Under the pieces are notes generated by a model. That model was not told where the DNA came from. It saw only the letters and a program-made list of their open reading frames with translations, and ran no database searches. DNA of 64,000 nt from Carboxylicivirga linearis (GTDB lineage: Bacteria > Bacteroidota > Bacteroidia > Bacteroidales > Marinilabiliaceae). This document shows positions 1 to 64,000 of the stretch, one piece after another. Every line of letters starts with the position of its first letter. Within the stretch, counting starts at the first letter, position 1. The stretch covers positions 62,001-126,000 of the forward strand of contig NZ_JAGUCO010000011.1 in assembly GCF_018271995.1 (NCBI RefSeq). The letters run 5' to 3'. The translations under genes and the position numbers were made by a program.

Positions 1-386
1 ATGTTACTCCCATTAGAGATTTTGTTTCAATGATTGAGCGTGAAGAATTTCAGATGATAGAATCGAAACACGTTAAATATTACTTCGAAATAAAAGATCT
101 TTGCCTCACTATAATTGATGATTGCGAACAAATTAATATGCGTTTAGAAAGTAATATCAACTTATTCTTTTCTGTTCAGGGAGACCGCATGAATCAGGTA
201 ATGAAAACACTCACCATAGTAGCCACTTTCTTTATTCCTCTCACATTTGTTGCCGGTATTTATGGTATGAATTTTAACAATATGCCCGAGTTAGGCTGGA
301 AATATGGTTATTTAAGTGTTTGGATACTAATGATAGTATTGACCGTTATAATGATTGCTTACTTTAAAAGAAAAAGATGGTTCTGA
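1..386 (+). CDS. CorA-family divalent cation transporter, C-terminal part (5' end outside window)
   Basis: The frame is open from base 3 to the stop at 384-386, so this is the 3' end of a gene that begins before the window. The last part shows the two closely spaced membrane helices of CorA proteins, with the YGMNF motif in the loop between them. GMN is the selectivity-filter signature of CorA Mg2+/Co2+ channels. The stretch before it is charged and helical, as expected of the long stalk helix that enters the membrane. Family assignment is firm. Whether the ion is Mg2+, Co2+ or Zn2+ cannot be told from this fragment. Confidence 0.9.
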   Translation, partial: VTPIRDFVSMIEREEFQMIESKHVKYYFEIKDLCLTIIDDCEQINMRLESNINLFFSVQGDRMNQVMKTLTIVATFFIPLTFVAGIYGMNFNNMPELGWKYGYLSVWILMIVLTVIMIAYFKRKRWF

Positions 387-598
387 TTTATACCTGTATA
401 ATCATTCATACATTTATCAAAACACGATCAAATCAAATGTTAAATATTTTTTAACACCCATTATCTCCCTAATTATTCTACAATTACTCACAAGTGCTTC
501 ATTTTTCACATAACCTTAACTTAACAACTTAACTTTTAAAAAGCATTGTAATCATCTAATGTTGATATTGGTTTAATTTCCTGCTTACCTCCCACCTC

Positions 599-606
599 TA
601 CATTTG
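599..606 (+). promoter_or_regulatory. Bacteroidota -7 box (TACATTTG) before the receptor-phytase pair
   Basis: TACATTTG matches the Bacteroidota -7 consensus TAnnTTTG. No good TTG was found at the usual 19-21 base spacing, so the -33 element is weak or absent. The box overlaps a possible TTG start at 604, which argues that translation begins at the ATG at 637. Confidence 0.5.
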
Positions 607-636
607 CGGCAGAATTACTTAAACCTATTAGCAATC

Positions 637-3366
637 ATGAAAAAAATGAAACAACTTGCCTTGTTGTTAGTAACATTGGTAAGTATCTCAACTTATGCTC
701 AAAGTGGATTTATACACGGACGTGTTACTGACTCTAAAAATTTTCCACTACCCGGTGCAGCTGTGTATGTTCAAGGACAAACAGAAACCGGAACAATAAC
801 TAATGTGGATGGATTTTATCGTTTAAAAAACTTATCAGATGGAAGTTATACTTTAGAAGTTAACTACATTGGATTTGAAAAGGCATCCATTACGGTTGAA
901 ATAAAAGGAGGTAACGGAACAGAAGCAAATTTTGTTTTGAAAGAAGGAATTGAACTTCAGGAAATTAAAATTAACGGCCAGCTACAGGGTCAAACCAAAG
1001 CTTTAAACCAGCAAAAAAACAGCATTAATGTAACCAATATTATTGCTGCTGATCAGGTAGAGCGCTTCCCTGATTCAAACATAGGTGATGCTTTAAAGCG
1101 TATACCGGGTATTAATGTTCAGTACGACCAGGGTGAAGCACGCTTTGGTAACATCCGTGGTACTGCACCTGAATTAAACTCGGTTACCATAAACGGAGAC
1201 CGAGTTCCTTCTGCCGAAGCTGAAACACGCTCTATACAGCTCGATCTTATTCCTGCCGACATGGTTCAATCCATTGAGGTAAATAAAGTAGTTACAGCCG
1301 ATATGGAAGGAGATGCCATTGGAGGTTCAGTTAACCTGGTTACCCGATCTAAGCCAGGCGGACGACGTATTTCTGGGTCGTTAGGTAGCGGATACAATTT
1401 CCTTACTCAAAAACCTATGGCTATTGGATCGATTGTTTACGGAGAAAGATTTTTCAATGATAAGCTGGGTATGGTTATTTCCGGATCTTATTTCAATCAT
1501 CAGTTAGGTTCTGATAACATCGAAGCCGAATGGGACGAAAATGGTAATATGGTAGATTTCCAGGTTCGGACTTATGAAGTTCAACGCGAACGTCAAAGTT
1601 ATTCTGCATCATTCGATTATGCTATTAATGAAAATCACACATTAGAATTCAAAGGTATTTATAATCGTAGAAAAGACTGGGAAAATCGTTACCGACTTCA
1701 ATACAAAGATATTGAATTAGATGATGACGGAAATATGGTAGCTGAAATTCGACGTCAAACCAAATCAGGTACCGAAGACAATAAATATGCCCGTTTGGAA
1801 GATCAGTCAACTATGAACTTTTCATTAGGCGGTGAACACCATTTCGGCATTGTAACGGCTGATTGGAAAGCTTCTTACTCAAAAGCCAAAGAAGAACGTC
1901 CAAACGAACGTTACTTAACCATGCGCTATAAAGATGTAAGCGTTAGTCAGGACCTGAAAGACACAGAAAAACCAAATGTAATTGTAAATGATGCCGATGC
2001 GCGGAATTTAAACAGTAACTGGGGCTTTAAGGAGTTATCTGAAGAATTTCAATACACCGATGACATTGATAAAAACTTCAGAATGGATTTTGAGTTACCG
2101 GTAATGACTAATTCAAACCTTAAGTTTGGTTTCCGTTACAAAGGCAAAGAGAAAAAACGCGAAAACGAATTTTATGAGTACGAACCTACAGATGAAGATG
2201 GTTTTATTATTGATGCAACAAGCTCAGCAAACACAGTAGATAAAACCAAAGACAATTTCCGTGCTGGAGATTATATTGCAGGTAATTTCGTTTCCAAAGA
2301 ATTTGTTGGAAAATTGGATTTAACTGGTTCTAATTTTGAAGGAGAATCGGTTCCTGAAGAAATTGCAGGTAACTTTGAAGCAACTGAAAATGTAACTGCC
2401 GGTTATGTACGTTGGGATCAAACCATTACATCGAGATTAAAAGCTGTAGCTGGTCTTCGTTACGAAAAAACCAATATTGAGTATTCTGGTTTTAGTTATG
2501 ATGCCGATAACGATGAATTAACACCAACAGACAAAGAAAGCAGTGACTATGCTAATTTCTTACCAAGCATCTTGTTGAAATATGACATTAGCGAAAACAC
2601 AAAACTAAAGACTGCCTGGACCAACACCATGGCTCGTCCTAAGTATTATGATTTGGTACCATATGTAATATACAGCATGGATGATTTGGAAGTATCTTAC
2701 GGTAATCCTGACTTGAATGCCACTAAATCAATGAACCTTGATTTGATGATAGAGCATTATTTCACTTCTATTGGTTTGGTTTCCGGAGGTGTTTATTACA
2801 AAGCCATCACTGATTTTATTGAAAGTCAAACAACCTACGAAGATGTTAATGGCGAAAGATGGGAAAACATCCAGCCTATTAATGTGGGAGATGCTGATTT
2901 ATTTGGTTTCGAAGCTGCCTTTCAACGTCAGTTAACTTTCTTACCCGGATTTTTCAAACATCTTGGTTTCTATGCTAACTATAGCTACAACTACAGCAAA
3001 GTAAGCAACATCAAACTGGAAGATCGCGAGGATGAAGACATTAAATTACCGGGAACACCTGAGCATACCATTAATGCATCATTATTCTACGAAAGTAAAA
3101 AACTTACTTTACGTGCATCGTTAAATTACGCCAGCGACTTTTTGGATGAGTACGGAGGAGAAGCATTTGAAGATCGATACTACGATAAAGCCTTATATAT
3201 GGATTTAAGCGGATCATATGATATAACCAGCAATCTTAAATTCTTTGCAGAGGTTAACAATTTATTAGACCAACCGTTACGATACTATCAAGGCGAATCG
3301 AAATACACGATGCAGGCTGAATATTACGGTATAAAAATGCAAGGAGGTATCCGCTTTAACTTTTAA
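637..3366 (+). CDS. TonB-dependent receptor with N-terminal carboxypeptidase-regulatory-like domain
   Basis: Outer-membrane active transporter of about 909 residues from the ATG at 637. An upstream in-frame TTG at 604 lies inside the -7 box and is unlikely to be used. A signal peptide (MKKMKQLALLLVTLVSISTYAQ) is followed by a CarboxypepD_reg-like beta-sandwich of about 80 residues and a plug domain with the GDALKRIPGINV and IRGTAPELNSVTING motifs. A long beta-barrel ends in a terminal aromatic (GIRFNF), as in outer-membrane barrels. No SusD-like partner follows, so this is not a classical SusCD pair. The next gene, five bases downstream, encodes a phytase-like lipoprotein, which suggests uptake of phytate, its breakdown products or a chelated metal. 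The substrate is inferred from that neighbour only. Confidence 0.93.
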   Translation: MKKMKQLALLLVTLVSISTYAQSGFIHGRVTDSKNFPLPGAAVYVQGQTETGTITNVDGFYRLKNLSDGSYTLEVNYIGFEKASITVEIKGGNGTEANFVLKEGIELQEIKINGQLQGQTKALNQQKNSINVTNIIAADQVERFPDSNIGDALKRIPGINVQYDQGEARFGNIRGTAPELNSVTINGDRVPSAEAETRSIQLDLIPADMVQSIEVNKVVTADMEGDAIGGSVNLVTRSKPGGRRISGSLGSGYNFLTQKPMAIGSIVYGERFFNDKLGMVISGSYFNHQLGSDNIEAEWDENGNMVDFQVRTYEVQRERQSYSASFDYAINENHTLEFKGIYNRRKDWENRYRLQYKDIELDDDGNMVAEIRRQTKSGTEDNKYARLEDQSTMNFSLGGEHHFGIVTADWKASYSKAKEERPNERYLTMRYKDVSVSQDLKDTEKPNVIVNDADARNLNSNWGFKELSEEFQYTDDIDKNFRMDFELPVMTNSNLKFGFRYKGKEKKRENEFYEYEPTDEDGFIIDATSSANTVDKTKDNFRAGDYIAGNFVSKEFVGKLDLTGSNFEGESVPEEIAGNFEATENVTAGYVRWDQTITSRLKAVAGLRYEKTNIEYSGFSYDADNDELTPTDKESSDYANFLPSILLKYDISENTKLKTAWTNTMARPKYYDLVPYVIYSMDDLEVSYGNPDLNATKSMNLDLMIEHYFTSIGLVSGGVYYKAITDFIESQTTYEDVNGERWENIQPINVGDADLFGFEAAFQRQLTFLPGFFKHLGFYANYSYNYSKVSNIKLEDREDEDIKLPGTPEHTINASLFYESKKLTLRASLNYASDFLDEYGGEAFEDRYYDKALYMDLSGSYDITSNLKFFAEVNNLLDQPLRYYQGESKYTMQAEYYGIKMQGGIRFNF

Positions 3367-3371
3367 TATCT

Positions 3372-4580
3372 ATGAAGAAACAAATAACAATCATTTTCAC
3401 GTTACTTATATTTGTTATTGGGGGGTGTCGTCATAAAAGCGACACCTCATCAACAACAAAAACAGACCTTGAAAAAATGGATGGTGAATTGGAAGCCATC
3501 GAAGACTCTATTAAATATGCCAATGCACTGGCACTGCAATCTCAAATTGGTCGAGCTGTCTCACCTAAAGCCGAAACTCAGCCTGTTGCACAGGAAAATG
3601 GTGTAGATGCAGCTGATGATCCGGCCATTTGGTATAACGAAGAAAACCCGGCTGAATCAAGAATTTTAGGAACTGATAAAAAATCGGGATTGGCGTTGTA
3701 TAACTTGCAAGGAGAATTGGTTTCCTTCAACCCAGTGGGCAGAGTCAATAATGTTGATTTGAGATACAATTATCCAATTGATGGAAGAACCATAACTATT
3801 GCTGCTGCCTCGGAACGAAATGCTAACGGCGTTATACTTTTTGAAGTAACAGCCGATAGTTTAATTGCACTTCAGGCCGAGCCTACCCGTTTGGATTCTA
3901 ATATAATTGATGATGCATACGGTTGCTGCATGTATTACAGTCGTAAATCAGATAAGTATTATGCATTTGTATGCGGTAAAAATGGTAATACTCAACAATT
4001 ACTCATCAGCAATAAGGATGGACAGGTTCAACTTACACCTGTTCGTACCATTAGCCTTTCATCGCAATGCGAGGGCATGGTTGCCGATGACGAAGAAGGA
4101 ATATTGTACATTGGAGAAGAAGGCAAAGCTATTTGGAAACTCGACGCTGATGAGGAAGCAGATACAAACATGACTATACTTGCCAATAGCGACAGCACAA
4201 ACATTAATATTGCTTTTGATATTGAAGGCCTGGATATTTATTATGCCGGCAACAACAAGGGCTATTTGATTGCCTCTATACAGGGTAACTTCTCATATGC
4301 TGTTTTTGAAAAAGAAGGTGACAACAAATATTTGGGCAACTTTACCATTAAAGGAAATAACAAAGTTGACGGAGCTGAAGAAACAGATGGTTTAGCTGTT
4401 ACTAATATGGCACTGGGAGATGCTTTTCCAACAGGGTTATTAGTAGTTCAGGATGGTTTTAACACCGATAATGGCACAGATAAACCTCAAAACTTTAAAT
4501 TGGTTGACTGGGCTGACATCGCCAAAATTTACGAAACAGAATTAACAGTAACACCTAATTTTAAATGGTGGACAAAATAA
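3372..4580 (+). CDS. Beta-propeller phytase-like lipoprotein
   Basis: Predicted surface or periplasmic lipoprotein. The N-terminus MKKQITIIFTLLIFVIGGC gives a lipobox with Cys19. The rest matches the six-bladed beta-propeller phytase family (BPP), which releases phosphate from myo-inositol hexakisphosphate in a Ca2+-dependent way. Visible family motifs are DAADDPAIWYN, GTDKKSGLALYNL, the Asn-Arg region VNNVDLRYNY, and CEGMVADDEEGILYIGEE. The length of about 400 residues is normal for a single propeller. It lies directly behind the TonB receptor and was probably co-transcribed, followed by a strong terminator. The fold assignment is firm. Phytate as natural substrate is likely but not proven. 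Confidence 0.88.
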   Translation: MKKQITIIFTLLIFVIGGCRHKSDTSSTTKTDLEKMDGELEAIEDSIKYANALALQSQIGRAVSPKAETQPVAQENGVDAADDPAIWYNEENPAESRILGTDKKSGLALYNLQGELVSFNPVGRVNNVDLRYNYPIDGRTITIAAASERNANGVILFEVTADSLIALQAEPTRLDSNIIDDAYGCCMYYSRKSDKYYAFVCGKNGNTQQLLISNKDGQVQLTPVRTISLSSQCEGMVADDEEGILYIGEEGKAIWKLDADEEADTNMTILANSDSTNINIAFDIEGLDIYYAGNNKGYLIASIQGNFSYAVFEKEGDNKYLGNFTIKGNNKVDGAEETDGLAVTNMALGDAFPTGLLVVQDGFNTDNGTDKPQNFKLVDWADIAKIYETELTVTPNFKWWTK

Positions 4581-4602
4581 TTTAGAACAATCATCATTTT
4601 TT

Positions 4603-4643
4603 AAAAAGAGCCACTTCGAACGTTTTCGAGATGGCTCTTTTTT
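4603..4643. terminator. Bidirectional rho-independent terminator
   Basis: AAAAAGAGCCA at 4603-4613 pairs with TGGCTCTTTTT at 4632-4642, with A- and T-runs on both sides. It lies between the convergent phytase gene and the pectate-lyase-like gene and can serve both. Confidence 0.85.
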
Positions 4644-4659
4644 ATCGATGAATTATTGT

Positions 4660-7600
4660 TTACTCTTTAAGAATTTTAAAGGCCTTATACTCATTTTCAT
4701 TCAACGTTAATTCCATCAAATAAAATCCTGCCTTCAAATGACTTACTGGCAATGATATCTCATTCACCTTTTTATGTTTTGAACTCAAAACCTCTCTACC
4801 CGACATTGTATTAATCTTTACTTCAACTACATCGTATTCGTCATTTAAATCAATATGTAGATTGTCTGATACAGGGTTTGGATAAACCTCAATTTCTGAT
4901 AAGTCAGTATTATTAATTCCTGTTGATGCCGTAACGTGTAATACCCCATCTTCAAAATACCATTCCAATCCTTCTCCGGGAGAAGCAGGGATTATCTCGT
5001 CAAAGTTTCCACTATGACTGGATCCTGAAAACAGAGTTATTGAGTTACCGGCTTTCAGTTCTCCGGTTAAGTTTACGATTAAAGTTCCTCCATAAGTAAT
5101 GGCTCCCGAACTATTAATCAAATCCTTACTTTTTGCAACAGAGTTTATATCCATTGTAATGATACTTCCACTATTCAGGTTTAACCCACCTACCGAAAAA
5201 GCACTAACATCATCATCTCCGGGTTCTAACCCAGCTCCTTCTCTAACATAGACTTTTCCGTACAAACGACCTTTACCCGCCAATGTACCTCCTTCAACTA
5301 CAGTGTTGGCTGTTGATGTATGCGTGCCATTTACAATTAGCTTACCATCAGTAATAGTAGTTGTTCCTTTATAGGTATTGTATCCTGTTAATCGCCAAAC
5401 ACCTGTGCCCTCCTTAACAATGGTTGTAGTACCATTATACCTTTCATTGGAGCATTCGTTATTAATCACTCCATTAAAAGTTTCATCTGTTCCGGCACCA
5501 CCAACAATCCATTTCATGGTTGATGCATTATTTTGCTTATCGGCTCCACATAGCTTTGTACCAGAGTCACCTGATAAACCACCCAGACGCATTGTACTGG
5601 CATTTTTCCAACATATAACTTTGGTTGATCCGGTAGTTACTAAAACTCCATTGGGTATTCCATTGGTATTATTTAGCATAAACTGAGTACCATCGCTGGT
5701 ACTTCCTACTCCATTTGCATATAGGGTACCACTAAATTGAGACCAGTCTCCCTGTATATATTCACGAACGTAGTAAATATCATAATTTAATGTTCCTTCG
5801 CCACTAACTGCTCCTTTTAAGTAACATGTTCTATCCATTTGAAAATAGCTTGTAGTTCCAGCTGCTACTTCCATATTGAAATTATAGGTCTCGTAGTTGG
5901 CACTCTCGCCACCCCAAAGTTTTAATCTTCCACCATTCAAAACAACGGTTCCTGAAGTTCCCATTCCAGCTGTATTCGTTAAGGCTGTCATACCATTTAA
6001 TTCAAGTATTCCTCCTGAAACTACTGTCTGACCAGCATATGGATTTTGATTAGTTAGAACCAAAGTACCATCACCTGTTTTTGTCAAACCTCCTTGTCCT
6101 GCTAAACTACCATTAAGTGTTACAGACGTACTGTTATTATTTACCGAAAAACTTGTTAAACCATCCAATGCAACATTCCGATCGGTACTAACTGATGATC
6201 CGGTATATCTGATTTCTCCGCCAAGCCAAACCCAGTTAAAATCGTAGTTTTGAGATGCGCCAATTGAACTGGCCACTCCACCATTAGCCAGGCTACTAAT
6301 TTCCATTACTCCATCATGAATTACAGTTGCTCCGGTATAGGTATTTGAACTATTTAAAGACAGAGTTCCGGTACCTGCTTTATTAACGGAAGTGGCGCCT
6401 CCAATTGCACTGCCCGAAAACGAATAATCACTTTCAGCACTCACTACAACTATTGATGGATGTACTTCTTCGGTAATATTAATAGATTGCGATTCGGACT
6501 GAGTACCAAACAATACTTTGCTATCGTTTGTAAAACTAACTGGATTAGTAGAACTCATCCAGTTTAATGATGTAGAATTCCAATTTTGATCTTCACCGGC
6601 AGTCCAGTTCATATCTGGTTCGAAAGCATCCAAATCAACAACATCAACCGGTACAGGCTTTGTTTTACATATAAGAACCACAGAATATTCCGATTCTATT
6701 TCTGAATTAAAGGCTTTCACCCGGTACTCACCTTCCTCCTCTGGCTCCAACCCTTCCACTACAAAAGTATCTTCATTTACTCCGGTTGTGCCTATTTGTG
6801 TAAATACACCATCAACCTTACGTTCAATAATATAACCATCTTCCTGCTCGGTATAATCGTACCACCTCAGCGTAAGAGTGTTTTGAGTTGATTCAGCCAA
6901 ACGCAGGTTTAATGGCTGACGAAGATAACCCTGTGTATTAGATACATCAATGCTATTGATGTAATTTTCGATATTGGCATAACCATTTTCAGCAATTTCC
7001 ATTGCATCGGTTGCCAGATTAGCATTTAAGCCATTAGCCTCTTCCCACCAATCGGGTATTCCGTCACCATCGGTATCTACAGGATTATTGCCTGCCCATA
7101 ACGACCAAACTTCTGGCGCTCCAAATGGCAGTTCTTCTTCTGATGTAATAATTTTCCCTTCCTCACCCAGTGATTCAACTTCATTTATAAGATAATAATC
7201 TATAAAGTCGCGACAAGGCAATGAAGCTCCTACATCAGGTAATAATGAGCCGTACACTTCTTGTGAGCTGATGATCGGCAATACTGGGTAATCATATCGT
7301 TCGTTCTGAAAATCGGGTCCTCCGAAATAATCAGAATAAGGAACTAAAGCACCATTTAAACTTCCATCCTTATCTCCATCATACCAATTATCATCGGCAT
7401 AAATATGAAAATTTGAATTAGCCCCACTCAATGGAACATCGCCATCGTTAGGCCCTTTTATAAAATAATTACTCACACAATTGGCATATGAGTGTCCTTC
7501 GGAATCACCTCCCATAATATATGCAGCACTCCTCCAGTTATACACCATATTATTGGCATACTGATTAACTCCTTTTATTTTACAATTTCGGGTGTCATTA

Positions 7601-8229
7601 TCAACATATAGATTTCGATACAAAGTTACACCTCCATTAGTTTGGATTAAGCCTCCTGCCGAATGACTCATCAAACCTTGTGCAACAATACAGTTTTGGA
7701 TTGTTATGTTGTTGGGCTCTGTACCTTTTCCATCCCAGTTGATTGAGAATGTTTCGTCGCGTCCCCACGAAACGGAACAGTGGTCAAATATCATATTAGA
7801 ACCATTGGCAATACCAACAGCATCTTTACCGCTATCACCGTACTTTTCGCCCATGCGGAATTTCATATACCTGCAAATACTATTATCAGCTCCTGAAAAA
7901 GTAACTCTGTTTCCATAAACAGTAATTCCTTCCCCGGGAGCAGTTTGTCCTGCAATATATAAATTGGATTTAGCCGATAGTGTTGAATTAATTTTAATAA
8001 CACCCGCAACATCAAAAACAATAATACGGTTACTCTGGCTCATGGCATCACGCAATGATCCTGTACCTGAATCATTTAAATTGGTTACATGATAAACGGA
8101 TCCATTTCGGCCACCAACAGCATATTTACCAAAACCTTCGGCTCCGGGAAAAGCTAATTGTTGAGCATTAGAATGTGAAGTAAGAAAAGTAACCTGCAAA
8201 AGCAGGAACAGTAAGTAGAATTTTTTCAT
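4660..8229 (-). CDS. Secreted pectate-lyase-like (PL1-type beta-helix) protein with FN3, PATR repeats and T9SS sorting domain
   Basis: Exported multidomain protein of 1189 residues. A signal peptide (residues 1-22) leads into a PL1-type parallel beta-helix starting LAFPGAEGFGKYAVGGRNG, with VTNLNDSGTGSLRDA, IAGQTAPGEGI and FDHCSVSWGRDE. This arrangement is typical of Bacteroidota polysaccharide lyase family 1 proteins. A DTDGDGIPDWWEE calcium-binding-like motif follows near residue 390, then one fibronectin type III domain (about 440-525). About 500 residues of autotransporter-associated beta-strand repeats come next (GTGTLSLNSSNTYTGAT, GDGTLVLTNQNPYAGQT, KEGTGVWRLTGYNTYKGTT). The last 75 residues are a type IX secretion type A sorting domain (VYPNPVSDNLHI to FKILKE). 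It probably attacks pectin or a related uronic-acid polymer at the cell surface. The exact substrate is unknown. Confidence 0.88.
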   Translation of the reverse strand: MKKFYLLFLLLQVTFLTSHSNAQQLAFPGAEGFGKYAVGGRNGSVYHVTNLNDSGTGSLRDAMSQSNRIIVFDVAGVIKINSTLSAKSNLYIAGQTAPGEGITVYGNRVTFSGADNSICRYMKFRMGEKYGDSGKDAVGIANGSNMIFDHCSVSWGRDETFSINWDGKGTEPNNITIQNCIVAQGLMSHSAGGLIQTNGGVTLYRNLYVDNDTRNCKIKGVNQYANNMVYNWRSAAYIMGGDSEGHSYANCVSNYFIKGPNDGDVPLSGANSNFHIYADDNWYDGDKDGSLNGALVPYSDYFGGPDFQNERYDYPVLPIISSQEVYGSLLPDVGASLPCRDFIDYYLINEVESLGEEGKIITSEEELPFGAPEVWSLWAGNNPVDTDGDGIPDWWEEANGLNANLATDAMEIAENGYANIENYINSIDVSNTQGYLRQPLNLRLAESTQNTLTLRWYDYTEQEDGYIIERKVDGVFTQIGTTGVNEDTFVVEGLEPEEEGEYRVKAFNSEIESEYSVVLICKTKPVPVDVVDLDAFEPDMNWTAGEDQNWNSTSLNWMSSTNPVSFTNDSKVLFGTQSESQSINITEEVHPSIVVVSAESDYSFSGSAIGGATSVNKAGTGTLSLNSSNTYTGATVIHDGVMEISSLANGGVASSIGASQNYDFNWVWLGGEIRYTGSSVSTDRNVALDGLTSFSVNNNSTSVTLNGSLAGQGGLTKTGDGTLVLTNQNPYAGQTVVSGGILELNGMTALTNTAGMGTSGTVVLNGGRLKLWGGESANYETYNFNMEVAAGTTSYFQMDRTCYLKGAVSGEGTLNYDIYYVREYIQGDWSQFSGTLYANGVGSTSDGTQFMLNNTNGIPNGVLVTTGSTKVICWKNASTMRLGGLSGDSGTKLCGADKQNNASTMKWIVGGAGTDETFNGVINNECSNERYNGTTTIVKEGTGVWRLTGYNTYKGTTTITDGKLIVNGTHTSTANTVVEGGTLAGKGRLYGKVYVREGAGLEPGDDDVSAFSVGGLNLNSGSIITMDINSVAKSKDLINSSGAITYGGTLIVNLTGELKAGNSITLFSGSSHSGNFDEIIPASPGEGLEWYFEDGVLHVTASTGINNTDLSEIEVYPNPVSDNLHIDLNDEYDVVEVKINTMSGREVLSSKHKKVNEISLPVSHLKAGFYLMELTLNENEYKAFKILKE

Positions 8230-8323
8230 TGAGAATTTGTGTTAGCTGATTTTATAAAATCAAACATACACCATTCTCTATTTTATGACTACTGCTAATT
8301 TTCCAAATACATGGAAATTTGTA

Positions 8324-9283
8324 CTAATTAGGCTTTGACAATTTCTTTCCTCGCGCCTTTAATTCCATAGGCAAGACACAGTTATATACAAATCGGTTAA
8401 TCGGAACATCTACCCCCAACTTCTTAGCCAACTTAACTACTGTACCGTTTTGATACTCTATTTCAGAAGGACGACCTTCCCAAACATCACGCGTTAATGA
8501 TGAAGTTGAATTGTATGGAAAAGAATCTAAGAAGGCTATTGTTTTATCAATAAAATCAGACTTGATATTCACACCTTTTTTCTTCGACAAATCATAAATC
8601 TCATTTAAGAGATCAATCATCATTTGACGAGTTTCTTTTATCTCGCGTATTTCACCATAGGTAGTTTTTGTTACAGCTAACAAAGCACTCACGCAGATAG
8701 ATATAAACTTCTTCCATAAATCGACTTCAATATCCCGAGATGCTTTATTAGTAATACCAGCATCATCAAATAATTGAGTCAATGCTGCTGTTCGTTTCGT
8801 TTCGGTTTTATTCAACTCACCAAAAACAATTTCAGGCTTTACACCAAAATGATTAATTACACCCGGGCCATCAATTTTACTAATAATACGACACAAACCG
8901 TTCAAAACATGCGATGGATTAATTACTTCACTAAGCTCTTCTGCTGCCATTACTCCATTTTGCAACGGTAAAACCATACTGCCAGGATGTAGAATCTTAT
9001 TAATATCTTCACGCACTTCTTTTATTTGCCAGGCTTTTACGGCTGTTATAACCAAATCAGGAGAATCTATTTCAAGAATAGCATCGGTTGCTGCAACTTC
9101 TTTTACATGAAAATCGCCATGGATGCTTTTAACCATCAATCCATTTTCTTTGATGGCTTTTAAATGCTCACCACGAGCTAAAAAAGTTACCTGATTGCCG
9201 GCTTGGGCCAGTTTAGCTCCAAAATAACCTCCTACACCACCGGTTCCTATTATTGCTATGTGCATGTCTATCTCATTTGCCAT
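8324..9283 (-). CDS. 2-dehydropantoate 2-reductase family protein (ketopantoate reductase-like)
   Basis: Rossmann-type NADPH enzyme of the PanE/ApbA family, which reduces ketopantoate to pantoate for pantothenate and CoA synthesis. The N-terminus shows MHIAIIGTGGVGGYFGAKLA, the GxGGxG nucleotide site, and FLARGEHL. The middle has VITAVKAWQ and VLPLQNGV. The C-terminal helical domain carries the conserved DLWKKFISICVSALLAVTK and SSLTRDVWEGRPSEIEYQNG motifs. An alternative start at 9265 (MHIAII) agrees better with family N-termini. It stands alone on this strand, with no pan genes beside it, so another 2-keto acid could be the substrate. Confidence 0.88.
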   Translation of the reverse strand: MANEIDMHIAIIGTGGVGGYFGAKLAQAGNQVTFLARGEHLKAIKENGLMVKSIHGDFHVKEVAATDAILEIDSPDLVITAVKAWQIKEVREDINKILHPGSMVLPLQNGVMAAEELSEVINPSHVLNGLCRIISKIDGPGVINHFGVKPEIVFGELNKTETKRTAALTQLFDDAGITNKASRDIEVDLWKKFISICVSALLAVTKTTYGEIREIKETRQMMIDLLNEIYDLSKKKGVNIKSDFIDKTIAFLDSFPYNSTSSLTRDVWEGRPSEIEYQNGTVVKLAKKLGVDVPINRFVYNCVLPMELKARGKKLSKPN

Positions 9284-9414
9284 TCAAAATTAATGGAGTT
9301 TAAGAATATAGAAACTGTTTATTTACATTTTTATAAAATCATGAACCATCAACTTGTCCTTTTGTTGAACTTTCAATTAGTTTTGCAATTAATAAGTAAG
9401 GAGTAGAAGATATA

Positions 9415-10599
9415 ATGGAGTACAGACGATTCGGGAAGACCAACAAAAAAATTAGTGCAATAACAATGGGTGGTATGCGGTTTAAGAAGGTTTGGGATAA
9501 TCCCAGACAAGAAATACCACACGAAACACAAGACCATTGCAATAACTTAGTTGATTTAGCCATTAAAAACGGCATTAATCATTTCGAAACTGCTTACGGA
9601 TATATTAAAAGTGAGACCGTTTTTGGTCGTACTTTAAATGATGAATTAAAAATTGACCGATCGTCTTATCACCTTATGACAAAAGGTAATCCCCAAACGG
9701 CTGAAGAAACACGTAAGCTGGTTGAGGAACAACTAAAAACTCTTAAAACCGATTACTTCGACTTTTATGCATGGCATGGGATTAACACAGACGAGCTGGT
9801 TCAGGCGTCATGCAAAACAGGCGGCCCTGTTGAAGAACTGCTTAAGATGAAAGAAGAAGGGATTATTCAGCATGTTGGTTTTAGTACACATGGTCCGTTA
9901 GGTGTTATACAGAATGCTATAAATACCGATTTGTTTGAATTTGTAAATCTGCACTATTATTATTTTTATCAACGAAACGAAGCCGCTGTTAAGCTGGCTC
10001 AGAAAAAAGATATGGGCGTTTTTATTATTTCGCCTAACGATAAGGGTGGACAACTCTATAAAGCTCCCGAAAAAATAAAGAAAGCCATTCCTCATGCCAC
10101 ACCCATTCAATGGAATGCCCGTTTTTGCTTAAGTAATCCTGCCATACACACCTTATCTTTTGGCATGACTGAAATGGCGCATTTCGAAGAGATGAAAGGC
10201 ATATTCCCAAGCTCTATTCCTTTAAATGATAATGATCAAAAGGCAAAATATAAACTTGATCAGATGGTTCATGATGATCCTTATGCAGCCATTGACTCCT
10301 GGCATTTAGAAGAGGATCCTTCGGATATGGATATTCCTTTGTTATTGCATTGGCGTAAACTATGGAAATGCTATGATTTGCTTGATTTTGCCAAATACCG
10401 TTATAAAGAATTAAAAACACCTAATCATTGGGTTCCGGGAGTATTTGCCACTCCTGAAGCAATTGATAAAATTGATTTTTCAAAAGTTCCATCGGATCTA
10501 CCTCTTCGCGAAATGCTTACAGAGGTACACAAAACGTTATATCAGCCTCCTGTTGAGTTTAATTTACTCAATCCTAAAAAAATAACACTGGCAAAGTAA
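9415..10599 (+). CDS. Aldo/keto reductase
   Basis: TIM-barrel NAD(P)H-dependent oxidoreductase. It starts with the typical MEYRRFGKTNKKISAITMGGMRF. The active-site segment reads GINHFETAYGYIKSE, with Glu where most AKRs carry Asp before the catalytic Tyr. Lys in LMTKGNP and His in FYAWHG complete the usual tetrad region. At 394 residues it has the length of AKRs that end in a 4Fe-4S ferredoxin-like tail, but the Cys cluster of those tails is not present. Only one Cys (WKCYDLL) is left there. Substrate unknown. It is transcribed divergently from the ketopantoate reductase-like gene. Confidence 0.87.
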   Translation: MEYRRFGKTNKKISAITMGGMRFKKVWDNPRQEIPHETQDHCNNLVDLAIKNGINHFETAYGYIKSETVFGRTLNDELKIDRSSYHLMTKGNPQTAEETRKLVEEQLKTLKTDYFDFYAWHGINTDELVQASCKTGGPVEELLKMKEEGIIQHVGFSTHGPLGVIQNAINTDLFEFVNLHYYYFYQRNEAAVKLAQKKDMGVFIISPNDKGGQLYKAPEKIKKAIPHATPIQWNARFCLSNPAIHTLSFGMTEMAHFEEMKGIFPSSIPLNDNDQKAKYKLDQMVHDDPYAAIDSWHLEEDPSDMDIPLLLHWRKLWKCYDLLDFAKYRYKELKTPNHWVPGVFATPEAIDKIDFSKVPSDLPLREMLTEVHKTLYQPPVEFNLLNPKKITLAK

Positions 10600-10606
10600 C
10601 TTATTG

Positions 10607-12271
10607 TTACTCTGCCACCCGCATGGTATGAAAGGCTGTAAAAGTTCTTCCATATCTGTCTTCAGCCTTCACTTCAATCATATATCTGCCTACCGGAAAA
10701 TCGCTTCCTATATTTGCCTCCCAAATATGTGTTGATTTGGCAGGCCCCATTAACGGCATTCCGGGAAAATCCTGAACGGTAAGAGTTGAATCTGCCAGCC
10801 AAACTTCATCCAGTTTAATCTTTTTGAAATTCTTCCACCTTTGAGCTATCTTTTCATAATAAGGATCAAACTTTACAACTTTTGTCATTTCTTTCCAGTC
10901 TGTCTGTCCCTTTATCCGGTATTGTAGTTTCGAATTCTCACATCCGTTAAAGAAATTAACCGTAAGTAAAGTCGTATCTGACGAACCCGCCAATATTCCA
11001 CGTGGCACATGAATATTCATCTGATGATCTTTAGAACTTCCTGCAACTTTCCAATCAATTTTATAATCGGCACCATTAAAAGAAATAAATGCATATCCAT
11101 TAGGCGTGCCATCACGCATCATCGTATGTGGAATATCTGTTTCATTTCGCAAACCGCACCACCAGCTACCGCACGAAGTACCCACATTAAAATGATGATG
11201 AGGAACGGCTTGTTGCCAATCGGTATTTTCCTTATGAAAAAAACGATTCTCCTGCATATGAGTATGAGCTGATAACGAAAGTGTATTTGGGAAATCTTTC
11301 AGCAGATCGAATAGCTTTTTCTGATCATCTTTTCGAAAACTACTATCATCAATAGCCAATGGAATATGCATATTAAGAACAACTATTTCATCCTTTGGTA
11401 CGGTATTTAAATAGTTCTCAACAAACTGTAACTGATCATTTCTCAAGCCGCCTTCGTATTTTGTTGAACCGGCTTCTTCGTGATGAAGAATGTCATCCAG
11501 TACAATAAAATGCACTTTGCCATATATAAATGCATAGGTTGAAGGTCCGTAGATACTTTTATAGGTATCATTAGATTGCATATCATCTGGCGACATATAA
11601 TTAACATCGTGGTTACCGGTAACATTATACCATGGAATTCCAATTTGAGCGACAGCCTGATTTAAAGGAGTGAACAAGCTTAGATCATCACCCACAATAT
11701 CTCCCATGGTTATTCCAAACAAGGCCTCATCGTTATCGACCAATTCCGTTATTATATCTTCAGCAAGAAAATCAATCTGCTCAATGCTATAAGGTTGCGT
11801 ATCGCCAAAAACCAATAATTTAAATTCATCCGAACTGTCAACTTTATATAAGGGGAAATTAATCTGATAGGGCAAATCACCTGTGGGTTTGATTCCAGCA
11901 TATTTATAATCACTTGGCGATCCCGATGGTTTGTACAAATAATAAAATTGGGGTAAATTTTGTTGATTTAAAGGAGTCATCCATCCGTCAGGTTTAATGA
12001 TGAATATAACTGCATCATTGGAAACTGAGATTTCGTATTTTCCTTTTTTATTGGTTTTAACAATATCAACACCATTAGAAATTAAAACACCTTCAATTCC
12101 TTTCTCGTTTTTATCTATTACTCCGTTTTTGTTCTCATCATGAAAAACATAGCCTTTAGCTTTTTGATATTCGTCATTACTACCATTAAGCCTTATAGCC
12201 TCATCTCCTATTATGGCTTTACTACTAAATACTGCAAATAAAAAGGATAAAGTAAGAATCAGGTATTTCAT
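10607..12271 (-). CDS. Secreted calcineurin-like phosphoesterase with N- and C-terminal accessory domains
   Basis: Exported metallophosphoesterase. The start at 12271 (MKYLILTLSFLFAVFSSKA) gives a clean signal peptide; a Met 21 bases upstream is the alternative. An N-terminal beta-sandwich contains a Ca-binding-like DENKNGVIDKNEKGIEGV motif. The catalytic core has the metal-ligand blocks VFGDTQPYS, GDIVGDD, GNHDVN, LNMHIPL and SAHTHM. A C-terminal beta domain follows (SSDTTLLTVNFFNG to MRVAE). This three-domain layout is known in Bacteroidota secreted phosphoesterases. The substrate (phosphodiester or phosphomonoester) cannot be read from the sequence. It ends 7 bases from the convergent aldo/keto reductase gene. 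Confidence 0.88.
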   Translation of the reverse strand: MKYLILTLSFLFAVFSSKAIIGDEAIRLNGSNDEYQKAKGYVFHDENKNGVIDKNEKGIEGVLISNGVDIVKTNKKGKYEISVSNDAVIFIIKPDGWMTPLNQQNLPQFYYLYKPSGSPSDYKYAGIKPTGDLPYQINFPLYKVDSSDEFKLLVFGDTQPYSIEQIDFLAEDIITELVDNDEALFGITMGDIVGDDLSLFTPLNQAVAQIGIPWYNVTGNHDVNYMSPDDMQSNDTYKSIYGPSTYAFIYGKVHFIVLDDILHHEEAGSTKYEGGLRNDQLQFVENYLNTVPKDEIVVLNMHIPLAIDDSSFRKDDQKKLFDLLKDFPNTLSLSAHTHMQENRFFHKENTDWQQAVPHHHFNVGTSCGSWWCGLRNETDIPHTMMRDGTPNGYAFISFNGADYKIDWKVAGSSKDHQMNIHVPRGILAGSSDTTLLTVNFFNGCENSKLQYRIKGQTDWKEMTKVVKFDPYYEKIAQRWKNFKKIKLDEVWLADSTLTVQDFPGMPLMGPAKSTHIWEANIGSDFPVGRYMIEVKAEDRYGRTFTAFHTMRVAE

Positions 12272-12471
12272 TTTTTCAGGATTAAAGTTCATAATGCAAC
12301 TTACACAATTTGAAACACATATCGTTAAACTTTGGTTTAATATTGTTTTATTTATCCCTCAATTACTAATGTGTAAAGAATCATCCCTTCTTTCCAGATA
12401 CAAAGAAAGGTCAAGCTTATAATGATAAGACTCAACCTTCAACACCTAACTAATGCCCATTACTTTAAAAG

Positions 12472-13578
12472 CTATACTTTAAAATAGGAAATTGTATTTC
12501 TTAATTTTTGCATCTCTGATTCAATATCCGAAGAGTTGTTTAGCATTTGATCAGAAACCATTAAGGCACCCTGAGCTTTTTGAGATAAAGTCTGCATTAC
12601 CTCATTTATTTGTTCCACACCTGCATTTTGCTGCATATTAGCAGATGATATTTCCTGAATTGAATCAGTTGATTTCTGTATTTTTGGTAAAACATCACTA
12701 AACCTTTCTCCGGCATACCTTGTCATCTGCAGACTATTTTCTGCCTCATTAGAGATGGAAGAAGCTACCTCTTTACTCTTTTCCGCTAGTTTACGCACCT
12801 CTGCAGCCACCACTGAAAATCCTTTACCACTGACACCGGCATTGGCCGCCTCCACTGCCGCATTTAAAGATAGTATATTCGTTTGCAGTGCAATATCAGA
12901 AATCATATTTATTTGTTCGGTAATGGAAGTTACTGCGTGTAAACTTTTTGAAGCTGCGTCATGTACATCCTTTATTTCTTGCTGAGTTTCGGATGCATAC
13001 TTTGAAGCACGTTGAGAATTTACATTGTTATTGGCAATATTACTGGCCATCTCTTCCATTGTTGATGAGATTTCCTCCAGGGAGGATGCTTGCTCATTAA
13101 TGCCTGACGATACATTTTCCGATACTTTTCGTAACTGATAAGCAAGATCTTCAAATTTAGTCATACTCTTATTGGTATCGGAAATAATATTAAGTAATTG
13201 AGTTTTTAGATTAAATAATGAGTTGGTAAGTATCCCCAATTCATTCTTCTTCTTACTCTGTTCTATTTGAATATTTAACTCTCCTTTAGCCAATTCATTG
13301 GCTTGTTCGATGGCTTCATCCAATGGTTTACGCAGTATTTTATTAAGGTAACTGAAAACAAAAAATCCTACTGCAACATTTAATAATGTTATCATTAACG
13401 ACTGCCATCCTTCCACTGAAGATTTAAAATAAGAAGTATAGCTTACAAATAAAATGAAGATTACAATGTATAAACTAAAAGTAAACATTATTGATTTTCG
13501 AAAAATCAATTTTAATAACAGGTATGCAACCGGCATTGTTGCTAAAGCAACCAAGCCTTGCTTTATAAACTCATTCAT
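12472..13578 (-). CDS. Methyl-accepting chemotaxis-like protein without periplasmic sensor domain
   Basis: The protein of 368 residues has two or three hydrophobic helices in the first 80 residues with no extracellular domain between them. A HAMP-like linker ([21 protein letters not shown]) follows, then a methyl-accepting coiled coil with the signalling hairpin [23 protein letters not shown] and [13 protein letters not shown]. Such a protein can only sense the membrane, or a cytoplasmic partner. It is the last gene of a run made of a histidine kinase, a LuxR-type regulator and a lone receiver. No cheA, cheW, cheR or cheB is seen in the window. The output could be non-chemotactic or depend on genes elsewhere. 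Confidence 0.9.
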
Positions 13579-13601
13579 ATCTCAAATACTATAATTAGTT
13601 T

Positions 13602-14048
13602 TTATTTTCTTGAGGCAGTTAGTTTGATTTCTTGAGGAAAAGCAAATTGTGATTGAACAACCTTACCCAAAACCACTCCTAATTGATTGGCAATATGAAT
13701 CTTACTCACAAACCCCCTGAATCCAGAGCTTATTAGATCATTTAGATATACCTGATCGTTATACAAAGAAACAGCAACTAACTTTACTTTTGGGCTGATG
13801 AAATTTATCTGTTTACCAACATCAATACCATTTAAATCAGGCATATTTATATCAATAATAGCAATATCTGCCCTATACAATTGTGGATGCTCCAGTAGCT
13901 CTTTTCCACTGTTAGCTTCTCCAATTAGTTTAAAACTTTTATGCTTTAATAATAAAACTTTAATCCCTTCAATAAAGTCCTGATGATCATCTGCAATAAT
14001 AATATTAAATTGTCTTTCCCCTATCATATTAGCTTTAACGACAGGCAA
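13602..14048 (-). CDS. Stand-alone response regulator receiver domain
   Basis: Receiver domain of 148 residues with the acidic pair DD at 20-21, the phospho-acceptor Asp66 in IIDINMPDLNG, and Lys in FVSKIH. It resembles NarL/FixJ receivers, but the chain stops after about 20 further residues and has no helix-turn-helix. It may therefore act as a phosphate sink or through protein contact, for example with the MCP-like protein encoded 24 bases downstream. The start could also be the Met at residue 8. Confidence 0.87.
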   Translation of the reverse strand: MPVVKANMIGERQFNIIIADDHQDFIEGIKVLLLKHKSFKLIGEANSGKELLEHPQLYRADIAIIDINMPDLNGIDVGKQINFISPKVKLVAVSLYNDQVYLNDLISSGFRGFVSKIHIANQLGVVLGKVVQSQFAFPQEIKLTASRK

Positions 14049-14122
14049 AAACGTTTGTTGGAAGGAGAACGCTAATTATCCAGGAAAATCACCCTAGTTT
14101 ACAGGTAGGGAAAACCCTAATC

Positions 14123-14758
14123 TTAAATATTTACTACTTTATTTTTAACTGCCCACACAATTAAACCAGCATTATTATTGGTATCCGTTTTACGCATTAA
14201 CTTACTCTTTTGCTTCTCAATAGCTTTTACACTGACAAACATTTTATCGGCAAGTTGTTTATTTGAATATCCTTTACAAATGTTGCCCAGTAGCTTTCGT
14301 TCATCATCGGATAATTCTATCTTCTGATTTTTTTCTCTGATTGTTTCCTTATCTATAACAGCCCTGTATAATAGTTCTTCAGAAAAGAATGTTTGATCAT
14401 TGAATACTTTTCTAATCCCTTTTTCTAAATCAGAAGAAGAAGACTGTTTTAGAATAAACCCTTTGGCTCCGGCTAGCAAAGCATCATAATAATAATCACT
14501 TTCGGGATGCATTGACAACATTATTACTTTAAGTTGAGGCTGGTCTGCCAATGCTTGCTTTGTAGCTTCAATACCATTTAGTTCTGGCATATCAATATCG
14601 CATAGTACTACGTCGGCCTGCACTTTATCTAAGTTATTTATCCATTCCAAGCCATTGGCATATTCCCCAACTATAACAAAATCACCTATCTTATTTATAA
14701 TTAACCGAATACCTTCCCTTACAATAGAATGATCTTCTACCAGTAAAATACGAATCAT
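14123..14758 (-). CDS. LuxR/NarL-family response regulator
   Basis: The receiver domain begins IRILLVEDHSIVREGIRLII, with phospho-acceptor Asp54 in VLCDIDMPELNG and Lys in GFILKQSSS. It is linked to a C-terminal LuxR-type HTH (LSDDERKLLGNICKGYSNKQLADKMFVS is split by the linker; recognition helix KAIEKQKSKLMRK). It starts 2 bases after the histidine kinase stop codon, so the two are translationally coupled and are the obvious cognate pair. Target genes are unknown. The receiver-only and MCP genes just downstream are candidates for the same operon. Confidence 0.92.
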   Translation of the reverse strand: MIRILLVEDHSIVREGIRLIINKIGDFVIVGEYANGLEWINNLDKVQADVVLCDIDMPELNGIEATKQALADQPQLKVIMLSMHPESDYYYDALLAGAKGFILKQSSSSDLEKGIRKVFNDQTFFSEELLYRAVIDKETIREKNQKIELSDDERKLLGNICKGYSNKQLADKMFVSVKAIEKQKSKLMRKTDTNNNAGLIVWAVKNKVVNI

Positions 14759-14760
14759 AT

Positions 14761-16338
14761 TTATTGATTTTCTTCCATTTGAATAATTACTTGAACACCA
14801 TTGCCCGGAGATGTAATATATTTTATAGTTCCACCTACATTATTAATTCTGTTTTGTATATTTATTAGGCCGTTTCCCTTAGTAATACCTTCTTCAAAAT
14901 CAAATCCAATTCCATTGTCGGAATACATTACATTAATCCGTTCTCTTACTTGTTCAATACGAATCGTTAATTCATTGGCTTTACTATATTTCAACGTATT
15001 ATTAATCAACTCAAGGATAGCCCTATACAAAGCAAATTCTACAATATCTTTTTGAAACTTTAATGGTGTTGCATTCAAGCTTACACTAATATCAGAAATA
15101 TCTTTGATATTTTGCAGAAAAGATCGGACAGCTTTCTCTAATCCATATTGTTGTAATAAATGAGGACTCTCATTATTAATTAATAACCGCAGTTCGTTTA
15201 GTGCATTTTCCAGTAATTCATCTAACCGTTTAAGATATTCTTCATTAACTTCCTCTTCATCTCTAAGACTATGTGCATAAATTTTTGCAGTAGTTAAGAG
15301 AGGTCCTAATCCATCGTGTAATTCTCTTCCTATTCGTTCTTTTTCCTTTTTCTCTGTACGTAAAGTACTTTCAATTATTTCTTGTCGTTTTTTGAGCCTT
15401 TCTGTCTGATCTATAAAAGTACAAATCACTTCATTTTCCGTTAAAGTATGGTATACTCGCACATATTTTTTTAAACCTTTTCCTGTGGTAACATGGTAAT
15501 CAATTATATTAGATTTTAAAGGATCAAATGTTTCTACAATATTCTTGACCTCTATCAATTTTTGTTTTCGTTCTTCCTCATCTAAATATGTTTTATTCAA
15601 CCAGGCTTTCACTGTTGGCGTGTCTTCCAACTTTAAACCAAAATAGTCCTCATATGCTCTATTCACCATAGTTACTTCTCTTTTTTTATTGAAGGTTGAA
15701 ACTGGAACAGGCATGAATTCTAAGGTGTGTTTTATCCTCTTTTCGCTGTTAATGTGATTCATCAATTCTATATTATATGCTTTAAAAACCTTAAAAATTG
15801 AGATGAGAGACACATAAGAAATTAGAAAAACAATCATTAAATCAATAATCCAATTGATAATATTGTTCGAAAAAAAATCTCTATTTAAACTAATTTCAAG
15901 TATTCCATTCACAAATAAGTACATTAAAACTAAATAACTTGAACTGATTAAAAGAACAGAAAAGATAAACCAGTGTAATCTAAGATAGAAAAAAGAAACG
16001 CATATGTAAGCTATAATAAAAAGACTGGAATTGCTATAAAAACCAAATTGATAAACACCTGAAACAATGATAAGATATAAAACAACTAAAAAAGAAACAA
16101 CTCTAAGGTTTATTAGAACATATCTACCCCACAGAGCCATTGATGCAGTTAAAACAATAAAACCCATTTTCAAACCAGCAACAACTGATAGCCCTGACCA
16201 AAATAAGGCTATATCATATATCATAATTGGTATAAAAAAAACCGCCAATCCAATCCAGGCATGGTTAATTATCGAGCTTTTTATTTCTTCAAGCGAATCT
16301 GCAAACCCCTTTGGAAATGTAAAGTAATTTTTAAGCAT
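14761..16338 (-). CDS. Membrane sensor histidine kinase, HisKA_3 type, with PAS domain
   Basis: NarX/DesK-like kinase of 525 residues. About six hydrophobic segments lie between residues 28 and 183 without a sizeable periplasmic loop, so it senses within the membrane or from the cytoplasm. A PAS-like domain (about 200-315) is followed by a HisKA_3 dimerisation helix with His341 in RIGRELHDGLGPLL. A HATPase_c domain has NNTLKYSKA (N box), DNGIGFD (G1) and KGNGLINIQNRI (G2). First gene of the signalling operon. The ligand is unknown. Confidence 0.92.
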   Translation of the reverse strand: MLKNYFTFPKGFADSLEEIKSSIINHAWIGLAVFFIPIMIYDIALFWSGLSVVAGLKMGFIVLTASMALWGRYVLINLRVVSFLVVLYLIIVSGVYQFGFYSNSSLFIIAYICVSFFYLRLHWFIFSVLLISSSYLVLMYLFVNGILEISLNRDFFSNNIINWIIDLMIVFLISYVSLISIFKVFKAYNIELMNHINSEKRIKHTLEFMPVPVSTFNKKREVTMVNRAYEDYFGLKLEDTPTVKAWLNKTYLDEEERKQKLIEVKNIVETFDPLKSNIIDYHVTTGKGLKKYVRVYHTLTENEVICTFIDQTERLKKRQEIIESTLRTEKKEKERIGRELHDGLGPLLTTAKIYAHSLRDEEEVNEEYLKRLDELLENALNELRLLINNESPHLLQQYGLEKAVRSFLQNIKDISDISVSLNATPLKFQKDIVEFALYRAILELINNTLKYSKANELTIRIEQVRERINVMYSDNGIGFDFEEGITKGNGLINIQNRINNVGGTIKYITSPGNGVQVIIQMEENQ

Positions 16339-16614
16339 AGATATTCCCCTTATATCTTATATTAAAAAGTTATAACGATTTATATAATCCTTAAATCATT
16401 ATTAATAAGGCCGTAATGGTTAAAAGCAAAGTTAGGTATATTATATTAGTATTTAATTATACTATTTGATTCAAATGTAGTGCTTCCTTACAGTTTAGTG
16501 ATTGAAATCCACTTTTTAGACATTTTGATAATAAGTATATATTCCTGTAAGAAAGAACACTATGCTTATCAGCTTTAAGTAATATTTTTCCTTGCATTTA
16601 AACAAGTTAAAACA

Positions 16615-17997
16615 CTAGATATTAGAAATTAAGTCAAAGGTGAATTTCAAAATCATATCAGACTTATCATTAAGCTCATAATCGGGTTTTACTCCCTTAT
16701 TAACATCAACACCTCCAAACTGAGTGAACTTTTTAGGAGAAATATAAAACGATAGATTCATTACAGGTGTTTGATGCATCCAATAATCGCCATAGTATTC
16801 AATGGTTCCTCCCGTTTCTTCACCAATTAAAGCACCCAGGCCCCACTCTTTAATAACACCTGCAAATGTTGCTGCGGCACTGTATGTACCTTTATCTGTT
16901 AAAACATATAGGTTGCCTTTAAATCGATTATTTTTGGGTGGAGGAAGCTTTATCTGAACAGGTAATAACTGAAGACTGTCAATCGGGGTACTTTTTATCT
17001 GCTCATACGTTTCAGGATACTTTGTTTTATAATATTCAAGCAGATCTCTACTTATCCTGGTTTCTATTAATTGATATTGAGCATAGCTCTGATCTGTTAG
17101 ATAATTCATTAAAGAGTCGACAACAACACTTCTTCCACCACCATTTTCACGTACATCTATTATTAGGTTTTGGATATTCTGTTTACCTATTAAAGAGAAT
17201 GAAGTATCAGCAAAAGTGCAGAATTCATCAAGATCACCAAAGAATTTAATCTTCATCAAAGCAGTTGATTTTGATTCATCAATGGTTAAATCAAACTGTT
17301 GATATTTTTTAGATGAGCTTCTTTTTACACTTTTAAGAAATTCAGTACTTGAGATCCCATCAACTTGCACTCTTTTTAGGGGATGAGATCTGTCAGTAAT
17401 CAACATATCGTAATTTGCTTCCCAACCGTAAACGATCCAAGTCAGAAATCGGAAATAATAAGCTACCTGATTTTGTCGAATATGGGAAGAAGCATCTCCA
17501 AACAAACTTTCCATTTCAGAAATCATATCCTTCACATCTTCACCATTTATCTGCAATATTTCCTCTCCGCCTTCAAACAAAGTGCTATCATTACCCAGGT
17601 AGTAATCTATAAATAATGAACCATCTTCAATGCTTACCAAAAATGGAAATGATAATCCTCCTGACTGGGAATATTCTTTTCGTTGATCAAACGGTATTTG
17701 AATGCCAGTATGTCCGTCTTCAATATTAGCTATTAACCTTGAAAATAATAAATAACAATCATTCTTTGTAAGACTGTCGGGCAAACTGCTTTTTAATTCT
17801 GCCACTTGGTTCTGCCACCAGTTACTTTTCTCTTGATCCAACATTATGGGGTGAATAGCACTAACTTTTTCGGCAAGATAATCCAGATCTGATTCTACTT
17901 CCGCTTTTAAAAAGTATTGATAATTTATTTGCCCATAGGCAATTGACGAAAATAAAATAACTAACAGCGTAAGCAGATTCTTCATAATTGGATTCAA
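16615..17997 (-). CDS. Secreted S41-family (C-terminal processing-like) serine peptidase
   Basis: The 460-residue protein has a signal peptide (MNPIMKNLLTLLVILFSSIAYG; a start at the second Met is equally possible). An N-terminal helical region contains LIANIEDGHTGI, typical of the family. A degenerate PDZ-like section (EILQINGEDVKDMI) precedes the S41 core with IDVRENGGG (281-288). The probable nucleophile is Ser373 in DKGTYSAAATFAG, followed by the GEETGG motif. It probably acts in the periplasm or on the cell surface. The substrate is unknown. The 276-base stretch between it and the histidine kinase gene holds no gene that I can see. Confidence 0.88.
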   Translation of the reverse strand: MNPIMKNLLTLLVILFSSIAYGQINYQYFLKAEVESDLDYLAEKVSAIHPIMLDQEKSNWWQNQVAELKSSLPDSLTKNDCYLLFSRLIANIEDGHTGIQIPFDQRKEYSQSGGLSFPFLVSIEDGSLFIDYYLGNDSTLFEGGEEILQINGEDVKDMISEMESLFGDASSHIRQNQVAYYFRFLTWIVYGWEANYDMLITDRSHPLKRVQVDGISSTEFLKSVKRSSSKKYQQFDLTIDESKSTALMKIKFFGDLDEFCTFADTSFSLIGKQNIQNLIIDVRENGGGRSVVVDSLMNYLTDQSYAQYQLIETRISRDLLEYYKTKYPETYEQIKSTPIDSLQLLPVQIKLPPPKNNRFKGNLYVLTDKGTYSAAATFAGVIKEWGLGALIGEETGGTIEYYGDYWMHQTPVMNLSFYISPKKFTQFGGVDVNKGVKPDYELNDKSDMILKFTFDLISNI

Positions 17998-18091
17998 TAT
18001 TTTTCTAATAACTTAAGGTGCCGTAAATATAGACACTTAATAGAAAAATAAAGAATTACAGAAAAATATTGAGAACAAATAACAATAGCAA

Positions 18092-20326
18092 TTATTGGCT
18101 TAAATGAGCCAGCACCAGCTTTATATCGCCATAACTTATTTTTGCCCCCATTGCCTGTTTAATTTCATTTAATAAAGGCATTTCATTGTCTTGGCAGTAT
18201 TTAGTTATTTTCTTCACTACTTTTTCACTTACTAAATCAAACACATCAATTTCCCCAATCTGTACATAATGAGCCAAATGACTTTCAATAGTTGAAACAA
18301 CAAAGCCACGTTCTTCGGCTATCTCTTTTATGGTTTTTCCGTCTTTATATAAGGCGTAAGTGATTTCCTTTGTTGGTATTTTCTTTGGCTTTTCTTCTTT
18401 GGCTTTTTTTCCTACTGTTTTCTTCGATCGACTTTGTGTTGATTCAAACAAAGGCATATCTTTTAATGAGTCTTTGTTAACCTCTGTTTTTTCAATGGCT
18501 GATTTTAAAAGAATCTCAGCTTTAAAAATATGTTGTAACTGACGGGCAAATAATCGATCTACTTCATCCAGTTCTTTCAAATATTTCTTTAACCCTTTGG
18601 TTCCTTTTAAATCCTCAACATGATCTTTTACCTTTTGTGATAAAGCCGTTAACTGAGGCTCAAAATATGATTTGGCATCTCCCACTCTTTTATACAGATG
18701 TTGCAACATATCTTCCTTATTCTCAAAAACAATCTTACGGATCTGTAATTTAAACTGATCGCTGACCTTACGAAGAGGTAAAAACTCCTGCAGTAAGTCT
18801 TCAGCCCATTTCTGATATTGCTGCTTTGCTGATCGTTTCGCATCCTTGTCATACGAATCGGCATGGAAAGCCAATCCACTATTCAGCCAGGCAAAATCAA
18901 ATGCATCCAACGCCGCTTCTGAAACATATTGGATGGTAGCCGACTCTAACTCACTTTCGAGAGTACCAACAGGCTGAATATGGCTTGTAAATTCAGTTAC
19001 CTGCTGATCGCATGATAAGCCTTGAGTTGGCAAAGGAGCCGTTAGTGTTAATCCTTCCAAACCTGTCAGTCGCGATAAAGCCACATAAATCTGACCTGGT
19101 GCAAAAGCCTGCGAAACATCAATAACTGCTTTATTAAAGGTCAAGCCCTGACTTTTATGAACCGTTATAGCCCATGCCAGTTTTAATGGGTAATGCGTAA
19201 AGGTTCCAATCACCTTTTCTTCAATATCACCCGTTTCGGCATTCAGCGAAAAACGTTTATTTTCCCAACCATACGGCTCAACGATTGCAGATGGTGATCC
19301 ATCTGGGAAACTCACCTCAATCAGATCATCATCCAAAGCACTTATCGAACCAATCTTACCGTTGAAATAACGCTGTTCGCCCGAGTAATCGTTCTTTACA
19401 AACATTACCTGGGCACCTTTTTTCAGCACCAGCTTTTCTTCTATCGGATAATTATACTCGTTAAAATCCCCCGTTACCTCAGCATGAAAGAAAAACGACT
19501 CGCCAGATAACTCAGCCAATGCTCTGCGATTGATATCATCAGCCTTATAGTTATGCGTGGTTAAAAAGATGTTTCCTTTATCGCTCAAATAATCAAAACC
19601 GGGTCGATAACATTTATTCAACAACTCAACATCTGCCTTGGTAATTTTATTATCGCGCAGGTTATTAAGCAAACTCACAAAATCAGCATCCGATTGACGA
19701 TAAATCTTCTCCAACTGAATAACAATGGGAGATTGCTGCTTTAAAGCCAGGGAATGAAAGAAATAGTACCCTTTATAATAGTTGGATAAATAATTCCATT
19801 CATCATCTTTTACAACAGGTGGAAGCTGCAATAAATCACCTATAAAAAGCACCTGAACACCGCCAAAAGCCATGTCGCGTTGCCTTCGTACTGATCGTAA
19901 AATAGTATCAATGGCATCCAACAAATCGGCTCGTAGCATACTTACCTCATCAATAATTAACAGCTCCAGCTCTTTAAGCATATTTCGCTTTACCTGATGA
20001 AGTTTTGTCTTCCCTAATAAACTTTTAGGTGTATTTATTTGAGTACTTGTTCCCCCTGAAAAACCAATATTATTATCTGGAACAAAAGCACCATATGGCA
20101 ACTGAAACAATGAATGCAATGTTACTCCTCCAGCATTAATCGCAGCAATTCCGGTTGGTGCAGCCACAATAGTATTTTTGTGGGTATTTGCAGTGATCTC
20201 GCGTAGCAAGGTTGTTTTACCTGTACCTGCTTTACCTGTTAAAAAAATGCAACGATTGGTATTATTGATGTAGCGCTTGGTTAATTCAGCTATCGGATTA
20301 TATTCAATTGTCTTTTTCTCTTCCAT
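18092..20326 (-). CDS. Pif1-like superfamily 1 helicase with C-terminal helix-turn-helix domain
   Basis: AAA/SF1B helicase of 744 residues. Walker A is GKAGTGKTTLL (31-41), preceded by the FLT strand. Motif Ia is VAAPTGIAAINAGG, with TLHSLFQLPYG next. Walker B is LLIIDEVSMLRADLLD, followed by GGVQVLFIGDLLQLPPV and the arginine finger region EKIYRQSD. The second RecA half has the WAITVHKSQGLTF motif and QIYVALSRL. The C-terminal 90 residues carry an RQC/HTH_40-like helix-turn-helix (LYKDGKTIKEIAEERGF). Likely role: unwinding DNA in repair or replication-fork maintenance. A paralogue with a different tail lies at 52539-54545. Confidence 0.9.
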   Translation of the reverse strand: MEEKKTIEYNPIAELTKRYINNTNRCIFLTGKAGTGKTTLLREITANTHKNTIVAAPTGIAAINAGGVTLHSLFQLPYGAFVPDNNIGFSGGTSTQINTPKSLLGKTKLHQVKRNMLKELELLIIDEVSMLRADLLDAIDTILRSVRRQRDMAFGGVQVLFIGDLLQLPPVVKDDEWNYLSNYYKGYYFFHSLALKQQSPIVIQLEKIYRQSDADFVSLLNNLRDNKITKADVELLNKCYRPGFDYLSDKGNIFLTTHNYKADDINRRALAELSGESFFFHAEVTGDFNEYNYPIEEKLVLKKGAQVMFVKNDYSGEQRYFNGKIGSISALDDDLIEVSFPDGSPSAIVEPYGWENKRFSLNAETGDIEEKVIGTFTHYPLKLAWAITVHKSQGLTFNKAVIDVSQAFAPGQIYVALSRLTGLEGLTLTAPLPTQGLSCDQQVTEFTSHIQPVGTLESELESATIQYVSEAALDAFDFAWLNSGLAFHADSYDKDAKRSAKQQYQKWAEDLLQEFLPLRKVSDQFKLQIRKIVFENKEDMLQHLYKRVGDAKSYFEPQLTALSQKVKDHVEDLKGTKGLKKYLKELDEVDRLFARQLQHIFKAEILLKSAIEKTEVNKDSLKDMPLFESTQSRSKKTVGKKAKEEKPKKIPTKEITYALYKDGKTIKEIAEERGFVVSTIESHLAHYVQIGEIDVFDLVSEKVVKKITKYCQDNEMPLLNEIKQAMGAKISYGDIKLVLAHLSQ

Positions 20327-20517
20327 TGTTTGGCAAAGGTCATCATTTTATACGAATGATAAAATTTGCACATCCATAAATCTAATAATTGGTTTTAATA
20401 ACACTTAATAATTAATTCATCCCCTTTATCATTATAATGTATCATTTATCTTTACTAAAGGATATTGGGGGATACACATTTTAACTATCTTGCACAACCT
20501 AACAAAATAGAACATCA

Positions 20518-21243
20518 ATGATTTGGATCTTACTTTTTCAATTAATTTTCGGAGGTTCTAACAACCCTTTAATGTTTCCCAAATTTGAGAAACATGCTAA
20601 ACATATCATACAAGATAAAGAACGCCTTGACAAGGTACTGACAGATCATAAAGAAACTAAATCGAATGTAAAGACTTTCACTAAGGCTGAAAAAAAGTAC
20701 AATAAAACCATTCATAAACTGGAAAAAGATGAAAATATTTCCAGAGATAGTATTGAAGTCGTAATACAAGAATACCTCGATTTTAAAAAAGATGTACTAT
20801 TAACAGAAATAGATACTTACACCAAAACCAAGCAAAATATCAAAGAGGAAGAATGGAATCTTATAATCCAAGAATCCATTAAAGGTTTTAAGAAATTTAA
20901 AAAGTTTCAGGATAAACAAACTGAAAAAAACCACGACTATTGGGTGAAGCTAGAAAAGAAATTCAAGTCAAACGATGAAGATATAAAAAATGAAATAACA
21001 TCGATGATTGATGATTACAACAAATACAAGAGCAAGGTAATGTTACTAAGATCACCGTCGAACAAGAAACTCACAGGTTATTACACTACTAAAGATGAGC
21101 TTATAAAAATGGTTGATGTGGCAATTAGTGCGCAACGAAAATTATTTGATGTTCGTCTTGACCTTCGTGAGCTGATTTTTAATAATCCTGATAAATTTAA
21201 AGTCAATAAGGCTATGAATAAATTGAAAAAGGTAACTTATTAA
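20518..21243 (+). CDS. Unrecognised Lys/Glu-rich coiled-coil protein with hydrophobic N-terminus
   Basis: I do not recognise a family. The 241-residue chain begins with a short hydrophobic stretch (MIWILLFQLIFGGSN) that could be a membrane anchor or an uncleaved signal. The rest is highly charged, mostly Lys, Glu and Asp, with heptad-like helical sections and almost no Pro or Gly, so it is predicted to be alpha-helical coiled coil. It is a single gene between the Pif1-like helicase (divergent) and the MDP-1-like phosphatase (convergent, ending 11 bases away). The frame is long and unbroken and there is a plausible ATG, so a real gene is likely. Confidence 0.7.
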   Translation: MIWILLFQLIFGGSNNPLMFPKFEKHAKHIIQDKERLDKVLTDHKETKSNVKTFTKAEKKYNKTIHKLEKDENISRDSIEVVIQEYLDFKKDVLLTEIDTYTKTKQNIKEEEWNLIIQESIKGFKKFKKFQDKQTEKNHDYWVKLEKKFKSNDEDIKNEITSMIDDYNKYKSKVMLLRSPSNKKLTGYYTTKDELIKMVDVAISAQRKLFDVRLDLRELIFNNPDKFKVNKAMNKLKKVTY

Positions 21244-21254
21244 CTTTATAGTTG

Positions 21255-21722
21255 TTATAGTTGGATTAATGCATCGTTGACAATAACTGTGCTTACCCCA
21301 TCATCCACTAAAACGGCTTGCACTCCCAGTGAGCCAACATCATGAATATTGCGCATCTCATCATCAAAAAACACCATCCTTTCAAAAGGTATACCACTGT
21401 CTTTTTGTAATTGATTAAAATGGGCAATCTTACTACTTGGATAAATCTCCTGATAGGTGAAATAATTTTCAATATCTAATAGTTTAAGAAGTTGCCTGGC
21501 CCACGAAGGAGAACTTGTTCGGGATGCCAAAGCCATTGTAATATTTCGCTCTTTTAAATCATCCAAAATTGATCTTACATCGGGATACAAAACAATCTCA
21601 GATCCATATGAATCGACCACATGATTATTGACTCTTTTATATGGCGGATTCGTACAATCGCACCAGGTTCCACCTGCATCCCAAAGGGTAAAATCCAAAT
21701 CAAAAACAACTAATTTATCCAT
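21255..21722 (-). CDS. Magnesium-dependent phosphatase-1 (MDP-1)-like HAD phosphatase
   Basis: HAD-superfamily protein of 155 residues. Motif I is VVFDLDFTLWDAGGTWCD with the nucleophile and acid/base Asp pair. Motif II is MALASRTSSPSWARQLL, and motif III/IV is SSKIAHFNQLQ followed by VFFDDEMRN. The FTLWDAGGTW and SRTSSP features are those of the MDP-1 family, known as protein-tyrosine or sugar-phosphate phosphatases and implicated in repair of glycated species. A TATTTTTG box sits about 5 bases upstream of the ATG on this strand, so the leader would be very short. Confidence 0.86.
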   Translation of the reverse strand: MDKLVVFDLDFTLWDAGGTWCDCTNPPYKRVNNHVVDSYGSEIVLYPDVRSILDDLKERNITMALASRTSSPSWARQLLKLLDIENYFTYQEIYPSSKIAHFNQLQKDSGIPFERMVFFDDEMRNIHDVGSLGVQAVLVDDGVSTVIVNDALIQL

Positions 21723-21927
21723 AAGGCAAAAATAAAGTTTTTATAGAAACTTAGACTTATAGATTATTAGACAATAGATATTCTTCAACTATCAAATGCT
21801 CTGTGTTTTTTTTGTATAATACCCAAAGACTCTATCTTTACTTTTTCAAAAAAGTAATACTGTATTATTTAATTAAGATGCACATCAACTACTGCCTACT
21901 GACTAAACAACTAACGAACTAACATGT

Positions 21928-22815
21928 ATGGATTATCGCGATAAAGTATTTATAAGCGTTGCTGAAAACCTGAGCTTTTCAAAAGCTGCCGATGAATTAT
22001 TCATCAGCCAGCCCGCTATCACCAAGCATATTAAAGAGTTGGAACGCAAACTCAACATTACTTTATTCGATAGAAAAGGAAATAAGATTTACCTTACTGA
22101 GGCTGGAAAACTCACTTATAGCCATCTGAAAAAAGTTGAACAGCAGTACCGCGAACTGGAATTTGAGATTGGCAGAATTAACGATACATTTTTAGGAGAA
22201 TTAAAAGTGGGAGCTAGTTCAACCATTTCGCAATATCTTCTTCCAAAAGCCATGGCCAGTTTTCATAAGCGATACCCACAAATTGAACTCTACTTGACAA
22301 ATGGCAACTCCTTTGAAATGGAGCAACTATTATTAAAAAATGAAATTGATATGGCATTGGTAGAAAATGGTTCATCGCAATCAAGTATCAAATACCTTCC
22401 TTTTATGAATGATGAACTGATTGTGGTAACAGGCTCAGACAGTATTTATGCCAAGCAAAAAAACATTTCGTTAGCTGATTTTCAAGAAATCCCGCTTGTT
22501 CTTCGTGAAAAAGGATCGGGAACATTAGATGTAATTAAGAAAGCCTTGCAAAATAACGGTGTAAGTATCGAGCATTTGAATACTTTGATTCACCTTGGGA
22601 GTACCGAAGCAATTAAAAATTTTTTAAAAGATTTTGACGGCATTGCTGTTCTATCCGACAAAGCCGTAACAACTGAAATATATCTGAATCAACTGGTTCA
22701 GTTATCAGTGAAAGGCTTTGATATTCCTCGTCATCTAAGGTTTGCTCTGCACCAGGGACAACCTACTCATTTAGTAGAATTATTTATGAATCATCTTCTT
22801 CAGTATAACTTTTAA
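21928..22815 (+). CDS. LysR-family transcriptional regulator (CysB/YeiE-like)
   Basis: The N-terminal winged helix shows FISVAENLSFSKAADELFISQPAITKHIKELE, the canonical LysR reader. A linker helix and a two-lobed effector domain follow (GELKVGASSTISQYLLP, DMALVENGSS, LREKGSGTLD). Length 295 is typical. The next genes encode a YeiH-type transporter and a TauE/SafE-type transporter on the same strand. YeiE/YeiH and CysB-type pairs elsewhere respond to sulfur compounds, so this regulator probably controls them in response to sulfite, sulfate or a thiol. The YeiH gene also has its own promoter. Confidence 0.9.
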   Translation: MDYRDKVFISVAENLSFSKAADELFISQPAITKHIKELERKLNITLFDRKGNKIYLTEAGKLTYSHLKKVEQQYRELEFEIGRINDTFLGELKVGASSTISQYLLPKAMASFHKRYPQIELYLTNGNSFEMEQLLLKNEIDMALVENGSSQSSIKYLPFMNDELIVVTGSDSIYAKQKNISLADFQEIPLVLREKGSGTLDVIKKALQNNGVSIEHLNTLIHLGSTEAIKNFLKDFDGIAVLSDKAVTTEIYLNQLVQLSVKGFDIPRHLRFALHQGQPTHLVELFMNHLLQYNF

Positions 22816-22838
22816 TTATAGACTATAAATATTTACTA

Positions 22839-22870
22839 TTTGTTTTAATTATACACTCGAGCTATTTTTG
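22839..22870 (+). promoter_or_regulatory. Bacteroidota sigma promoter of the YeiH-like gene
   Basis: TTTG at 22839-22842, a 20-base spacer and TATTTTTG at 22863-22870 fit the TTG-N19-21-TAnnTTTG consensus. The ATG lies 16 bases beyond the -7 box, giving a very short leader. Confidence 0.7.
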
Positions 22871-22886
22871 TTTCAAAATTTAGCTT

Positions 22887-23810
22887 ATGGCTGATGTAAA
22901 AAAATATAGTCGTCCACTAATTCTATTAATTATAATACTATGCTTCACCCCAATAATGTCACCAGCATTGGCATTGTTGTCAGGTATAGCATTGTCGGCA
23001 TTAGGCATCAAACTCGAAAAAGTAAAAAAATACACATCATCAGTTTTACAATATTCAATTGTATTGATGGGGTTTGGAATGAGCTTATCTGAGGTAATTA
23101 AAGCATCAAAAAACGGCTTTATCGAAACAGCTATTTCAGTTGTTGTGGTAATGACAAGCGGGCTGCTTTTAGGTCGCTTATTAAAAGTTAAGAGTAAAAC
23201 TGCTATACTGATCTCAGCTGGTACAGCTATATGTGGCGGAAGTGCTATTGCAGCTATTTCTCCCGTTTTAAACAGTGAAGAAAATGAAAGCTCAATGGCT
23301 TTGATTGTTATATTTATTCTTAATGCTGTTGCCTTATTAATATTTCCTTCAATAGGGCATTATTTTAATCTAAGTCAGGAAACCTTTGGCAATTGGGCAG
23401 CCATTGCCATTCATGATACGAGTTCTGTAACAGGTGCCGGAGCCGCATATGGTTCTGAAGCCTTACAAATAGCAACCACCGTAAAACTAATTAGAGCATT
23501 ATGGATTATTCCATTATCTGTAGTTATTGCATTATTTAATAAAAAAGAGGGCAGTAGAAAAATTACCTTCCCATGGTTTATAGTATTGTTCGCCCTAGCC
23601 ATTGCAATTGCTAATCTATTTCCATCCATGAGTGAAACGTACACTCATTTAAACTGGTTGGGTAGACGAGGAATTGTAGTGGCACTTTTTTTAATAGGTT
23701 CTGGCTTTTCTGTTAAAAGCATAAAACAATCGGGTTCACGCAGTTTTATTTTGGGCATTGCTCTTTGGTGTATTATTGGTGTTGGTTCATTCTTAATCTT
23801 AACTTCATAA
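22887..23810 (+). CDS. YeiH/UPF0324-family putative sulfate exporter
   Basis: Inner-membrane protein of 307 residues with about ten hydrophobic helices. Family features are GIALSALGIKLEKVKKYTSS near the N-terminus, VLMGFGMSLSEV, the conserved TAICGGSAIAAISP, and the HDTSSVTGAGAAYG block. UPF0324/YeiH proteins are proposed sulfate or sulfite exporters, a function based mostly on regulon context. It follows a LysR regulator and is separated by 2 bases from a TauE/SafE-type transporter gene, which supports handling of a sulfur oxyanion. Direct biochemical support for the family is limited. Confidence 0.88.
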   Translation: MADVKKYSRPLILLIIILCFTPIMSPALALLSGIALSALGIKLEKVKKYTSSVLQYSIVLMGFGMSLSEVIKASKNGFIETAISVVVVMTSGLLLGRLLKVKSKTAILISAGTAICGGSAIAAISPVLNSEENESSMALIVIFILNAVALLIFPSIGHYFNLSQETFGNWAAIAIHDTSSVTGAGAAYGSEALQIATTVKLIRALWIIPLSVVIALFNKKEGSRKITFPWFIVLFALAIAIANLFPSMSETYTHLNWLGRRGIVVALFLIGSGFSVKSIKQSGSRSFILGIALWCIIGVGSFLILTS

Positions 23811-23812
23811 TT

Positions 23813-24529
23813 ATGCTTAATATCGGAGGTTTTTTGGTTATACTATTAGCTAGTCTGATAAAAGGTATCACAGGCTTTGGTTTTGCATTGATTTCATTGC
23901 CTTTGTTGATGATTTGGTATTCGCCTAAAGAACTAATTCCGATATTAATGATGTGTAATCTGATTTCGTCCATTCTGATTGTTCTTCAGAAGAAGGAGAA
24001 AAAACTGGTAAACAAAAAATTCAGAACCTTAATTATATACGGAGGTATCTTCACCATTTTAGGAGTCATCACATTAAAAGCAATATCTGAAGGTTTCCTA
24101 GTTAAGTTTTTGGGAGTATTCTTTATCCTCTTATCAATCATCACCCTGCTCAACCGAAGTATGACTTTTGATATTTCGAAGAAATGGTACAAGGTGGCAG
24201 GAGCATTTATCGGATATCTCACAGGCAGTATCTCGGTTAGCGGTCCGCCTTTGGCATTATTCTTAAACATGGCTAATGTAAGTAATCGCGAGTTTCGTGA
24301 GATCTTCTCATGGTTTAATATTGTATCGGCTTTCATAGCCATTATTGGATATTATCATTTGGGTATGATAACGAATCAAATGCTGTTAACAACATTATAT
24401 ATAATACCTATCCTGCTATTGGGAACAGTAGTAGGAAAACATTTAAACCAAATATTACCTGCTGCTTTATTTAAGAAAATAAGTCTGTATATCACCATTA
24501 TGGTCAGCATTTTTCTATTGATTAAGTAG
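23813..24529 (+). CDS. TSUP-family transporter (TauE/SafE-like sulfite/organosulfonate exporter)
   Basis: Membrane protein of 238 residues. I chose the ATG at 23813 (MLNIGGFLVILLASLIKGITG) because it follows the YeiH stop by 2 bases. The longer frame from 23765 would overlap YeiH and has a poor N-terminus. Seven to eight hydrophobic segments are seen, with the family motif KGITGFGFALISLPLL repeated in degenerate form as GYLTGSISVSGPPLALFL, the usual internal duplication of TauE/SafE proteins. Probably exports sulfite, sulfoacetate or a similar anion. Confidence 0.88.
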   Translation: MLNIGGFLVILLASLIKGITGFGFALISLPLLMIWYSPKELIPILMMCNLISSILIVLQKKEKKLVNKKFRTLIIYGGIFTILGVITLKAISEGFLVKFLGVFFILLSIITLLNRSMTFDISKKWYKVAGAFIGYLTGSISVSGPPLALFLNMANVSNREFREIFSWFNIVSAFIAIIGYYHLGMITNQMLLTTLYIIPILLLGTVVGKHLNQILPAALFKKISLYITIMVSIFLLIK

Positions 24530-24569
24530 CACGTAAACTATTCATTTTTAACCTTCCTCGTATAGGAGC

Positions 24570-24603
24570 TATAATATGACAGTTTTTGTACTGTCATATT
24601 ATA
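24570..24603. promoter_or_regulatory. Perfect 13-bp inverted repeat, possible operator or terminator
   Basis: TATAATATGACAG and its exact complement CTGTCATATTATA are separated by an 8-base loop. There is no T-run on the plus strand, so it is not a standard terminator. It lies 41 bases after the TauE/SafE-type gene and 141 before the SQR-like gene. It could be an operator, an mRNA 3' end stabiliser or a terminator acting without a U-tract. Confidence 0.5.
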
Positions 24604-24744
24604 CCCTGTCGACCACTATCTGCCTATTGACATTTTTCGTTTAGCAAAAAGACAAGCAATATTTTTGCTTCAACAATTTTATTTCATCCACTCCGACGGT
24701 GGAATTGATAAAAATTCGGTTGTACCTTTTGTTAAAAAAAGATT

Positions 24745-25929
24745 ATGAAACCAGAAGCAGATAAACATTTTGTAGTATTAGGTGGAGGAATTGCAGGTGT
24801 TGAGGCAGCCATTAAACTCAGAGAAAAAGGTTATAGAGTAACACTGGTATCAAACCGCGATTACTTTTTTGTGTATCCTATTTCCATATGGATTCCCGTT
24901 AAAGGTATTAGTTTTGACGACAGCTCTGTTAAACTCGACAAGCTTCAGAAGAAACATGGATTTGGACTAATCATCGATTCTGTTGTTCATATTGATCCGA
25001 AAAATAATAGAGTTCAACTGCAGAACAGTGAAATTACCTACGATTATCTGTTTATTGCTTTAGGTATGCATAAGGTAAAAGCCAAAGGCATCGAAAACAC
25101 TTTATCTATTTGTGGGGCTCCTGAGCAAGCACTTGATATTAAGGATGAGCTTGAAAAACTGGTTCAACGCGGCAGTGGAAAAATTGCGATCGGCTTTGGT
25201 GGTAACCCCAAAGATCCCAAAGGAACCGTTGTTAGAGGTGGACCTGCCTTTGAATTGCTGTTTAATATCAGCACTTACCTAAAGAAAAAAGGATTATTGG
25301 ATTCTTTTGAGCTGAACTTTTTTGCCCCGATGGCTGAGCCGGGTAAAAAAATGGGTACCAAAGCTTATGGGAATCTTAGCAAGTTTTTTAAACGATATAA
25401 GGTCAACCAACATGTTGGCAAAAAAATTCTTGGTTTTAATCAAGGTGAGATATTGTTTGAAGGCGATAAGAAGCTCGAAAGCGATCTAATCATTTTTATA
25501 GCAGGTGGATCAGGCCATTCTGTTCTTCAGAATGCAGATCTACCGTTGACTGAATCGGGATTTGTAAAAACACACCCAACCTGTCAGGTAGAAGGATACG
25601 AAAACATTTATGCTATTGGCGATTCTGCAGACATGATTGGACCTAAATGGGCTGCCAAACAAGGACACATGGCAGAAATAATGGCTGATGTAGCAGCTTA
25701 TAATGTACATCAACAGATTTTAGGAACAGGTAAATCAAAAACATACACCGATAAAATCAGCATTATTTGTGTAATGGACTCAGGTGATGGCGCTGCTTAC
25801 GTTTCAAGAACCAATAAAAAAGAAACTATGATAATGCTGCCCATTGTTGGGCATTGGTTGAAAAAAGCCTGGGGATTTTATTTTAAGAAATCTAAACTGA
25901 AACTTATTCCTCGCATTCCGGGAATGTAA
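24745..25929 (+). CDS. Sulfide:quinone oxidoreductase-like FAD/NAD(P)-binding flavoprotein
   Basis: Flavoprotein of 394 residues of the SQR/NDH-2/FCC superfamily. The FAD site is VVLGGGIAGVEAAIKLREKGY, and the second dinucleotide part follows DYLFIALGMHK. The conserved C-terminal FAD motif is YAIGDSADMIGPKWAAKQGHMAE. Cys residues occur in SICGAPEQ, HPTCQVEG and IICVMD. Whether they form the redox-active pair of true sulfide:quinone oxidoreductases cannot be decided by eye. A membrane-binding C-terminus is possible (LKKAWGFYFKKSKLKLIP). It sits between sulfur transporters and thioredoxin genes, which supports a sulfide or persulfide role. Confidence 0.82.
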   Translation: MKPEADKHFVVLGGGIAGVEAAIKLREKGYRVTLVSNRDYFFVYPISIWIPVKGISFDDSSVKLDKLQKKHGFGLIIDSVVHIDPKNNRVQLQNSEITYDYLFIALGMHKVKAKGIENTLSICGAPEQALDIKDELEKLVQRGSGKIAIGFGGNPKDPKGTVVRGGPAFELLFNISTYLKKKGLLDSFELNFFAPMAEPGKKMGTKAYGNLSKFFKRYKVNQHVGKKILGFNQGEILFEGDKKLESDLIIFIAGGSGHSVLQNADLPLTESGFVKTHPTCQVEGYENIYAIGDSADMIGPKWAAKQGHMAEIMADVAAYNVHQQILGTGKSKTYTDKISIICVMDSGDGAAYVSRTNKKETMIMLPIVGHWLKKAWGFYFKKSKLKLIPRIPGM

Positions 25930-26082
25930 GAAATGACATATCACCCCAAACCCCTAAAGGGGCTTACTATGAGGGTTGATCCCTTTAAAGATTCCAGATA
26001 CAGAGAGGCAGATATGAATTAAACAACATTTTATCTCAAGGTGAGGTGGAATTTACGTCAAAAGAAAGATTAAATCGGTTGA

Positions 26083-26556
26083 ATGGAAAATCAAGATTAT
26101 ATAAAACTTTACAACGAAAAGGATAAATCAATTCTGAAGATTGCAGAAGACTCGCTGAATCCAAAAATTGACAGAGTAAGTGAAATAATTGCTTATTGCC
26201 ACGAGGCAGGGATTAAGAAAGTGGGAATTGCCAATTGCATTGCTTTTGAAAAGCAGGCTCATGCCTTGGAACAAGTTCTTACTTTAAACAACCTAGAGGT
26301 TGCTAAAGCAAATTGCAAGCTGGGAAAAGTAAAGTTTGATGCTTTGGTTCCAGGTTACAAAGGCACATCGTGTAATCCTGCTGGTCAGGCTGATTTTCTG
26401 CATCAAAACAAAACAGAACTCAACATTATGATGGGACTTTGTGTAGGCCATGATATGATTTTCAATGCTAAATCAAAAGTTCCGGTAACGCCATTAGTTG
26501 TAAAAGACCGCAAGCTAAAACATCATCCATTAGCTGCATTAAACACTGAAAAATAA
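26083..26556 (+). CDS. DUF1847 family Cys-rich protein
   Basis: The 157-residue protein has conserved Cys39-His40 (AYCHEAG), Cys52 (ANCIAF), Cys78 (ANCKLG), Cys97 (TSCNPAGQA) and Cys120 with His123 (GLCVGHD). The pattern fits DUF1847, a family thought to bind metal because of these Cys residues; no function is established. It overlaps in context with the thioredoxin gene 5 bases downstream, so the two are almost certainly co-transcribed. The 153 bases before it hold only a small CCCCTAAAGGGG palindrome and no gene. Confidence 0.83.
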   Translation: MENQDYIKLYNEKDKSILKIAEDSLNPKIDRVSEIIAYCHEAGIKKVGIANCIAFEKQAHALEQVLTLNNLEVAKANCKLGKVKFDALVPGYKGTSCNPAGQADFLHQNKTELNIMMGLCVGHDMIFNAKSKVPVTPLVVKDRKLKHHPLAALNTEK

Positions 26557-26561
26557 AAATA

Positions 26562-26990
26562 ATGAGTACAACCTTAATAATCATCGGTATTGTTGTTTTG
26601 GCATTGATTGTTTACGTGGCAATCAACTATAAAAAAATGAAAAATATGCCTGACACACCCGCTAGTTCAAAGATTAGAATTTTGGACAATAAGAATTTTA
26701 AAACTCAGATCAGATCCGGAGTTACGTTGGTTGATTTTTGGGCTCCCTGGTGCGGACCATGTAAAATGATGTCACCAGTTTTGAACGACGTTGCTGAATC
26801 GTTGGAAAATGGCTCTAAAGTAGCCAAAGTAAATGTAGATAATCATCAGCCAATAGCTGCCAAATACAAGGTTAGAAACATCCCAACCCTTATTTTATTT
26901 AAAGATGGAAAAGAGGTTGACCGCTTTGTGGGCATTAAAACGCATAAGTTTTTATTGAAAGAAATTGAGAAGCACCAACAATCAGCTTAG
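26562..26990 (+). CDS. Membrane-anchored thioredoxin
   Basis: A thioredoxin fold with the active site WAPWCGPCKMM (Cys64, Cys67) and the cis-Pro loop VRNIPTLILF is preceded by an uncleaved N-terminal transmembrane helix (TTLIIIGIVVLALIVYVAI). The helix is followed by Lys-rich KKMKN, which suggests Nout-Cin topology and a cytoplasmic thioredoxin domain at the membrane. Orientation is inferred from charge only. It lies 5 bases after the DUF1847 gene and may reduce that protein or the SQR-like enzyme. It is distinct from the thioredoxin domain in the fusion at 29355-30626. Confidence 0.9.
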   Translation: MSTTLIIIGIVVLALIVYVAINYKKMKNMPDTPASSKIRILDNKNFKTQIRSGVTLVDFWAPWCGPCKMMSPVLNDVAESLENGSKVAKVNVDNHQPIAAKYKVRNIPTLILFKDGKEVDRFVGIKTHKFLLKEIEKHQQSA

Positions 26991-27131
26991 TTATCTATTT
27001 AAAAGCATTATTAATTATGCAGAAACGGTTCTATTCTTATTATTTGAAGAAAGAATATTGTAAATTACAACGATCGTTACACTGCAATTATTAGCATTTC
27101 TTGTTAATCAGAACATTTTAAAAATATTCAT

Positions 27132-27767
27132 ATGAATACCCAGAAAATTGAAATCAGATATTCAGAACTGGCTGAAGGAAATTGTTGCCTTTCATGTGGA
27201 TCAGCCATTGAATATTCAAAAGCTAAACCAGGTGAAGTTTGTGTTGATTTAGGCAGCGGACGTGGAACCGATGTTATTCGTCTGGCTCAGGAAGTAGGTG
27301 AATATGGTTTGGCAATCGGCATTGATGTGTCGGGGGGCATGCTTAAAAAGGCTGAGAAAAATGCGGCTAAGCTGGGTGTCACTAATGCTGAGTTTCGTAA
27401 ATCAGAATTAGAAGATATAAAAGTTGATTCGTCTACCGTTGATTTAATAATTTCAAACTGCACCATTAATCACGCCAAAGATAAATTTAAGGTTTGGAGC
27501 GAAGTAGAACGAATATTAAAAAACAGTGGTCGTTTTGTGGTGAGCGATATTTACTCAACAATTGAAGTACCCGAAGAGTACCGAAACGATCCGCAAGCGG
27601 TTGCTGAATGCTGGGCAGGTGCTACTACTAAAGACGATTATCTGGAAACTTTACAAAAGGTTGGGTTTGTTGACATTGAGATTATCGAAGAGTCAAAACC
27701 CTATCCGAAAGGACAGATTGAAGTGGTGAGCTTTACCATTGCCGGACGCAAAAAGTGCTGCGGTTAA
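27132..27767 (+). CDS. ArsM-like SAM-dependent methyltransferase
   Basis: Class I methyltransferase of 211 residues with the SAM-binding motif VDLGSGRGTDV (38-48) and IGIDVSGGML. It shares the arsenite methyltransferase layout: ISNCTINH with Cys110, ERILKNSGRFVVSDI, and ECWAGA with Cys160. These match the two As(III)-binding Cys of ArsM/AS3MT enzymes. The N-terminus has a Cys cluster (GNCCLSCG, residues 17-23) and the C-terminus ends KKCCG. It is shorter than typical ArsM, which usually exceed 240 residues. It may methylate As(III), another thiophilic metalloid, or a Cys-bound product of the adjoining peptide gene. The last two options are inference. Confidence 0.82.
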   Translation: MNTQKIEIRYSELAEGNCCLSCGSAIEYSKAKPGEVCVDLGSGRGTDVIRLAQEVGEYGLAIGIDVSGGMLKKAEKNAAKLGVTNAEFRKSELEDIKVDSSTVDLIISNCTINHAKDKFKVWSEVERILKNSGRFVVSDIYSTIEVPEEYRNDPQAVAECWAGATTKDDYLETLQKVGFVDIEIIEESKPYPKGQIEVVSFTIAGRKKCCG

Positions 27768-27887
27768 ATTTTAGACCGTTAGAATAGTAGAGTTTAGACT
27801 GATTTACAATATTAAACTCTTTCTATTTATAGAACTGATTGATTTCAGTAACAAACAAGAATTCTTAATTTCTAAATAATAATAAAC

Positions 27888-27983
27888 ATGAAGTCATTAG
27901 TTAAGAAAGCTAAGAAAAGTGACAACAAAGTTGCACAATGTTGTGCTAAAAACTCGAAAATAGTTGCCGGTTGTCACGACTAA
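27888..27983 (+). CDS. 31-residue Cys-containing peptide, candidate RiPP precursor
   Basis: The ATG at 27888 opens a 31-codon frame ending at TAA 27981-27983. The first half is Lys-rich (leader-like). The second half reads AQCCAKNSKIVAGCHD, with a Cys-Cys pair and a third Cys three residues from the end. It is too short for most gene callers. Support comes from position: it lies 120 bases after an ArsM-like methyltransferase gene and 56 before a SPASM radical SAM gene, with a hairpin in between. That arrangement is classical for a ribosomally made, post-translationally modified peptide. It may instead be a small thiol peptide with no modification. No known RiPP class is recognised. Confidence 0.65.
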   Translation: MKSLVKKAKKSDNKVAQCCAKNSKIVAGCHD

Positions 27984-27990
27984 TTTAATC

Positions 27991-28024
27991 GGGACCGACT
28001 TGTTCTTCAGGTCGGTCCTGTTTA
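27991..28024 (+). terminator. Hairpin between peptide gene and radical SAM gene, likely partial terminator
   Basis: GGACCGAC at 27992-27999 pairs exactly with GTCGGTCC at 28011-28018, with an 11-base loop and a short TGTTT tail. The weak T-run suggests incomplete termination, which would give more peptide mRNA than maturase mRNA. Confidence 0.6.
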
Positions 28025-28039
28025 ACCAAATTATCAAAA

Positions 28040-29350
28040 ATGGAATTCTCCAAACACAATATATTTTCCAAAATTGCCGACTCCGACAATTACTTTATCG
28101 TTAACCCCCTTTCGGGCAATGCCGATATTCTGGAGCCTCAGGAGGCTGAAGCCTTTAAAAATAAAACAGGCGACAACTTAAACGAATTCATCGAGAAAGG
28201 TTATCTGGTTGATTTGCAAAAGGAAGAACAGCTCTTCAAAAGCAAATATCTCGATTTTATCGACGACCGTGACGAAGACGAAGTACAGCTTTTCTTCACA
28301 CCATGGTACGCCTGTAACTTCAACTGCTCGTATTGTTTTCAGGATGAATATACCAATCCCAACGAAGCAGTTAAACACGAAGTAATTGATGCTTTTTTCA
28401 ACTATGTTGATCGTCAATTTGCAGACCGTAGAAAGTACATCACCATTTTTGGAGGTGAACCTCTACTGAATAACTCAGCTAAAAAAGAAAGTATTGAACG
28501 CATCATCAGCGAAGCCAATAAGCGAGGTTTGGACATTGCTGTTGTTACCAACGGATATAACCTGATTGATTTTATTGATGTACTGAAAAAAGGTAGCATC
28601 CGTGAAATTCAGGTAACAGTTGACGGAACTCAGAAAGTGCATGATGCACGCCGAATGTTACGCGGTGGCAAAGGCAGTTTTGATCGGATTGCGGAAGGTA
28701 TTGATGACTTGTTACAGAATAATATTCCTGTCAATCTGCGTATGATCATCGATAAAGAAAACGTGCATAATCTGCCAGAGTTCTCAAGATATGCCATTGA
28801 AAAGGGCTGGACCAAGAGCCCATTGTTTAAAACGGCTTTGGGCCGCAACTACGAGTTGCATCATTGCCAAACCAACAATAAAAGGCTTTTCTCGCGTATA
28901 GAAATGTATAAAGAGATTTATCAGATCATCAAAGAAAATCCGGAAGTATTGGAATTTCATAAACCAGCTTTCTCCATTGCCAAATTCATTTTCGAAAACG
29001 GTGAGTTACCTAATCCTTTGTTCGATTCGTGTACAGGCACTAAAACAGAATGGGCATTTGATTACACAGGTAAAATATACTCGTGCACAGCAACTGTTGG
29101 AAACGATGGTGACGAACTGGGAACTTTTTACCCCGAGGTTAAACTTGATGAAGAAAGAATTGAAGAATGGGAAGAACGTGATGTTCTATCCATCACCGAA
29201 TGCAGCAATTGTGCAGTTCGATTGGCATGCGGAGGCGGCTGTACAGCTGTAGCCAAAACGCAATCTGGCAAAATCAATTCGCCCGACTGCAGACCCGTTC
29301 AGGAGTTATTGGAATTAGGAATAGGATTATACTCAGAAATAAATATTTGA
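28040..29350 (+). CDS. Radical SAM/SPASM domain protein, probable peptide maturase
   Basis: Protein of 436 residues. An N-terminal section of about 80 residues looks like the winged-helix/RRE-type region of peptide-modifying radical SAM enzymes. The SAM cluster is CNFNCSYC (Cys92, Cys96, Cys99), then GGEPLL (138-143). The C-terminal SPASM domain holds Cys331, Cys349, Cys388, Cys391, Cys397, Cys401 and Cys417, enough for two auxiliary 4Fe-4S clusters. Enzymes of this layout form thioether or C-C crosslinks in RiPPs. It is not ArsS, which lacks a SPASM domain. The short Cys peptide upstream is the obvious substrate. The thioredoxin-reductase fusion begins 4 bases after its stop. Confidence 0.88.
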   Translation: MEFSKHNIFSKIADSDNYFIVNPLSGNADILEPQEAEAFKNKTGDNLNEFIEKGYLVDLQKEEQLFKSKYLDFIDDRDEDEVQLFFTPWYACNFNCSYCFQDEYTNPNEAVKHEVIDAFFNYVDRQFADRRKYITIFGGEPLLNNSAKKESIERIISEANKRGLDIAVVTNGYNLIDFIDVLKKGSIREIQVTVDGTQKVHDARRMLRGGKGSFDRIAEGIDDLLQNNIPVNLRMIIDKENVHNLPEFSRYAIEKGWTKSPLFKTALGRNYELHHCQTNNKRLFSRIEMYKEIYQIIKENPEVLEFHKPAFSIAKFIFENGELPNPLFDSCTGTKTEWAFDYTGKIYSCTATVGNDGDELGTFYPEVKLDEERIEEWEERDVLSITECSNCAVRLACGGGCTAVAKTQSGKINSPDCRPVQELLELGIGLYSEINI

Positions 29351-29354
29351 ACAG

Positions 29355-30626
29355 ATGAAAGAAATTACCCAAAAAGAATTTGATCAGGAGGTAATTAAAG
29401 GCGGTAAAGTAGCAGTTGATTTTTACTCTACCGAATGCCCTCCATGCGAAGCTCTTGCCCCTAAATTTGAAAATCTTTCAAATCTGTATGGCGATGAAAT
29501 TAAGTTTGTAAAAATCTTCCGTCAAGAGAATAGAGAACTTGCCGAAAGTTTGGATGTGAACGGCTCACCAACTGTTATCTTCTATGAAGATGGTAAACTG
29601 GTGGGTGATAAATTAACAGGAGGAATCAAGCGATCTGACCTTGTTAAAAATTTGGATGCACTGATTCATCACGAAAAAGTAGCCGAAATTAAGGGTAAGA
29701 TTGAGCCTAAAGTATCGGAATATGATGTGCTGATTTTAGGCGGTGGTCCTGCAGGTCTTACAGCTGGTTTATACCTTTGTCAGGCTCGTATAAAAGCGGC
29801 TTTGGTTGATATTCAGCTACCTGGTGGGCAGATTTCAACCACACATAAAATATCGAATTACCCGGGTTTTGTTGATCCTCAGCCGGGTTATATGCTGGCT
29901 CACTACATGTCGGAGCAAACCAAAATTTGCGGAACCAAATATAAGGTAGCTGTTGATGTGGCTAAGGTTGATTTACAAAACAAAACCATTGTGGTCGACG
30001 AATATGAGACCATTCATGCTAAAAAAATTATACTTGCCACAGGTGCTTCACCTCGATATTTGAATGTACCCGGCGAAAGAGAGCTGAAAGGTAACGGCAT
30101 TTCGTACTGTGCTACCTGCGACGCAAAGTATTTTAACGATAAAGACGTTATTGTTGTTGGCGGAGGAAACACAGCTATCGAAGAGGCTGACTTCATATCG
30201 AAATTTGCCAAGAAGATAACCATCATTCACCAGTTCGATAAGCTTCAGGCCAATAAAGAAGCTCAGGAGAAAGCTTTTGCCAATCCTAAAATCAACTTTG
30301 TATTTGATACCGAACCTCGTGGCTTTGAGAAGAACGGTAATAAAATGTTTGTAAAGACTGAAAATGTTAAAACAGGCGAAACCAACACGCTACAAGGAGA
30401 TGGGGTATTTATTTTTGTGGGCATGAAGCCTAACACCGACTTCCTGAATGGAGATTTGGCAACCGACGACTGGGGATACATCACTACCAATGAGGATATG
30501 ATGACCAGTCTTGAGGGTGTATATGCCGTAGGTGATATAAGAAGTAAAAAATATCGTCAGATAACCACTGCTGTTGCTGATGGTACCATAGCAGCCATTG
30601 CTGTAACGCGAGAAATGGACGTATAG
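29355..30626 (+). CDS. Thioredoxin-thioredoxin reductase fusion protein
   Basis: Chain of 423 residues. Residues 1-108 form a thioredoxin domain with the unusual active site TECPPCEAL (Cys28, Cys31) and the cis-Pro loop NGSPTVIFYEDG. Residues 122-423 are a low-molecular-weight thioredoxin reductase with FAD motif LILGGGPAGLTAGLYL, redox pair YCATCDA (Cys252, Cys255), NADPH motif VVGGGNTAIEEA and C-terminal VYAVGDIRSKKYRQI. The order Trx-TrxR is opposite to the TrxR-Trx fusion known from Mycobacterium leprae. Coupled to the radical SAM gene, it could keep the precursor Cys or the product reduced, or deliver NADPH electrons. Confidence 0.9.
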   Translation: MKEITQKEFDQEVIKGGKVAVDFYSTECPPCEALAPKFENLSNLYGDEIKFVKIFRQENRELAESLDVNGSPTVIFYEDGKLVGDKLTGGIKRSDLVKNLDALIHHEKVAEIKGKIEPKVSEYDVLILGGGPAGLTAGLYLCQARIKAALVDIQLPGGQISTTHKISNYPGFVDPQPGYMLAHYMSEQTKICGTKYKVAVDVAKVDLQNKTIVVDEYETIHAKKIILATGASPRYLNVPGERELKGNGISYCATCDAKYFNDKDVIVVGGGNTAIEEADFISKFAKKITIIHQFDKLQANKEAQEKAFANPKINFVFDTEPRGFEKNGNKMFVKTENVKTGETNTLQGDGVFIFVGMKPNTDFLNGDLATDDWGYITTNEDMMTSLEGVYAVGDIRSKKYRQITTAVADGTIAAIAVTREMDV

Positions 30627-30630
30627 ACTA

Positions 30631-30688
30631 TTTATAAATTACATTTATCAGAGAAATCCGCTTTTGAAAAGTCAGAAGCGGATTTTTT
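30631..30688 (+). repeat. Repeat copy A (58 bp), carrying a terminator
   Basis: Nearly identical to 34137-34194: the first 14 bases and the last 37 or so agree, with about three mismatches between. The two direct copies bracket the VPS10/BNR gene. Confidence 0.85.
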
Positions 30689-30689
30689 T
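30654..30689 (+). terminator. Rho-independent terminator of the radical SAM/Trx-TrxR operon
   Basis: AAATCCGCTT pairs with AAGCGGATTT over a 12-base loop, followed by a run of T. It ends the thiol/peptide operon. Confidence 0.85.
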
Positions 30690-30799
30690 ATCTCTCTAAT
30701 TAAATAGGACAAAACTATCTTTTTTAAATCCTTTTCATTAAATTGTGCTAATCAGCTAGAGAATAACCATTTATTAACTTATCACCTAAAAAATAATCA

Positions 30800-33700
30800 A
30801 TGAATTCTTTTACGAAATTAACATTTACGCTAATGCTTCTAGCAGGATTAGCAGTCAACACAATTGCACAAAAACCTTTAATGAACGACTCCACTTTTAG
30901 TGGATTAAAACTCCGAAATATTGGACCGGCCTTGATGTCGGGCCGAATTGCTGATATTGCCATCCACCCAAAGAATGATAATGTCTGGTATGTGGCTGTT
31001 GGTTCGGGCGGAGTTTGGAGAACTGTAAATGCCGGTACTACATGGCAACCGTTATTCGATAAACAAAAAGTATATTCAATAGGATGTATCACCATCGATC
31101 CGGTTAATTCACATACTATTTGGGTAGGAACAGGTGAAAATGTGGGTGGTCGTCATGTTGGTTTTGGTGATGGTATTTACAAAAGTGATGATGATGGTAT
31201 CACCTGGAAGAATATGGGCCTAAAGCATTCTGAGCATATATCTAAAATAATTGTACATCCCAAAAACTCTAATATTGTTTGGGTGGCGGCTCAAGGCCCA
31301 CTATGGAATAAAGGAGGTGAAAGAGGATTGTATAAAACCATTGATGGTGGTAAAACCTGGAAGAAAACACTAGGTGATGATGAATGGATTGGCGTTACTG
31401 ATATTACAATTGATCCTCGGAATCCTGATATTTTGTATGCTGCAACTTGGCAGCGTCATAGAAATGTAGCTGCCTACCTGGGTGGAGGACCTGGCACCGC
31501 ACTATATGCATCAAATGATGGCGGCGATAACTGGACTAAACTAACAAAAGGACTTCCTACTTCTAATATGGGTAAAATCGGTTTGGCTATCTCACCTCAA
31601 AACCCGGATGTTTTATACGCTGCCATTGAATTAGACCGAAGAAAAGGAGGGCTATATCGTTCGACAAATAGAGGCCAATCGTGGAATAAAATGTCTGATG
31701 CTGTTTCCGGAGCAACTGGCCCACATTATTACCAGGAATTATATGCCAGTCCGCATCAATTCGACAAGCTTTACCTTATGGATGTGAGAGTGCAGGTTTC
31801 GAATGATGGAGGTAAAACATTCAGCGTAATGAAAGAACAATACAAGCATTCCGACAATCATTCCTTAGCATTTACCGACAATCCGGGTTATTTACTTATT
31901 GGGACTGACGGAGGCATATATGAAACAAAAGACGGCACACATTCATGGAGATTCATATCTAATCTACCCATTACTCAGTTTTACAAACTTGCTGTTGATG
32001 ACTCTGAGCCTTTCTATAATATATATGGAGGTACACAAGATAATTCAACTCAAGGCGGGCCTTCCAGAACAGATAACGCTATTGGAATTGCTAACCGGGA
32101 TTGGAATCTTACTTTATTTGCCGATGGCCATCAGCCAGCAACTGAACCCGGAAATCCAAATATTATTTACAGCGAATGGCAAGAAGGAAATTTGGTAAGA
32201 GTAGATAAAACAACCGGTGAAATTGTTCATATCCAACCTCAACCTGGCAAAGGAGAAACATATGAACGTTTTAACTGGGATGCTCCGATATTAGTAAGCC
32301 CACATCTGCCAAGTCGTATTTATTACGCCTCGCAACGAGTTTGGCGGTCAGACAACAGGGGTAACAGTTGGGTAGCAATATCCGGTGATCTAACCCGAAA
32401 TCAGGAACGTATGAATCTCCCCATAATGGGTAGTACTCAAAGTTGGGATAATGCATGGGATTTCTTTGCCATGTCAAACTATAACACCATAACTTCTTTA
32501 GCCGAATCACCACTAAAAGAAGGTATTATTTATGCCGGAACCGATGATGGAATTATACAAGTAACGGAAGATGGAGGTAATAACTGGCGTAAAAAAGAGG
32601 TAGGTTCAATAAATGAAATCCCTGCCACAGCATTTGTCAATGATATCAAAGCTGATTTATATGATGAAAATACGGTTTATGCTGCTCTCGACAACCATAA
32701 ATATGGAGATTTTAAACCTTATCTGATAAAAAGTACTGATAAAGGTAAATCATGGAAATCAATCAAAGGAAACTTACCAGATACAACACTGGTTTGGAGG
32801 ATTGTTCAGGATCATGTAAAGAAAGATCTTCTGTTTGCAGCCACCGAATTTGGAATTTATTTTACAGTTGATGGCGGAGTTATTTGGATAAAGCTGATTG
32901 GTGATGTTCCAACTATTTCGTTCCGCGACCTGGCTATTCAACGTCGTGAAGAAGACTTAGTGGCTGCATCTTTTGGACGAGGTTTTTTTGTTCTTGATGA
33001 CTATAGTACTCTTCGGCATATTAATGAAGAACAATTGCAAAAAGATGCATTGCTATTTCCGGTTCGCAAAGCCTGGCGTTATATACCGCGTCCAACGGTT
33101 GGTTTCGATGGCAAAGGATCGCAGGGAGCAAACTACTATGTAGCTCCCAATCCTCCGTTTGGGGCCGTATTTACATATTATTTGTCAGAAGGGTTGACTA
33201 CTATGAAAGATCAGAGAAAGAAACAAGAAAAAGATTTGACAAAAAAGGGAAAAAAGGTTTCTTTCCCCGGATGGGAAACTGTTGAGACAGAAGCTAATCA
33301 AGATTCAGTTAATTTATGGTTAATTGTAAAAAACAGTGATGATAAGGTTGTAAGCAAAGTAAAAGGAAATACCGGCAAAGGATTTCATCGTGTAGCCTGG
33401 AATTTGCGCTACCCTGCACCAGATGCTATCCCCTTAACAGATAAATCAGATGAAGGATTTTTTCTCTCAGATCAAATGGCCCCTGAAGGCTCCTATACGG
33501 TTACATTAACTAAAGTTGAAGATGGTCATGTAACGAACCTTTCCAATCCGGTTTCATTTGAGGTTGTTGACCTCCGAAAAGGATATCTACCTGCTCAGAG
33601 TTCTGAATTGATTAATGCTTTCAACAAACAATTAAATGAAGTGAAACGTCAACTGAGTGCTGTTAACTTATCATTAAACCAATCGCTCAAACAAGTAACA

Positions 33701-34063
33701 GCCATGCAAAAATCTCTTCAACAATCTGATTTGGATATGGGAGAAATAAATACTCGTCTTGAAGAGGTTAGAACCTCTTTGCTTGCACTGAGAAAGCAAA
33801 TCAGCGGTAACAAAGCTAAAAATGAGGTGGGTGAAAAATCAATGCCGACTATTGGTGACAGATACACTATGGCAAGTTATGCAGCAATCAACACATACGG
33901 ACCTACCTCAACTCAGAAAATGAGTCTTGAAATAGCTGAAGAACAGCTTTCCAATTTAAAAGAAGAACTTCTTAAAATTCAAAAAGAGGATATAAAAGAT
34001 ATTTATAAGAACCTTATCAGTAATGGGGCACCTTTTATTGAAGGAATGCCATTGAATGAATAA
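30800..34063 (+). CDS. Secreted VPS10/BNR-repeat beta-propeller protein
   Basis: Exported protein of 1087 residues. The signal peptide is followed by sortilin/VPS10-like and BNR (Asp-box) propeller repeats, each with the S/T-x-D-x-G-x-T/S-W pattern: SDDDGITWKN, IDGGKTWKK, SNDGGDNWTK, NRGQSWNK, SNDGGKTFS, TEDGGNNWRK and DKGKSWKS. The start LKLRNIGPALMSGRIADIAIHP is the hallmark of a common Bacteroidota family annotated as WD40/YVTN/BNR or glycosyl hydrolase. The C-terminal 250 residues contain an FN3-like part (APEGSYTVTLTKV) and a helical segment. Despite such annotations no catalytic residues are evident. Function unknown, probably surface binding or a sialidase-like fold. Confidence 0.85.
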   Translation: MNSFTKLTFTLMLLAGLAVNTIAQKPLMNDSTFSGLKLRNIGPALMSGRIADIAIHPKNDNVWYVAVGSGGVWRTVNAGTTWQPLFDKQKVYSIGCITIDPVNSHTIWVGTGENVGGRHVGFGDGIYKSDDDGITWKNMGLKHSEHISKIIVHPKNSNIVWVAAQGPLWNKGGERGLYKTIDGGKTWKKTLGDDEWIGVTDITIDPRNPDILYAATWQRHRNVAAYLGGGPGTALYASNDGGDNWTKLTKGLPTSNMGKIGLAISPQNPDVLYAAIELDRRKGGLYRSTNRGQSWNKMSDAVSGATGPHYYQELYASPHQFDKLYLMDVRVQVSNDGGKTFSVMKEQYKHSDNHSLAFTDNPGYLLIGTDGGIYETKDGTHSWRFISNLPITQFYKLAVDDSEPFYNIYGGTQDNSTQGGPSRTDNAIGIANRDWNLTLFADGHQPATEPGNPNIIYSEWQEGNLVRVDKTTGEIVHIQPQPGKGETYERFNWDAPILVSPHLPSRIYYASQRVWRSDNRGNSWVAISGDLTRNQERMNLPIMGSTQSWDNAWDFFAMSNYNTITSLAESPLKEGIIYAGTDDGIIQVTEDGGNNWRKKEVGSINEIPATAFVNDIKADLYDENTVYAALDNHKYGDFKPYLIKSTDKGKSWKSIKGNLPDTTLVWRIVQDHVKKDLLFAATEFGIYFTVDGGVIWIKLIGDVPTISFRDLAIQRREEDLVAASFGRGFFVLDDYSTLRHINEEQLQKDALLFPVRKAWRYIPRPTVGFDGKGSQGANYYVAPNPPFGAVFTYYLSEGLTTMKDQRKKQEKDLTKKGKKVSFPGWETVETEANQDSVNLWLIVKNSDDKVVSKVKGNTGKGFHRVAWNLRYPAPDAIPLTDKSDEGFFLSDQMAPEGSYTVTLTKVEDGHVTNLSNPVSFEVVDLRKGYLPAQSSELINAFNKQLNEVKRQLSAVNLSLNQSLKQVTAMQKSLQQSDLDMGEINTRLEEVRTSLLALRKQISGNKAKNEVGEKSMPTIGDRYTMASYAAINTYGPTSTQKMSLEIAEEQLSNLKEELLKIQKEDIKDIYKNLISNGAPFIEGMPLNE

Positions 34064-34070
34064 ATTAATG

Positions 34071-34100
34071 GAGGCTGGCACAATTGTGTTAGCCTCTTTT
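34071..34100 (+). terminator. Rho-independent terminator after the VPS10/BNR gene
   Basis: GAGGCT at 34071-34076 pairs with AGCCTC at 34091-34096, the stem being extended by GCACAATTGTG, and is followed by TTTT. It lies 8 bases after the stop codon. Confidence 0.8.
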
Positions 34101-34136
34101 AATCTGTATTCTACAAATACGATTGATAATGTATCA

Positions 34137-34194
34137 TTTATAAATTACATTATTCTGAGAAATCCGCTTTTGAAAAGTCAGAAGCGGATTTTTT
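34137..34194 (+). repeat. Repeat copy B (58 bp), with the same terminator stem
   Basis: Second direct copy of 30631-30688. It includes the full hairpin AAATCCGCTT / AAGCGGATTT (34160-34191) and a T-run. It is redundant as a terminator because the VPS10/BNR gene already has one at 34071-34100. Confidence 0.85.
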
Positions 34195-34241
34195 GTAAGT
34201 CCTTACTCTTTTTTAAATAAGGCAAATTACAATTTCAAATT

Positions 34242-34555
34242 GCCGTGCACAAACGTGCAAGGCTAGTCCGCTTCCATTTGAAGGCTTGCACAACTGTTTA
34301 AGCCTTCCCTAAAGCTAAAAAAGTGGCTTGCACCAACCTTCAAGCCTCCAAATATTGGTTGGGGAAGCCTTGCACAGATCTTCAAGCGTTCCCGCGAACC
34401 AAAAGAAAGGCTTACACAAGCGTGCAAGGCACTTTTTTTCCAAAGTGAAGGCTTGCAGCAATCTTCACGCCTTCCCCAGGTTTTGTTTGAAGGCTTGCAG
34501 AAGTCTTCACGACTTTCTCAACAAGAAGTTTGCCTTGCACAGCTGTGCATCAGCC
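34242..34555. repeat. Array of eight degenerate hairpin units, 38-44 bp period
   Basis: Units start near 34242, 34280, 34324, 34364, 34407, 34447, 34489 and 34531. Most fit the form GAAGGCTTGCACAA..CTTCAAGCCTTC, a palindrome whose arms GAAGGCTTG and CAAGCCTTC pair across a central 8-10 bases. Arms vary with partly compensating changes (GCCGTGCAC/GTGCAAGGC; GGCTTGCA/TTCACGCC). Spacers are 10-17 bases and AT-rich. It is not a CRISPR: the repeats are too variable and the spacers too short. No coding sequence is supported here. The array lies immediately before the REP/RAYT unit. Confidence 0.75.
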
Positions 34556-34562
34556 AAAAAAC

Positions 34563-35354
34563 GTCAGCGCGAAGTACAAATTCGCACCAACACTATTAGC
34601 GCAGATTTGTAATCTGTGCTTTTTATTAATCTACTTACTATCACCATTAGCGCGGATTTGTAATCCGCTCTAATGGTGATACTTTATAAAGTATTTATTG
34701 TAAATTTAAACTATGAGCAGAAAATACAAATTCCACAATCCTGATGGTATTTATTTTATAACCTTTGCCGTACAAAATTGGGTAGATGTATTTACGCGCA
34801 ATTCTTATAAGAACATTCTGATTGACAACCTTACATATTGCCAAAAGAACAAAGGCCTTGAATTATTTGCTTGGTGTATAATGACTAATCACGTACACTT
34901 CATTGCCGGATCTAAGGAAGGCTTTCTACTACAAAACATATTACGCGATTATAAAAAATTCACCTCTAAAGCAGTAATATCTGCCATAAGAGAAAACATA
35001 CGAGAAAGCAGGAAAGAATGGCTACTGAAACATTTTATCACAGATAAAGGAATCCGATTCTGGCAAAATCATAATATGCCTATCGAACTCTGGAGTAATA
35101 AAGTAATCGATCAGAAATTAAACTATATCCATCAAAATCCGGTTAAAGCAGGTATAGTATTCAGGGCAGAAGATTATGTCTATAGCAGTGCTGTTGATTA
35201 CAGCGGAAGAAAAGGATTACTGGATATTATAGTTATAAAATAACATGGCGCGAATTACAAATTCGCACCAGCAACGGAAGGCACTATTAGCGCGGATTTG
35301 TAATCCGTGCTTTACTATTTTTACAACCGTCAGCGCGGATTTATAATCCGTGCT
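34563..35354 (+). mobile_element. REPtron: RAYT gene flanked by six REP palindromes
   Basis: Three REP-like palindromes lie on each side of the transposase gene. Upstream they are at 34563-34588, 34595-34620 and 34641-34679. Downstream they are at 35247-35269, 35286-35311 and 35331-35354. The main form is GCGCGGATTTGTAATCCGTG, preceded by TTAG or CAG. Two copies (first and fourth) have the GAA-N-TTC arm variant GCGCGAATTACAAATTCGC. The third copy sits inside a 39-base palindrome (TCACCATTAG...CTAATGGTGA). This is the standard layout in which a RAYT mobilises or maintains REP sequences. Confidence 0.85.
34713..35243 (+). CDS. REP-associated tyrosine transposase (RAYT, Y1_Tnp family)
   Basis: Single-strand-specific Y1 transposase relative of 176 residues. 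It begins MSRKYKFHNPDGIYFITFAV and has the HUH metal-binding motif in CIMTNHVHFIAGS (NHVHF). The probable catalytic Tyr is in the C-terminal helix of LQNILRDYKKFTSK, and the family signature KLNYIHQNPVKAGIV is present. The chain is full length, so it may be active. The REP palindromes on both sides are the expected substrate. RAYTs cut at REP guide-tetranucleotide plus hairpin sites. Here TTAG or CAG before the stem may be the guide. Confidence 0.9.
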   Translation: MSRKYKFHNPDGIYFITFAVQNWVDVFTRNSYKNILIDNLTYCQKNKGLELFAWCIMTNHVHFIAGSKEGFLLQNILRDYKKFTSKAVISAIRENIRESRKEWLLKHFITDKGIRFWQNHNMPIELWSNKVIDQKLNYIHQNPVKAGIVFRAEDYVYSSAVDYSGRKGLLDIIVIK

Positions 35355-35366
35355 TAATACTTTATT

Positions 35367-36698
35367 TTACTTAATCTTTTCCTGAAAATTAACTCCGTAT
35401 TCCTTCAGCTCTTTTAATACAGGCTCGTAAATCTCTTTGATTGTTGGAATATGAACACCCGTGAGTTTGATTTTACCTTCGAGATAAAGTCTTACTGCAA
35501 TAGCCAATGGCAAGCCCACTGTTTTGGCCATGGCTGTTCTGATATTATTTTGCCCTTCCACCACCAGCGACGAAGTCAGACAGGTATCTTTTTCTTCGCC
35601 ATCAACCCGATAAAGAAACTTATGCCACATCACCACCATATCTTTTTCATCAGGTTGAAGCACCCACTTCTCCGTCAATAATTTTTCGAGCACCTGCGCA
35701 GGCGTGGCCTTTTTTAATCCGATGGGTTTATCATTCAGTATCTCGAGCCAATCGAGCTTTTCAATAATATCCGAATCCTGATCGATGTGCATATAATGAT
35801 ACAACTTGGTATCAACCGAATCGGAAGGATGGTAATACAGAAATGAGTTGATGAAATCGCGATATGTCATTCCATCCTTCAGCATCATCTCGTAAGAATC
35901 GTCGGTAATGCCCAGTTGTACAAACACATTCCAGGCACGGCAAAATCCTGGTCGACGCAAAGTACCCCGATAAATAGTTGGTATTCCCTGCAGGTTGTAT
36001 CGTTCGATATACTTAAGCGAATCACGGTTAGCATAGCCTTCAAACTTACCATAGCCTTCAATCTCGATCAGCTCGGTACGACGAAAAAGCCGATTATAAG
36101 GAATGTATTTATATTTTCCTTCCTGAATAAATTTGGCAGTTCCTCCCTGCCCTGCTACCACCACATTGCGCGGATTCCACGAGAACTTATAGTGCCACGG
36201 ATTATTATCTGAATCTGGAGCTACCAGTCCGCCGGTAAACGATTCAAAAGCCTTCAAATCATACCCTTTATCCTTAATCCGGTCCAGTATTTGCATTGCC
36301 GACATATGATCAATACCTGGATCGAGCCCTGTCTCATTTAAAAAGAGTAAACCCTTTTCTTTTACTTCGGGCTCCAGCTTTTTAATCTCCTCCGACTCGT
36401 ACGAAGCTGTAAAAAGTGATTTTCCCTCGTCAACACACACTTTTGCCACCACTGAATGTAATCGGGCAGGCAATAACGAAACCACCACATTACTATTTCT
36501 CACCTCTTTCACCAAACGTGCAGCATCAAATAAATCGAGCCTGATAATATTGGTTTCACTGCTTACTTGGTCGTGAATATGGGAAATATCCTTATCAACT
36601 ACCGTTACTTGCCATTGATTATCCGTTGCATAAGTCTCGAGATAATTAATTAATGCAATAGCCGACCGTCCTGCTCCTATGATAAGTATGTGTTGCAT
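35367..36698 (-). CDS. Saccharopine dehydrogenase (glutamate-forming)-like protein
   Basis: Two-domain NAD(P) enzyme of 443 residues. It opens with the Rossmann motif ILIIGAGRSAIALINYLE and shows NETGLDPGIDHMSAMQILD and FTGGLVAPDSDNNPWHYKFSWNPRNVV, which are signatures of the glutamate-forming saccharopine reductase/dehydrogenase (fungal Lys9, C-terminal half of animal AASS). The reaction converts saccharopine to aminoadipate semialdehyde plus glutamate. Its gene follows the LKR-like gene (12 bases), so both halves of animal-type AASS are encoded side by side as separate genes. It is the last gene of the lysine cluster, ending 12 bases from the REP region. Confidence 0.87.
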   Translation of the reverse strand: MQHILIIGAGRSAIALINYLETYATDNQWQVTVVDKDISHIHDQVSSETNIIRLDLFDAARLVKEVRNSNVVVSLLPARLHSVVAKVCVDEGKSLFTASYESEEIKKLEPEVKEKGLLFLNETGLDPGIDHMSAMQILDRIKDKGYDLKAFESFTGGLVAPDSDNNPWHYKFSWNPRNVVVAGQGGTAKFIQEGKYKYIPYNRLFRRTELIEIEGYGKFEGYANRDSLKYIERYNLQGIPTIYRGTLRRPGFCRAWNVFVQLGITDDSYEMMLKDGMTYRDFINSFLYYHPSDSVDTKLYHYMHIDQDSDIIEKLDWLEILNDKPIGLKKATPAQVLEKLLTEKWVLQPDEKDMVVMWHKFLYRVDGEEKDTCLTSSLVVEGQNNIRTAMAKTVGLPLAIAVRLYLEGKIKLTGVHIPTIKEIYEPVLKELKEYGVNFQEKIK

Positions 36699-36710
36699 AA
36701 TTTAAATTTA

Positions 36711-37931
36711 TTAGGTGTGATGATGTTTCTGCTGCGCTGCAAAACCTTCCAGATACTTAAATCTCTCAGTCAAATCACCGTCTTCTGCAATTGTAGCACG
36801 TTCAATCACTCCTTCCCTGTCGCTCTTAATCACAAAATCAAGAATTCGATTCATTAAATGAGCTCCAAACTCCCGCGAGGCATCTTTGGGTAATTCGTTG
36901 GGAAGATTATCAACTGTCATCATTGTTACATTCCGCTCATCTGAAAAAACAGGTTCCTCAGTCATGGTAAACGGATTAAAGTCATAGATAGGATCACCGA
37001 TTCGGCAGGCTCGTATAGTCGACGGAATGGATCCTCCTATATCACAGGTTATATCTGCAATTACTTTAATTTTAAAATCATCTTGCTGCATATCCGTCAT
37101 TGTAAATAAAACAGGTGCCTGCGGATCCCAAAATGCTGCCGAAATCAGCATATCGGTATGCTTGCAAAAACGCTTAAAGTTGCCTTTATACTCTTTAGGG
37201 TGCTTAAAGAAATGGAATAGATCAAAATCGGCCATGCCTTTATGCAGATTGTATTCTGCAGGAGATAACTGCACATAACAAACCTCATTATATTGGTTAT
37301 TCAAATATTCATCCACAGATAATCTTCTGACGGCAAGCTCCTCCATCACTTCCAACACACCATTGGCCACACGTCCGTTGCCTGTAACCGCTATTTTGAT
37401 GGCAGGCAACTGCACACGTTTCAATTCTTTCATCATCTCAGCTTTATCAGCACATTCGTGAGCAGGTTTAAGATCATAGAAACCGTAGCGTTTACCATAG
37501 GTTAAAAAAGAATTGTAAGCACCCACCAATCCGGCAAACTTGCCAAAACCAATCAGGCGCATCCCTTTCTTATCAGTCAACAGCTCATAATCTATCAGCC
37601 TGATATGTTTTTCTAAAACAGCCTGCAGTAGCTTACGGTTATGTTCTTGCTTTTTAATGGTGTGCGAAAAAAACATGTACGATTTTCCTTCGATGAGAAG
37701 ATCCACAGGAACTTCCTTCACGCCCAAAAAGAAATCGCATGTGCTGATATCGTCTTTTACTGTCACACCCTGTCTGCGGTAATCCTCATCAGTGAAACAA
37801 CGTATCGGACTCGATTCCACTTCAATCTTCAGCTTCGGATACAAATTCAACAACGTCTTGCATTGTTGAGGAGTTAACGGCACCCTTTTATCGGGTGGTA
37901 TCTTTCCTTCTTTCAGAATTCCCAGTTTCAT
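36711..37931 (-). CDS. Lysine-ketoglutarate reductase / saccharopine dehydrogenase (lysine-forming)-like protein
   Basis: The 406-residue protein resembles the N-terminal LKR half of AASS and fungal Lys1, of the alanine dehydrogenase/PNT superfamily. Visible features are LGILKEGKIPPDKRVPLTPQQ at the N-terminus and GVKEVPVDLL. A nucleotide-binding IAVTGNGRVANGVLEVME follows, then DITCDIGGSIPSTIRACRIG near the C-terminus. The reaction joins lysine and 2-oxoglutarate with NAD(P)H to give saccharopine. It is the entry enzyme of the proposed catabolic cluster, with the saccharopine-cleaving enzyme right after it and the semialdehyde dehydrogenase before it. Direction (degradation, not synthesis) is inferred from the ALDH7 partner. 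Confidence 0.85.
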   Translation of the reverse strand: MKLGILKEGKIPPDKRVPLTPQQCKTLLNLYPKLKIEVESSPIRCFTDEDYRRQGVTVKDDISTCDFFLGVKEVPVDLLIEGKSYMFFSHTIKKQEHNRKLLQAVLEKHIRLIDYELLTDKKGMRLIGFGKFAGLVGAYNSFLTYGKRYGFYDLKPAHECADKAEMMKELKRVQLPAIKIAVTGNGRVANGVLEVMEELAVRRLSVDEYLNNQYNEVCYVQLSPAEYNLHKGMADFDLFHFFKHPKEYKGNFKRFCKHTDMLISAAFWDPQAPVLFTMTDMQQDDFKIKVIADITCDIGGSIPSTIRACRIGDPIYDFNPFTMTEEPVFSDERNVTMMTVDNLPNELPKDASREFGAHLMNRILDFVIKSDREGVIERATIAEDGDLTERFKYLEGFAAQQKHHHT

Positions 37932-38099
37932 GATGTGTGTTTTTAATGTTGTTTTTTACATAGTCCGGAGCAATCAGTCCGTAGTCCGTACTATATTCGG
38001 ACTACGAACTCTGGACTTCGAACTTTTAGTCTCTTCTGCTGAAGATTCTTTTTCGGACTTCGAGCTCTGGACTTCGGCCCCTTCTGTCTTCTATCATCT
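37932..38099. repeat. Spacer built from degenerate AGTCCGAAGTCC-type repeats
   Basis: The 168-base gap within the lysine cluster contains several near copies of CGGACTACGAACTCTGGACTTCG and CGGACTTCGAGCTCTGGACTTCG, plus GTCCGTAGTCCG. They include inverted arms. It seems to be non-coding repeat material. Its function is unknown. Confidence 0.6.
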
Positions 38100-39638
38100 T
38101 CAAATCTTAAACTCAATTCCCTGCGCCAAGGGCAGGTCGGTGCTGTAATTAATGGTATTGGTCTGACGACGCATATATGCTTTCCATGCATCAGACCCTG
38201 ATTCGCGACCGCCACCTGTATCTTTCTCACCACCAAAGGCACCGCCAATCTCGGCTCCCGATGTACCTATATTCACATTAGCTATACCACAATCCGATCC
38301 TTCGTGCGATAGGAAGCGTTCTGTTTCCAGCATATTTCTTGAGAAAATAGCTGATGACAAGCCCTGAGGCACATCGTTATGAATAGCTATTGCCTCATCC
38401 ATATCTTTATATTTCAACAAATACAGAAGCGGAGCAAAAGTCTCTTCCTGAACAATCTGATAATGATTTTGCACCTCGGCAATGCAAGGAACCACGTAAC
38501 ATCCCGATTCATATCCCTTGCCACTCAACACTTCGCCTCCATAAAGGATGGCTCCTCCTTCGGCTTTTACTTTTCCGATAGCATCCTGATAAGTCTTAAC
38601 GGCTCCCTTATCAATCATTGGTCCTACCAACGTACTAGAATCAAGCGAATGACCAATGCTGATGCTTTTATACACATTAACCAGCTTCTCTTTCATTGAT
38701 TCATAAACCGATTCGTGAATGATGATTCGGCGTGTTGATGTGCAACGCTGACCGCAGGTACCAACGGCTCCGAAAACAATGGCTCTTAAAGCCATCTCCT
38801 GATCAGCTTCGGGAGTAACAATGATGGCATTATTTCCGCCCAACTCAAGGATGTATTTGCCCAATCGTTCGCCCACCAAACGTCCCACTTTTTTACCGAT
38901 GCGTGTTGATCCTGTGAACGAAATCAGTGGTATATTTCTGTCGCTGAATAATTCATCACCCAGGTATTTCGAACCCGTTGCCACCAGGTTCATCACGCCT
39001 TCCTGAATATTATTTTCTTTCAACACCTTCTGTACAATCTTATGAACCGCTATGGCGCATAACATTACTTTAGATGATGGTTTCCATACCACCACATCAC
39101 CGCAAACCAAAGCGATCATTGCATTCCAGGCCCAAACCGCCACAGGGAAGTTAAATGCCGAAACCACTCCCACTATTCCCATAGGATGATACTGATCGTA
39201 CATGCGGTGTTTAGCCCTCTCTGAGTGCATGGTAAATCCATATAACTGACGCGATTGTCCAACAGCAAAGTCACAGATATCAATCATCTCCTGTACTTCA
39301 CCCAGACCTTCCTGATAGATTTTTCCCATTTCGTACGAAACGAGTTTACCCAAAGCCTCTTTATGCTTTCTGAGTTCCAGCCCTATTTGACGAACCAACT
39401 CACCCCGAACAGGAGCAGGAACCATACGCCAGTCGTTAAAAGCAGTTTTTGCCTTCAGTATCACCTGGTCGTATTCTTCTTTGGTTGCCTGTTTAATACC
39501 TGCTATAGCTTCTCCGTCAGTCGGTGAATAACTGGTAATTAAATCCCCGCTGGTATCGGTCCATTCAGTACCCGTGCATATACCGTTGTTTATTTTATCT
39601 ATTCCTAGTTCCTTTAGTGCTTCTTTAATTCCGTACAT
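38100..39638 (-). CDS. ALDH7-family (antiquitin-like) aminoadipate-semialdehyde dehydrogenase
   Basis: NAD+-dependent aldehyde dehydrogenase of 512 residues. The catalytic Cys299 lies in AVGTCGQRCTSTRR and the general base Glu265 in ILELGGNNAIIV; SFTGSTRIGKKVG forms the NAD site. The GQRCTSTRR context and the C-terminal GGEKDTGGGRESGSD motif point to ALDH7A1/antiquitin, which oxidises L-aminoadipate semialdehyde (in equilibrium with piperideine-6-carboxylate) to aminoadipate. It lies between the aconitase-family and LKR-like genes, so it should complete lysine to aminoadipate. Family assignment is strong, substrate likely. Confidence 0.9.
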   Translation of the reverse strand: MYGIKEALKELGIDKINNGICTGTEWTDTSGDLITSYSPTDGEAIAGIKQATKEEYDQVILKAKTAFNDWRMVPAPVRGELVRQIGLELRKHKEALGKLVSYEMGKIYQEGLGEVQEMIDICDFAVGQSRQLYGFTMHSERAKHRMYDQYHPMGIVGVVSAFNFPVAVWAWNAMIALVCGDVVVWKPSSKVMLCAIAVHKIVQKVLKENNIQEGVMNLVATGSKYLGDELFSDRNIPLISFTGSTRIGKKVGRLVGERLGKYILELGGNNAIIVTPEADQEMALRAIVFGAVGTCGQRCTSTRRIIIHESVYESMKEKLVNVYKSISIGHSLDSSTLVGPMIDKGAVKTYQDAIGKVKAEGGAILYGGEVLSGKGYESGCYVVPCIAEVQNHYQIVQEETFAPLLYLLKYKDMDEAIAIHNDVPQGLSSAIFSRNMLETERFLSHEGSDCGIANVNIGTSGAEIGGAFGGEKDTGGGRESGSDAWKAYMRRQTNTINYSTDLPLAQGIEFKI

Positions 39639-39649
39639 CTTTCTATGTT

Positions 39650-41443
39650 TTATATTTTTTGATTTTTAATATCTATTTCACTTAAAGTCTTTACCAAACC
39701 TCCTTTGTTTAGTATTTCCATCAGTTTATCAGGTAACGGTGTAAATACAAATTCATTATTACCTACCATCACTTTGCCTTCTTTGAAATTTACATTTACC
39801 ACATCCCCTTTTTGATAAGCCTCTACTGCTTCAGGCAATACAATAATGGGTAAGCCCTGATTAACAGCTGAGCGGAAGAAGATACGCGACACCGACTTCA
39901 CCAGAATGGCTTTTACGCCCACATATCTCAAACCAACTGAAGGATGCTCGCGCGAGCTGCCACAACCGAAGTTGGCTCCGCACACCATAATATCGCCTTC
40001 GTGAACAGATGCAGCAAATGACTGATCAAAGTCCCTGAACAGATAAGGAGCAATCTTGTCTGGCTCCGAACTGTTTATCTCATAAGTGAGGCTGCCAGCA
40101 AACATTTGGTCAGTATTCAGGTTATCAGCATCCTGATAAGCCCACACACCATTGATTCTCCGCTGATCACCCTTTTTTATTTCTACTGTAGGAGTTTTCT
40201 TTTTCTCGTATGAGAATTTATGATTCTTCTTGCTCATGGGTGATAAAATTCGCCCGTGAATGGCCGATAACGCAACTGTTGCAGGTGATGCCAGATAGAT
40301 CGAAGCATTCTTGTTTCCCATTCGTCCCAGGAAGTTTCGGTTTGCCGTGCTGATGACGGTAACATCATCGGCTGGAATGCCCTGTCCGGTTCCCAGACAC
40401 GGTCCGCACGACGCCGCCAAAACACTTGCTCCAGCTTCCATAAAAATATCAATCAGCCCTTCTTTATTGGCTTGTCGGTATATTTCTTTCGAAGCAGGCG
40501 TAATCAATAACTGAAAACCATCAGGCACAATTTGTCCTTTCAGAATAGCGGCTGCTTCTCGTAAATCCTCAATACGACCGTTGGTGCATGTTCCGATCAA
40601 TGCCTGTTGAACCTCAGTACCTGCTACCTCATCCACACTTTTTATATTATCCACATGATGAGGGCAAGCCACAACAGGAAACAATTCATCCAGTTGAAGA
40701 GTAATTTCTCTGGCATAGATGGCGTCTTTATCTGCCCAAACTCCTTCGCATTCTTCATTCAGATGCTTTGCCAATACCTCATCATAAGGAAAAACAGCAT
40801 TCTTGGCACCCATCTCCGATGCCAGATTAGCAATGGTCATTCTGTCGGCAATACTCAGGTTTTTAACTCCGTCGCCATGATATTCAACCGACATATAATC
40901 AGCCCCTGCTGCACCTATCATACCAATAATATATAGAGCCACATCTTTGGCAAAAACACCTTGTGGAAGCATACCATTTAGGGTGATTTTTAACGTTTCA
41001 GGCACTCTGAACCAGGTCTCTCCCTGCTTCCACAAACCAGCAGCTTCTGTCCGATCGATTCCTGCGGCAAAAGCATTGAAAGCACCAGCCGTACAGGTAT
41101 GACTATCGCTTCCTACAATACACATCCCCGGTTTGGCATACTCCGCCATCACCTGATGACAAATACCATTTCCCACATCGTGGAAACACTTTACCCGTTG
41201 TTTATAAGCAAAAGTTCGGATCTGCTGATAATCGTTTGCCAGCTTGGCATTGGTTGGGGGCGCATTATGATCGAGAACCACCATCAACTGATTACGATCC
41301 TTCAAGGCTGAACCTCCCATCTTACGAAAGATCTTTTCGATGGCAGCCGTATTATCGTGAGACAACACAATATCAGGCTTCTTAAAAACGATAGCCCCTT
41401 GTGGTGCATCAAATATCTTTTCAACAAACGTTTTTCCTGACAT
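39650..41443 (-). CDS. Aconitase-superfamily hydro-lyase, large and small domains fused (homoaconitase-like candidate 1)
   Basis: The 597-residue protein is LeuC-like with Fe-S ligands in GTCTNGR and SCGPCLGTG, the DSHTCTAGAF motif, and a C-terminal LeuD-like swivelling domain with FGCGSSREHPSVGL. The fused order large-small resembles bacterial LeuCD-type or archaeal homoaconitase chains more than the classical four-domain aconitase of about 900 residues. In the small domain the substrate-loop motif DADNLNTDQMFAGSLTY does not match the YLxx loops I remember for IPM isomerase or homoaconitase. It is likely one of two isomerases that process C6/C7 tricarboxylates in this cluster. Confidence 0.85.
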   Translation of the reverse strand: MSGKTFVEKIFDAPQGAIVFKKPDIVLSHDNTAAIEKIFRKMGGSALKDRNQLMVVLDHNAPPTNAKLANDYQQIRTFAYKQRVKCFHDVGNGICHQVMAEYAKPGMCIVGSDSHTCTAGAFNAFAAGIDRTEAAGLWKQGETWFRVPETLKITLNGMLPQGVFAKDVALYIIGMIGAAGADYMSVEYHGDGVKNLSIADRMTIANLASEMGAKNAVFPYDEVLAKHLNEECEGVWADKDAIYAREITLQLDELFPVVACPHHVDNIKSVDEVAGTEVQQALIGTCTNGRIEDLREAAAILKGQIVPDGFQLLITPASKEIYRQANKEGLIDIFMEAGASVLAASCGPCLGTGQGIPADDVTVISTANRNFLGRMGNKNASIYLASPATVALSAIHGRILSPMSKKNHKFSYEKKKTPTVEIKKGDQRRINGVWAYQDADNLNTDQMFAGSLTYEINSSEPDKIAPYLFRDFDQSFAASVHEGDIMVCGANFGCGSSREHPSVGLRYVGVKAILVKSVSRIFFRSAVNQGLPIIVLPEAVEAYQKGDVVNVNFKEGKVMVGNNEFVFTPLPDKLMEILNKGGLVKTLSEIDIKNQKI

Positions 41444-41498
41444 ACCTTTAAGCTTATGGCTTATAGCTAATAGCTTTCAGCTGATTATTAATATATTT

Positions 41499-43310
41499 CT
41501 ATCTGCTTATTGCCAGCAGATCTCCTTTCTGATAAATCTTCATCTGCACTTCCGAGAAAGGATGAATCATCAAATTCTTGTTATTTCTCAGATTGGTTAT
41601 CCTTCCTTTTTGCAAATCAATTCTGATCGTGTCCCTGTTTTCCAGATCCAGTTCTGACAGATCATTATAAGTTAAAATGGGAAAGCCGGCATTTATGGCG
41701 TTTCGCTCGTAGATGGCTCCGAATGACTTTGCCAGAATACATAAATTACCCAGCGACTTAAAGCAATCAACCGCCTGTTGACGTGAGCTTCCCGCACCAA
41801 AATTCTTTCCCGTAATAACGATGTCACCATGTTCTGATTTACTTGCATAATCTTCCCAACCTTTCAGGTTATCAAAAGTGTATTGACCCATCTGACTGAT
41901 ATCGGTTATAGCCAGATAACGATTATGGAAAATCATATCAGTATCGATATTGTCTTCATCAACCAGCCAAACCTTACCTTCCAGCACCATAGGTTTTTCT
42001 TCTTCTTTCTCCTCCCTTACCTTGATTTGATATTTTAATTCTGATGATGGCTTAAAAACACTGGGATCAGCTGGCAATGCTTCAGGCGTTGTTATATGAC
42101 CTGCAACAGCCGAGGCCGCAGCAACAGCTGGCGATGACAGATACACTTCACCCTTTCCTTGTTTACCTTCAAAATTGCGATTACCAGTGCTGACTGTTTT
42201 TTCGCCCGGTCCGTTTTGCCCTATCTGCCCGCTGGCGCAGCCTGCACAGCCTGCATTTCCTAATAAAGCACCTGATTCTTTGAAAATCTTGATCAAACCT
42301 TCTTCCATACAGGCATTCCAAATCTCGTCGGTGGATGGCACAATCTTCAGCACAATGCCAGGAGCCACTTTTTTACCATTCAAGATTCTAGCCACTGTGC
42401 GCATGTCCTCCATTCGTCCATTGGTACAACTTCCGATAAAAACCGAGTCTATCTTGGTGCCCTGAACTTCTGTAACAGGAACCACATCATGAGGCTTACC
42501 GGGCAAAGCTATTGCCTGATAGAATTCAGATACATCTATTTTTTCAATTAGTTTGTATTCTGCATCTTCATCAGCAAAAACAGGACTTACAGGTCTACTG
42601 CATCGTTCTTTTGTATATTCAATCACCTTATCCGATGGAGAAAAGAAAATGGCAATTGCTCCCATTTCTGTTGCCATGGATGAGATAGTCACTCTCTCAT
42701 CCAAAGTGAGTTGATCAGCCACTTTTCCAACCAACTCAACAGACAAACCGAGTAACGAATTAGCTCCAAAATGATGAAGCAGATTCAGAACGATATCCTT
42801 TGCTGAGATATTGGAAGGTCTTCTGCCTGTCAATTCAATTTTAGCTGATTCGGGAACCTTAAACCAAACAGCTCCCCTCGCCCATGCGGCAGCAATATCC
42901 CTATCGCCCATGCCCTGACCAAAGGCGCCGATTGCCCCCAGAATATTTGCATGCGAATCGGTTGACACAACAGTGGAACCTGGCGTGGCCATACCTTTAT
43001 CAATTGCCAGGTGTGTTCCAATACCACTGTTAATGTCATAAACACCCACCCTTTCCTCGCGCGCATACTGACGACACAACTGTTGATTGGCAGCATATTT
43101 CTGATCTGAACCTGTTGGATTACAATCAAAAGTGAAAAATGTCTTTTTCGGATCAGCCAGACGCAGTCCGTTATCCTGAAGATTCTTAACCACATTTGCT
43201 CCTCCAAAATCTCGTGCCAGACGAACATCAATATCAATATCAACAATGTCTCCAGGTTTAACCGAAGTCAAGTTGGCATGATTGGCTAATATTTTTTCTA
43301 TGAGAGTCAT
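41499..43310 (-). CDS. Aconitase-superfamily hydro-lyase, large and small domains fused (homoaconitase-like candidate 2)
   Basis: Second fused LeuC/LeuD-like protein, 603 residues. Fe-S ligands lie in GSCTNGR and GCAGCASGQ. VSTDSHANILGAIGAFGQG and NAGFPILTYND are typical of the fold. The small domain reads DNIDTDMIFHNRYLAI and FGAGSSRQQAVDC, so the residue pattern around the active site differs from its neighbour (SSRQQ against SSREH). The two are not recent duplicates: they differ at many conserved positions. Needing two specialised aconitases fits the known split of homocitrate to homoaconitate to homoisocitrate between two enzymes in fungi. Confidence 0.85.
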   Translation of the reverse strand: MTLIEKILANHANLTSVKPGDIVDIDIDVRLARDFGGANVVKNLQDNGLRLADPKKTFFTFDCNPTGSDQKYAANQQLCRQYAREERVGVYDINSGIGTHLAIDKGMATPGSTVVSTDSHANILGAIGAFGQGMGDRDIAAAWARGAVWFKVPESAKIELTGRRPSNISAKDIVLNLLHHFGANSLLGLSVELVGKVADQLTLDERVTISSMATEMGAIAIFFSPSDKVIEYTKERCSRPVSPVFADEDAEYKLIEKIDVSEFYQAIALPGKPHDVVPVTEVQGTKIDSVFIGSCTNGRMEDMRTVARILNGKKVAPGIVLKIVPSTDEIWNACMEEGLIKIFKESGALLGNAGCAGCASGQIGQNGPGEKTVSTGNRNFEGKQGKGEVYLSSPAVAAASAVAGHITTPEALPADPSVFKPSSELKYQIKVREEKEEEKPMVLEGKVWLVDEDNIDTDMIFHNRYLAITDISQMGQYTFDNLKGWEDYASKSEHGDIVITGKNFGAGSSRQQAVDCFKSLGNLCILAKSFGAIYERNAINAGFPILTYNDLSELDLENRDTIRIDLQKGRITNLRNNKNLMIHPFSEVQMKIYQKGDLLAISR

Positions 43311-43394
43311 TTGAAATGGTTAATTATTAGTTGGTAATTGTAAATTCATTCACATCCTTCATTAATAATTGATAATTTATCATTAACAATTAGC

Positions 43395-43949
43395 TTATTT
43401 TAATCTGCTCTTAAATGGAAGAAAGGTCATAAAATCAGCATGGTGAACAACGTAAGCTTCTGTTGAACGCTTCACCATATCTCCTTCGCCTGCATGCGTA
43501 GCAATGATATGACACACCTCGGGCGGCACCTTGCATTCCTCAGCCAATGAAACACCTGAAAACGGATGACGCAGGTATTTTCCATACATACCCTGAACAG
43601 CTTTTCCGTTTTCATCCAGTTCATACTCCAACAGTTTGCCCACATCAGCCAATATTGCACCAGCTACCAACACATCCATATCAACGGGTAATTCATCTTT
43701 AAAGAATTCGTTCATCTTTAAGCCACTTTCGTAGGCGATATGAACCACGACTCTTTTATGATCCATAAAACTGACTTTTAAATCGGGTCCACATAGAAGA
43801 GTAAATGGAATATTATTCAGATCATCAGTTTTTAAAACACTACGTTCCAAAGTCAATTCCCAAGTTCGGGCCACTTGATAGCGCAACACTTCATTGTTAA
43901 TCCAATTTAACTCAGGCCAAAGCTTTATCACTTCTTTAAAATTATCCAT
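43395..43949 (-). CDS. HD-superfamily-like protein lacking the HD histidine
   Basis: The 184-residue protein looks like a small HD-domain protein with HPFSG, IIATHAGEGD and VHHADFMTFLPF. At the place where the family has HDIGK, this one has ILADVGKLLE: Ala replaces the metal-binding His. It sits between the isocitrate dehydrogenase-like and aconitase-like genes on the same strand, spaced by 15 and 84 bases. I can only call it a member of the lysine cluster of unknown function. It may be a degenerate, regulatory or substrate-binding relative. Confidence 0.72.
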   Translation of the reverse strand: MDNFKEVIKLWPELNWINNEVLRYQVARTWELTLERSVLKTDDLNNIPFTLLCGPDLKVSFMDHKRVVVHIAYESGLKMNEFFKDELPVDMDVLVAGAILADVGKLLEYELDENGKAVQGMYGKYLRHPFSGVSLAEECKVPPEVCHIIATHAGEGDMVKRSTEAYVVHHADFMTFLPFKSRLK

Positions 43950-43964
43950 TGCATCTTTTTTAAA

Positions 43965-45158
43965 TCATAATCGGGCAATAATGGCATCAGTCATTTGTTC
44001 GGTTGTGGCAGCTCCTTTTTCAATCACATCGGGTCGTCCTGCCATCTTAAGCATATCGTAAGTCCGCACCTTACCGTCCTCAATCACTGCTGCTACAGCT
44101 TTACGTATTTTTTGAGCCATCTCATTTTCATCGATATAATCAAGCATCATACAAGCCGATTCAATCATTGCAATCGGGTTGACAATTGAATTCTCATAAC
44201 TGGCATATTTAGGAGCTGAGCCATGTGTAGGTTCAAAAACAGCCACTCCGCTTTCGCCCATCTGAGCGCTACACGCAAAGCCCAAACCACCAATCAAACC
44301 AGCAAATCCATCAGAAAGAATATCGCCAAACATATTACCAGCCACCATCACTCCGTAGGTCTCAGGATTTTTGGTTAACCACATCATCTGCGCATCAATA
44401 TTGGTATTCCATAATTCAATTTCAGGATAGTCATTCTTTTGAAGTTGTTGAGCCATTTTGTACATCATGCCTGATGTTTCGCGTATTACATTAGGTTTTT
44501 CACAAACCGTGACCGATTTATAACCATATTTTCGTGCATGATTAAAAGCCGCCCGAAGAATTCGTTCTGTGGCGTGTTTGGTGAAAATCCTTGTTGATAC
44601 CGATAATTCCTCTTTAGGCACATCTCCAAAATTCTTCACAAACTGTGGATGCGTCATCAAAGCATCGTATACAATTCCGTCGGGAGAACTCCATTCCACA
44701 CCGCCATACAATCCTTCGGTATTCTGACGAAAAATAGGAACATCCACCATTGGTTCTTCCACCTCACCATTAGCTCCTCTTCGGATAAAATTCAGCGGAT
44801 TACCTTTATAAGTCTTGCAAGGACGCAGACAAATATCCATTTTAAAATGTTGACGAAGGGCCACAATCGGACTTTTATAAACCAAACCTTTGCCCTGCAA
44901 TTCAGCACTCAATTCGGCACTGGCTTCATCCTTGGGTTTAGAGGTAATGGCTCCGAACAAACCTATTTTATGTTTTTCAAGAAGTTGAATGGTTCTTTCA
45001 GGCAGAGGATTACCCTCGTTACACCAAAACTCCCAGCCAATATCGCCTTCCACATAATCAGCTTCGAAGCCAGCCGCATCTATAACTCTTATGGCCTGAT
45101 CCAAAACAATACGCCCGATTCCGTCGCCTGGCATTGTAACTATTGTTCGTTTTTTCAT
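43965..45158 (-). CDS. Isocitrate/isopropylmalate/homoisocitrate dehydrogenase family protein
   Basis: Beta-decarboxylating dehydrogenase of 397 residues with TMPGDGIGR, the substrate segment SPIVALRQHFKMDICLRPCKTYKG, PIFRQNTEGLYGG, DILSDGFAGLIGGLGFA and FEPTHGSAPKYA. In E. coli isocitrate dehydrogenase the segment reads S-x-N with Ser113 and Asn115. Here Ser96 is followed by Pro and Ile, so Asn115 is replaced, which weakens an isocitrate assignment. The gene sits between citrate-lyase-type and aconitase-type genes in a lysine cluster. My best guess is homoisocitrate dehydrogenase working in the carboxylating direction on 2-oxoadipate. NAD or NADP preference is undetermined. Confidence 0.8.
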   Translation of the reverse strand: MKKRTIVTMPGDGIGRIVLDQAIRVIDAAGFEADYVEGDIGWEFWCNEGNPLPERTIQLLEKHKIGLFGAITSKPKDEASAELSAELQGKGLVYKSPIVALRQHFKMDICLRPCKTYKGNPLNFIRRGANGEVEEPMVDVPIFRQNTEGLYGGVEWSSPDGIVYDALMTHPQFVKNFGDVPKEELSVSTRIFTKHATERILRAAFNHARKYGYKSVTVCEKPNVIRETSGMMYKMAQQLQKNDYPEIELWNTNIDAQMMWLTKNPETYGVMVAGNMFGDILSDGFAGLIGGLGFACSAQMGESGVAVFEPTHGSAPKYASYENSIVNPIAMIESACMMLDYIDENEMAQKIRKAVAAVIEDGKVRTYDMLKMAGRPDVIEKGAATTEQMTDAIIARL

Positions 45159-45303
45159 AATATGGATTGTTAGACTTATTTTACAATCGTTGTCCTCTAG
45201 CCGGACAGGCTTTTGGCTGCGCCGATTTTCAATTCATTTTTGTCTTGACACAAAAACGAAACAAAAAAGTCAAGGCTGCCTTTAAAAAGCAATGGATTTA
45301 ATA

Positions 45304-46863
45304 TTATTCATCAGCCACTTGCCGGACCACGTCTATCACCGTTCCATCTACCCATTTAATAGCTGCCACAATTTTATCTTTGGGCGCAGGACGCTCAGGC
45401 TTACCACATATATGTTCTGCTTCCTCTTTTAGTTGATGAATGGTTTTTATCGGTAATCCTGAACCTTTAGCTTTCTCAATCAGATCGGTTTTGAGCGGAT
45501 TAATGGCAATACCTCTTTCTGTTACAATCACATCGATGAGTTCACCTGGTCCGCAAAGCGTTGTTACTTCATCCACAACAACAGGAATACGATCACGGAA
45601 CAATGGCAACGGAAGAATCACTGTCTTCGAAAACAAACAGTTTTGCCATCCGCCGATTCCGTGCATCAGGTAACCATCAGAATGAGTTACCACATTTGCA
45701 TTGAAATTGACATCCACCTCGGTAGCACCCAGGATAACAACATCAACCATTCCTGCAAAATTTCCCTTGCCATGATAGTTATAACTGGTAAAAGGACTTG
45801 TCCATACATGATTGGGATTTTCGCGCATCGATCGGACTCCTTCTAAATCAAAAGTCTGTCCGTCGAGAATATACTCTACCAAACCTTCTTCCAAAAGATT
45901 AACCAGGTATTGATTACTTCCTCCTCGGGCAAAACGAGCTTTTATTCCCTTCCTCCGTATGATATCACCAAAGAAAATTCCGATTGACAGAGAGGTTCCT
46001 CCCGCCCCTGCCTGAAACGAGAAGCCATCATGAATAATACCTGTTACCTCACAAAATTTAGCTGTCATTTCGGCAATCAAAAGTCTATCAGGGCTTTTGG
46101 TGACCTGTGTGGTTCCTGACACAATTTTTTCAGGAATTCCCACCTTATCAACCAAAACTGTGTAATCCACATAATTTCCCTGTATCTGCCATGGAACGCA
46201 AGGAAAAGGAACCAAAGTATCGGTTACCACAATCACCTTATCGGCATATTGCGAATCGGCAAGAGCAAATCCCAGCAATCCGCTGTTTGACTCGCCACTG
46301 ATACCATTGGCATTGCCAAAAGCATCAGCACAAGAGGCCGCTATCACTGCAATATCTATCTTCACATCTCCATCCTGCACCGCCTGGTAACGACCTCCGT
46401 GAGAACGTAAAACAGCTATTTTCGACATTTTACCTTCGCTGCAAAACTTGCCCAACGGTCCGTTCATACTACCTTCAATATGACTGATAGTTCCATCCTC
46501 GAGATAAGGAATCAAATGAGCATGGCAAGGAAAAGATGCCGAAGGAAACCAGCGAAGATTTTTAGCTCCCATCTGCTTTGCTACATCAAATACCCTATTG
46601 GCAACCAAATCACCATTACGAAAATGATGATGAGTAGAAATGGTCATTCCGTCTTTTAAACCAGCCTTTTGCAAGGCTTCTTTCAAATCGCTCACCTGCT
46701 TGTTTCCATCCGACGAAAAGTCAGCGCAGGAAGAAATCTTCGGAGCCATTTTATTTCCCGAAGGCTTATATCTCCCCACTCCCATAAAAGGAAATACTTT
46801 CTCACCGTTTATGGTTTCAGGCACCCAACGACCTCCTGCATTTTTTATTAATTTATCAGACAT
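45304..46863 (-). CDS. Citrate lyase alpha-subunit family protein (CitF-like CoA/ACP transferase)
   Basis: Of the CitF family, whose members exchange the acetyl on the lyase for citrate to form citryl thioester. The start is the ATG at 46863 (MSDKLIKNAGGRWVPE); it overlaps the previous stop by 8 bases (ATGTCTGA), with GGAGG 8 bases upstream. A longer frame from 46929 adds an unlikely N-terminus. Motifs visible are MTISTHHHFRNGDLVAN, IEGSMNGPLG, LRSHGGRYQAVQDGD, FQAGAGGTSLSIG and MHGIGGWQNCLFSKTVILPLPLFRDRIP. Length of about 519 is typical. With the CitE-like protein it could act on homocitrate. Confidence 0.88.
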   Translation of the reverse strand: MSDKLIKNAGGRWVPETINGEKVFPFMGVGRYKPSGNKMAPKISSCADFSSDGNKQVSDLKEALQKAGLKDGMTISTHHHFRNGDLVANRVFDVAKQMGAKNLRWFPSASFPCHAHLIPYLEDGTISHIEGSMNGPLGKFCSEGKMSKIAVLRSHGGRYQAVQDGDVKIDIAVIAASCADAFGNANGISGESNSGLLGFALADSQYADKVIVVTDTLVPFPCVPWQIQGNYVDYTVLVDKVGIPEKIVSGTTQVTKSPDRLLIAEMTAKFCEVTGIIHDGFSFQAGAGGTSLSIGIFFGDIIRRKGIKARFARGGSNQYLVNLLEEGLVEYILDGQTFDLEGVRSMRENPNHVWTSPFTSYNYHGKGNFAGMVDVVILGATEVDVNFNANVVTHSDGYLMHGIGGWQNCLFSKTVILPLPLFRDRIPVVVDEVTTLCGPGELIDVIVTERGIAINPLKTDLIEKAKGSGLPIKTIHQLKEEAEHICGKPERPAPKDKIVAAIKWVDGTVIDVVRQVADE

Positions 46864-48169
46864 ACACATTCCTCCAATCTTTTGCCAGCTGACCTGTAGA
46901 AATGGCCATATCAATAAGATTTTGCGCACGTTTTACAACGGGAGGATCAATCATCTTTGAACCCAAAGCCACTACTCCACTTCCATTCTCCAAAGCAATA
47001 AGAAAGGCGTTAACTATCTTTTTTGCTTTCTCAATTTCAGTTTCATTGGGAGCATATCCCTGATTGATATAAATAATCTGGCGTGGATGAATGCAGCCCA
47101 TCCCAGTAAATCCGAGGGATTTGGATTCAGTCACATTTCTGCTTAAAGCATCCATATCCTCTATATCGGAGAAAACAGAATCGATTGCTTGCTTCCCGGC
47201 GGCTTTAGCTGCATTAACAATGGTAGAGCGGGCAAAAAACGATTCTTTGGCTTTGTTAGTACGTTGAGCTCCTATATCAGCGGTATAATCTTCCAAACCA
47301 ATGGCAATAGCCACCACATTTTCTGATGCTGATGCAATCGCATATGCATTTTGCACTCCCAAAGCACTTTCAATTATCGGCATCAAATGAATCGGAAAAT
47401 CTTTATCCTTTTTTACCTGCTGAATTCTTTCCTCAACATGATGGACATCTTCAGCACTTTCGCATTTAGGGATTAAAATCAGATTCACTCCTTCCCTGGC
47501 AATCCAATCCAGATCATCCAAACCTAAAGGCAGTTGATTAATACGAACCATACGTTCAGCCCCATAGAAATTAACTAACCTTAAAGCATTCCTTACTAAT
47601 ATTCGGGCTTCATCTTTTTTATCAGGAGCCACACTGTCTTCCAGATCCAGAATTATACCATCAGCCCCGTAAATACCTGCATTGAGCATTAACTTAGGAT
47701 TATTTCCGGGCAGGTATAATCGAGAACGACGAATACGATCAGGAGATGTGGCCTTTTTATTAAATTCTTCGAGATTGGTGAGATATGTTTTATCGGTGAT
47801 GATAAGCTGATGAACGACAGCCTCAATGCGGGCTGCAATCACAAAAGGAAGAGCTCCTTTATCATCAATGGTAAGAACAGCATGCTTAATGCTGAAATAC
47901 TGCAAAACCACGAGGCTCAGTTTACTTATTTGATTACCGTAAAGCTTATCGACTTTGCTTTTTACATTTACAATTATCCCGCCGCTCTCTTTAAGTTCGA
48001 GATTCACAAAACAATCAGAACGAACTGCATCACCTTTATTTCCTGCATGTGCAACCATAGTGATTTTCTTTATAAATTTGCCATCTACAGGACCGATCTC
48101 TCGGTCACCAATCAACGAAACATCCTTTCCCAAATTCAGCTTCAACAAAAAAATGACCTTAAAATTCAA
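46856..48169 (-). CDS. Citrate lyase beta-family protein fused to a CitD-like N-terminal domain
   Basis: The C-terminal 300 residues are CitE/HpcH-aldolase-like: RRSRLYLPGNNPKLM, DGIILDLEDSVAP, MVRINQLPLG, LILIPKCESAEDV, PIIESALGVQNAYAIA, AIGLEDYTADIGAQRT and GMGCIHPRQI. The N-terminal 110 residues align with the acyl carrier protein CitD (VKSKVDKLYGNQI and LTIDDKGALPFVIAARIEAV). The GTLESGD site whose Ser carries the phosphoribosyl-dephospho-CoA is not recognisable; nearest are NKGD and RSDC. The first codon is unclear: the frame opens at a TTG (48169), but a possible promoter there (TTG, 19 bases, TAACATTTG) would favour a later start, such as the TTG at 48145 or ATG at 48058. First gene of the lysine cluster. 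Confidence 0.8.
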   Translation of the reverse strand: MNFKVIFLLKLNLGKDVSLIGDREIGPVDGKFIKKITMVAHAGNKGDAVRSDCFVNLELKESGGIIVNVKSKVDKLYGNQISKLSLVVLQYFSIKHAVLTIDDKGALPFVIAARIEAVVHQLIITDKTYLTNLEEFNKKATSPDRIRRSRLYLPGNNPKLMLNAGIYGADGIILDLEDSVAPDKKDEARILVRNALRLVNFYGAERMVRINQLPLGLDDLDWIAREGVNLILIPKCESAEDVHHVEERIQQVKKDKDFPIHLMPIIESALGVQNAYAIASASENVVAIAIGLEDYTADIGAQRTNKAKESFFARSTIVNAAKAAGKQAIDSVFSDIEDMDALSRNVTESKSLGFTGMGCIHPRQIIYINQGYAPNETEIEKAKKIVNAFLIALENGSGVVALGSKMIDPPVVKRAQNLIDMAISTGQLAKDWRNVYV

Positions 48170-48322
48170 ATGTTACTTACATTTGAATGCACTACAATAT
48201 ATGTTTATTTTAAAACCTTTGCAATGCTTTTTGTTTTATTTTTAACTTTATATGTCTTTTAGTTATTTTCTTAACTTTATTTCTTCTTTAATTATTTCTT
48301 CTTTAATTATTTCTCGGGATGG

Positions 48323-48330
48323 TTATCTTT
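48323..48330 (+). promoter_or_regulatory. Bacteroidota -7 box (TATCTTTG) for the DUF3820 gene
   Basis: TATCTTTG matches TAnnTTTG. It lies inside the longest possible ORF (from 48319), so transcription starts after it and translation should begin at 48349. Confidence 0.6.
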
Positions 48331-48348
48331 GTTGCTAAAAGCAACACA

Positions 48349-48555
48349 ATGAATCCGGAAATATTAGTTAAGCTTACCAAAATGAGAATGCCTTATGGCA
48401 AATATCAAGGCAGAATATTATGCGATCTGCCTGAACCATATTTGGTATGGTATCATCAAAAAGGATTTCCGGAAGGACAATTGGGAATGTTACTTCACAC
48501 TTTGTATGAGATCAAACTTAATGGCTTAGAGTATTTATTAAAGCCTTTGCGCTAA
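48349..48555 (+). CDS. DUF3820 family small protein
   Basis: Protein of 68 residues. It has the DUF3820 pattern MPYGKYQGRILCDLPEPYLVWYHQKGFPEGQLG, split here as MPYGKYQG, LPEPYLVWYHQKGFP and GQLGMLLHTLYEI. Start 48349 was chosen because the promoter lies upstream. Members are small helical proteins with no known activity. It is the single-gene neighbour of the pirin gene downstream, 56 bases away. Confidence 0.85.
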   Translation: MNPEILVKLTKMRMPYGKYQGRILCDLPEPYLVWYHQKGFPEGQLGMLLHTLYEIKLNGLEYLLKPLR

Positions 48556-48611
48556 ACTCAACTTTTTTCTTCTCGTGATGTTTTCTTAATACTATAAAAT
48601 AAGAATTCATC

Positions 48612-49319
48612 ATGCAACATACCATTCATAGAGCAGAAGAACGAGGACATGCCAATCATGGCTGGTTAAACTCGTGGCACAGTTTTAGTTTTGCCGGATA
48701 TTATAATCCTTCAAAGATACATTTTGGAGCCTTACGGGTCATCAATGACGACACTGTATCGCCAGGAATGGGTTTTGGAACACATCCTCACGAAAACATG
48801 GAGATTATTACCATTCCGTTGGAAGGAGCAATAAAACATGCCGACAGTGTAGGTAATGAAAAAGTACTTGGCGTTAATGAAGTACAGGTTATGACGGCAG
48901 GCAATGGTATTCAACATTCTGAATTTAACGCCTCACAATCTGATGTGCTAAAGTTCCTTCAGATATGGATATTCCCTGATGAGAAGAATCTGACACCAGA
49001 TTATGCCCAACATCAATACTCCGATAACGATTTCAAGAACAAGTTACACACCATTGTGGGTGGTAGAAAAGTCAATGCTCCTCTTACCATACATCAGAAT
49101 GCGGTTTTGAGCATGGGCAAATTTGATATTGATAAAACCATCAACTATACCCTTAGTGATACATCTAACGGTCTGTATGTTTTTATTATTGAAGGAGAAG
49201 TAATTATAGACAATATAGAACTAAAACGCCGTGATGCAATTGGCATTTGGGAGGTAGATCAGTTAGATATGAATATTAGTAAAGATACTCATGTGCTGCT
49301 TTTAGAAATACCAAGATAA
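48612..49319 (+). CDS. Pirin-family cupin protein
   Basis: The 235-residue two-cupin protein has HRAEERGHANHGWLNSWHSFSFAGYYNP and GMGFGTHPHENMEIITIPLEG, where HPHE supplies the metal ligands, then GNGIQHSEFN and LQIWIFPDEKNLTP. YhaK/YhhW-like bacterial pirins are described as quercetin dioxygenases or redox sensors. The true substrate here is not known. It ends at a strong bidirectional terminator. Confidence 0.92.
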   Translation: MQHTIHRAEERGHANHGWLNSWHSFSFAGYYNPSKIHFGALRVINDDTVSPGMGFGTHPHENMEIITIPLEGAIKHADSVGNEKVLGVNEVQVMTAGNGIQHSEFNASQSDVLKFLQIWIFPDEKNLTPDYAQHQYSDNDFKNKLHTIVGGRKVNAPLTIHQNAVLSMGKFDIDKTINYTLSDTSNGLYVFIIEGEVIIDNIELKRRDAIGIWEVDQLDMNISKDTHVLLLEIPR

Positions 49320-49320
49320 A

Positions 49321-49352
49321 AAGAGAGGTAATGCCATGCATTACCTCTCTTT
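49321..49352. terminator. Bidirectional rho-independent terminator
   Basis: AAGAGAGGTAATG at 49321-49333 pairs with CATTACCTCTCTT at 49339-49351, followed by T and preceded by A on either side. It serves the pirin gene and the convergent DUF3078 gene. Confidence 0.85.
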
Positions 49353-49369
49353 TATATTTTTTATATCAA

Positions 49370-50254
49370 TTACTTTCCAAAAGCATAACTTAAACCAAAA
49401 CCAAACAACTGTTTAAACTGTGTTTGAGGTCCCTTGTTAACCCCTTCCGAATCGATGTAATCAATATCATCATCATAAATAAGATTGAATGATGCAATGG
49501 CACTTAAGAAATCATTCACCTTAAGATTAAAAACCAGTTCCCAGTTAACATCTACATTTTGTGGCTTCTCAGTAAGATTCGAAAACAAATCTAATCGAGT
49601 TGAAACATTCACATTCTTAACCAGATTTTCCTTCTTCGCTGTTAGTTTTACCGAAGCACCATATTCCGAGCGAAGATTTTTACCTTCATCAACACCATAA
49701 GCACCCGCCAACGAAAGCGAATCGTCTAACACAATAGTCATTTTAGAAGTAACCGGTGAAATGTATAGCGAAAAATTATCATTTGGCTTGTAATCCATAC
49801 CTAACGAAAGGTTTAAATATCCAGGAGACATAAATTCCGATACCTTGTTGGTATTTTCAGGTGTATCGCTAAATCCGTAATCAAACTGAGTTTTAAAATC
49901 TAGCAATGCTGAATAAAACCACTTTTTACCAGCCGAATAACCATACTTGGAAACAACATAAATTTTATCTTCCGACTTAAACGGATTGTCTCCTCCTTGT
50001 TTGGTTAAACCATATCCTAAATCAATAAGGTTATCCCAGTTAACCTTGGCTTTTTTATAATTAAAATGGGAGTTAAACAGTGCAGTACCTGCCAGTGAGT
50101 TTTCACCTCCCGCCGACCAATTAGTAAGTGATACCTGATTAAAAGTAAAAGAGGAGGTTCCTCCAATTGTCCAATAAGTTGTGTCTTTTTCTGTGTTCTG
50201 TGCCATCACCGAGACACTAATGAATGAAAGTAATCCAAACAGAATTCTCTTCAT
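49370..50254 (-). CDS. DUF3078 domain outer-membrane-type protein
   Basis: From the ATG at 50254 (MKRILFGLLSFISVSVMAQ) the protein has a signal peptide and about 275 residues of beta-strand-rich sequence. It includes WTIGGTSSFTFNQVSLTNWSAGG and WDNLIDLGYGLTKQGGDNPF, split here. This is the DUF3078 pattern of Bacteroidota barrel-like proteins. It ends in SYAFGK. A start further upstream is excluded because a promoter (TATCTTTG, minus strand) lies at 50292-50299. Function unknown. Confidence 0.86.
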   Translation of the reverse strand: MKRILFGLLSFISVSVMAQNTEKDTTYWTIGGTSSFTFNQVSLTNWSAGGENSLAGTALFNSHFNYKKAKVNWDNLIDLGYGLTKQGGDNPFKSEDKIYVVSKYGYSAGKKWFYSALLDFKTQFDYGFSDTPENTNKVSEFMSPGYLNLSLGMDYKPNDNFSLYISPVTSKMTIVLDDSLSLAGAYGVDEGKNLRSEYGASVKLTAKKENLVKNVNVSTRLDLFSNLTEKPQNVDVNWELVFNLKVNDFLSAIASFNLIYDDDIDYIDSEGVNKGPQTQFKQLFGFGLSYAFGK

Positions 50255-50291
50255 AAGATAGATAGGTTTATTAGTAATAAGTAATAGTTTG

Positions 50292-50320
50292 CAAAGATAT
50301 ACGATGCAAACTATTACCAA
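50292..50320 (-). promoter_or_regulatory. Bacteroidota promoter of the DUF3078 gene
   Basis: Read on the minus strand: TTG (50318-50320), 18 bases, TATCTTTG (50292-50299). The spacing is one base short of the 19-21 consensus range. The ATG is 38 bases downstream. Confidence 0.6.
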
Positions 50321-50338
50321 TAATGCTTATTGTTTTTT

Positions 50339-51163
50339 TTAGTCTTCTTTTATAATATGAATATCTCGCTGAGGGAAAGGAATAGACACGCCTTGTGCAT
50401 CAAATTCTTTCTTAACATTCTCCATCATAAAGAAATATACCCCCCAATAATCAGCTGTACTTGACCATACGCGAGTTACCAAATTAACAGAGTTATCGCC
50501 ATGTTCAATCACCCCTACAAATGGTTCGGGATCCTTTAGTATCTTATCATTTTTTGCAATTACACCCAGTATCACATTACGTGCCTTGTCAATATCATCA
50601 CCATAACCTATACCAAAGGTAAAATCAACACGTCGGGTGTCCTGAGCTGAAAAATTAATCATGGCACCGGTTGACAATCCTCCATTAGGAATAATAACCA
50701 TTTTATTATCTGGTGTATGCAAAATAGTATTAAAAATTTGAATTTCTTTAACGGTACCCATGTAGCCTTGTGCTTCAATAAAATCGCCAACTTTAAATGG
50801 ACGAAGAATCAAAAGAATAACACCGCCAGCAAAATTCTGAAGGGTTCCTGAAAGAGCCATACCCACAGCCAAACCAGCAGCACCCAGTATAGCAATAAAT
50901 GAAGTCATGTTAACACCCATGTAGGTAATAACACTTATTACCAACATTATTTTAAGTGTAACACCAATAATACTTACCAGAAAAGGCACTAATGTAGGAT
51001 CGACACTTCGTGCCTTCAATACTTTTTTAAAACCTCTAACTATAAATCCAATAACCCAAAGACCTACAATTAGAATCAATAAACCGATAATTAGTTTTGT
51101 ACCGTAGGTAATAACTAAATCCTGGATCTTTTCCGTCTCGATTGTATACCCAAAAATTTCCAT
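50339..51163 (-). CDS. MscS-family mechanosensitive ion channel
   Basis: Small-conductance channel of 274 residues with three N-terminal transmembrane helices. The third, pore-lining TM3 is Gly/Ala-rich: FIAILGAAGLAVGMALSGTLQNFAGGV. The beta domain shows RPFKVGDFIEAQGYMGTVKEI, and VIIPNGGLSTG is the MscS signature. Length is near that of E. coli MscS (286). It releases solutes upon hypo-osmotic shock. Confidence 0.94.
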   Translation of the reverse strand: MEIFGYTIETEKIQDLVITYGTKLIIGLLILIVGLWVIGFIVRGFKKVLKARSVDPTLVPFLVSIIGVTLKIMLVISVITYMGVNMTSFIAILGAAGLAVGMALSGTLQNFAGGVILLILRPFKVGDFIEAQGYMGTVKEIQIFNTILHTPDNKMVIIPNGGLSTGAMINFSAQDTRRVDFTFGIGYGDDIDKARNVILGVIAKNDKILKDPEPFVGVIEHGDNSVNLVTRVWSSTADYWGVYFFMMENVKKEFDAQGVSIPFPQRDIHIIKED

Positions 51164-51301
51164 ACTTTTGAAAGTTAAGTTTGTATTAGCAATTAAAATA
51201 AACTACAAAAATGGTTGATTGTTCTAAATAGATCAAGTACTAACATTAATTTAATAGAAATTAATTCAGAATAATTACCTTCGCAGCCCAAAATTCAACA
51301 T

Positions 51302-51916
51302 ATGAAGCTTAACAAAACATCATTGCTTGATACAGTGCTGGAAGACAAGGATATTGAGGCGCTTATTTTTGATATGGATGGCACATTGGTTGACACTTTA
51401 CCCGTTCATTACGCTGCTTGGTTAAAAGCATGTAATAATGAGGTTAATTTTTCAATGGAATATTTTATCAAATTAACCGGAAGACCCGCTTTAGAACTTA
51501 GCAAAGATATTATTCGTGACTTTAATGTAGCGATGGATCCCAAGGAGTTATTAGAGAAAAAAGAAGCTTTAGTGAAGGGACAATTTAATAAGATGAAAGT
51601 TTTTCCGGGTATATCAGAGGTACTAAATCATTTTCATAGTAAAATACCAATGACCGTTGGAACAGGAGCTACTAAAGAGATGGCTAATAACATACTGGAA
51701 TTAACTCAACTAAATCAGTATTTTGACTATATTGTAACTTCAGATGATGTTCAAAACTATAAGCCACATCCTGAAACCTTTTTAAAGTCGGCCAATTATT
51801 TAGGCATTGATCCTTCAAAATGTCTGGTTTTTGAAGATGGACAGTTAGGAATAGAGGCAGCCCAGAAGGCAGGCATGAAGGTTGTTGATGTAAAACCATT
51901 TTATTCACAATCGTAA
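51302..51916 (+). CDS. HAD-superfamily phosphatase (beta-phosphoglucomutase-like)
   Basis: HAD subfamily IA protein of 204 residues: motif I LIFDMDGTLVDTLPVHYAAW, motif II TVGTGATKEMAN, motif III YKPHPETFLKSANYLG and motif IV LVFEDGQLGIEAA. The cap is helical (residues about 35-105). Similar proteins dephosphorylate fructose-1-phosphate, 6-phosphogluconate or act as phosphoglucomutase. A weak TACCTTCG box at 51276-51283 precedes it. The next gene begins 11 bases after its stop. Confidence 0.9.
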   Translation: MKLNKTSLLDTVLEDKDIEALIFDMDGTLVDTLPVHYAAWLKACNNEVNFSMEYFIKLTGRPALELSKDIIRDFNVAMDPKELLEKKEALVKGQFNKMKVFPGISEVLNHFHSKIPMTVGTGATKEMANNILELTQLNQYFDYIVTSDDVQNYKPHPETFLKSANYLGIDPSKCLVFEDGQLGIEAAQKAGMKVVDVKPFYSQS

Positions 51917-51927
51917 ATAGGTTGTTA

Positions 51928-52563
51928 ATGGATCCAATAGTATTATTCGATTATATCGGAACCATGGTATTTGCAATTAGTGGCACCTTAACAGCTGCTC
52001 AAAAACGCCTTGACTTATTTGGTGCCATGTTTATTGGTTTTGTAACAGCTATTGGCGGAGGTACTGTTAGGGATGTAATGCTTGGCAACATGCCTGTAAC
52101 ATGGATTAAAACTTACGATTATTTTTTAATTATCCTTTTAGGTATAGTTCTTACTGTTGTCTTTAAAAAGATTGTTATCAAACTAAAAAACACACTGTTT
52201 CTGTTTGATACTATTGGAATAGGTGTTTTTACAGTGTTAGGAATGGAAAAAACACTGGAGCTAGGTATTTCGCAACCTATTGCTGTAATTATGGGATTAA
52301 TTTCGGCTGTGGTAGGTGGTATTATAAGGGATACTTTATGTAACGAACTACCTTTAATTTTCCATCGAGAGATTTATGCAACGGCTTGTATAGCCGGATC
52401 TATAGTATACTTGATTTTACGCAATATTGGATTTCCACCTTTGGCTTACACCTGGATTACAGTAGGTACGATAATTACCATTCGATTAATAGCAGTGAAA
52501 TATAGTTTAGCCATACCATTGCTCACTATTACTGAAGATCAGTCTTCTTCAAACCCTAAATAA
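51928..52563 (+). CDS. TRIC/UPF0126-family membrane protein (YicG-like cation channel)
   Basis: Start at ATG 51928 (MDPIVLFDYIGTMVFAISG). The ORF from 51922 uses a TTG and is less likely. About seven hydrophobic helices are arranged as two homologous halves, each with a Gly-rich GGGTVRDV or GGIIRDTL motif. This is the signature of the trimeric intracellular cation channel family in bacteria. Probably a K+ or small-cation channel. Its last 25 bases overlap the end of the convergent TPR-helicase gene. Confidence 0.9.
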   Translation: MDPIVLFDYIGTMVFAISGTLTAAQKRLDLFGAMFIGFVTAIGGGTVRDVMLGNMPVTWIKTYDYFLIILLGIVLTVVFKKIVIKLKNTLFLFDTIGIGVFTVLGMEKTLELGISQPIAVIMGLISAVVGGIIRDTLCNELPLIFHREIYATACIAGSIVYLILRNIGFPPLAYTWITVGTIITIRLIAVKYSLAIPLLTITEDQSSSNPK

Positions 52564-54545
52564 TCAGCAATTTCTCTGTATTCTGAGGCTTTATCATCTT
52601 CACCTATTCTATAGCATGCCTCACTCAAATAATAGTAAGCTTCTGCACTTTTCTTTTTAATATTAATACACTGGATAAAATCGTTATATGCACCTTCAAA
52701 TCTTTTCAACAGTAAACGATTACATCCTCTATTAAAAAGAACCTGGTAAGATCGTCTTTTTAAAGAATGAGCTTTGCAATAATCCTGTTCAGCCCCATCA
52801 AGGTCGCCAATTTCACTTCTTAGTTGCCCCCTCCGAATCAAAGCATCGAAATACGTAGGATTCAGTTTCAGAGCTTTATCCAAGTTTGCCAATGCAGCCG
52901 TACGATCTTTATATTTAGCTATACATTCATTGGACAACAAGTAATACTCATAAGCAAAATCCTCAACACTCTCCTGCCTTTTAGTTATCTCCTCCTGAAG
53001 ATCGTTAATTCGCGATTTGAGCTGATTAATTTTTGATAGTTTAATCCCAATTAATCGTTGCACCGACTCAACAGATAAAGCCTCCTGCTTTTCGTTAGCC
53101 AAAGCAAAGCGTTGAACAGCCTCTGAGAACTGATCTTTATTGAACATTTGCATGGCATCCACAAAAAGGTCTCTGGCCTCTGCTCTATTCATTTCTTTTT
53201 CGATCAACACCTTATCATTGGCTGTTTTTGAAAACCTGATAACCTCAGGCTTAACAATAACATCGCGTTCACTAACTCTGGTTTTCAAAACTATTCCATC
53301 CAATGAACGACAACGACTGAGCGCCACATAAAGTTGACCTCCGGCAAAAGCCCCACCTGAAAAATCGAGCATCACCTTATCAAAAGTTAACCCTTGACTT
53401 TTATGCACTGTAATTGCCCATGCCAGCTTTAACGGATATTGTGTAAAAGAGCCTAACTCCTCCTCGATGATACGATTATTTTCTTCGTCGTATTTATAAC
53501 GGATATTGCGCCAAACTTCTTTTTCTACGTAATACATTTCATCATTCTCCAACCGAACATGAATTCCTTCCTCATCCATCTCCTCTATTCGTCCCAGGCT
53601 GCCGTTATACCAACGTTTCTCCATGTCGTTTTTCACAAACATCACCTGCGCATTCTCTTTCAGCACCAGGTTCCTTAAGGTTGGCAATGCCGATTCCGGA
53701 AATTCACCTGAGATTTTTCCAACAAACTCTTTCTGCTTCCCCTCCAATTCTTCCAGCTTCGAGTCATTGATATAATCCACCGTATCGCGTCTGGTAGCTA
53801 GTGTAATAAAAAACTCATCAACAGGAGTTGAAAAACCTGCAATGCATCTGGCATTAATGGCTTCAATATCTTTGCGACCTGCTTGTTTTAAACGAACTCT
53901 ATCCAATAAATTAACAAAGCTATCATCTTTTTGACGGTAAACCTTTTTCAACTCAATCTGCACCAAAGGAATCTTCTGAAATACACGAGCTGAAAAAAAA
54001 TAAGGTGTTTGATAAAACCGACGAAGAATCTGCCACTCATCTCTCTTCACAACGGGTTCCAGCTGAAAAGCATCACCTACCATCAGCAATTGCTTTCCTC
54101 CAAAAGGCAGGTTCATATTTTTGGTAAACACACGCAATACCCTGTCAATAAAATCAAGAATATCCCCCCTAACCATCGACACCTCATCAATAATAAGCAA
54201 GTCCAGTTCTTCAATTAATTGCTTGTGTGCTTTTCGGTACTTTAAAAAATCGAATATGCGCCCTTTGGTAGTTGACAGATCCGGATCATCGGGCAAAATT
54301 GGTCGAAATGGAACTTTAAAGAAAGAATGTATGGTTACACCTCCTGCATTGATGGCTGCAATACCTGTTGGAGCTACCACCACAAATTTCTTATGTGTAT
54401 GCTGACAGATGTAACGTAAAAAAGTTGACTTACCCGTGCCTGCCTTACCAGTAAGATACACCGAAGAATTGGTATATTGAATCAGTTTAAATGCATCCTG
54501 AAACTCTTCATTATCTGTATCAATCACTTCGGGTAAGAGATTCAT
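52539..54545 (-). CDS. Pif1-like helicase fused to C-terminal tetratricopeptide repeats
   Basis: Of 668 residues, about the first 430 are a Pif1/RecD-like SF1B helicase. Walker A is GKAGTGKSTF (34-43), followed by VVVAPTGIAAINAGG, LLIIDEVSMVRGD and GGKQLLMVGDAFQLEPV. Further motifs are KKVYRQKDD, WAITVHKSQGLTF and GQLYVALSRCRSLD. The tail is a coiled linker and about three TPRs (LANLDKALKLNPTYFDALIRRG, GDLDGAEQDYCKAHSLK, LSEACYRIGEDDKASEY). It differs from the paralogue at 18092-20326, which has an HTH tail instead. It is 3 bases downstream of a gene for a large exported TPR protein, a hint that the TPR tail was gained from a neighbouring TPR gene. Confidence 0.9.
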   Translation of the reverse strand: MNLLPEVIDTDNEEFQDAFKLIQYTNSSVYLTGKAGTGKSTFLRYICQHTHKKFVVVAPTGIAAINAGGVTIHSFFKVPFRPILPDDPDLSTTKGRIFDFLKYRKAHKQLIEELDLLIIDEVSMVRGDILDFIDRVLRVFTKNMNLPFGGKQLLMVGDAFQLEPVVKRDEWQILRRFYQTPYFFSARVFQKIPLVQIELKKVYRQKDDSFVNLLDRVRLKQAGRKDIEAINARCIAGFSTPVDEFFITLATRRDTVDYINDSKLEELEGKQKEFVGKISGEFPESALPTLRNLVLKENAQVMFVKNDMEKRWYNGSLGRIEEMDEEGIHVRLENDEMYYVEKEVWRNIRYKYDEENNRIIEEELGSFTQYPLKLAWAITVHKSQGLTFDKVMLDFSGGAFAGGQLYVALSRCRSLDGIVLKTRVSERDVIVKPEVIRFSKTANDKVLIEKEMNRAEARDLFVDAMQMFNKDQFSEAVQRFALANEKQEALSVESVQRLIGIKLSKINQLKSRINDLQEEITKRQESVEDFAYEYYLLSNECIAKYKDRTAALANLDKALKLNPTYFDALIRRGQLRSEIGDLDGAEQDYCKAHSLKRRSYQVLFNRGCNRLLLKRFEGAYNDFIQCINIKKKSAEAYYYLSEACYRIGEDDKASEYREIADYLGFEED

Positions 54546-54548
54546 CTT

Positions 54549-56687
54549 TTACTCCTTTTCTTCCACTGATTCACTGGCTAATTTCTCCGTACCGTAGCGT
54601 TTTATAACATTATACGCTTTGTAAATACCCAACTCTCCTGCCTTACTTAAATCACCAGTTCCTTCCTCTTCCTTCTCAAGATAGATAAGCGTTAAGCCTC
54701 TGTTGAAATAAGCCTCCGAGAAATCAGGATTCAACTCAATAGCCTTTGAAAAATCCTCCACTCCCTGAAGAAAATCTCGTCTTAAACAATGTAATATACC
54801 CCGGTTAAAGTAGGCAAATTCAAAGTTAGGCGATAATTCAATGACACGATTAAGATCAGCCATCACCAAATCATAATCCACCACATATTCCACCTCTTTA
54901 TCCTTAGCTGAAAGATTTGGATCAGCACTATTATTTTTTACTTGTAACGATCCTTGCAACTTCAGATCTGACACTTGCTCTTTTTCTTCCTCCATGGCTC
55001 TGATTTCTTCCACCATCTTATACCTAATATAGGCACGGTTAAACAAGGCCAGTACATTATCGGGCTGTTCATCCAATAATTTACTGTAGTGCGAAATAGA
55101 ATTGGTATAATTGGCTACTGCACCATATAGAACTCCTCTTACAAGTAATAATTCCGTATCCGCATCCGACTCATTTAACTCATCGGCCACTTCGTTTATT
55201 GAGGTAAATATTTGTATGGTACGACTACCTTGTGCTTCTATTTCACGATTGGTAATTTTTAACTCATCGGAATAAAGCTTCTTATTATTAAGTGCTGCCA
55301 CTTCTTTTTCGTAATACTTTGGACGATTAATAATTGTATCTGCAGAAAAGTATGATAGTCCAAATACCGGCTCTAAATCAATGAAAATATTCCGGTTCTG
55401 CACTTTCCCTCTAATGCTTGCAAATTCCTGTTCATCAGTTTCCTCTTCGTTGAAATCATCCAGAACGGCAATTTTATTGGCATTCCTAATATCCTTATCC
55501 GACTTTTTACGTGTAGCTTTGGTTCGCTTACCTTCGCTTTCTTTTTCTTCTGCGGTATCTCCCGTAGCTTGAGCTAAGGTTGATTTATCCCTGCGTTCCA
55601 TCTCAATTTTGGTAGCTGTCATATAATCAAGTCTGGCACCTTCCTCATCATTCAGATTTTGTTTAGCAATTGATCTTGTCTGATAACCAGCTCCAAAATT
55701 CGGATATTGTTCTACAATAATATTAAGGTCGTTAAGTGCCTGACGATACTGACCGAGCTGAACCATTATCTGGGCACGCTGATACAGTACCAGGTAATCA
55801 TCGGGATTAATGGCCAAAACTCTTGAGAAATCTTCAATAGCCCGGTTTAAGTCTCCTACCTGAGCACGCAGAATACCCCTGTTATTGTAGGCCATCGCAT
55901 TTTGTGGTTCCAGCTCTATTACTTTCTCAAAATCGCTCATTGTACCACGTAAATCATCCAGCTGATAACGAATACTTCCTCTGATCATATAATATTGAGC
56001 TACATCACTCTTTAATCCTATTACCTTGTTAAAATCGGTCAAAGCATCCTCATATTTGCCCATTTCATAGTACAAATAACCTCTGGATGCAAACCCATCA
56101 GCCATATATGGATTCCGTTCAATAACAGTAGTAAAATCTTCAAGCGCTCCAACACTATCTTTAGCATGTATTTTCGCCATTCCTCGTGTCAGATATGCAC
56201 TTAACATCGTAGGATTCTTATCCAACACTTTGTTGTAGTCTTCAATGGCTGAATCATACTCTTCTAAAGCCGATTTACTTTGACCACGATTAATTAACAG
56301 GTTGACATTGCTTGGTTCCACCTTTAAACCTTGCGTGTAATCATCAATGGCCTGTTCATGGTCCTTCCTTTTGGTTTTTATAATTCCTCTGACATTGTAG
56401 GCATCGACCAAAAACGGATTTTTTGATAAAGCGGTGTTCAAATCTACTTCTGCACCATTATAATCCTCCAGATAATATTTAGCTAATCCTCTGAAAAAAT
56501 ATGGCTCAGACAAATACGGTTTCACCCTGATTACTTTATTAAAGTACTGGATGGCTAACACATAGTCCTCGAAGTACAAGGCATTCTTGCCTATTGAAAG
56601 CATTCTATCGGTATTGATCTGGGCATTAGCTTTAGGACTGCCAATACTCAATACCACAATTAATAAGAGTATATATCGTTGAATCAT
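54549..56687 (-). CDS. Exported tetratricopeptide-repeat protein
   Basis: The 712-residue protein has a signal peptide (MIQRYILLLIVVLSIGSPKANAQ) and about ten TPRs in the first 340 residues (for example AIQYFNKVIRVKPYLSEPYF, SAIEDYNKVLDKNPTMLSAY, ALTDFNKVIGLKSDVAQYY). A charged linker follows with KRTKATRKKSDKD, then further TPRs (LADLNRV..., EDFSKAIELNPDFSEAYFNRG). The mode of export suggests a periplasmic or envelope scaffold. Partner unknown. It is transcribed from its own promoter, with a TATATTTG box at 56723-56730 on the minus strand, and is followed immediately by the Pif1-TPR fusion gene. Confidence 0.88.
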   Translation of the reverse strand: MIQRYILLLIVVLSIGSPKANAQINTDRMLSIGKNALYFEDYVLAIQYFNKVIRVKPYLSEPYFFRGLAKYYLEDYNGAEVDLNTALSKNPFLVDAYNVRGIIKTKRKDHEQAIDDYTQGLKVEPSNVNLLINRGQSKSALEEYDSAIEDYNKVLDKNPTMLSAYLTRGMAKIHAKDSVGALEDFTTVIERNPYMADGFASRGYLYYEMGKYEDALTDFNKVIGLKSDVAQYYMIRGSIRYQLDDLRGTMSDFEKVIELEPQNAMAYNNRGILRAQVGDLNRAIEDFSRVLAINPDDYLVLYQRAQIMVQLGQYRQALNDLNIIVEQYPNFGAGYQTRSIAKQNLNDEEGARLDYMTATKIEMERRDKSTLAQATGDTAEEKESEGKRTKATRKKSDKDIRNANKIAVLDDFNEEETDEQEFASIRGKVQNRNIFIDLEPVFGLSYFSADTIINRPKYYEKEVAALNNKKLYSDELKITNREIEAQGSRTIQIFTSINEVADELNESDADTELLLVRGVLYGAVANYTNSISHYSKLLDEQPDNVLALFNRAYIRYKMVEEIRAMEEEKEQVSDLKLQGSLQVKNNSADPNLSAKDKEVEYVVDYDLVMADLNRVIELSPNFEFAYFNRGILHCLRRDFLQGVEDFSKAIELNPDFSEAYFNRGLTLIYLEKEEEGTGDLSKAGELGIYKAYNVIKRYGTEKLASESVEEKE

Positions 56688-56722
56688 TTATTGGTCCGCT
56701 CTGTTCAAAAAAATAGTGTTGA

Positions 56723-56730
56723 CAAATATA
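56723..56730 (-). promoter_or_regulatory. Bacteroidota -7 box (TATATTTG) of the TPR-protein operon
   Basis: Minus-strand TATATTTG, 36 bases upstream of the ATG. A TTG 16 bases further upstream is too close for a consensus -33, so only the -7 box is well supported. Confidence 0.5.
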
Positions 56731-56807
56731 ATTAATTATCAACTGGCAACTCCTTAATTTAGATTAAAGTTAAAAAGCCATCTTCTCACCAACAAAAACC
56801 ATTCCTA

Positions 56808-58520
56808 TTATAGTGTAAAGGGTACTTTTAATTCCGATTGATTATTTTTTTGATCCTTAACAGTCACATGCAATTCGTGCTTACCACTCTTGATTGGTAT
56901 ATTCTTAAAGAAACCTGTTAACCGACTATTCTTTGCATCGTACTCAAACAATGCCCATTCTCCATCAATCAAACATTCATAATCTTTAATACCACTAAAG
57001 TTATCTGATATTAATACTTCAATTGATGATCGTCCACTATAATTATTACCGGCAGGTGCCTTACGCAATCTAATACGCGGAGGAATTGTATCAACAGCCA
57101 ATGCCATTCGTCCGAAATTACGAGTAGAGGTTTGAATATATCCATCTTTATAATGCCCTCCCCTTGAATATATTTTATTGGTGGCTGTTACTCCTGCAAC
57201 ACAAAGTTTGTCTTTTAAATGCTTTATTGAATCGCTAACCGGAATACCTATTGTCATATATTTATGAACAGGAATATGACTATCACCAATAGTATAAATA
57301 GATGATAATAAACCATCAATCAACGTATCGTTCCTATGCATCAGTAATTCTGCATTCTCATACAAAGCATTTTTGGGAATTTCAAGCTTCATACCTAAAG
57401 AATCGATGGAATACGACTGATTATACTTCAATACTTTCATATCATTAACGTGCTCAGTAAAATGAGTTGGATCGTCTCCTAATATGGTAAAGTTTAACTC
57501 CGATGTATTTCCTGTTACATCCTTAATTACATACTTCATATTGTAGATTTGCCCGGGCCTGGCCTCAATAGTATAAGCATTGGCTTTTTGATTAATGCTT
57601 ATTCTGTTATTTGGCAATACAAAACTACGTTGAATACGTTTTCCTGTACTTATCTTTTCTGCATAATCAATTTGAGCATTCAAATATCGTGTTTCGGCAA
57701 AACTAAATTGATTGATCAGTGAATGAAAGACTAAGGTATCGTTTGCATATAACTTAATAGATGAAACACCACATTTGCGCCAACTATCTGATAAATAATC
57801 AAGCACCTGAACTCCAACACCAATCTTTCCATAGGCTTTTATCTGTTTCCACCCTTTGGGATGAAATTTTCCTTCGTAATGAACGGTTGGTGAATAATAG
57901 TCATCAGGCTTGCCTTTTACAGACGATTCTGAAGAAAGTGTATATACTTTTAGTCCTTGAATCTGAGGCTTTACATCATCTTCTACATCATTCCTGAAAA
58001 GCATAGGATCCATTGGACGTTGAGTAGCCTTATCTCTAATTTCGTAATGCAAATGCGGGCCACCCGAACTTCCACTATTTCCACTATAACCAACTACTTC
58101 ACCTCTCTCAACTGGTAACTCTCCGGGTTTAAAGAATAACTCTATTGCAAATGATTTTTCAGCATACTGCCTAGCTCTTACAATTGAATCAATCTTATCA
58201 CTATAACGTTCCATATGAGCATAAACGGTTGTATGTCCTGTTGGGTGATCGATATACAACGCTTTACCATATCCGGCAGAAGATACTTTTATACGCGAGA
58301 CGCTCCCTTTATCACTGGAATAAACCCTGTAGCCTGTTTTTCCGTTGGTAGTTAAATCCAGTCCTGAATGAAAATGATTTGATCGTAATTCCCCAAAACT
58401 ACCGCTTACCACTGGTTTTATTTTAAGAGGTAAAACGTAATCGGGTCTTGAGTCATTCTGTGCAATAATACCCCAACTTAAACCACAAGCTAATAAAGTA
58501 AAAACTAATCTTCTTCGCAT
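56808..58520 (-). CDS. Exported M23-family metallopeptidase (LytM/lysostaphin-like)
   Basis: From the ATG at 58520 (MRRRLVFTLLACGLSWGIIAQ) the protein has a signal peptide and about 570 residues. A LytM domain follows directly: SNHFHSGLDL supplies the first metal ligands and GNSGSSGGPHLHYEI the HxH motif, with HTTVYAHM between. The long C-terminal beta-rich part (FN3-like) is unassigned. All expected zinc ligands appear present, so it may cleave peptidoglycan cross-bridges. The longer ORF from 58604 is excluded by the promoter at 58542-58572. Confidence 0.9.
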   Translation of the reverse strand: MRRRLVFTLLACGLSWGIIAQNDSRPDYVLPLKIKPVVSGSFGELRSNHFHSGLDLTTNGKTGYRVYSSDKGSVSRIKVSSAGYGKALYIDHPTGHTTVYAHMERYSDKIDSIVRARQYAEKSFAIELFFKPGELPVERGEVVGYSGNSGSSGGPHLHYEIRDKATQRPMDPMLFRNDVEDDVKPQIQGLKVYTLSSESSVKGKPDDYYSPTVHYEGKFHPKGWKQIKAYGKIGVGVQVLDYLSDSWRKCGVSSIKLYANDTLVFHSLINQFSFAETRYLNAQIDYAEKISTGKRIQRSFVLPNNRISINQKANAYTIEARPGQIYNMKYVIKDVTGNTSELNFTILGDDPTHFTEHVNDMKVLKYNQSYSIDSLGMKLEIPKNALYENAELLMHRNDTLIDGLLSSIYTIGDSHIPVHKYMTIGIPVSDSIKHLKDKLCVAGVTATNKIYSRGGHYKDGYIQTSTRNFGRMALAVDTIPPRIRLRKAPAGNNYSGRSSIEVLISDNFSGIKDYECLIDGEWALFEYDAKNSRLTGFFKNIPIKSGKHELHVTVKDQKNNQSELKVPFTL

Positions 58521-58541
58521 CTCTCTCTTTTTCGAATTTGG

Positions 58542-58572
58542 CAAAAATAAACCTTGACGTATTAAATAACAA
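58542..58572 (-). promoter_or_regulatory. Bacteroidota promoter of the M23 peptidase gene
   Basis: Minus strand: TTG (58570-58572), 20-base spacer, TATTTTTG (58542-58549), a close consensus match. The ATG is 22 bases after the -7 box. Confidence 0.7.
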
Positions 58573-58730
58573 CTAATGAATGCTAATGATATTGCATAAA
58601 TCAAGCAACCTTCTTCTTAATTTTTCATCATAAAGGTTAAACAATATTAAGCAACAATATTTGGCACAATTTTCTCATATAACTCATTAACAACAAACAG
58701 CAGATCAATTATCAAGAATTAATCTGTTTT

Positions 58731-58738
58731 TATATTTG
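58731..58738 (+). promoter_or_regulatory. Bacteroidota -7 box (TATATTTG) of the NigD-like gene
   Basis: TATATTTG, 36 bases before the ATG. The expected -33 position has TTA, not TTG. Confidence 0.55.
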
Positions 58739-58773
58739 AAAAATCTAGTGCTAATCAATAAAACGTTGAGGAC

Positions 58774-59529
58774 ATGAAAAAGTTAGGATTTGGATTATTA
58801 GTAATATTAATGGGCATATTTACCCAAAGCTGTGATGATTCTGATGGATACTCATTGGATGACATGTGGATTACCATTGGTAATATTGAAGGTGATGCTG
58901 AGAGTTATGTTATTGTAACAGATGGTGGAACACGACTTTTCCCTTCTGCAACAGCAGTTCCTGATTACGGATTTGAAGATGGCGATCGAATGTTTATCAA
59001 CTTTACCATTTTGTCTGATGGAACAGAAGAATCAGGAATAAACCACTATATTAAACTAAATGGTTACAGAGAAATTCTAACCAAAGGGTTAATTGAATTG
59101 AATAAAGAAAATGCTGACTCTATAGGAAACGACCCTATCTGGTTTTCGGATGCAGAAGAGGACATATGGATTTCGAACAACTATTTAAATGTCGATTTTA
59201 TATACGAAGGAGCTCCCTGGATTACTCATTACATTAATTTAGTTAGTGATATAGACAATCCTACTAATGAGGATGGCATTCCGGTTTTTGAAATCAGACA
59301 CAATGCGAACGACGACCCTTATACAGAGCCTCCTTTACGTGCTTTTGTTTCGTTTGACTTAACAGAATTACAGGAACCGGGACAATCGGAAATCACATTT
59401 ATTATAAAATCAACAGGTAGAAGCGAAAGTGAGAACTTTGAAAAACAATTCACCTACACTTTTCTTGAAAAAGAACCACAAGCATTGCAAAAAATGAATA
59501 TGGAAAACATTAGTGATAGTGTTGAATAA
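58774..59529 (+). CDS. NigD-like lipoprotein
   Basis: Lipoprotein of 251 residues: MKKLGFGLLVILMGIFTQSC gives a lipobox with Cys20. The domain pattern YSLDDMWITIGNIEG, YVIVTDGGTRLFPSA, GDRMFINFTILSD, WISNNYLNVDFIY and FEIRHNANDD fits the NigD-like family (NigD1/NigD2), known from Bacteroides near bacteriocin loci but widespread, with no assigned biochemical role. No bacteriocin genes are visible here. Single-gene unit with its own terminator. Confidence 0.85.
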   Translation: MKKLGFGLLVILMGIFTQSCDDSDGYSLDDMWITIGNIEGDAESYVIVTDGGTRLFPSATAVPDYGFEDGDRMFINFTILSDGTEESGINHYIKLNGYREILTKGLIELNKENADSIGNDPIWFSDAEEDIWISNNYLNVDFIYEGAPWITHYINLVSDIDNPTNEDGIPVFEIRHNANDDPYTEPPLRAFVSFDLTELQEPGQSEITFIIKSTGRSESENFEKQFTYTFLEKEPQALQKMNMENISDSVE

Positions 59530-59558
59530 GTCACATTTGATCTATAAATATATCCACA

Positions 59559-59594
59559 AAATGCCGGCACAAGAATTTGTCCGGCATTTTGTTT
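59559..59594 (+). terminator. Rho-independent terminator after the NigD-like gene
   Basis: AAAATGCCGG at 59559-59568 pairs with CCGGCATTTT at 59581-59590 over a 12-base loop, followed by GTTTT. Confidence 0.85.
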
Positions 59595-59678
59595 TATCAA
59601 ACATTAAGATAAACTGGCTGAATTTTAAACCATTGAAAATCCAGCTTGATTTTTTTGCATTTTTTAAGATTTAGAATT

Positions 59679-59709
59679 TTGCATCAAAACATCATTTTAT
59701 CTATATTTG
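59679..59709 (+). promoter_or_regulatory. Bacteroidota promoter of tRNA-Arg
   Basis: TTG at 59679-59681, a 20-base spacer and TATATTTG at 59702-59709 fit the consensus well. The tRNA starts 44 bases after the -7 box. Confidence 0.7.
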
Positions 59710-59753
59710 CACCGCATTTGAGCCAAGGGGTTCAGCAAAAATGCTAACAAAAT

Positions 59754-59827
59754 GGTTTCGTAGCTTAATTGGATAGAGCACCTGGTTACGGCCCAGGAGG
59801 TTGCAGGTTCGAGTCCTGCCGAGATCA
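59754..59827 (+). tRNA. tRNA-Arg (anticodon ACG)
   Basis: A complete cloverleaf can be drawn: acceptor GGTTTCG pairs with CGAGATC (two G-U pairs), D arm GCTTAATTGGATAGAGC, anticodon stem CCTGG/CCAGG with loop TTACGGC (ACG at positions 34-36), T arm GCAGG-TTCGAGT-CCTGC, and discriminator A. CCA is not encoded. The ACG anticodon is normally deaminated to ICG and reads CGN codons for Arg. Confidence 0.95.
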
Positions 59828-59828
59828 C

Positions 59829-59859
59829 AAAAGGTTGTCAATTTTGACAACCTTTTTTT
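59829..59859 (+). terminator. Rho-independent terminator after tRNA-Arg
   Basis: AAAAGGTTGTCAA pairs with TTGACAACCTTTT with a 2-4 base loop, ending in a run of seven T. It starts 2 bases after the tRNA. The 243 bases from here to the CotH gene hold no gene that I can see. Confidence 0.85.
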
Positions 59860-60102
59860 GTATAAAACACCGCAAATAATCTCAATTCCTCAATAATCCT
59901 ATATTACTTTCTTGGCAATTTATGCCACAAATTAAGCATCACCTGCCAAAGTGTAATTAAAGCAAATATTACGCACCCCCTTTCATATAGGTATTTTCAC
60001 TAGCATAAAGGTTAATTTAATGTGAGTTTTTCGTGAATTTTGTGGTTTTGATTTTACTTTAAATTAAAGTATTATTACACTCCAAATTTATGAAAATCAG
60101 CT

Positions 60103-63100
60103 ATGCGTAATTTATCCGCCACCCCAAGGCTGGGTATCCTTTTTTTGATGCTACTATTTATGGGATCATTATCTGGATATAGCCAAATTAAAATTAATGA
60201 GTTCGTATCCTCTAATGTTACGGGTCAAACAGATGATGATGGAGACTACCCGGATTGGATTGAACTTTACAACACTTCTTCTTCATCCATTAATCTATCG
60301 GGCTACTCATTAACAGATGATCTTTCCGACACACTTAAATGGCAGTTACCATCCACACAATTATCAGGGCAATCGCATATGCTAATTTTTGCATCTGGTA
60401 AAAATCGTACCGATTTAGTAACAGAGTGGTATACCGTTATTGACCAAGGTGATGATTTCCAGTATCTGGTTCCAAGTCAACAGCCTGAGACCTCATGGAA
60501 TAGTTTAAATTTTGATGACACCTCATGGTCCAGTGGTCCAAGTGGTATAGGATATGGCGATAACGATGATGCTACAGTGATAGAAACAGCGATGAGTGTT
60601 TTTGTTCGAACAAAATTTACTGTTGACGACTTAGCTAATGTTGCACAAGTAGTGCTGCACATGGATTATGATGATGGTTTTGTAGCATACATTAATGGTT
60701 TTGAAATAGCACGGGATAATTTGGGCACACCAGGAACTACGGTTACCTATAATCAGGCTGCAGACACATACGATCATGAAGCTCAGATTTATCAAGGACT
60801 TCCTCCAAATGAATTTCAATTACTTACCTGGGAAGACATTCTGCAGGAAGGTGAAAATGTATTGGCTATACAGGTTCACAACCACAGCCTTACCTCTTCA
60901 GATATAACCTGTATTCCTTTTCTAACTTTAGGATTAAAAACATCTCAAGGGCATACTGCATCAGAGATTCTTGATCTACCTACATCATATCTTCATACCA
61001 ATTTTAAAATCAAAGCTGACGGAGAGTCTATCTATCTATTCAACAACAAATCGTTTGTTGACTCTGTTGGTGCCACCAGGCTAAATGCCGATATCTCTTA
61101 CGGACGAATAACGGATGGCAATAGCCAATGGGTATATTTTGATTCTCCAACACCTTCAGCAGCCAATGCAGGCAACTACTCAACCACACTGACAACTGAT
61201 TCGGTTAAGTTTTCTGTTGAAGGAGGAAAACACACTTCAACCGTTTCATTAACACTATCAAATCCTAATAACGCTTCATCTAGTATCTACTATACAACCG
61301 ATGGATCAATCCCAACCACTTCGAGTAACTTATATAGCTCTGCTATTTCAGTAAGTTCAACAAGTGCTATCAGGGCACGTGTGATTGACGCAGGAAAACT
61401 GGCCGGACCTGTAGTATCCAACACTTATATTATTGGACAGTCACACGATCTACCAGTTATTTGTTTATCTACCGATCCTGATAATTTATGGGATTATTAT
61501 ACCGGAATCTATGTAAAAGGCCCCAATGCGCAATCATCCGATCCTTATTTTGGAGCCAACTTCTGGATGGATTGGGAAAAACCGGTTCATTTCGAATTTT
61601 ACGACACCAATAATGTTAAGCAAATTGATCAAGGGGCAGGAGTTAAAATATATGGAGCGTGGACAAGAGCTTATCCGCAAAAGTCAATGGCACTATTTGC
61701 CCGCAAAGAATATGGCGACGGATCATTCTGCTATAAGTTTTTCGAGAGTAGAGACAACGACAAGTTCGAAGCCTTAATCCTACGTAATTCAGGGAACGAT
61801 TTCTATTATACTCACCTTCGCGATGGTGTAGTAAATCATATGATGAAACCATTACAATTAGAGAGTCAGGCTTTCCAGCCAACCGTTGTTTATATCAACG
61901 GTGAGTATTTTGGAATATTAAATCTGCGAGAAAAAATCAATGAACATTTCATTTCAGATAATACATACATTAAATCTGACAGTGTAAATATTCTAGAACT
62001 GAATGGAGACGTAGTTAATGGTAACAATAACAAATATCAGGAATTTCTCAATTTCATTTCTAATGCAAACCTTAGCACCAATGCGAATTATGAGAAGGTA
62101 AAAGAATATATTGACATTGAGAATTACATTGATTATGTACTGGCCCAAACCTACATAGATAATACAGACTGGCCGGGCAATAACATAAAGTTCTGGAATA
62201 CCACAAGTAATAAAAGTCGTTTCCGTTGGATTTTGTACGATACTGACTTTGGATTTAGCTTATATGGTAATTCAAACTACACATACAACACCCTTTCATA
62301 TGCTTTGGGTAATATAGGCGATTTTCAAAATCCTGCATGGTCTACTTTGGTATTCCGAAAATTAAAAACCAACAGTCAATTTAGAGAAGAATTTGTTAAA
62401 AGAGCCAAGCATTACCTGAATACTTGCTGGAAACCAAGTGTGGTGAATGCCAAAGTTGATTCAATTAAACAGATCTATAGCAGCGAAATAAACCAGCATA
62501 ATAATAGGTGGAATTTCAGCTATAGCGGTTGGAATAGCGAGGTTGAAAAATTAAAAACATTTGCCAATAACCGACCTTATCATTTCGAAAATCATTTAAG
62601 AGATTTATTTGGTTTTACTCAAAAGTCTTTGGTTAATCTTGATGCCAATGGAAATATGGGATATATAAAGGTAAATCAAAGAAACATTAAGAGCTTCCCA
62701 TATAGTGACGACTATTACATTAACTCTGAAATTGAATTAATTGCAGTTCCTAATCCCGGATATCGATTTGTAAAATGGACGGGTGACTATACTTCTGAAA
62801 TCAGCAAAATATCACCCAATTTATCGGGTTCTCTAAACCTAACAGCTGAATTTGAAGCTGCCACGGATAACGACGTTAAAGTAATATTTAATGAAGTATT
62901 CTATAAATCATCACCTGACATAAAACCAGGTGATTGGGTAGAATTGTACAACGCCGGAGCAACAAGTGTTGACTTATTAAACTGGGCTTTTAATGATACA
63001 CAAAGAGATTCTTCATTATATATCGATAAATCAATTATACTGGCACCCGATCAGTATATTGTGTTGTGTAAAGATTTAGAAAAATTCAAAACGACTTATC

Positions 63101-63648
63101 CAATGGTTAATAATGTAATTGGTGAGTTTGAATTTGGATTAAGTAGCTTAGGCGATCATTTAAGACTTTATGACGACCAAGGTAAACTAATTGATTTTGT
63201 TGATTATTATCCTAGTGGATCATGGCCAAGTGAAGCTAATGGCACTGGAGCTTCAGCCGAATTAATCGAGCCTGACTCTGATAATTACCTGGGTAACAAT
63301 TGGGAAGCTTCAGCTGATGGAGGAACACCTGGTGAAATCAACCGCTCTCAAGCAAGTACAGGTATTTTCTATGCCGAAAAAACTTTGGATGCCCAGCTAC
63401 AATGTGTACCAAATCCATTTAAAGATATTGCCACTGTATATTTCAATGCAACAAAAGAAGGCGAATATCACATAGAGATAACAACCCTTAGCGGCACCGT
63501 TACATACAGAAGTAACGAACAATACTATTACGAAGGTAAACAACAAATAAACCTGCAGTTAAATCAAAATCTGCCTCAAGGTGTTTATCTGCTAAGCCTA
63601 TACGGACAAGGAAAACATCAAACCATTAAAATCATTATCACTAACTAA
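60103..63648 (+). CDS. Secreted CotH-kinase-family protein with lamin-tail domains and T9SS sorting domain
   Basis: The 1181-residue protein has a signal peptide (about 1-27, ending FMGSLSGYSQ). A lamin-tail-like domain follows (IKINEFVSSNVTG, DWIELYNTS, LSGYSLTDD), then a beta-sandwich domain (DDTSWSSGPSGIGYGD, VLHMDYDDGFVAYINGFEIA). Next comes a chitobiase C-terminal-like domain (YYTTDGSIPTTSSNLY). The CotH part has LPVICLSTDPDNLWD, GAGVKIYGAWTR, QKSMALFARKEYG, LILRNSGND, VYINGEYFGILNLREKINEHF and RFRWILYDTDFGFSL. CotH proteins can be atypical protein kinases. A second lamin-tail domain (NEVFYKSSPDIKPGDWVELYNAG) and a T9SS type A sorting domain (CVPNPFKDIATVYFN) end the chain. Surface or extracellular; target unknown. 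Confidence 0.9.
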   Translation: MRNLSATPRLGILFLMLLFMGSLSGYSQIKINEFVSSNVTGQTDDDGDYPDWIELYNTSSSSINLSGYSLTDDLSDTLKWQLPSTQLSGQSHMLIFASGKNRTDLVTEWYTVIDQGDDFQYLVPSQQPETSWNSLNFDDTSWSSGPSGIGYGDNDDATVIETAMSVFVRTKFTVDDLANVAQVVLHMDYDDGFVAYINGFEIARDNLGTPGTTVTYNQAADTYDHEAQIYQGLPPNEFQLLTWEDILQEGENVLAIQVHNHSLTSSDITCIPFLTLGLKTSQGHTASEILDLPTSYLHTNFKIKADGESIYLFNNKSFVDSVGATRLNADISYGRITDGNSQWVYFDSPTPSAANAGNYSTTLTTDSVKFSVEGGKHTSTVSLTLSNPNNASSSIYYTTDGSIPTTSSNLYSSAISVSSTSAIRARVIDAGKLAGPVVSNTYIIGQSHDLPVICLSTDPDNLWDYYTGIYVKGPNAQSSDPYFGANFWMDWEKPVHFEFYDTNNVKQIDQGAGVKIYGAWTRAYPQKSMALFARKEYGDGSFCYKFFESRDNDKFEALILRNSGNDFYYTHLRDGVVNHMMKPLQLESQAFQPTVVYINGEYFGILNLREKINEHFISDNTYIKSDSVNILELNGDVVNGNNNKYQEFLNFISNANLSTNANYEKVKEYIDIENYIDYVLAQTYIDNTDWPGNNIKFWNTTSNKSRFRWILYDTDFGFSLYGNSNYTYNTLSYALGNIGDFQNPAWSTLVFRKLKTNSQFREEFVKRAKHYLNTCWKPSVVNAKVDSIKQIYSSEINQHNNRWNFSYSGWNSEVEKLKTFANNRPYHFENHLRDLFGFTQKSLVNLDANGNMGYIKVNQRNIKSFPYSDDYYINSEIELIAVPNPGYRFVKWTGDYTSEISKISPNLSGSLNLTAEFEAATDNDVKVIFNEVFYKSSPDIKPGDWVELYNAGATSVDLLNWAFNDTQRDSSLYIDKSIILAPDQYIVLCKDLEKFKTTYPMVNNVIGEFEFGLSSLGDHLRLYDDQGKLIDFVDYYPSGSWPSEANGTGASAELIEPDSDNYLGNNWEASADGGTPGEINRSQASTGIFYAEKTLDAQLQCVPNPFKDIATVYFNATKEGEYHIEITTLSGTVTYRSNEQYYYEGKQQINLQLNQNLPQGVYLLSLYGQGKHQTIKIIITN

Positions 63649-63653
63649 TTCTT

Positions 63654-64000
63654 ATGAAGAAGATTGGATTATTACTTATTGCCATTATTGCTTTGATCTC
63701 TTGCGAAAAAGGACCGGGAGAAGGTGGAGAAGCCAAAATTACCGGGACAGTAATTATGGAAGACTGGAATGTAGATTTTACCTTCCGACGGGACAGTTTT
63801 CCTGCTCAAGCATATGATGTTTATATTATATACGGAGACGATCCCTATTTTGGAGATAAAATTGAAACTAATTACGATGGTTACTTTGAGTTTAATTATT
63901 TAAGAGAAGGCGATTACACCATTTACACCTACTCAAAAGATAAAACGCTTGATTACAATATGACCTCGCAGCTCACCACTGTTATGCGAGAAGTAAGCAT
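63654..64000 (+). CDS. Lipoprotein, N-terminal part (runs off window end)
   Basis: The frame begins MKKIGLLLIAIIALISC with a lipobox and Cys17, then EKGPGEGGEAKITGTVIMED. The rest visible (about 115 residues) has beta-strand character: VYIIYGDDPYFGD, ETNYDGYFEFNYLREGDYTIYTY, a carboxypeptidase-regulatory-like or Cna-B-like pattern. It begins 5 bases after the CotH gene stop and is probably co-transcribed with it. The 3' end is outside the window. Confidence 0.8.
   Translation, partial: MKKIGLLLIAIIALISCEKGPGEGGEAKITGTVIMEDWNVDFTFRRDSFPAQAYDVYIIYGDDPYFGDKIETNYDGYFEFNYLREGDYTIYTYSKDKTLDYNMTSQLTTVMREVS

Follow-up and report, generated by a model that had tools for sequence, protein, structure and literature searches.

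A nine-gene cluster of Carboxylicivirga linearis and a proposed oxygen-independent, CO2-fixing route of lysine catabolism

Do genes resembling those of citrate lyase, aconitase and isocitrate dehydrogenase belong to lysine breakdown when they lie in one cluster with lysine-degrading genes, or do they merely adjoin them? The question is raised by positions 35367–48169 of the Carboxylicivirga linearis window (the whole stretch of 64,000 nucleotides analysed), which hold nine minus-strand open reading frames, all without internal stops. A first-pass annotation had read them as lysine breakdown by a reversed aminoadipate pathway; the gene order that it gave was confirmed, the genes are intact, and its gene names agree with the Pfam and NCBIfam matches of the nine proteins. 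We consider it likely that the nine genes together specify a way of degrading lysine without oxygen, running through a reversed homocitrate route.

The cluster and the proposed pathway

The last three genes, all on the minus strand like the rest, are by homology clearly those of lysine-to-aminoadipate enzymes. ALDH7 (38100..39638), an L-piperidine-6-carboxylate / aminoadipate semialdehyde dehydrogenase, scored 811 bits against the equivalog model NF050084 for L-piperidine-6-carboxylate dehydrogenase (cut-off 730). Among solved structures, the saccharopine-forming lysine-2-oxoglutarate reductase (LKR, 36711..37931) finds its best relative in the LKR portion of human aminoadipic semialdehyde synthase (AASS; 8dda, E = 8.7e-41), and the glutamate-forming saccharopine dehydrogenase (SDH, 35367..36698), which also matches PF16653 with 266 bits, finds its own in the SDH portion of AASS (5l78, E = 4.5e-66). 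Both marks of a saccharopine pathway, AASS homology of LKR and SDH and an equivalog match for the dehydrogenase, are present.

The other six genes, coding for the CitE-like and CitF-like proteins, a dehydrogenase, an HD-domain protein and two homoaconitase-family enzymes (AcnA1 and AcnA2), form one module. Of 80 loci retrieved from named genomes, nine (L061–L064, L066, L067, L084, L117 and L131) carry all nine genes in identical order, with identities down to ~50%, so that the arrangement is far beyond chance; ten distinct clusters, that of Prolixibacter denitrificans DSM 27267 (L064) among them, share it. It counts against the proposed pathway that 54 of these 80 AcnA2 loci lack all eight other genes within the stretch examined. 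Module and trio are separable, since LKR, SDH and ALDH7 occur without the module in two congeners.

In the proposed pathway, LKR, SDH and ALDH7 would convert lysine to 2-aminoadipate, from which a putative aminotransferase coded elsewhere would form 2-oxoadipate. The dehydrogenase, acting as an NADPH-dependent carboxylase, would add CO2 to yield homoisocitrate, AcnA2 and AcnA1 would carry this through homoaconitate to homocitrate, CitF would form homocitryl-CoA, with acetyl-CoA as the donor of CoA, and CitE would split homocitryl-CoA into 2-oxoglutarate and acetyl-CoA. The net conversion would be redox-neutral (lysine + 2-oxoglutarate + CO2 + H2O → 2 glutamate + acetate); this atom balance, drawn up in the first-pass annotation, holds on recomputation. 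We infer here the substrates of the six module enzymes and the direction of the pathway, together with the CoA thioester form, the division of labour between AcnA1 and AcnA2, the aminotransferase and whatever part the HD protein may play.

Like the alpha-aminoadipate pathway of lysine synthesis in fungi and Thermus, the proposed route would pass through homocitrate, homoaconitate, homoisocitrate, 2-oxoadipate, aminoadipate and saccharopine with the help of HACN-family enzymes and a dehydrogenase of the same superfamily, but it would run in reverse, with the CitE/CitF pair in place of homocitrate synthase and ALDH7 in place of aminoadipate reductase. This overlap of families would also fit a cluster that makes lysine by the forward pathway, with CitE/CitF serving as homocitrate synthase. 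We rejected that reading as highly improbable: there is no homocitrate synthase within the cluster, six congeners carry a degradative set in which an ALDH7 paralog accompanies HglS, dehydrogenases of the ALDH7 type do not use ATP activation, and citrate lyases do not act as synthases. The catabolic route shares its first part with saccharopine degradation in mammals and plants, where LKR, SDH and ALDH7 likewise lead to aminoadipate and then to 2-oxoadipate; mammals decarboxylate the latter to glutaryl-CoA, whereas the cluster would carboxylate it. In plants, 2-oxoadipate is the substrate of the O2-dependent HglS (PMC7286885).

The first-pass annotation knew of no described bacterial pathway of this form and called for a literature search; our search of the open-access literature (subscription papers and preprints lay outside it) returned no description of such a pathway and nothing under 'homocitrate lyase'; among open-access titles on homocitrate or homoisocitrate with lysine degradation, none suggests it.

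The module enzymes and citrate metabolism

Is the module instead a citrate/isocitrate system, for citrate fermentation or for a branch of the reductive TCA cycle, that is no more than a neighbour of the lysine genes and perhaps recycles 2-oxoglutarate? The family names favour this, as does CitF (45304..46869), which matches PF04223 with 464 bits and exceeds the cut-off of the citrate lyase alpha equivalog TIGR01584 (516.9 against 501.45 bits). CitE is homologous to the other subunit, with 190 bits for PF03328 and 56 bits for PF06857, the latter marking a degenerate N-terminal CitD/MdcD-like (ACP-like) domain. A minor correction concerns its start: the longest reading frame begins at a TTG at 48169, while a start at 48058 is more likely from the length of relatives and gives a protein of 401 amino acids (46856..48058). 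CitE scored 275.6 bits against the citE equivalog cut-off of 443.4, and this cut-off was dropped as an argument against citrate lyase identity because the genome's canonical CitE falls short as well (338.3).

Against a citrate system stands a canonical citrate lyase operon, with a CitX-CitG fusion and CitC, elsewhere in the same genome, along with an AcnA-type aconitase, so that ordinary citrate metabolism can do without the cluster; the cluster CitF is 40% identical to the canonical one. CitG is absent from 91 of the 98 module genomes of the order-wide set, and the genomes that have it (16/60 and 11/247 in the two sets) are exactly those with a separate, ~40% identical, canonical CitF. When this genome's CitXG and CitC, together with CitG, CitX and CitC of E. 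coli, were used as tblastn queries, only the canonical operons L059 and L144 matched among the fetched loci other than E. coli; the module came without these maturation genes, the genome-wide part of the search being that for CitG. Canonical citrate fermentation was demoted on the second operon and the exact CitG distribution.

The carrier serine of E. coli CitD, which we take to be the residue modified with the phosphoribosyl-dephospho-CoA group, lies opposite an Arg in all 11 cluster-type CitEs aligned, and an R-S-D motif, with Arg at the carrier position and Ser one residue further, occurs in all 18 distinct CitEs. Judged by this replacement and by the CitG distribution, the CitE/CitF pair differs from ordinary citrate lyase. 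As its ACP-like domain lacks the carrier serine, the lyase probably acts on CoA thioesters, a refinement of the earlier reading, with CitE as a putative homocitryl-thioester lyase and CitF as a putative homocitrate:acetyl-CoA CoA-transferase. The pair thus resembles citrate lyase (CitDEF) in its adjacent CitF and CitE homologs and its CitD-like domain, and the proposed transfer-then-cleave chemistry would be the same; it differs in that this domain is fused to CitE, in the missing serine and the dispensability of CitG, and in the proposed substrate, homocitrate.

The dehydrogenase (43965..45158; PF00180) belongs to the iso/homoisocitrate dehydrogenase family, and its best NCBIfam models are the methanogen homoisocitrate dehydrogenases AksF2 and AksF, with scores at about half of the equivalog cut-offs, a shortfall that counts against the proposal. 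With the module dehydrogenase as the query, the window's genome gave no other isocitrate dehydrogenase, only a leuB-type gene, which favours a citrate/isocitrate system, distant and monomeric types being beyond the reach of this query. Of the two isocitrate dehydrogenase residues that presumably contact the gamma-carboxylate of the substrate, Ser113 is kept, and the position of Asn115 is Ile in 11 of 11 sequences, which counts against isocitrate. The resulting SPIV motif, present in 25 of 25 dehydrogenases, is unlike the isocitrate dehydrogenases, the group with which it was compared at the Asn115 position. The NADP residues K344, Y345, V351 and Y391 are conserved in 11 of 11. The loss of the isocitrate Asn with an NADP-type pocket kept suits reductive carboxylation by a putative NADPH-dependent 2-oxoadipate carboxylase (reverse homoisocitrate dehydrogenase), and the residue evidence as a whole appears to point away from isocitrate and from an ACP-type citrate lyase. 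AlphaFold predicted the structure of the dehydrogenase with too little confidence for use (mean pLDDT 61.6).

The gene of the HD-domain protein (43395..43949; PF01966 and TIGR00277, HD/HDIG) lies 3' of the dehydrogenase gene on the same strand at all 29 loci having both (25 without repeats), with one intervening reading frame at two of them. The His of the HD doublet is lost, being replaced by Ala, Cys or Ile in 25 of 26 HD proteins, and the structural model (pLDDT 86.5) displays a generic HD fold only.

In both aconitase-family enzymes the large and small domains are fused. AcnA1 (41499..43310; IPMI/HACN type) scored 418.8 bits against PRK00402 (cut-off 385), and its profile, built from 13 orthologs and run against solved relatives, gave 327 bits with IPMI, 293 with HACN and 133 with mitochondrial aconitase. 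AcnA2 (39650..41443; homoaconitase family) scored 471.6 bits against hacA_fam (cut-off 385.7) and also exceeded the IPMI_arch and PRK00402 cut-offs; its profile of 10 orthologs, likewise run against solved relatives, gave 410 bits with the HACN large subunit, 398 with IPMI and 195 with mitochondrial aconitase. Three Cys, which we take to be the cluster ligands of the homoaconitase/IPMI family, are invariant in the alignments of 10 and 13 sequences. The small-domain loops (YLAIT in AcnA1, SLTYE in AcnA2) match neither YLRT of HACN (as in 2pkp) nor YLVY of IPMI, another point against the proposal, and were set aside as uninformative specificity markers. Two aconitases would be superfluous for citrate; each of the two may perform half of the homoisocitrate–homoaconitate–homocitrate conversion, as fungi also need two aconitase-family enzymes for the homocitrate–homoisocitrate isomerisation (PMC3556520).

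The same paper states that yeast Aco1p takes both aconitate and homoaconitate, which would agree with bifunctional enzymes acting on citrate/isocitrate and on their C7 homologues, one set serving both to make glutamate and to break down lysine. That the dehydrogenase retains Ser113 and the NADP pocket known from isocitrate dehydrogenase would fit such a set as well; with Asn115 lost, and with an aconitase and a citrate lyase coded separately in the window's genome, we hold it to be quite unlikely.

Co-occurrence with LKR and the place of HglS

Another question, raised by the first-pass annotation, is whether the gene set is widespread without lysine genes. We addressed it for LKR in 247 genomes of the order, scoring module presence by its CitF, which was found in 98 (~40%) and coincides in 94 genomes with the AcnA2 orthologs (97 genomes). 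LKR was present in 93 of the 98 module genomes, with no detection in the other five, versus 42 of 149 module-negative genomes, counted regardless of kinship. The association was seen for each LKR subfamily separately, and in all but five of the 93 genomes (88) the best CitF and LKR matches came from separate contigs. Outside the order, a contig labelled Cloacimonadota carries the module together with a distant LKR (32%) and an SDH-family gene 6.5 kb on. This strong co-occurrence is a further point against a citrate/isocitrate system, a reading that we regard as unlikely.

Against the proposal, several of 60 relatives have incomplete sets: G049 and G051 carry the module and LKR without a close ALDH7, G057 lacks LKR, a close ALDH7 and the module dehydrogenase, and G048 (79% complete) has CitE, CitF and AcnA1, with neither AcnA2 nor the module dehydrogenase. 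In G047 (99% complete), which also has a distant LKR-SDH pair, dehydrogenase-HD-AcnA1 are the sole matches of their kinds, with no other aconitase-family match, so that there they could serve citrate/isocitrate; the partial set also speaks for bifunctional enzymes.

The reversed homocitrate route is further supported by HglS (DUF1338), an enzyme described as Fe(II)- and O2-dependent (PMC7286885). Three genomes of the window's genus have module and trio, and six module-free congeners have an adjoining SDH-family gene, HglS and ALDH7 paralog (five of the six neighbourhoods were read); no genome of the genus has both sets. Among module-free congeners with a close ALDH7, HglS lies beside it in 6 of 8, the exceptions being G001 and G002. 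As it adjoins the ALDH7 paralog in six congeners, HglS seems to occupy the metabolic position of the module, with one O2-dependent enzyme leading to 2-hydroxyglutarate where the cluster would use a multi-enzyme, O2-independent, CO2-fixing sequence. The exclusion is not strict, since a shorter DUF1338 gene above the Pfam cut-off occurs in the window's genome as well as in the four further module genomes that represent its family in the set of 60, and the AcnA2 loci L073 and L110 contain HglS relatives of 33–38%; a rule covering all HglS-family genes was dropped on these grounds. Thus, LKR co-occurrence, the substitution by HglS, and the residue and CitG evidence support the first-pass reading of lysine breakdown by a reversed aminoadipate pathway, with its substrates as proposed from sequence.

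It is fairly probable, in our estimate, that we are dealing with a new O2-independent, CO2-fixing lysine catabolism, which reverses the aminoadipate pathway and ends at an ACP-free homocitrate (homocitryl-CoA) lyase, which extends over ~40% of the sampled genomes of the order and Cloacimonadota-labelled records, and which takes the place that the O2-dependent HglS has in aerobic relatives. The known ends of the saccharopine route are glutaryl-CoA and, where O2 is used, 2-hydroxyglutarate. If the proposal is true, an O2-free, CO2-fixing end would explain lysine use by many sediment and digester Bacteroidales, a homocitrate lyase activity would be added to enzymology, a biosynthetic pathway would be seen reversed for catabolism, and annotations as 'citrate lyase', 'aconitase' and 'isocitrate dehydrogenase' would be corrected in hundreds of genomes.

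Composition and spread of the nine-gene cluster

The first-pass annotation had described nine genes of named families on the minus strand at 35367-48169, and all nine open reading frames were found intact there and belong to those families (window, G000:C22:62001-126000; genome size 6.05 Mb). In order of transcription, they encode CitE with an N-terminal CitD-like domain, CitF, a PF00180 dehydrogenase, an HD protein, the aconitase-family enzymes AcnA1 and AcnA2, ALDH7, lysine-2-oxoglutarate reductase (LKR) and saccharopine dehydrogenase (SDH). CitE and CitF overlap by 14 bases (CitF start taken as 46869), the other neighbors are separated by 11-168 bases, and comparison with relatives suggests 48058, not 48169, as the start of CitE. 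ALDH7 scores 811 bits, above the curated cut-off of 730 for L-piperidine-6-carboxylate dehydrogenase, and the best matches of LKR and SDH among solved structures are, respectively, one and the other half of human aminoadipic semialdehyde synthase. An IS200-like (Y1_Tnp) transposase-family reading frame (34713-35243) abuts the downstream edge of the cluster. Elsewhere in the window, a phytase-family gene directly follows a TonB-dependent receptor (604-4580), and a 1181-aa protein carries CotH kinase, lamin-tail and Por-secretion-tail domains (60103-63648).

The genomes G004, G006 and G032 carry all nine genes in identical order, and G022 carries eight of them up to the end of the stretch examined. 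A scan of named genomes with the AcnA2 alignment confirmed at least 580 relatives, and the best 80 loci were taken for counts. The full order was present in nine of these 80 (L061-L064, L066, L067, L084, L117 and L131, including Marinilabiliaceae bacterium A049 at L061, Prolixibacter denitrificans DSM 27267 at L064 and an uncultured Carboxylicivirga at L066); three of the nine are the G006, G004 and G032 contigs over again, and the distinct complete clusters number ten, window included. One further locus (L088) has eight genes up to the contig end. At least one other cluster gene accompanies AcnA2 in 26 of the best 80 loci, and AcnA2 stands alone within the stretch examined in 54, many of which are short contigs.

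The six upstream genes, CitE to AcnA2, behave as a module. They occur together, as CitE-CitF-dehydrogenase-HD-AcnA1-AcnA2, at a locus labelled TA06 (L069), and one labelled Cloacimonadota (L121) has an LKR-family gene (32% identical) immediately before CitE and an SDH-family gene ~ 6.5 kb past AcnA2. In L092 and L114, ALDH7 is followed by SDH with no LKR between them. In the congeners G001 and G002, the ALDH7-LKR-SDH trio adjoins the DUF3078 and MscS genes that it also adjoins in the window (pirin is likewise shared in G001 and was not found in G002); the six module genes are absent at this locus, and searches with CitF, AcnA2 and the dehydrogenase found none elsewhere in either genome. Other families of the order have the module broken up over different contigs, into CitE-CitF, dehydrogenase-HD and AcnA1-AcnA2 pairs or still smaller pieces. 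Tandem pairs of module-type CitF genes occur at G125:C9:16369-20044 and G278:C9:1001541-1004832, with copies 78% and 66% identical to the CitF of the window, which suggests a second substrate.

Lyase, dehydrogenase and aconitase-family enzymes

The module CitE and CitF are unlikely to be simply a citrate lyase. The same genome possesses a canonical citrate lyase operon (L059, G000:C91:68500-88400, at 7160-12110) with CitE, CitF, a CitX-CitG fusion (468 aa) and CitC, and also a separate AcnA-type aconitase. The maturation protein CitG occurs in exactly those genomes with a 40-43% CitF match (16 of the 60 relatives; 11 of the 247 genomes of the order) and is absent from 6 of the 11 module-CitF genomes among the relatives and from 91 of the 98 in the order; its product should be unavailable in genomes that lack it. 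Besides two canonical operons, the loci examined (E. coli locus left out) showed no relatives of CitG, CitX or CitC. The serine of the 'ESGD' motif in E. coli CitD, which we take to be the prosthetic-group site, corresponds to arginine in all 11 aligned module CitEs, and an R-S-D motif is present in 18/18 distinct ones. A serine follows one residue beyond the arginine, and attachment there by another route is conceivable. On this evidence, the module lyase probably uses CoA thioesters.

Isocitrate dehydrogenase is likewise an unlikely identity for the PF00180 enzyme, in view of the change at Asn115 of E. coli Icd. All eight catalytic residues compared with Icd, and Ser113, are kept, and Asn115 is replaced by isoleucine in 11/11 module dehydrogenases, with a 'SPIV' motif in 25/25; the asparagine is retained in 6lky and 6ltf, both isocitrate dehydrogenases. 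The NADP residues K344, Y345, V351 and Y391, none of which is found in E. coli LeuB, are kept in 11/11, and R395 is lysine (the roles of Ser113, Asn115 and the NADP-site residues are assumed here). NADPH use would fit the carboxylating direction. Among NCBIfam models, those for methanogen homoisocitrate dehydrogenases fit best, with scores near half of their cut-offs. In each of the 29 loci with both genes (25 once repeats are removed), the HD gene (43395-43949) comes after the dehydrogenase gene on the same strand, with a reading frame between them in two; in L116, it occurs with no dehydrogenase within the stretch examined. The doublet histidine is Ala, Cys or Ile in 25 of 26 HD proteins, the distant L069 copy alone keeping HD, and the structural model, of good quality (pLDDT 86.5), matched generic HD folds only. 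At a guess, the protein might assist or regulate the carboxylation.

The AcnA2 ortholog profile is closest to 4kp2, a homoaconitase large subunit, at 410 bits, against 195 for mitochondrial aconitase. That of AcnA1 is closest to isopropylmalate/citramalate isomerase at 327 bits, ahead of homoaconitase at 293 and aconitase at 133. The specificity loops of both enzymes differ from each of the two signatures used for comparison. PMC3556520 describes fungal homoaconitase as limited to the homoaconitate-homoisocitrate step, with the homocitrate-homoaconitate step performed by an aconitase-type enzyme; given this division, homocitrate metabolism should call for a pair of such enzymes, of which citrate would have no need.

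Association with LKR and the proposed pathway

The expectation that the module travels with lysine genes was borne out for LKR in 247 genomes of the order, each at least 90% complete. LKR (E <= 1e-40; 135/247) was detected in 93 of the 98 genomes with module-type CitF versus 42 of the 149 others (Fisher p = 4e-28 overall, p values ignoring phylogeny). The CitF count excludes four genomes whose sole CitF is canonical (G050, G113, G201, G273), and the AcnA2 orthologs, found in 97/247, exclude eight matches that were AcnA1-like or just 45-46% identical (G047, G082, G106, G107, G186, G212, G134, G218); module CitF and AcnA2 occur together in 94. The best CitF and LKR matches lie on separate contigs in 88/93 genomes, some assemblies being fragmented (same-contig exceptions: G000, G210, G225, G252, G266). 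Two LKR subfamilies are involved, in 52 and 41 module genomes, and the association is strong for each when the other is left out. Five module genomes are without LKR (G057, G074, G082, G084, G154). LKR-family genes without an adjoining SDH occur in several families of the order (L042, L057, L058).

Several lines of evidence support a reversed aminoadipate pathway for lysine breakdown, which we regard as the probable function. CitF would act as a homocitrate:acetyl-CoA transferase and CitE as a homocitryl-CoA lyase; lysine C-1 and C-2 would become acetate, and CO2 the C-1 carboxyl of 2-oxoglutarate. The sum put forward earlier, lysine + 2-oxoglutarate + CO2 + H2O = 2 glutamate + acetate, does balance in C, H, N and O. 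LKR consumes one NAD(P)H, SDH and ALDH7 form one each, and the carboxylase would consume one. Contrary to this reading, the aminotransferase is not among the genes assigned, and HglS-family genes occur inside module genomes. Also contrary are G047, with a partial set, no other aconitase-family match and a distant LKR-SDH pair; G049 and G051, without close ALDH7; G057, without LKR, close ALDH7 or the module dehydrogenase; and G048, without AcnA2 or the module dehydrogenase.

HglS in congeners

According to PMC7286885, HglS (DUF1338) acts on 2-oxoadipate and needs Fe(II) and O2. Among the 14 genomes of the genus, module and trio are both present in G000, G004 and G006, the trio without the module in G001 and G002, and neither LKR nor close ALDH7 in G005, G007 and G010. 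The other six (G003, G008, G009, G011, G012, G013) have strong HglS matches (E <= 1.4e-48), and searches of them for LKR and the module found neither. An ALDH7 paralog (56-59% identity) adjoins HglS in all six; an SDH-family gene, HglS and ALDH7 are consecutive in five of the six neighborhoods (five examined), the SDH-family gene being 78-79% conserved among them. This set (L146:8191-11895, with equivalents in L147-L150; SDH-family protein of 355 aa) might form 2-hydroxyglutarate through a lysine 6-dehydrogenase. Since HglS converts 2-oxoadipate and stands in module-free congeners, the module would take the HglS position, after aminoadipate.

Weaker DUF1338 matches, still above the Pfam cut-off, in 12 further genomes of the 60 (G000 included) count against strict replacement of HglS by the module; two of the 12 (G005, G010) have neither LKR nor close ALDH7. 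The gene in the window's genome is shorter (L164:9019-9822, 268 aa), and its neighbors are presumably phosphotransacetylase and acyl kinase genes. In a Lentimicrobiaceae genome, an HglS relative (33%, L073:11870-12649) directly adjoins AcnA2, coded on the opposite strand, and a further one (38%, L110:4572-5279) occurs at another AcnA2 locus. As PMC7286885 suggests that DUF1338 proteins have one reaction in common, an aerobic branch may exist in the window's organism too, beside the module.
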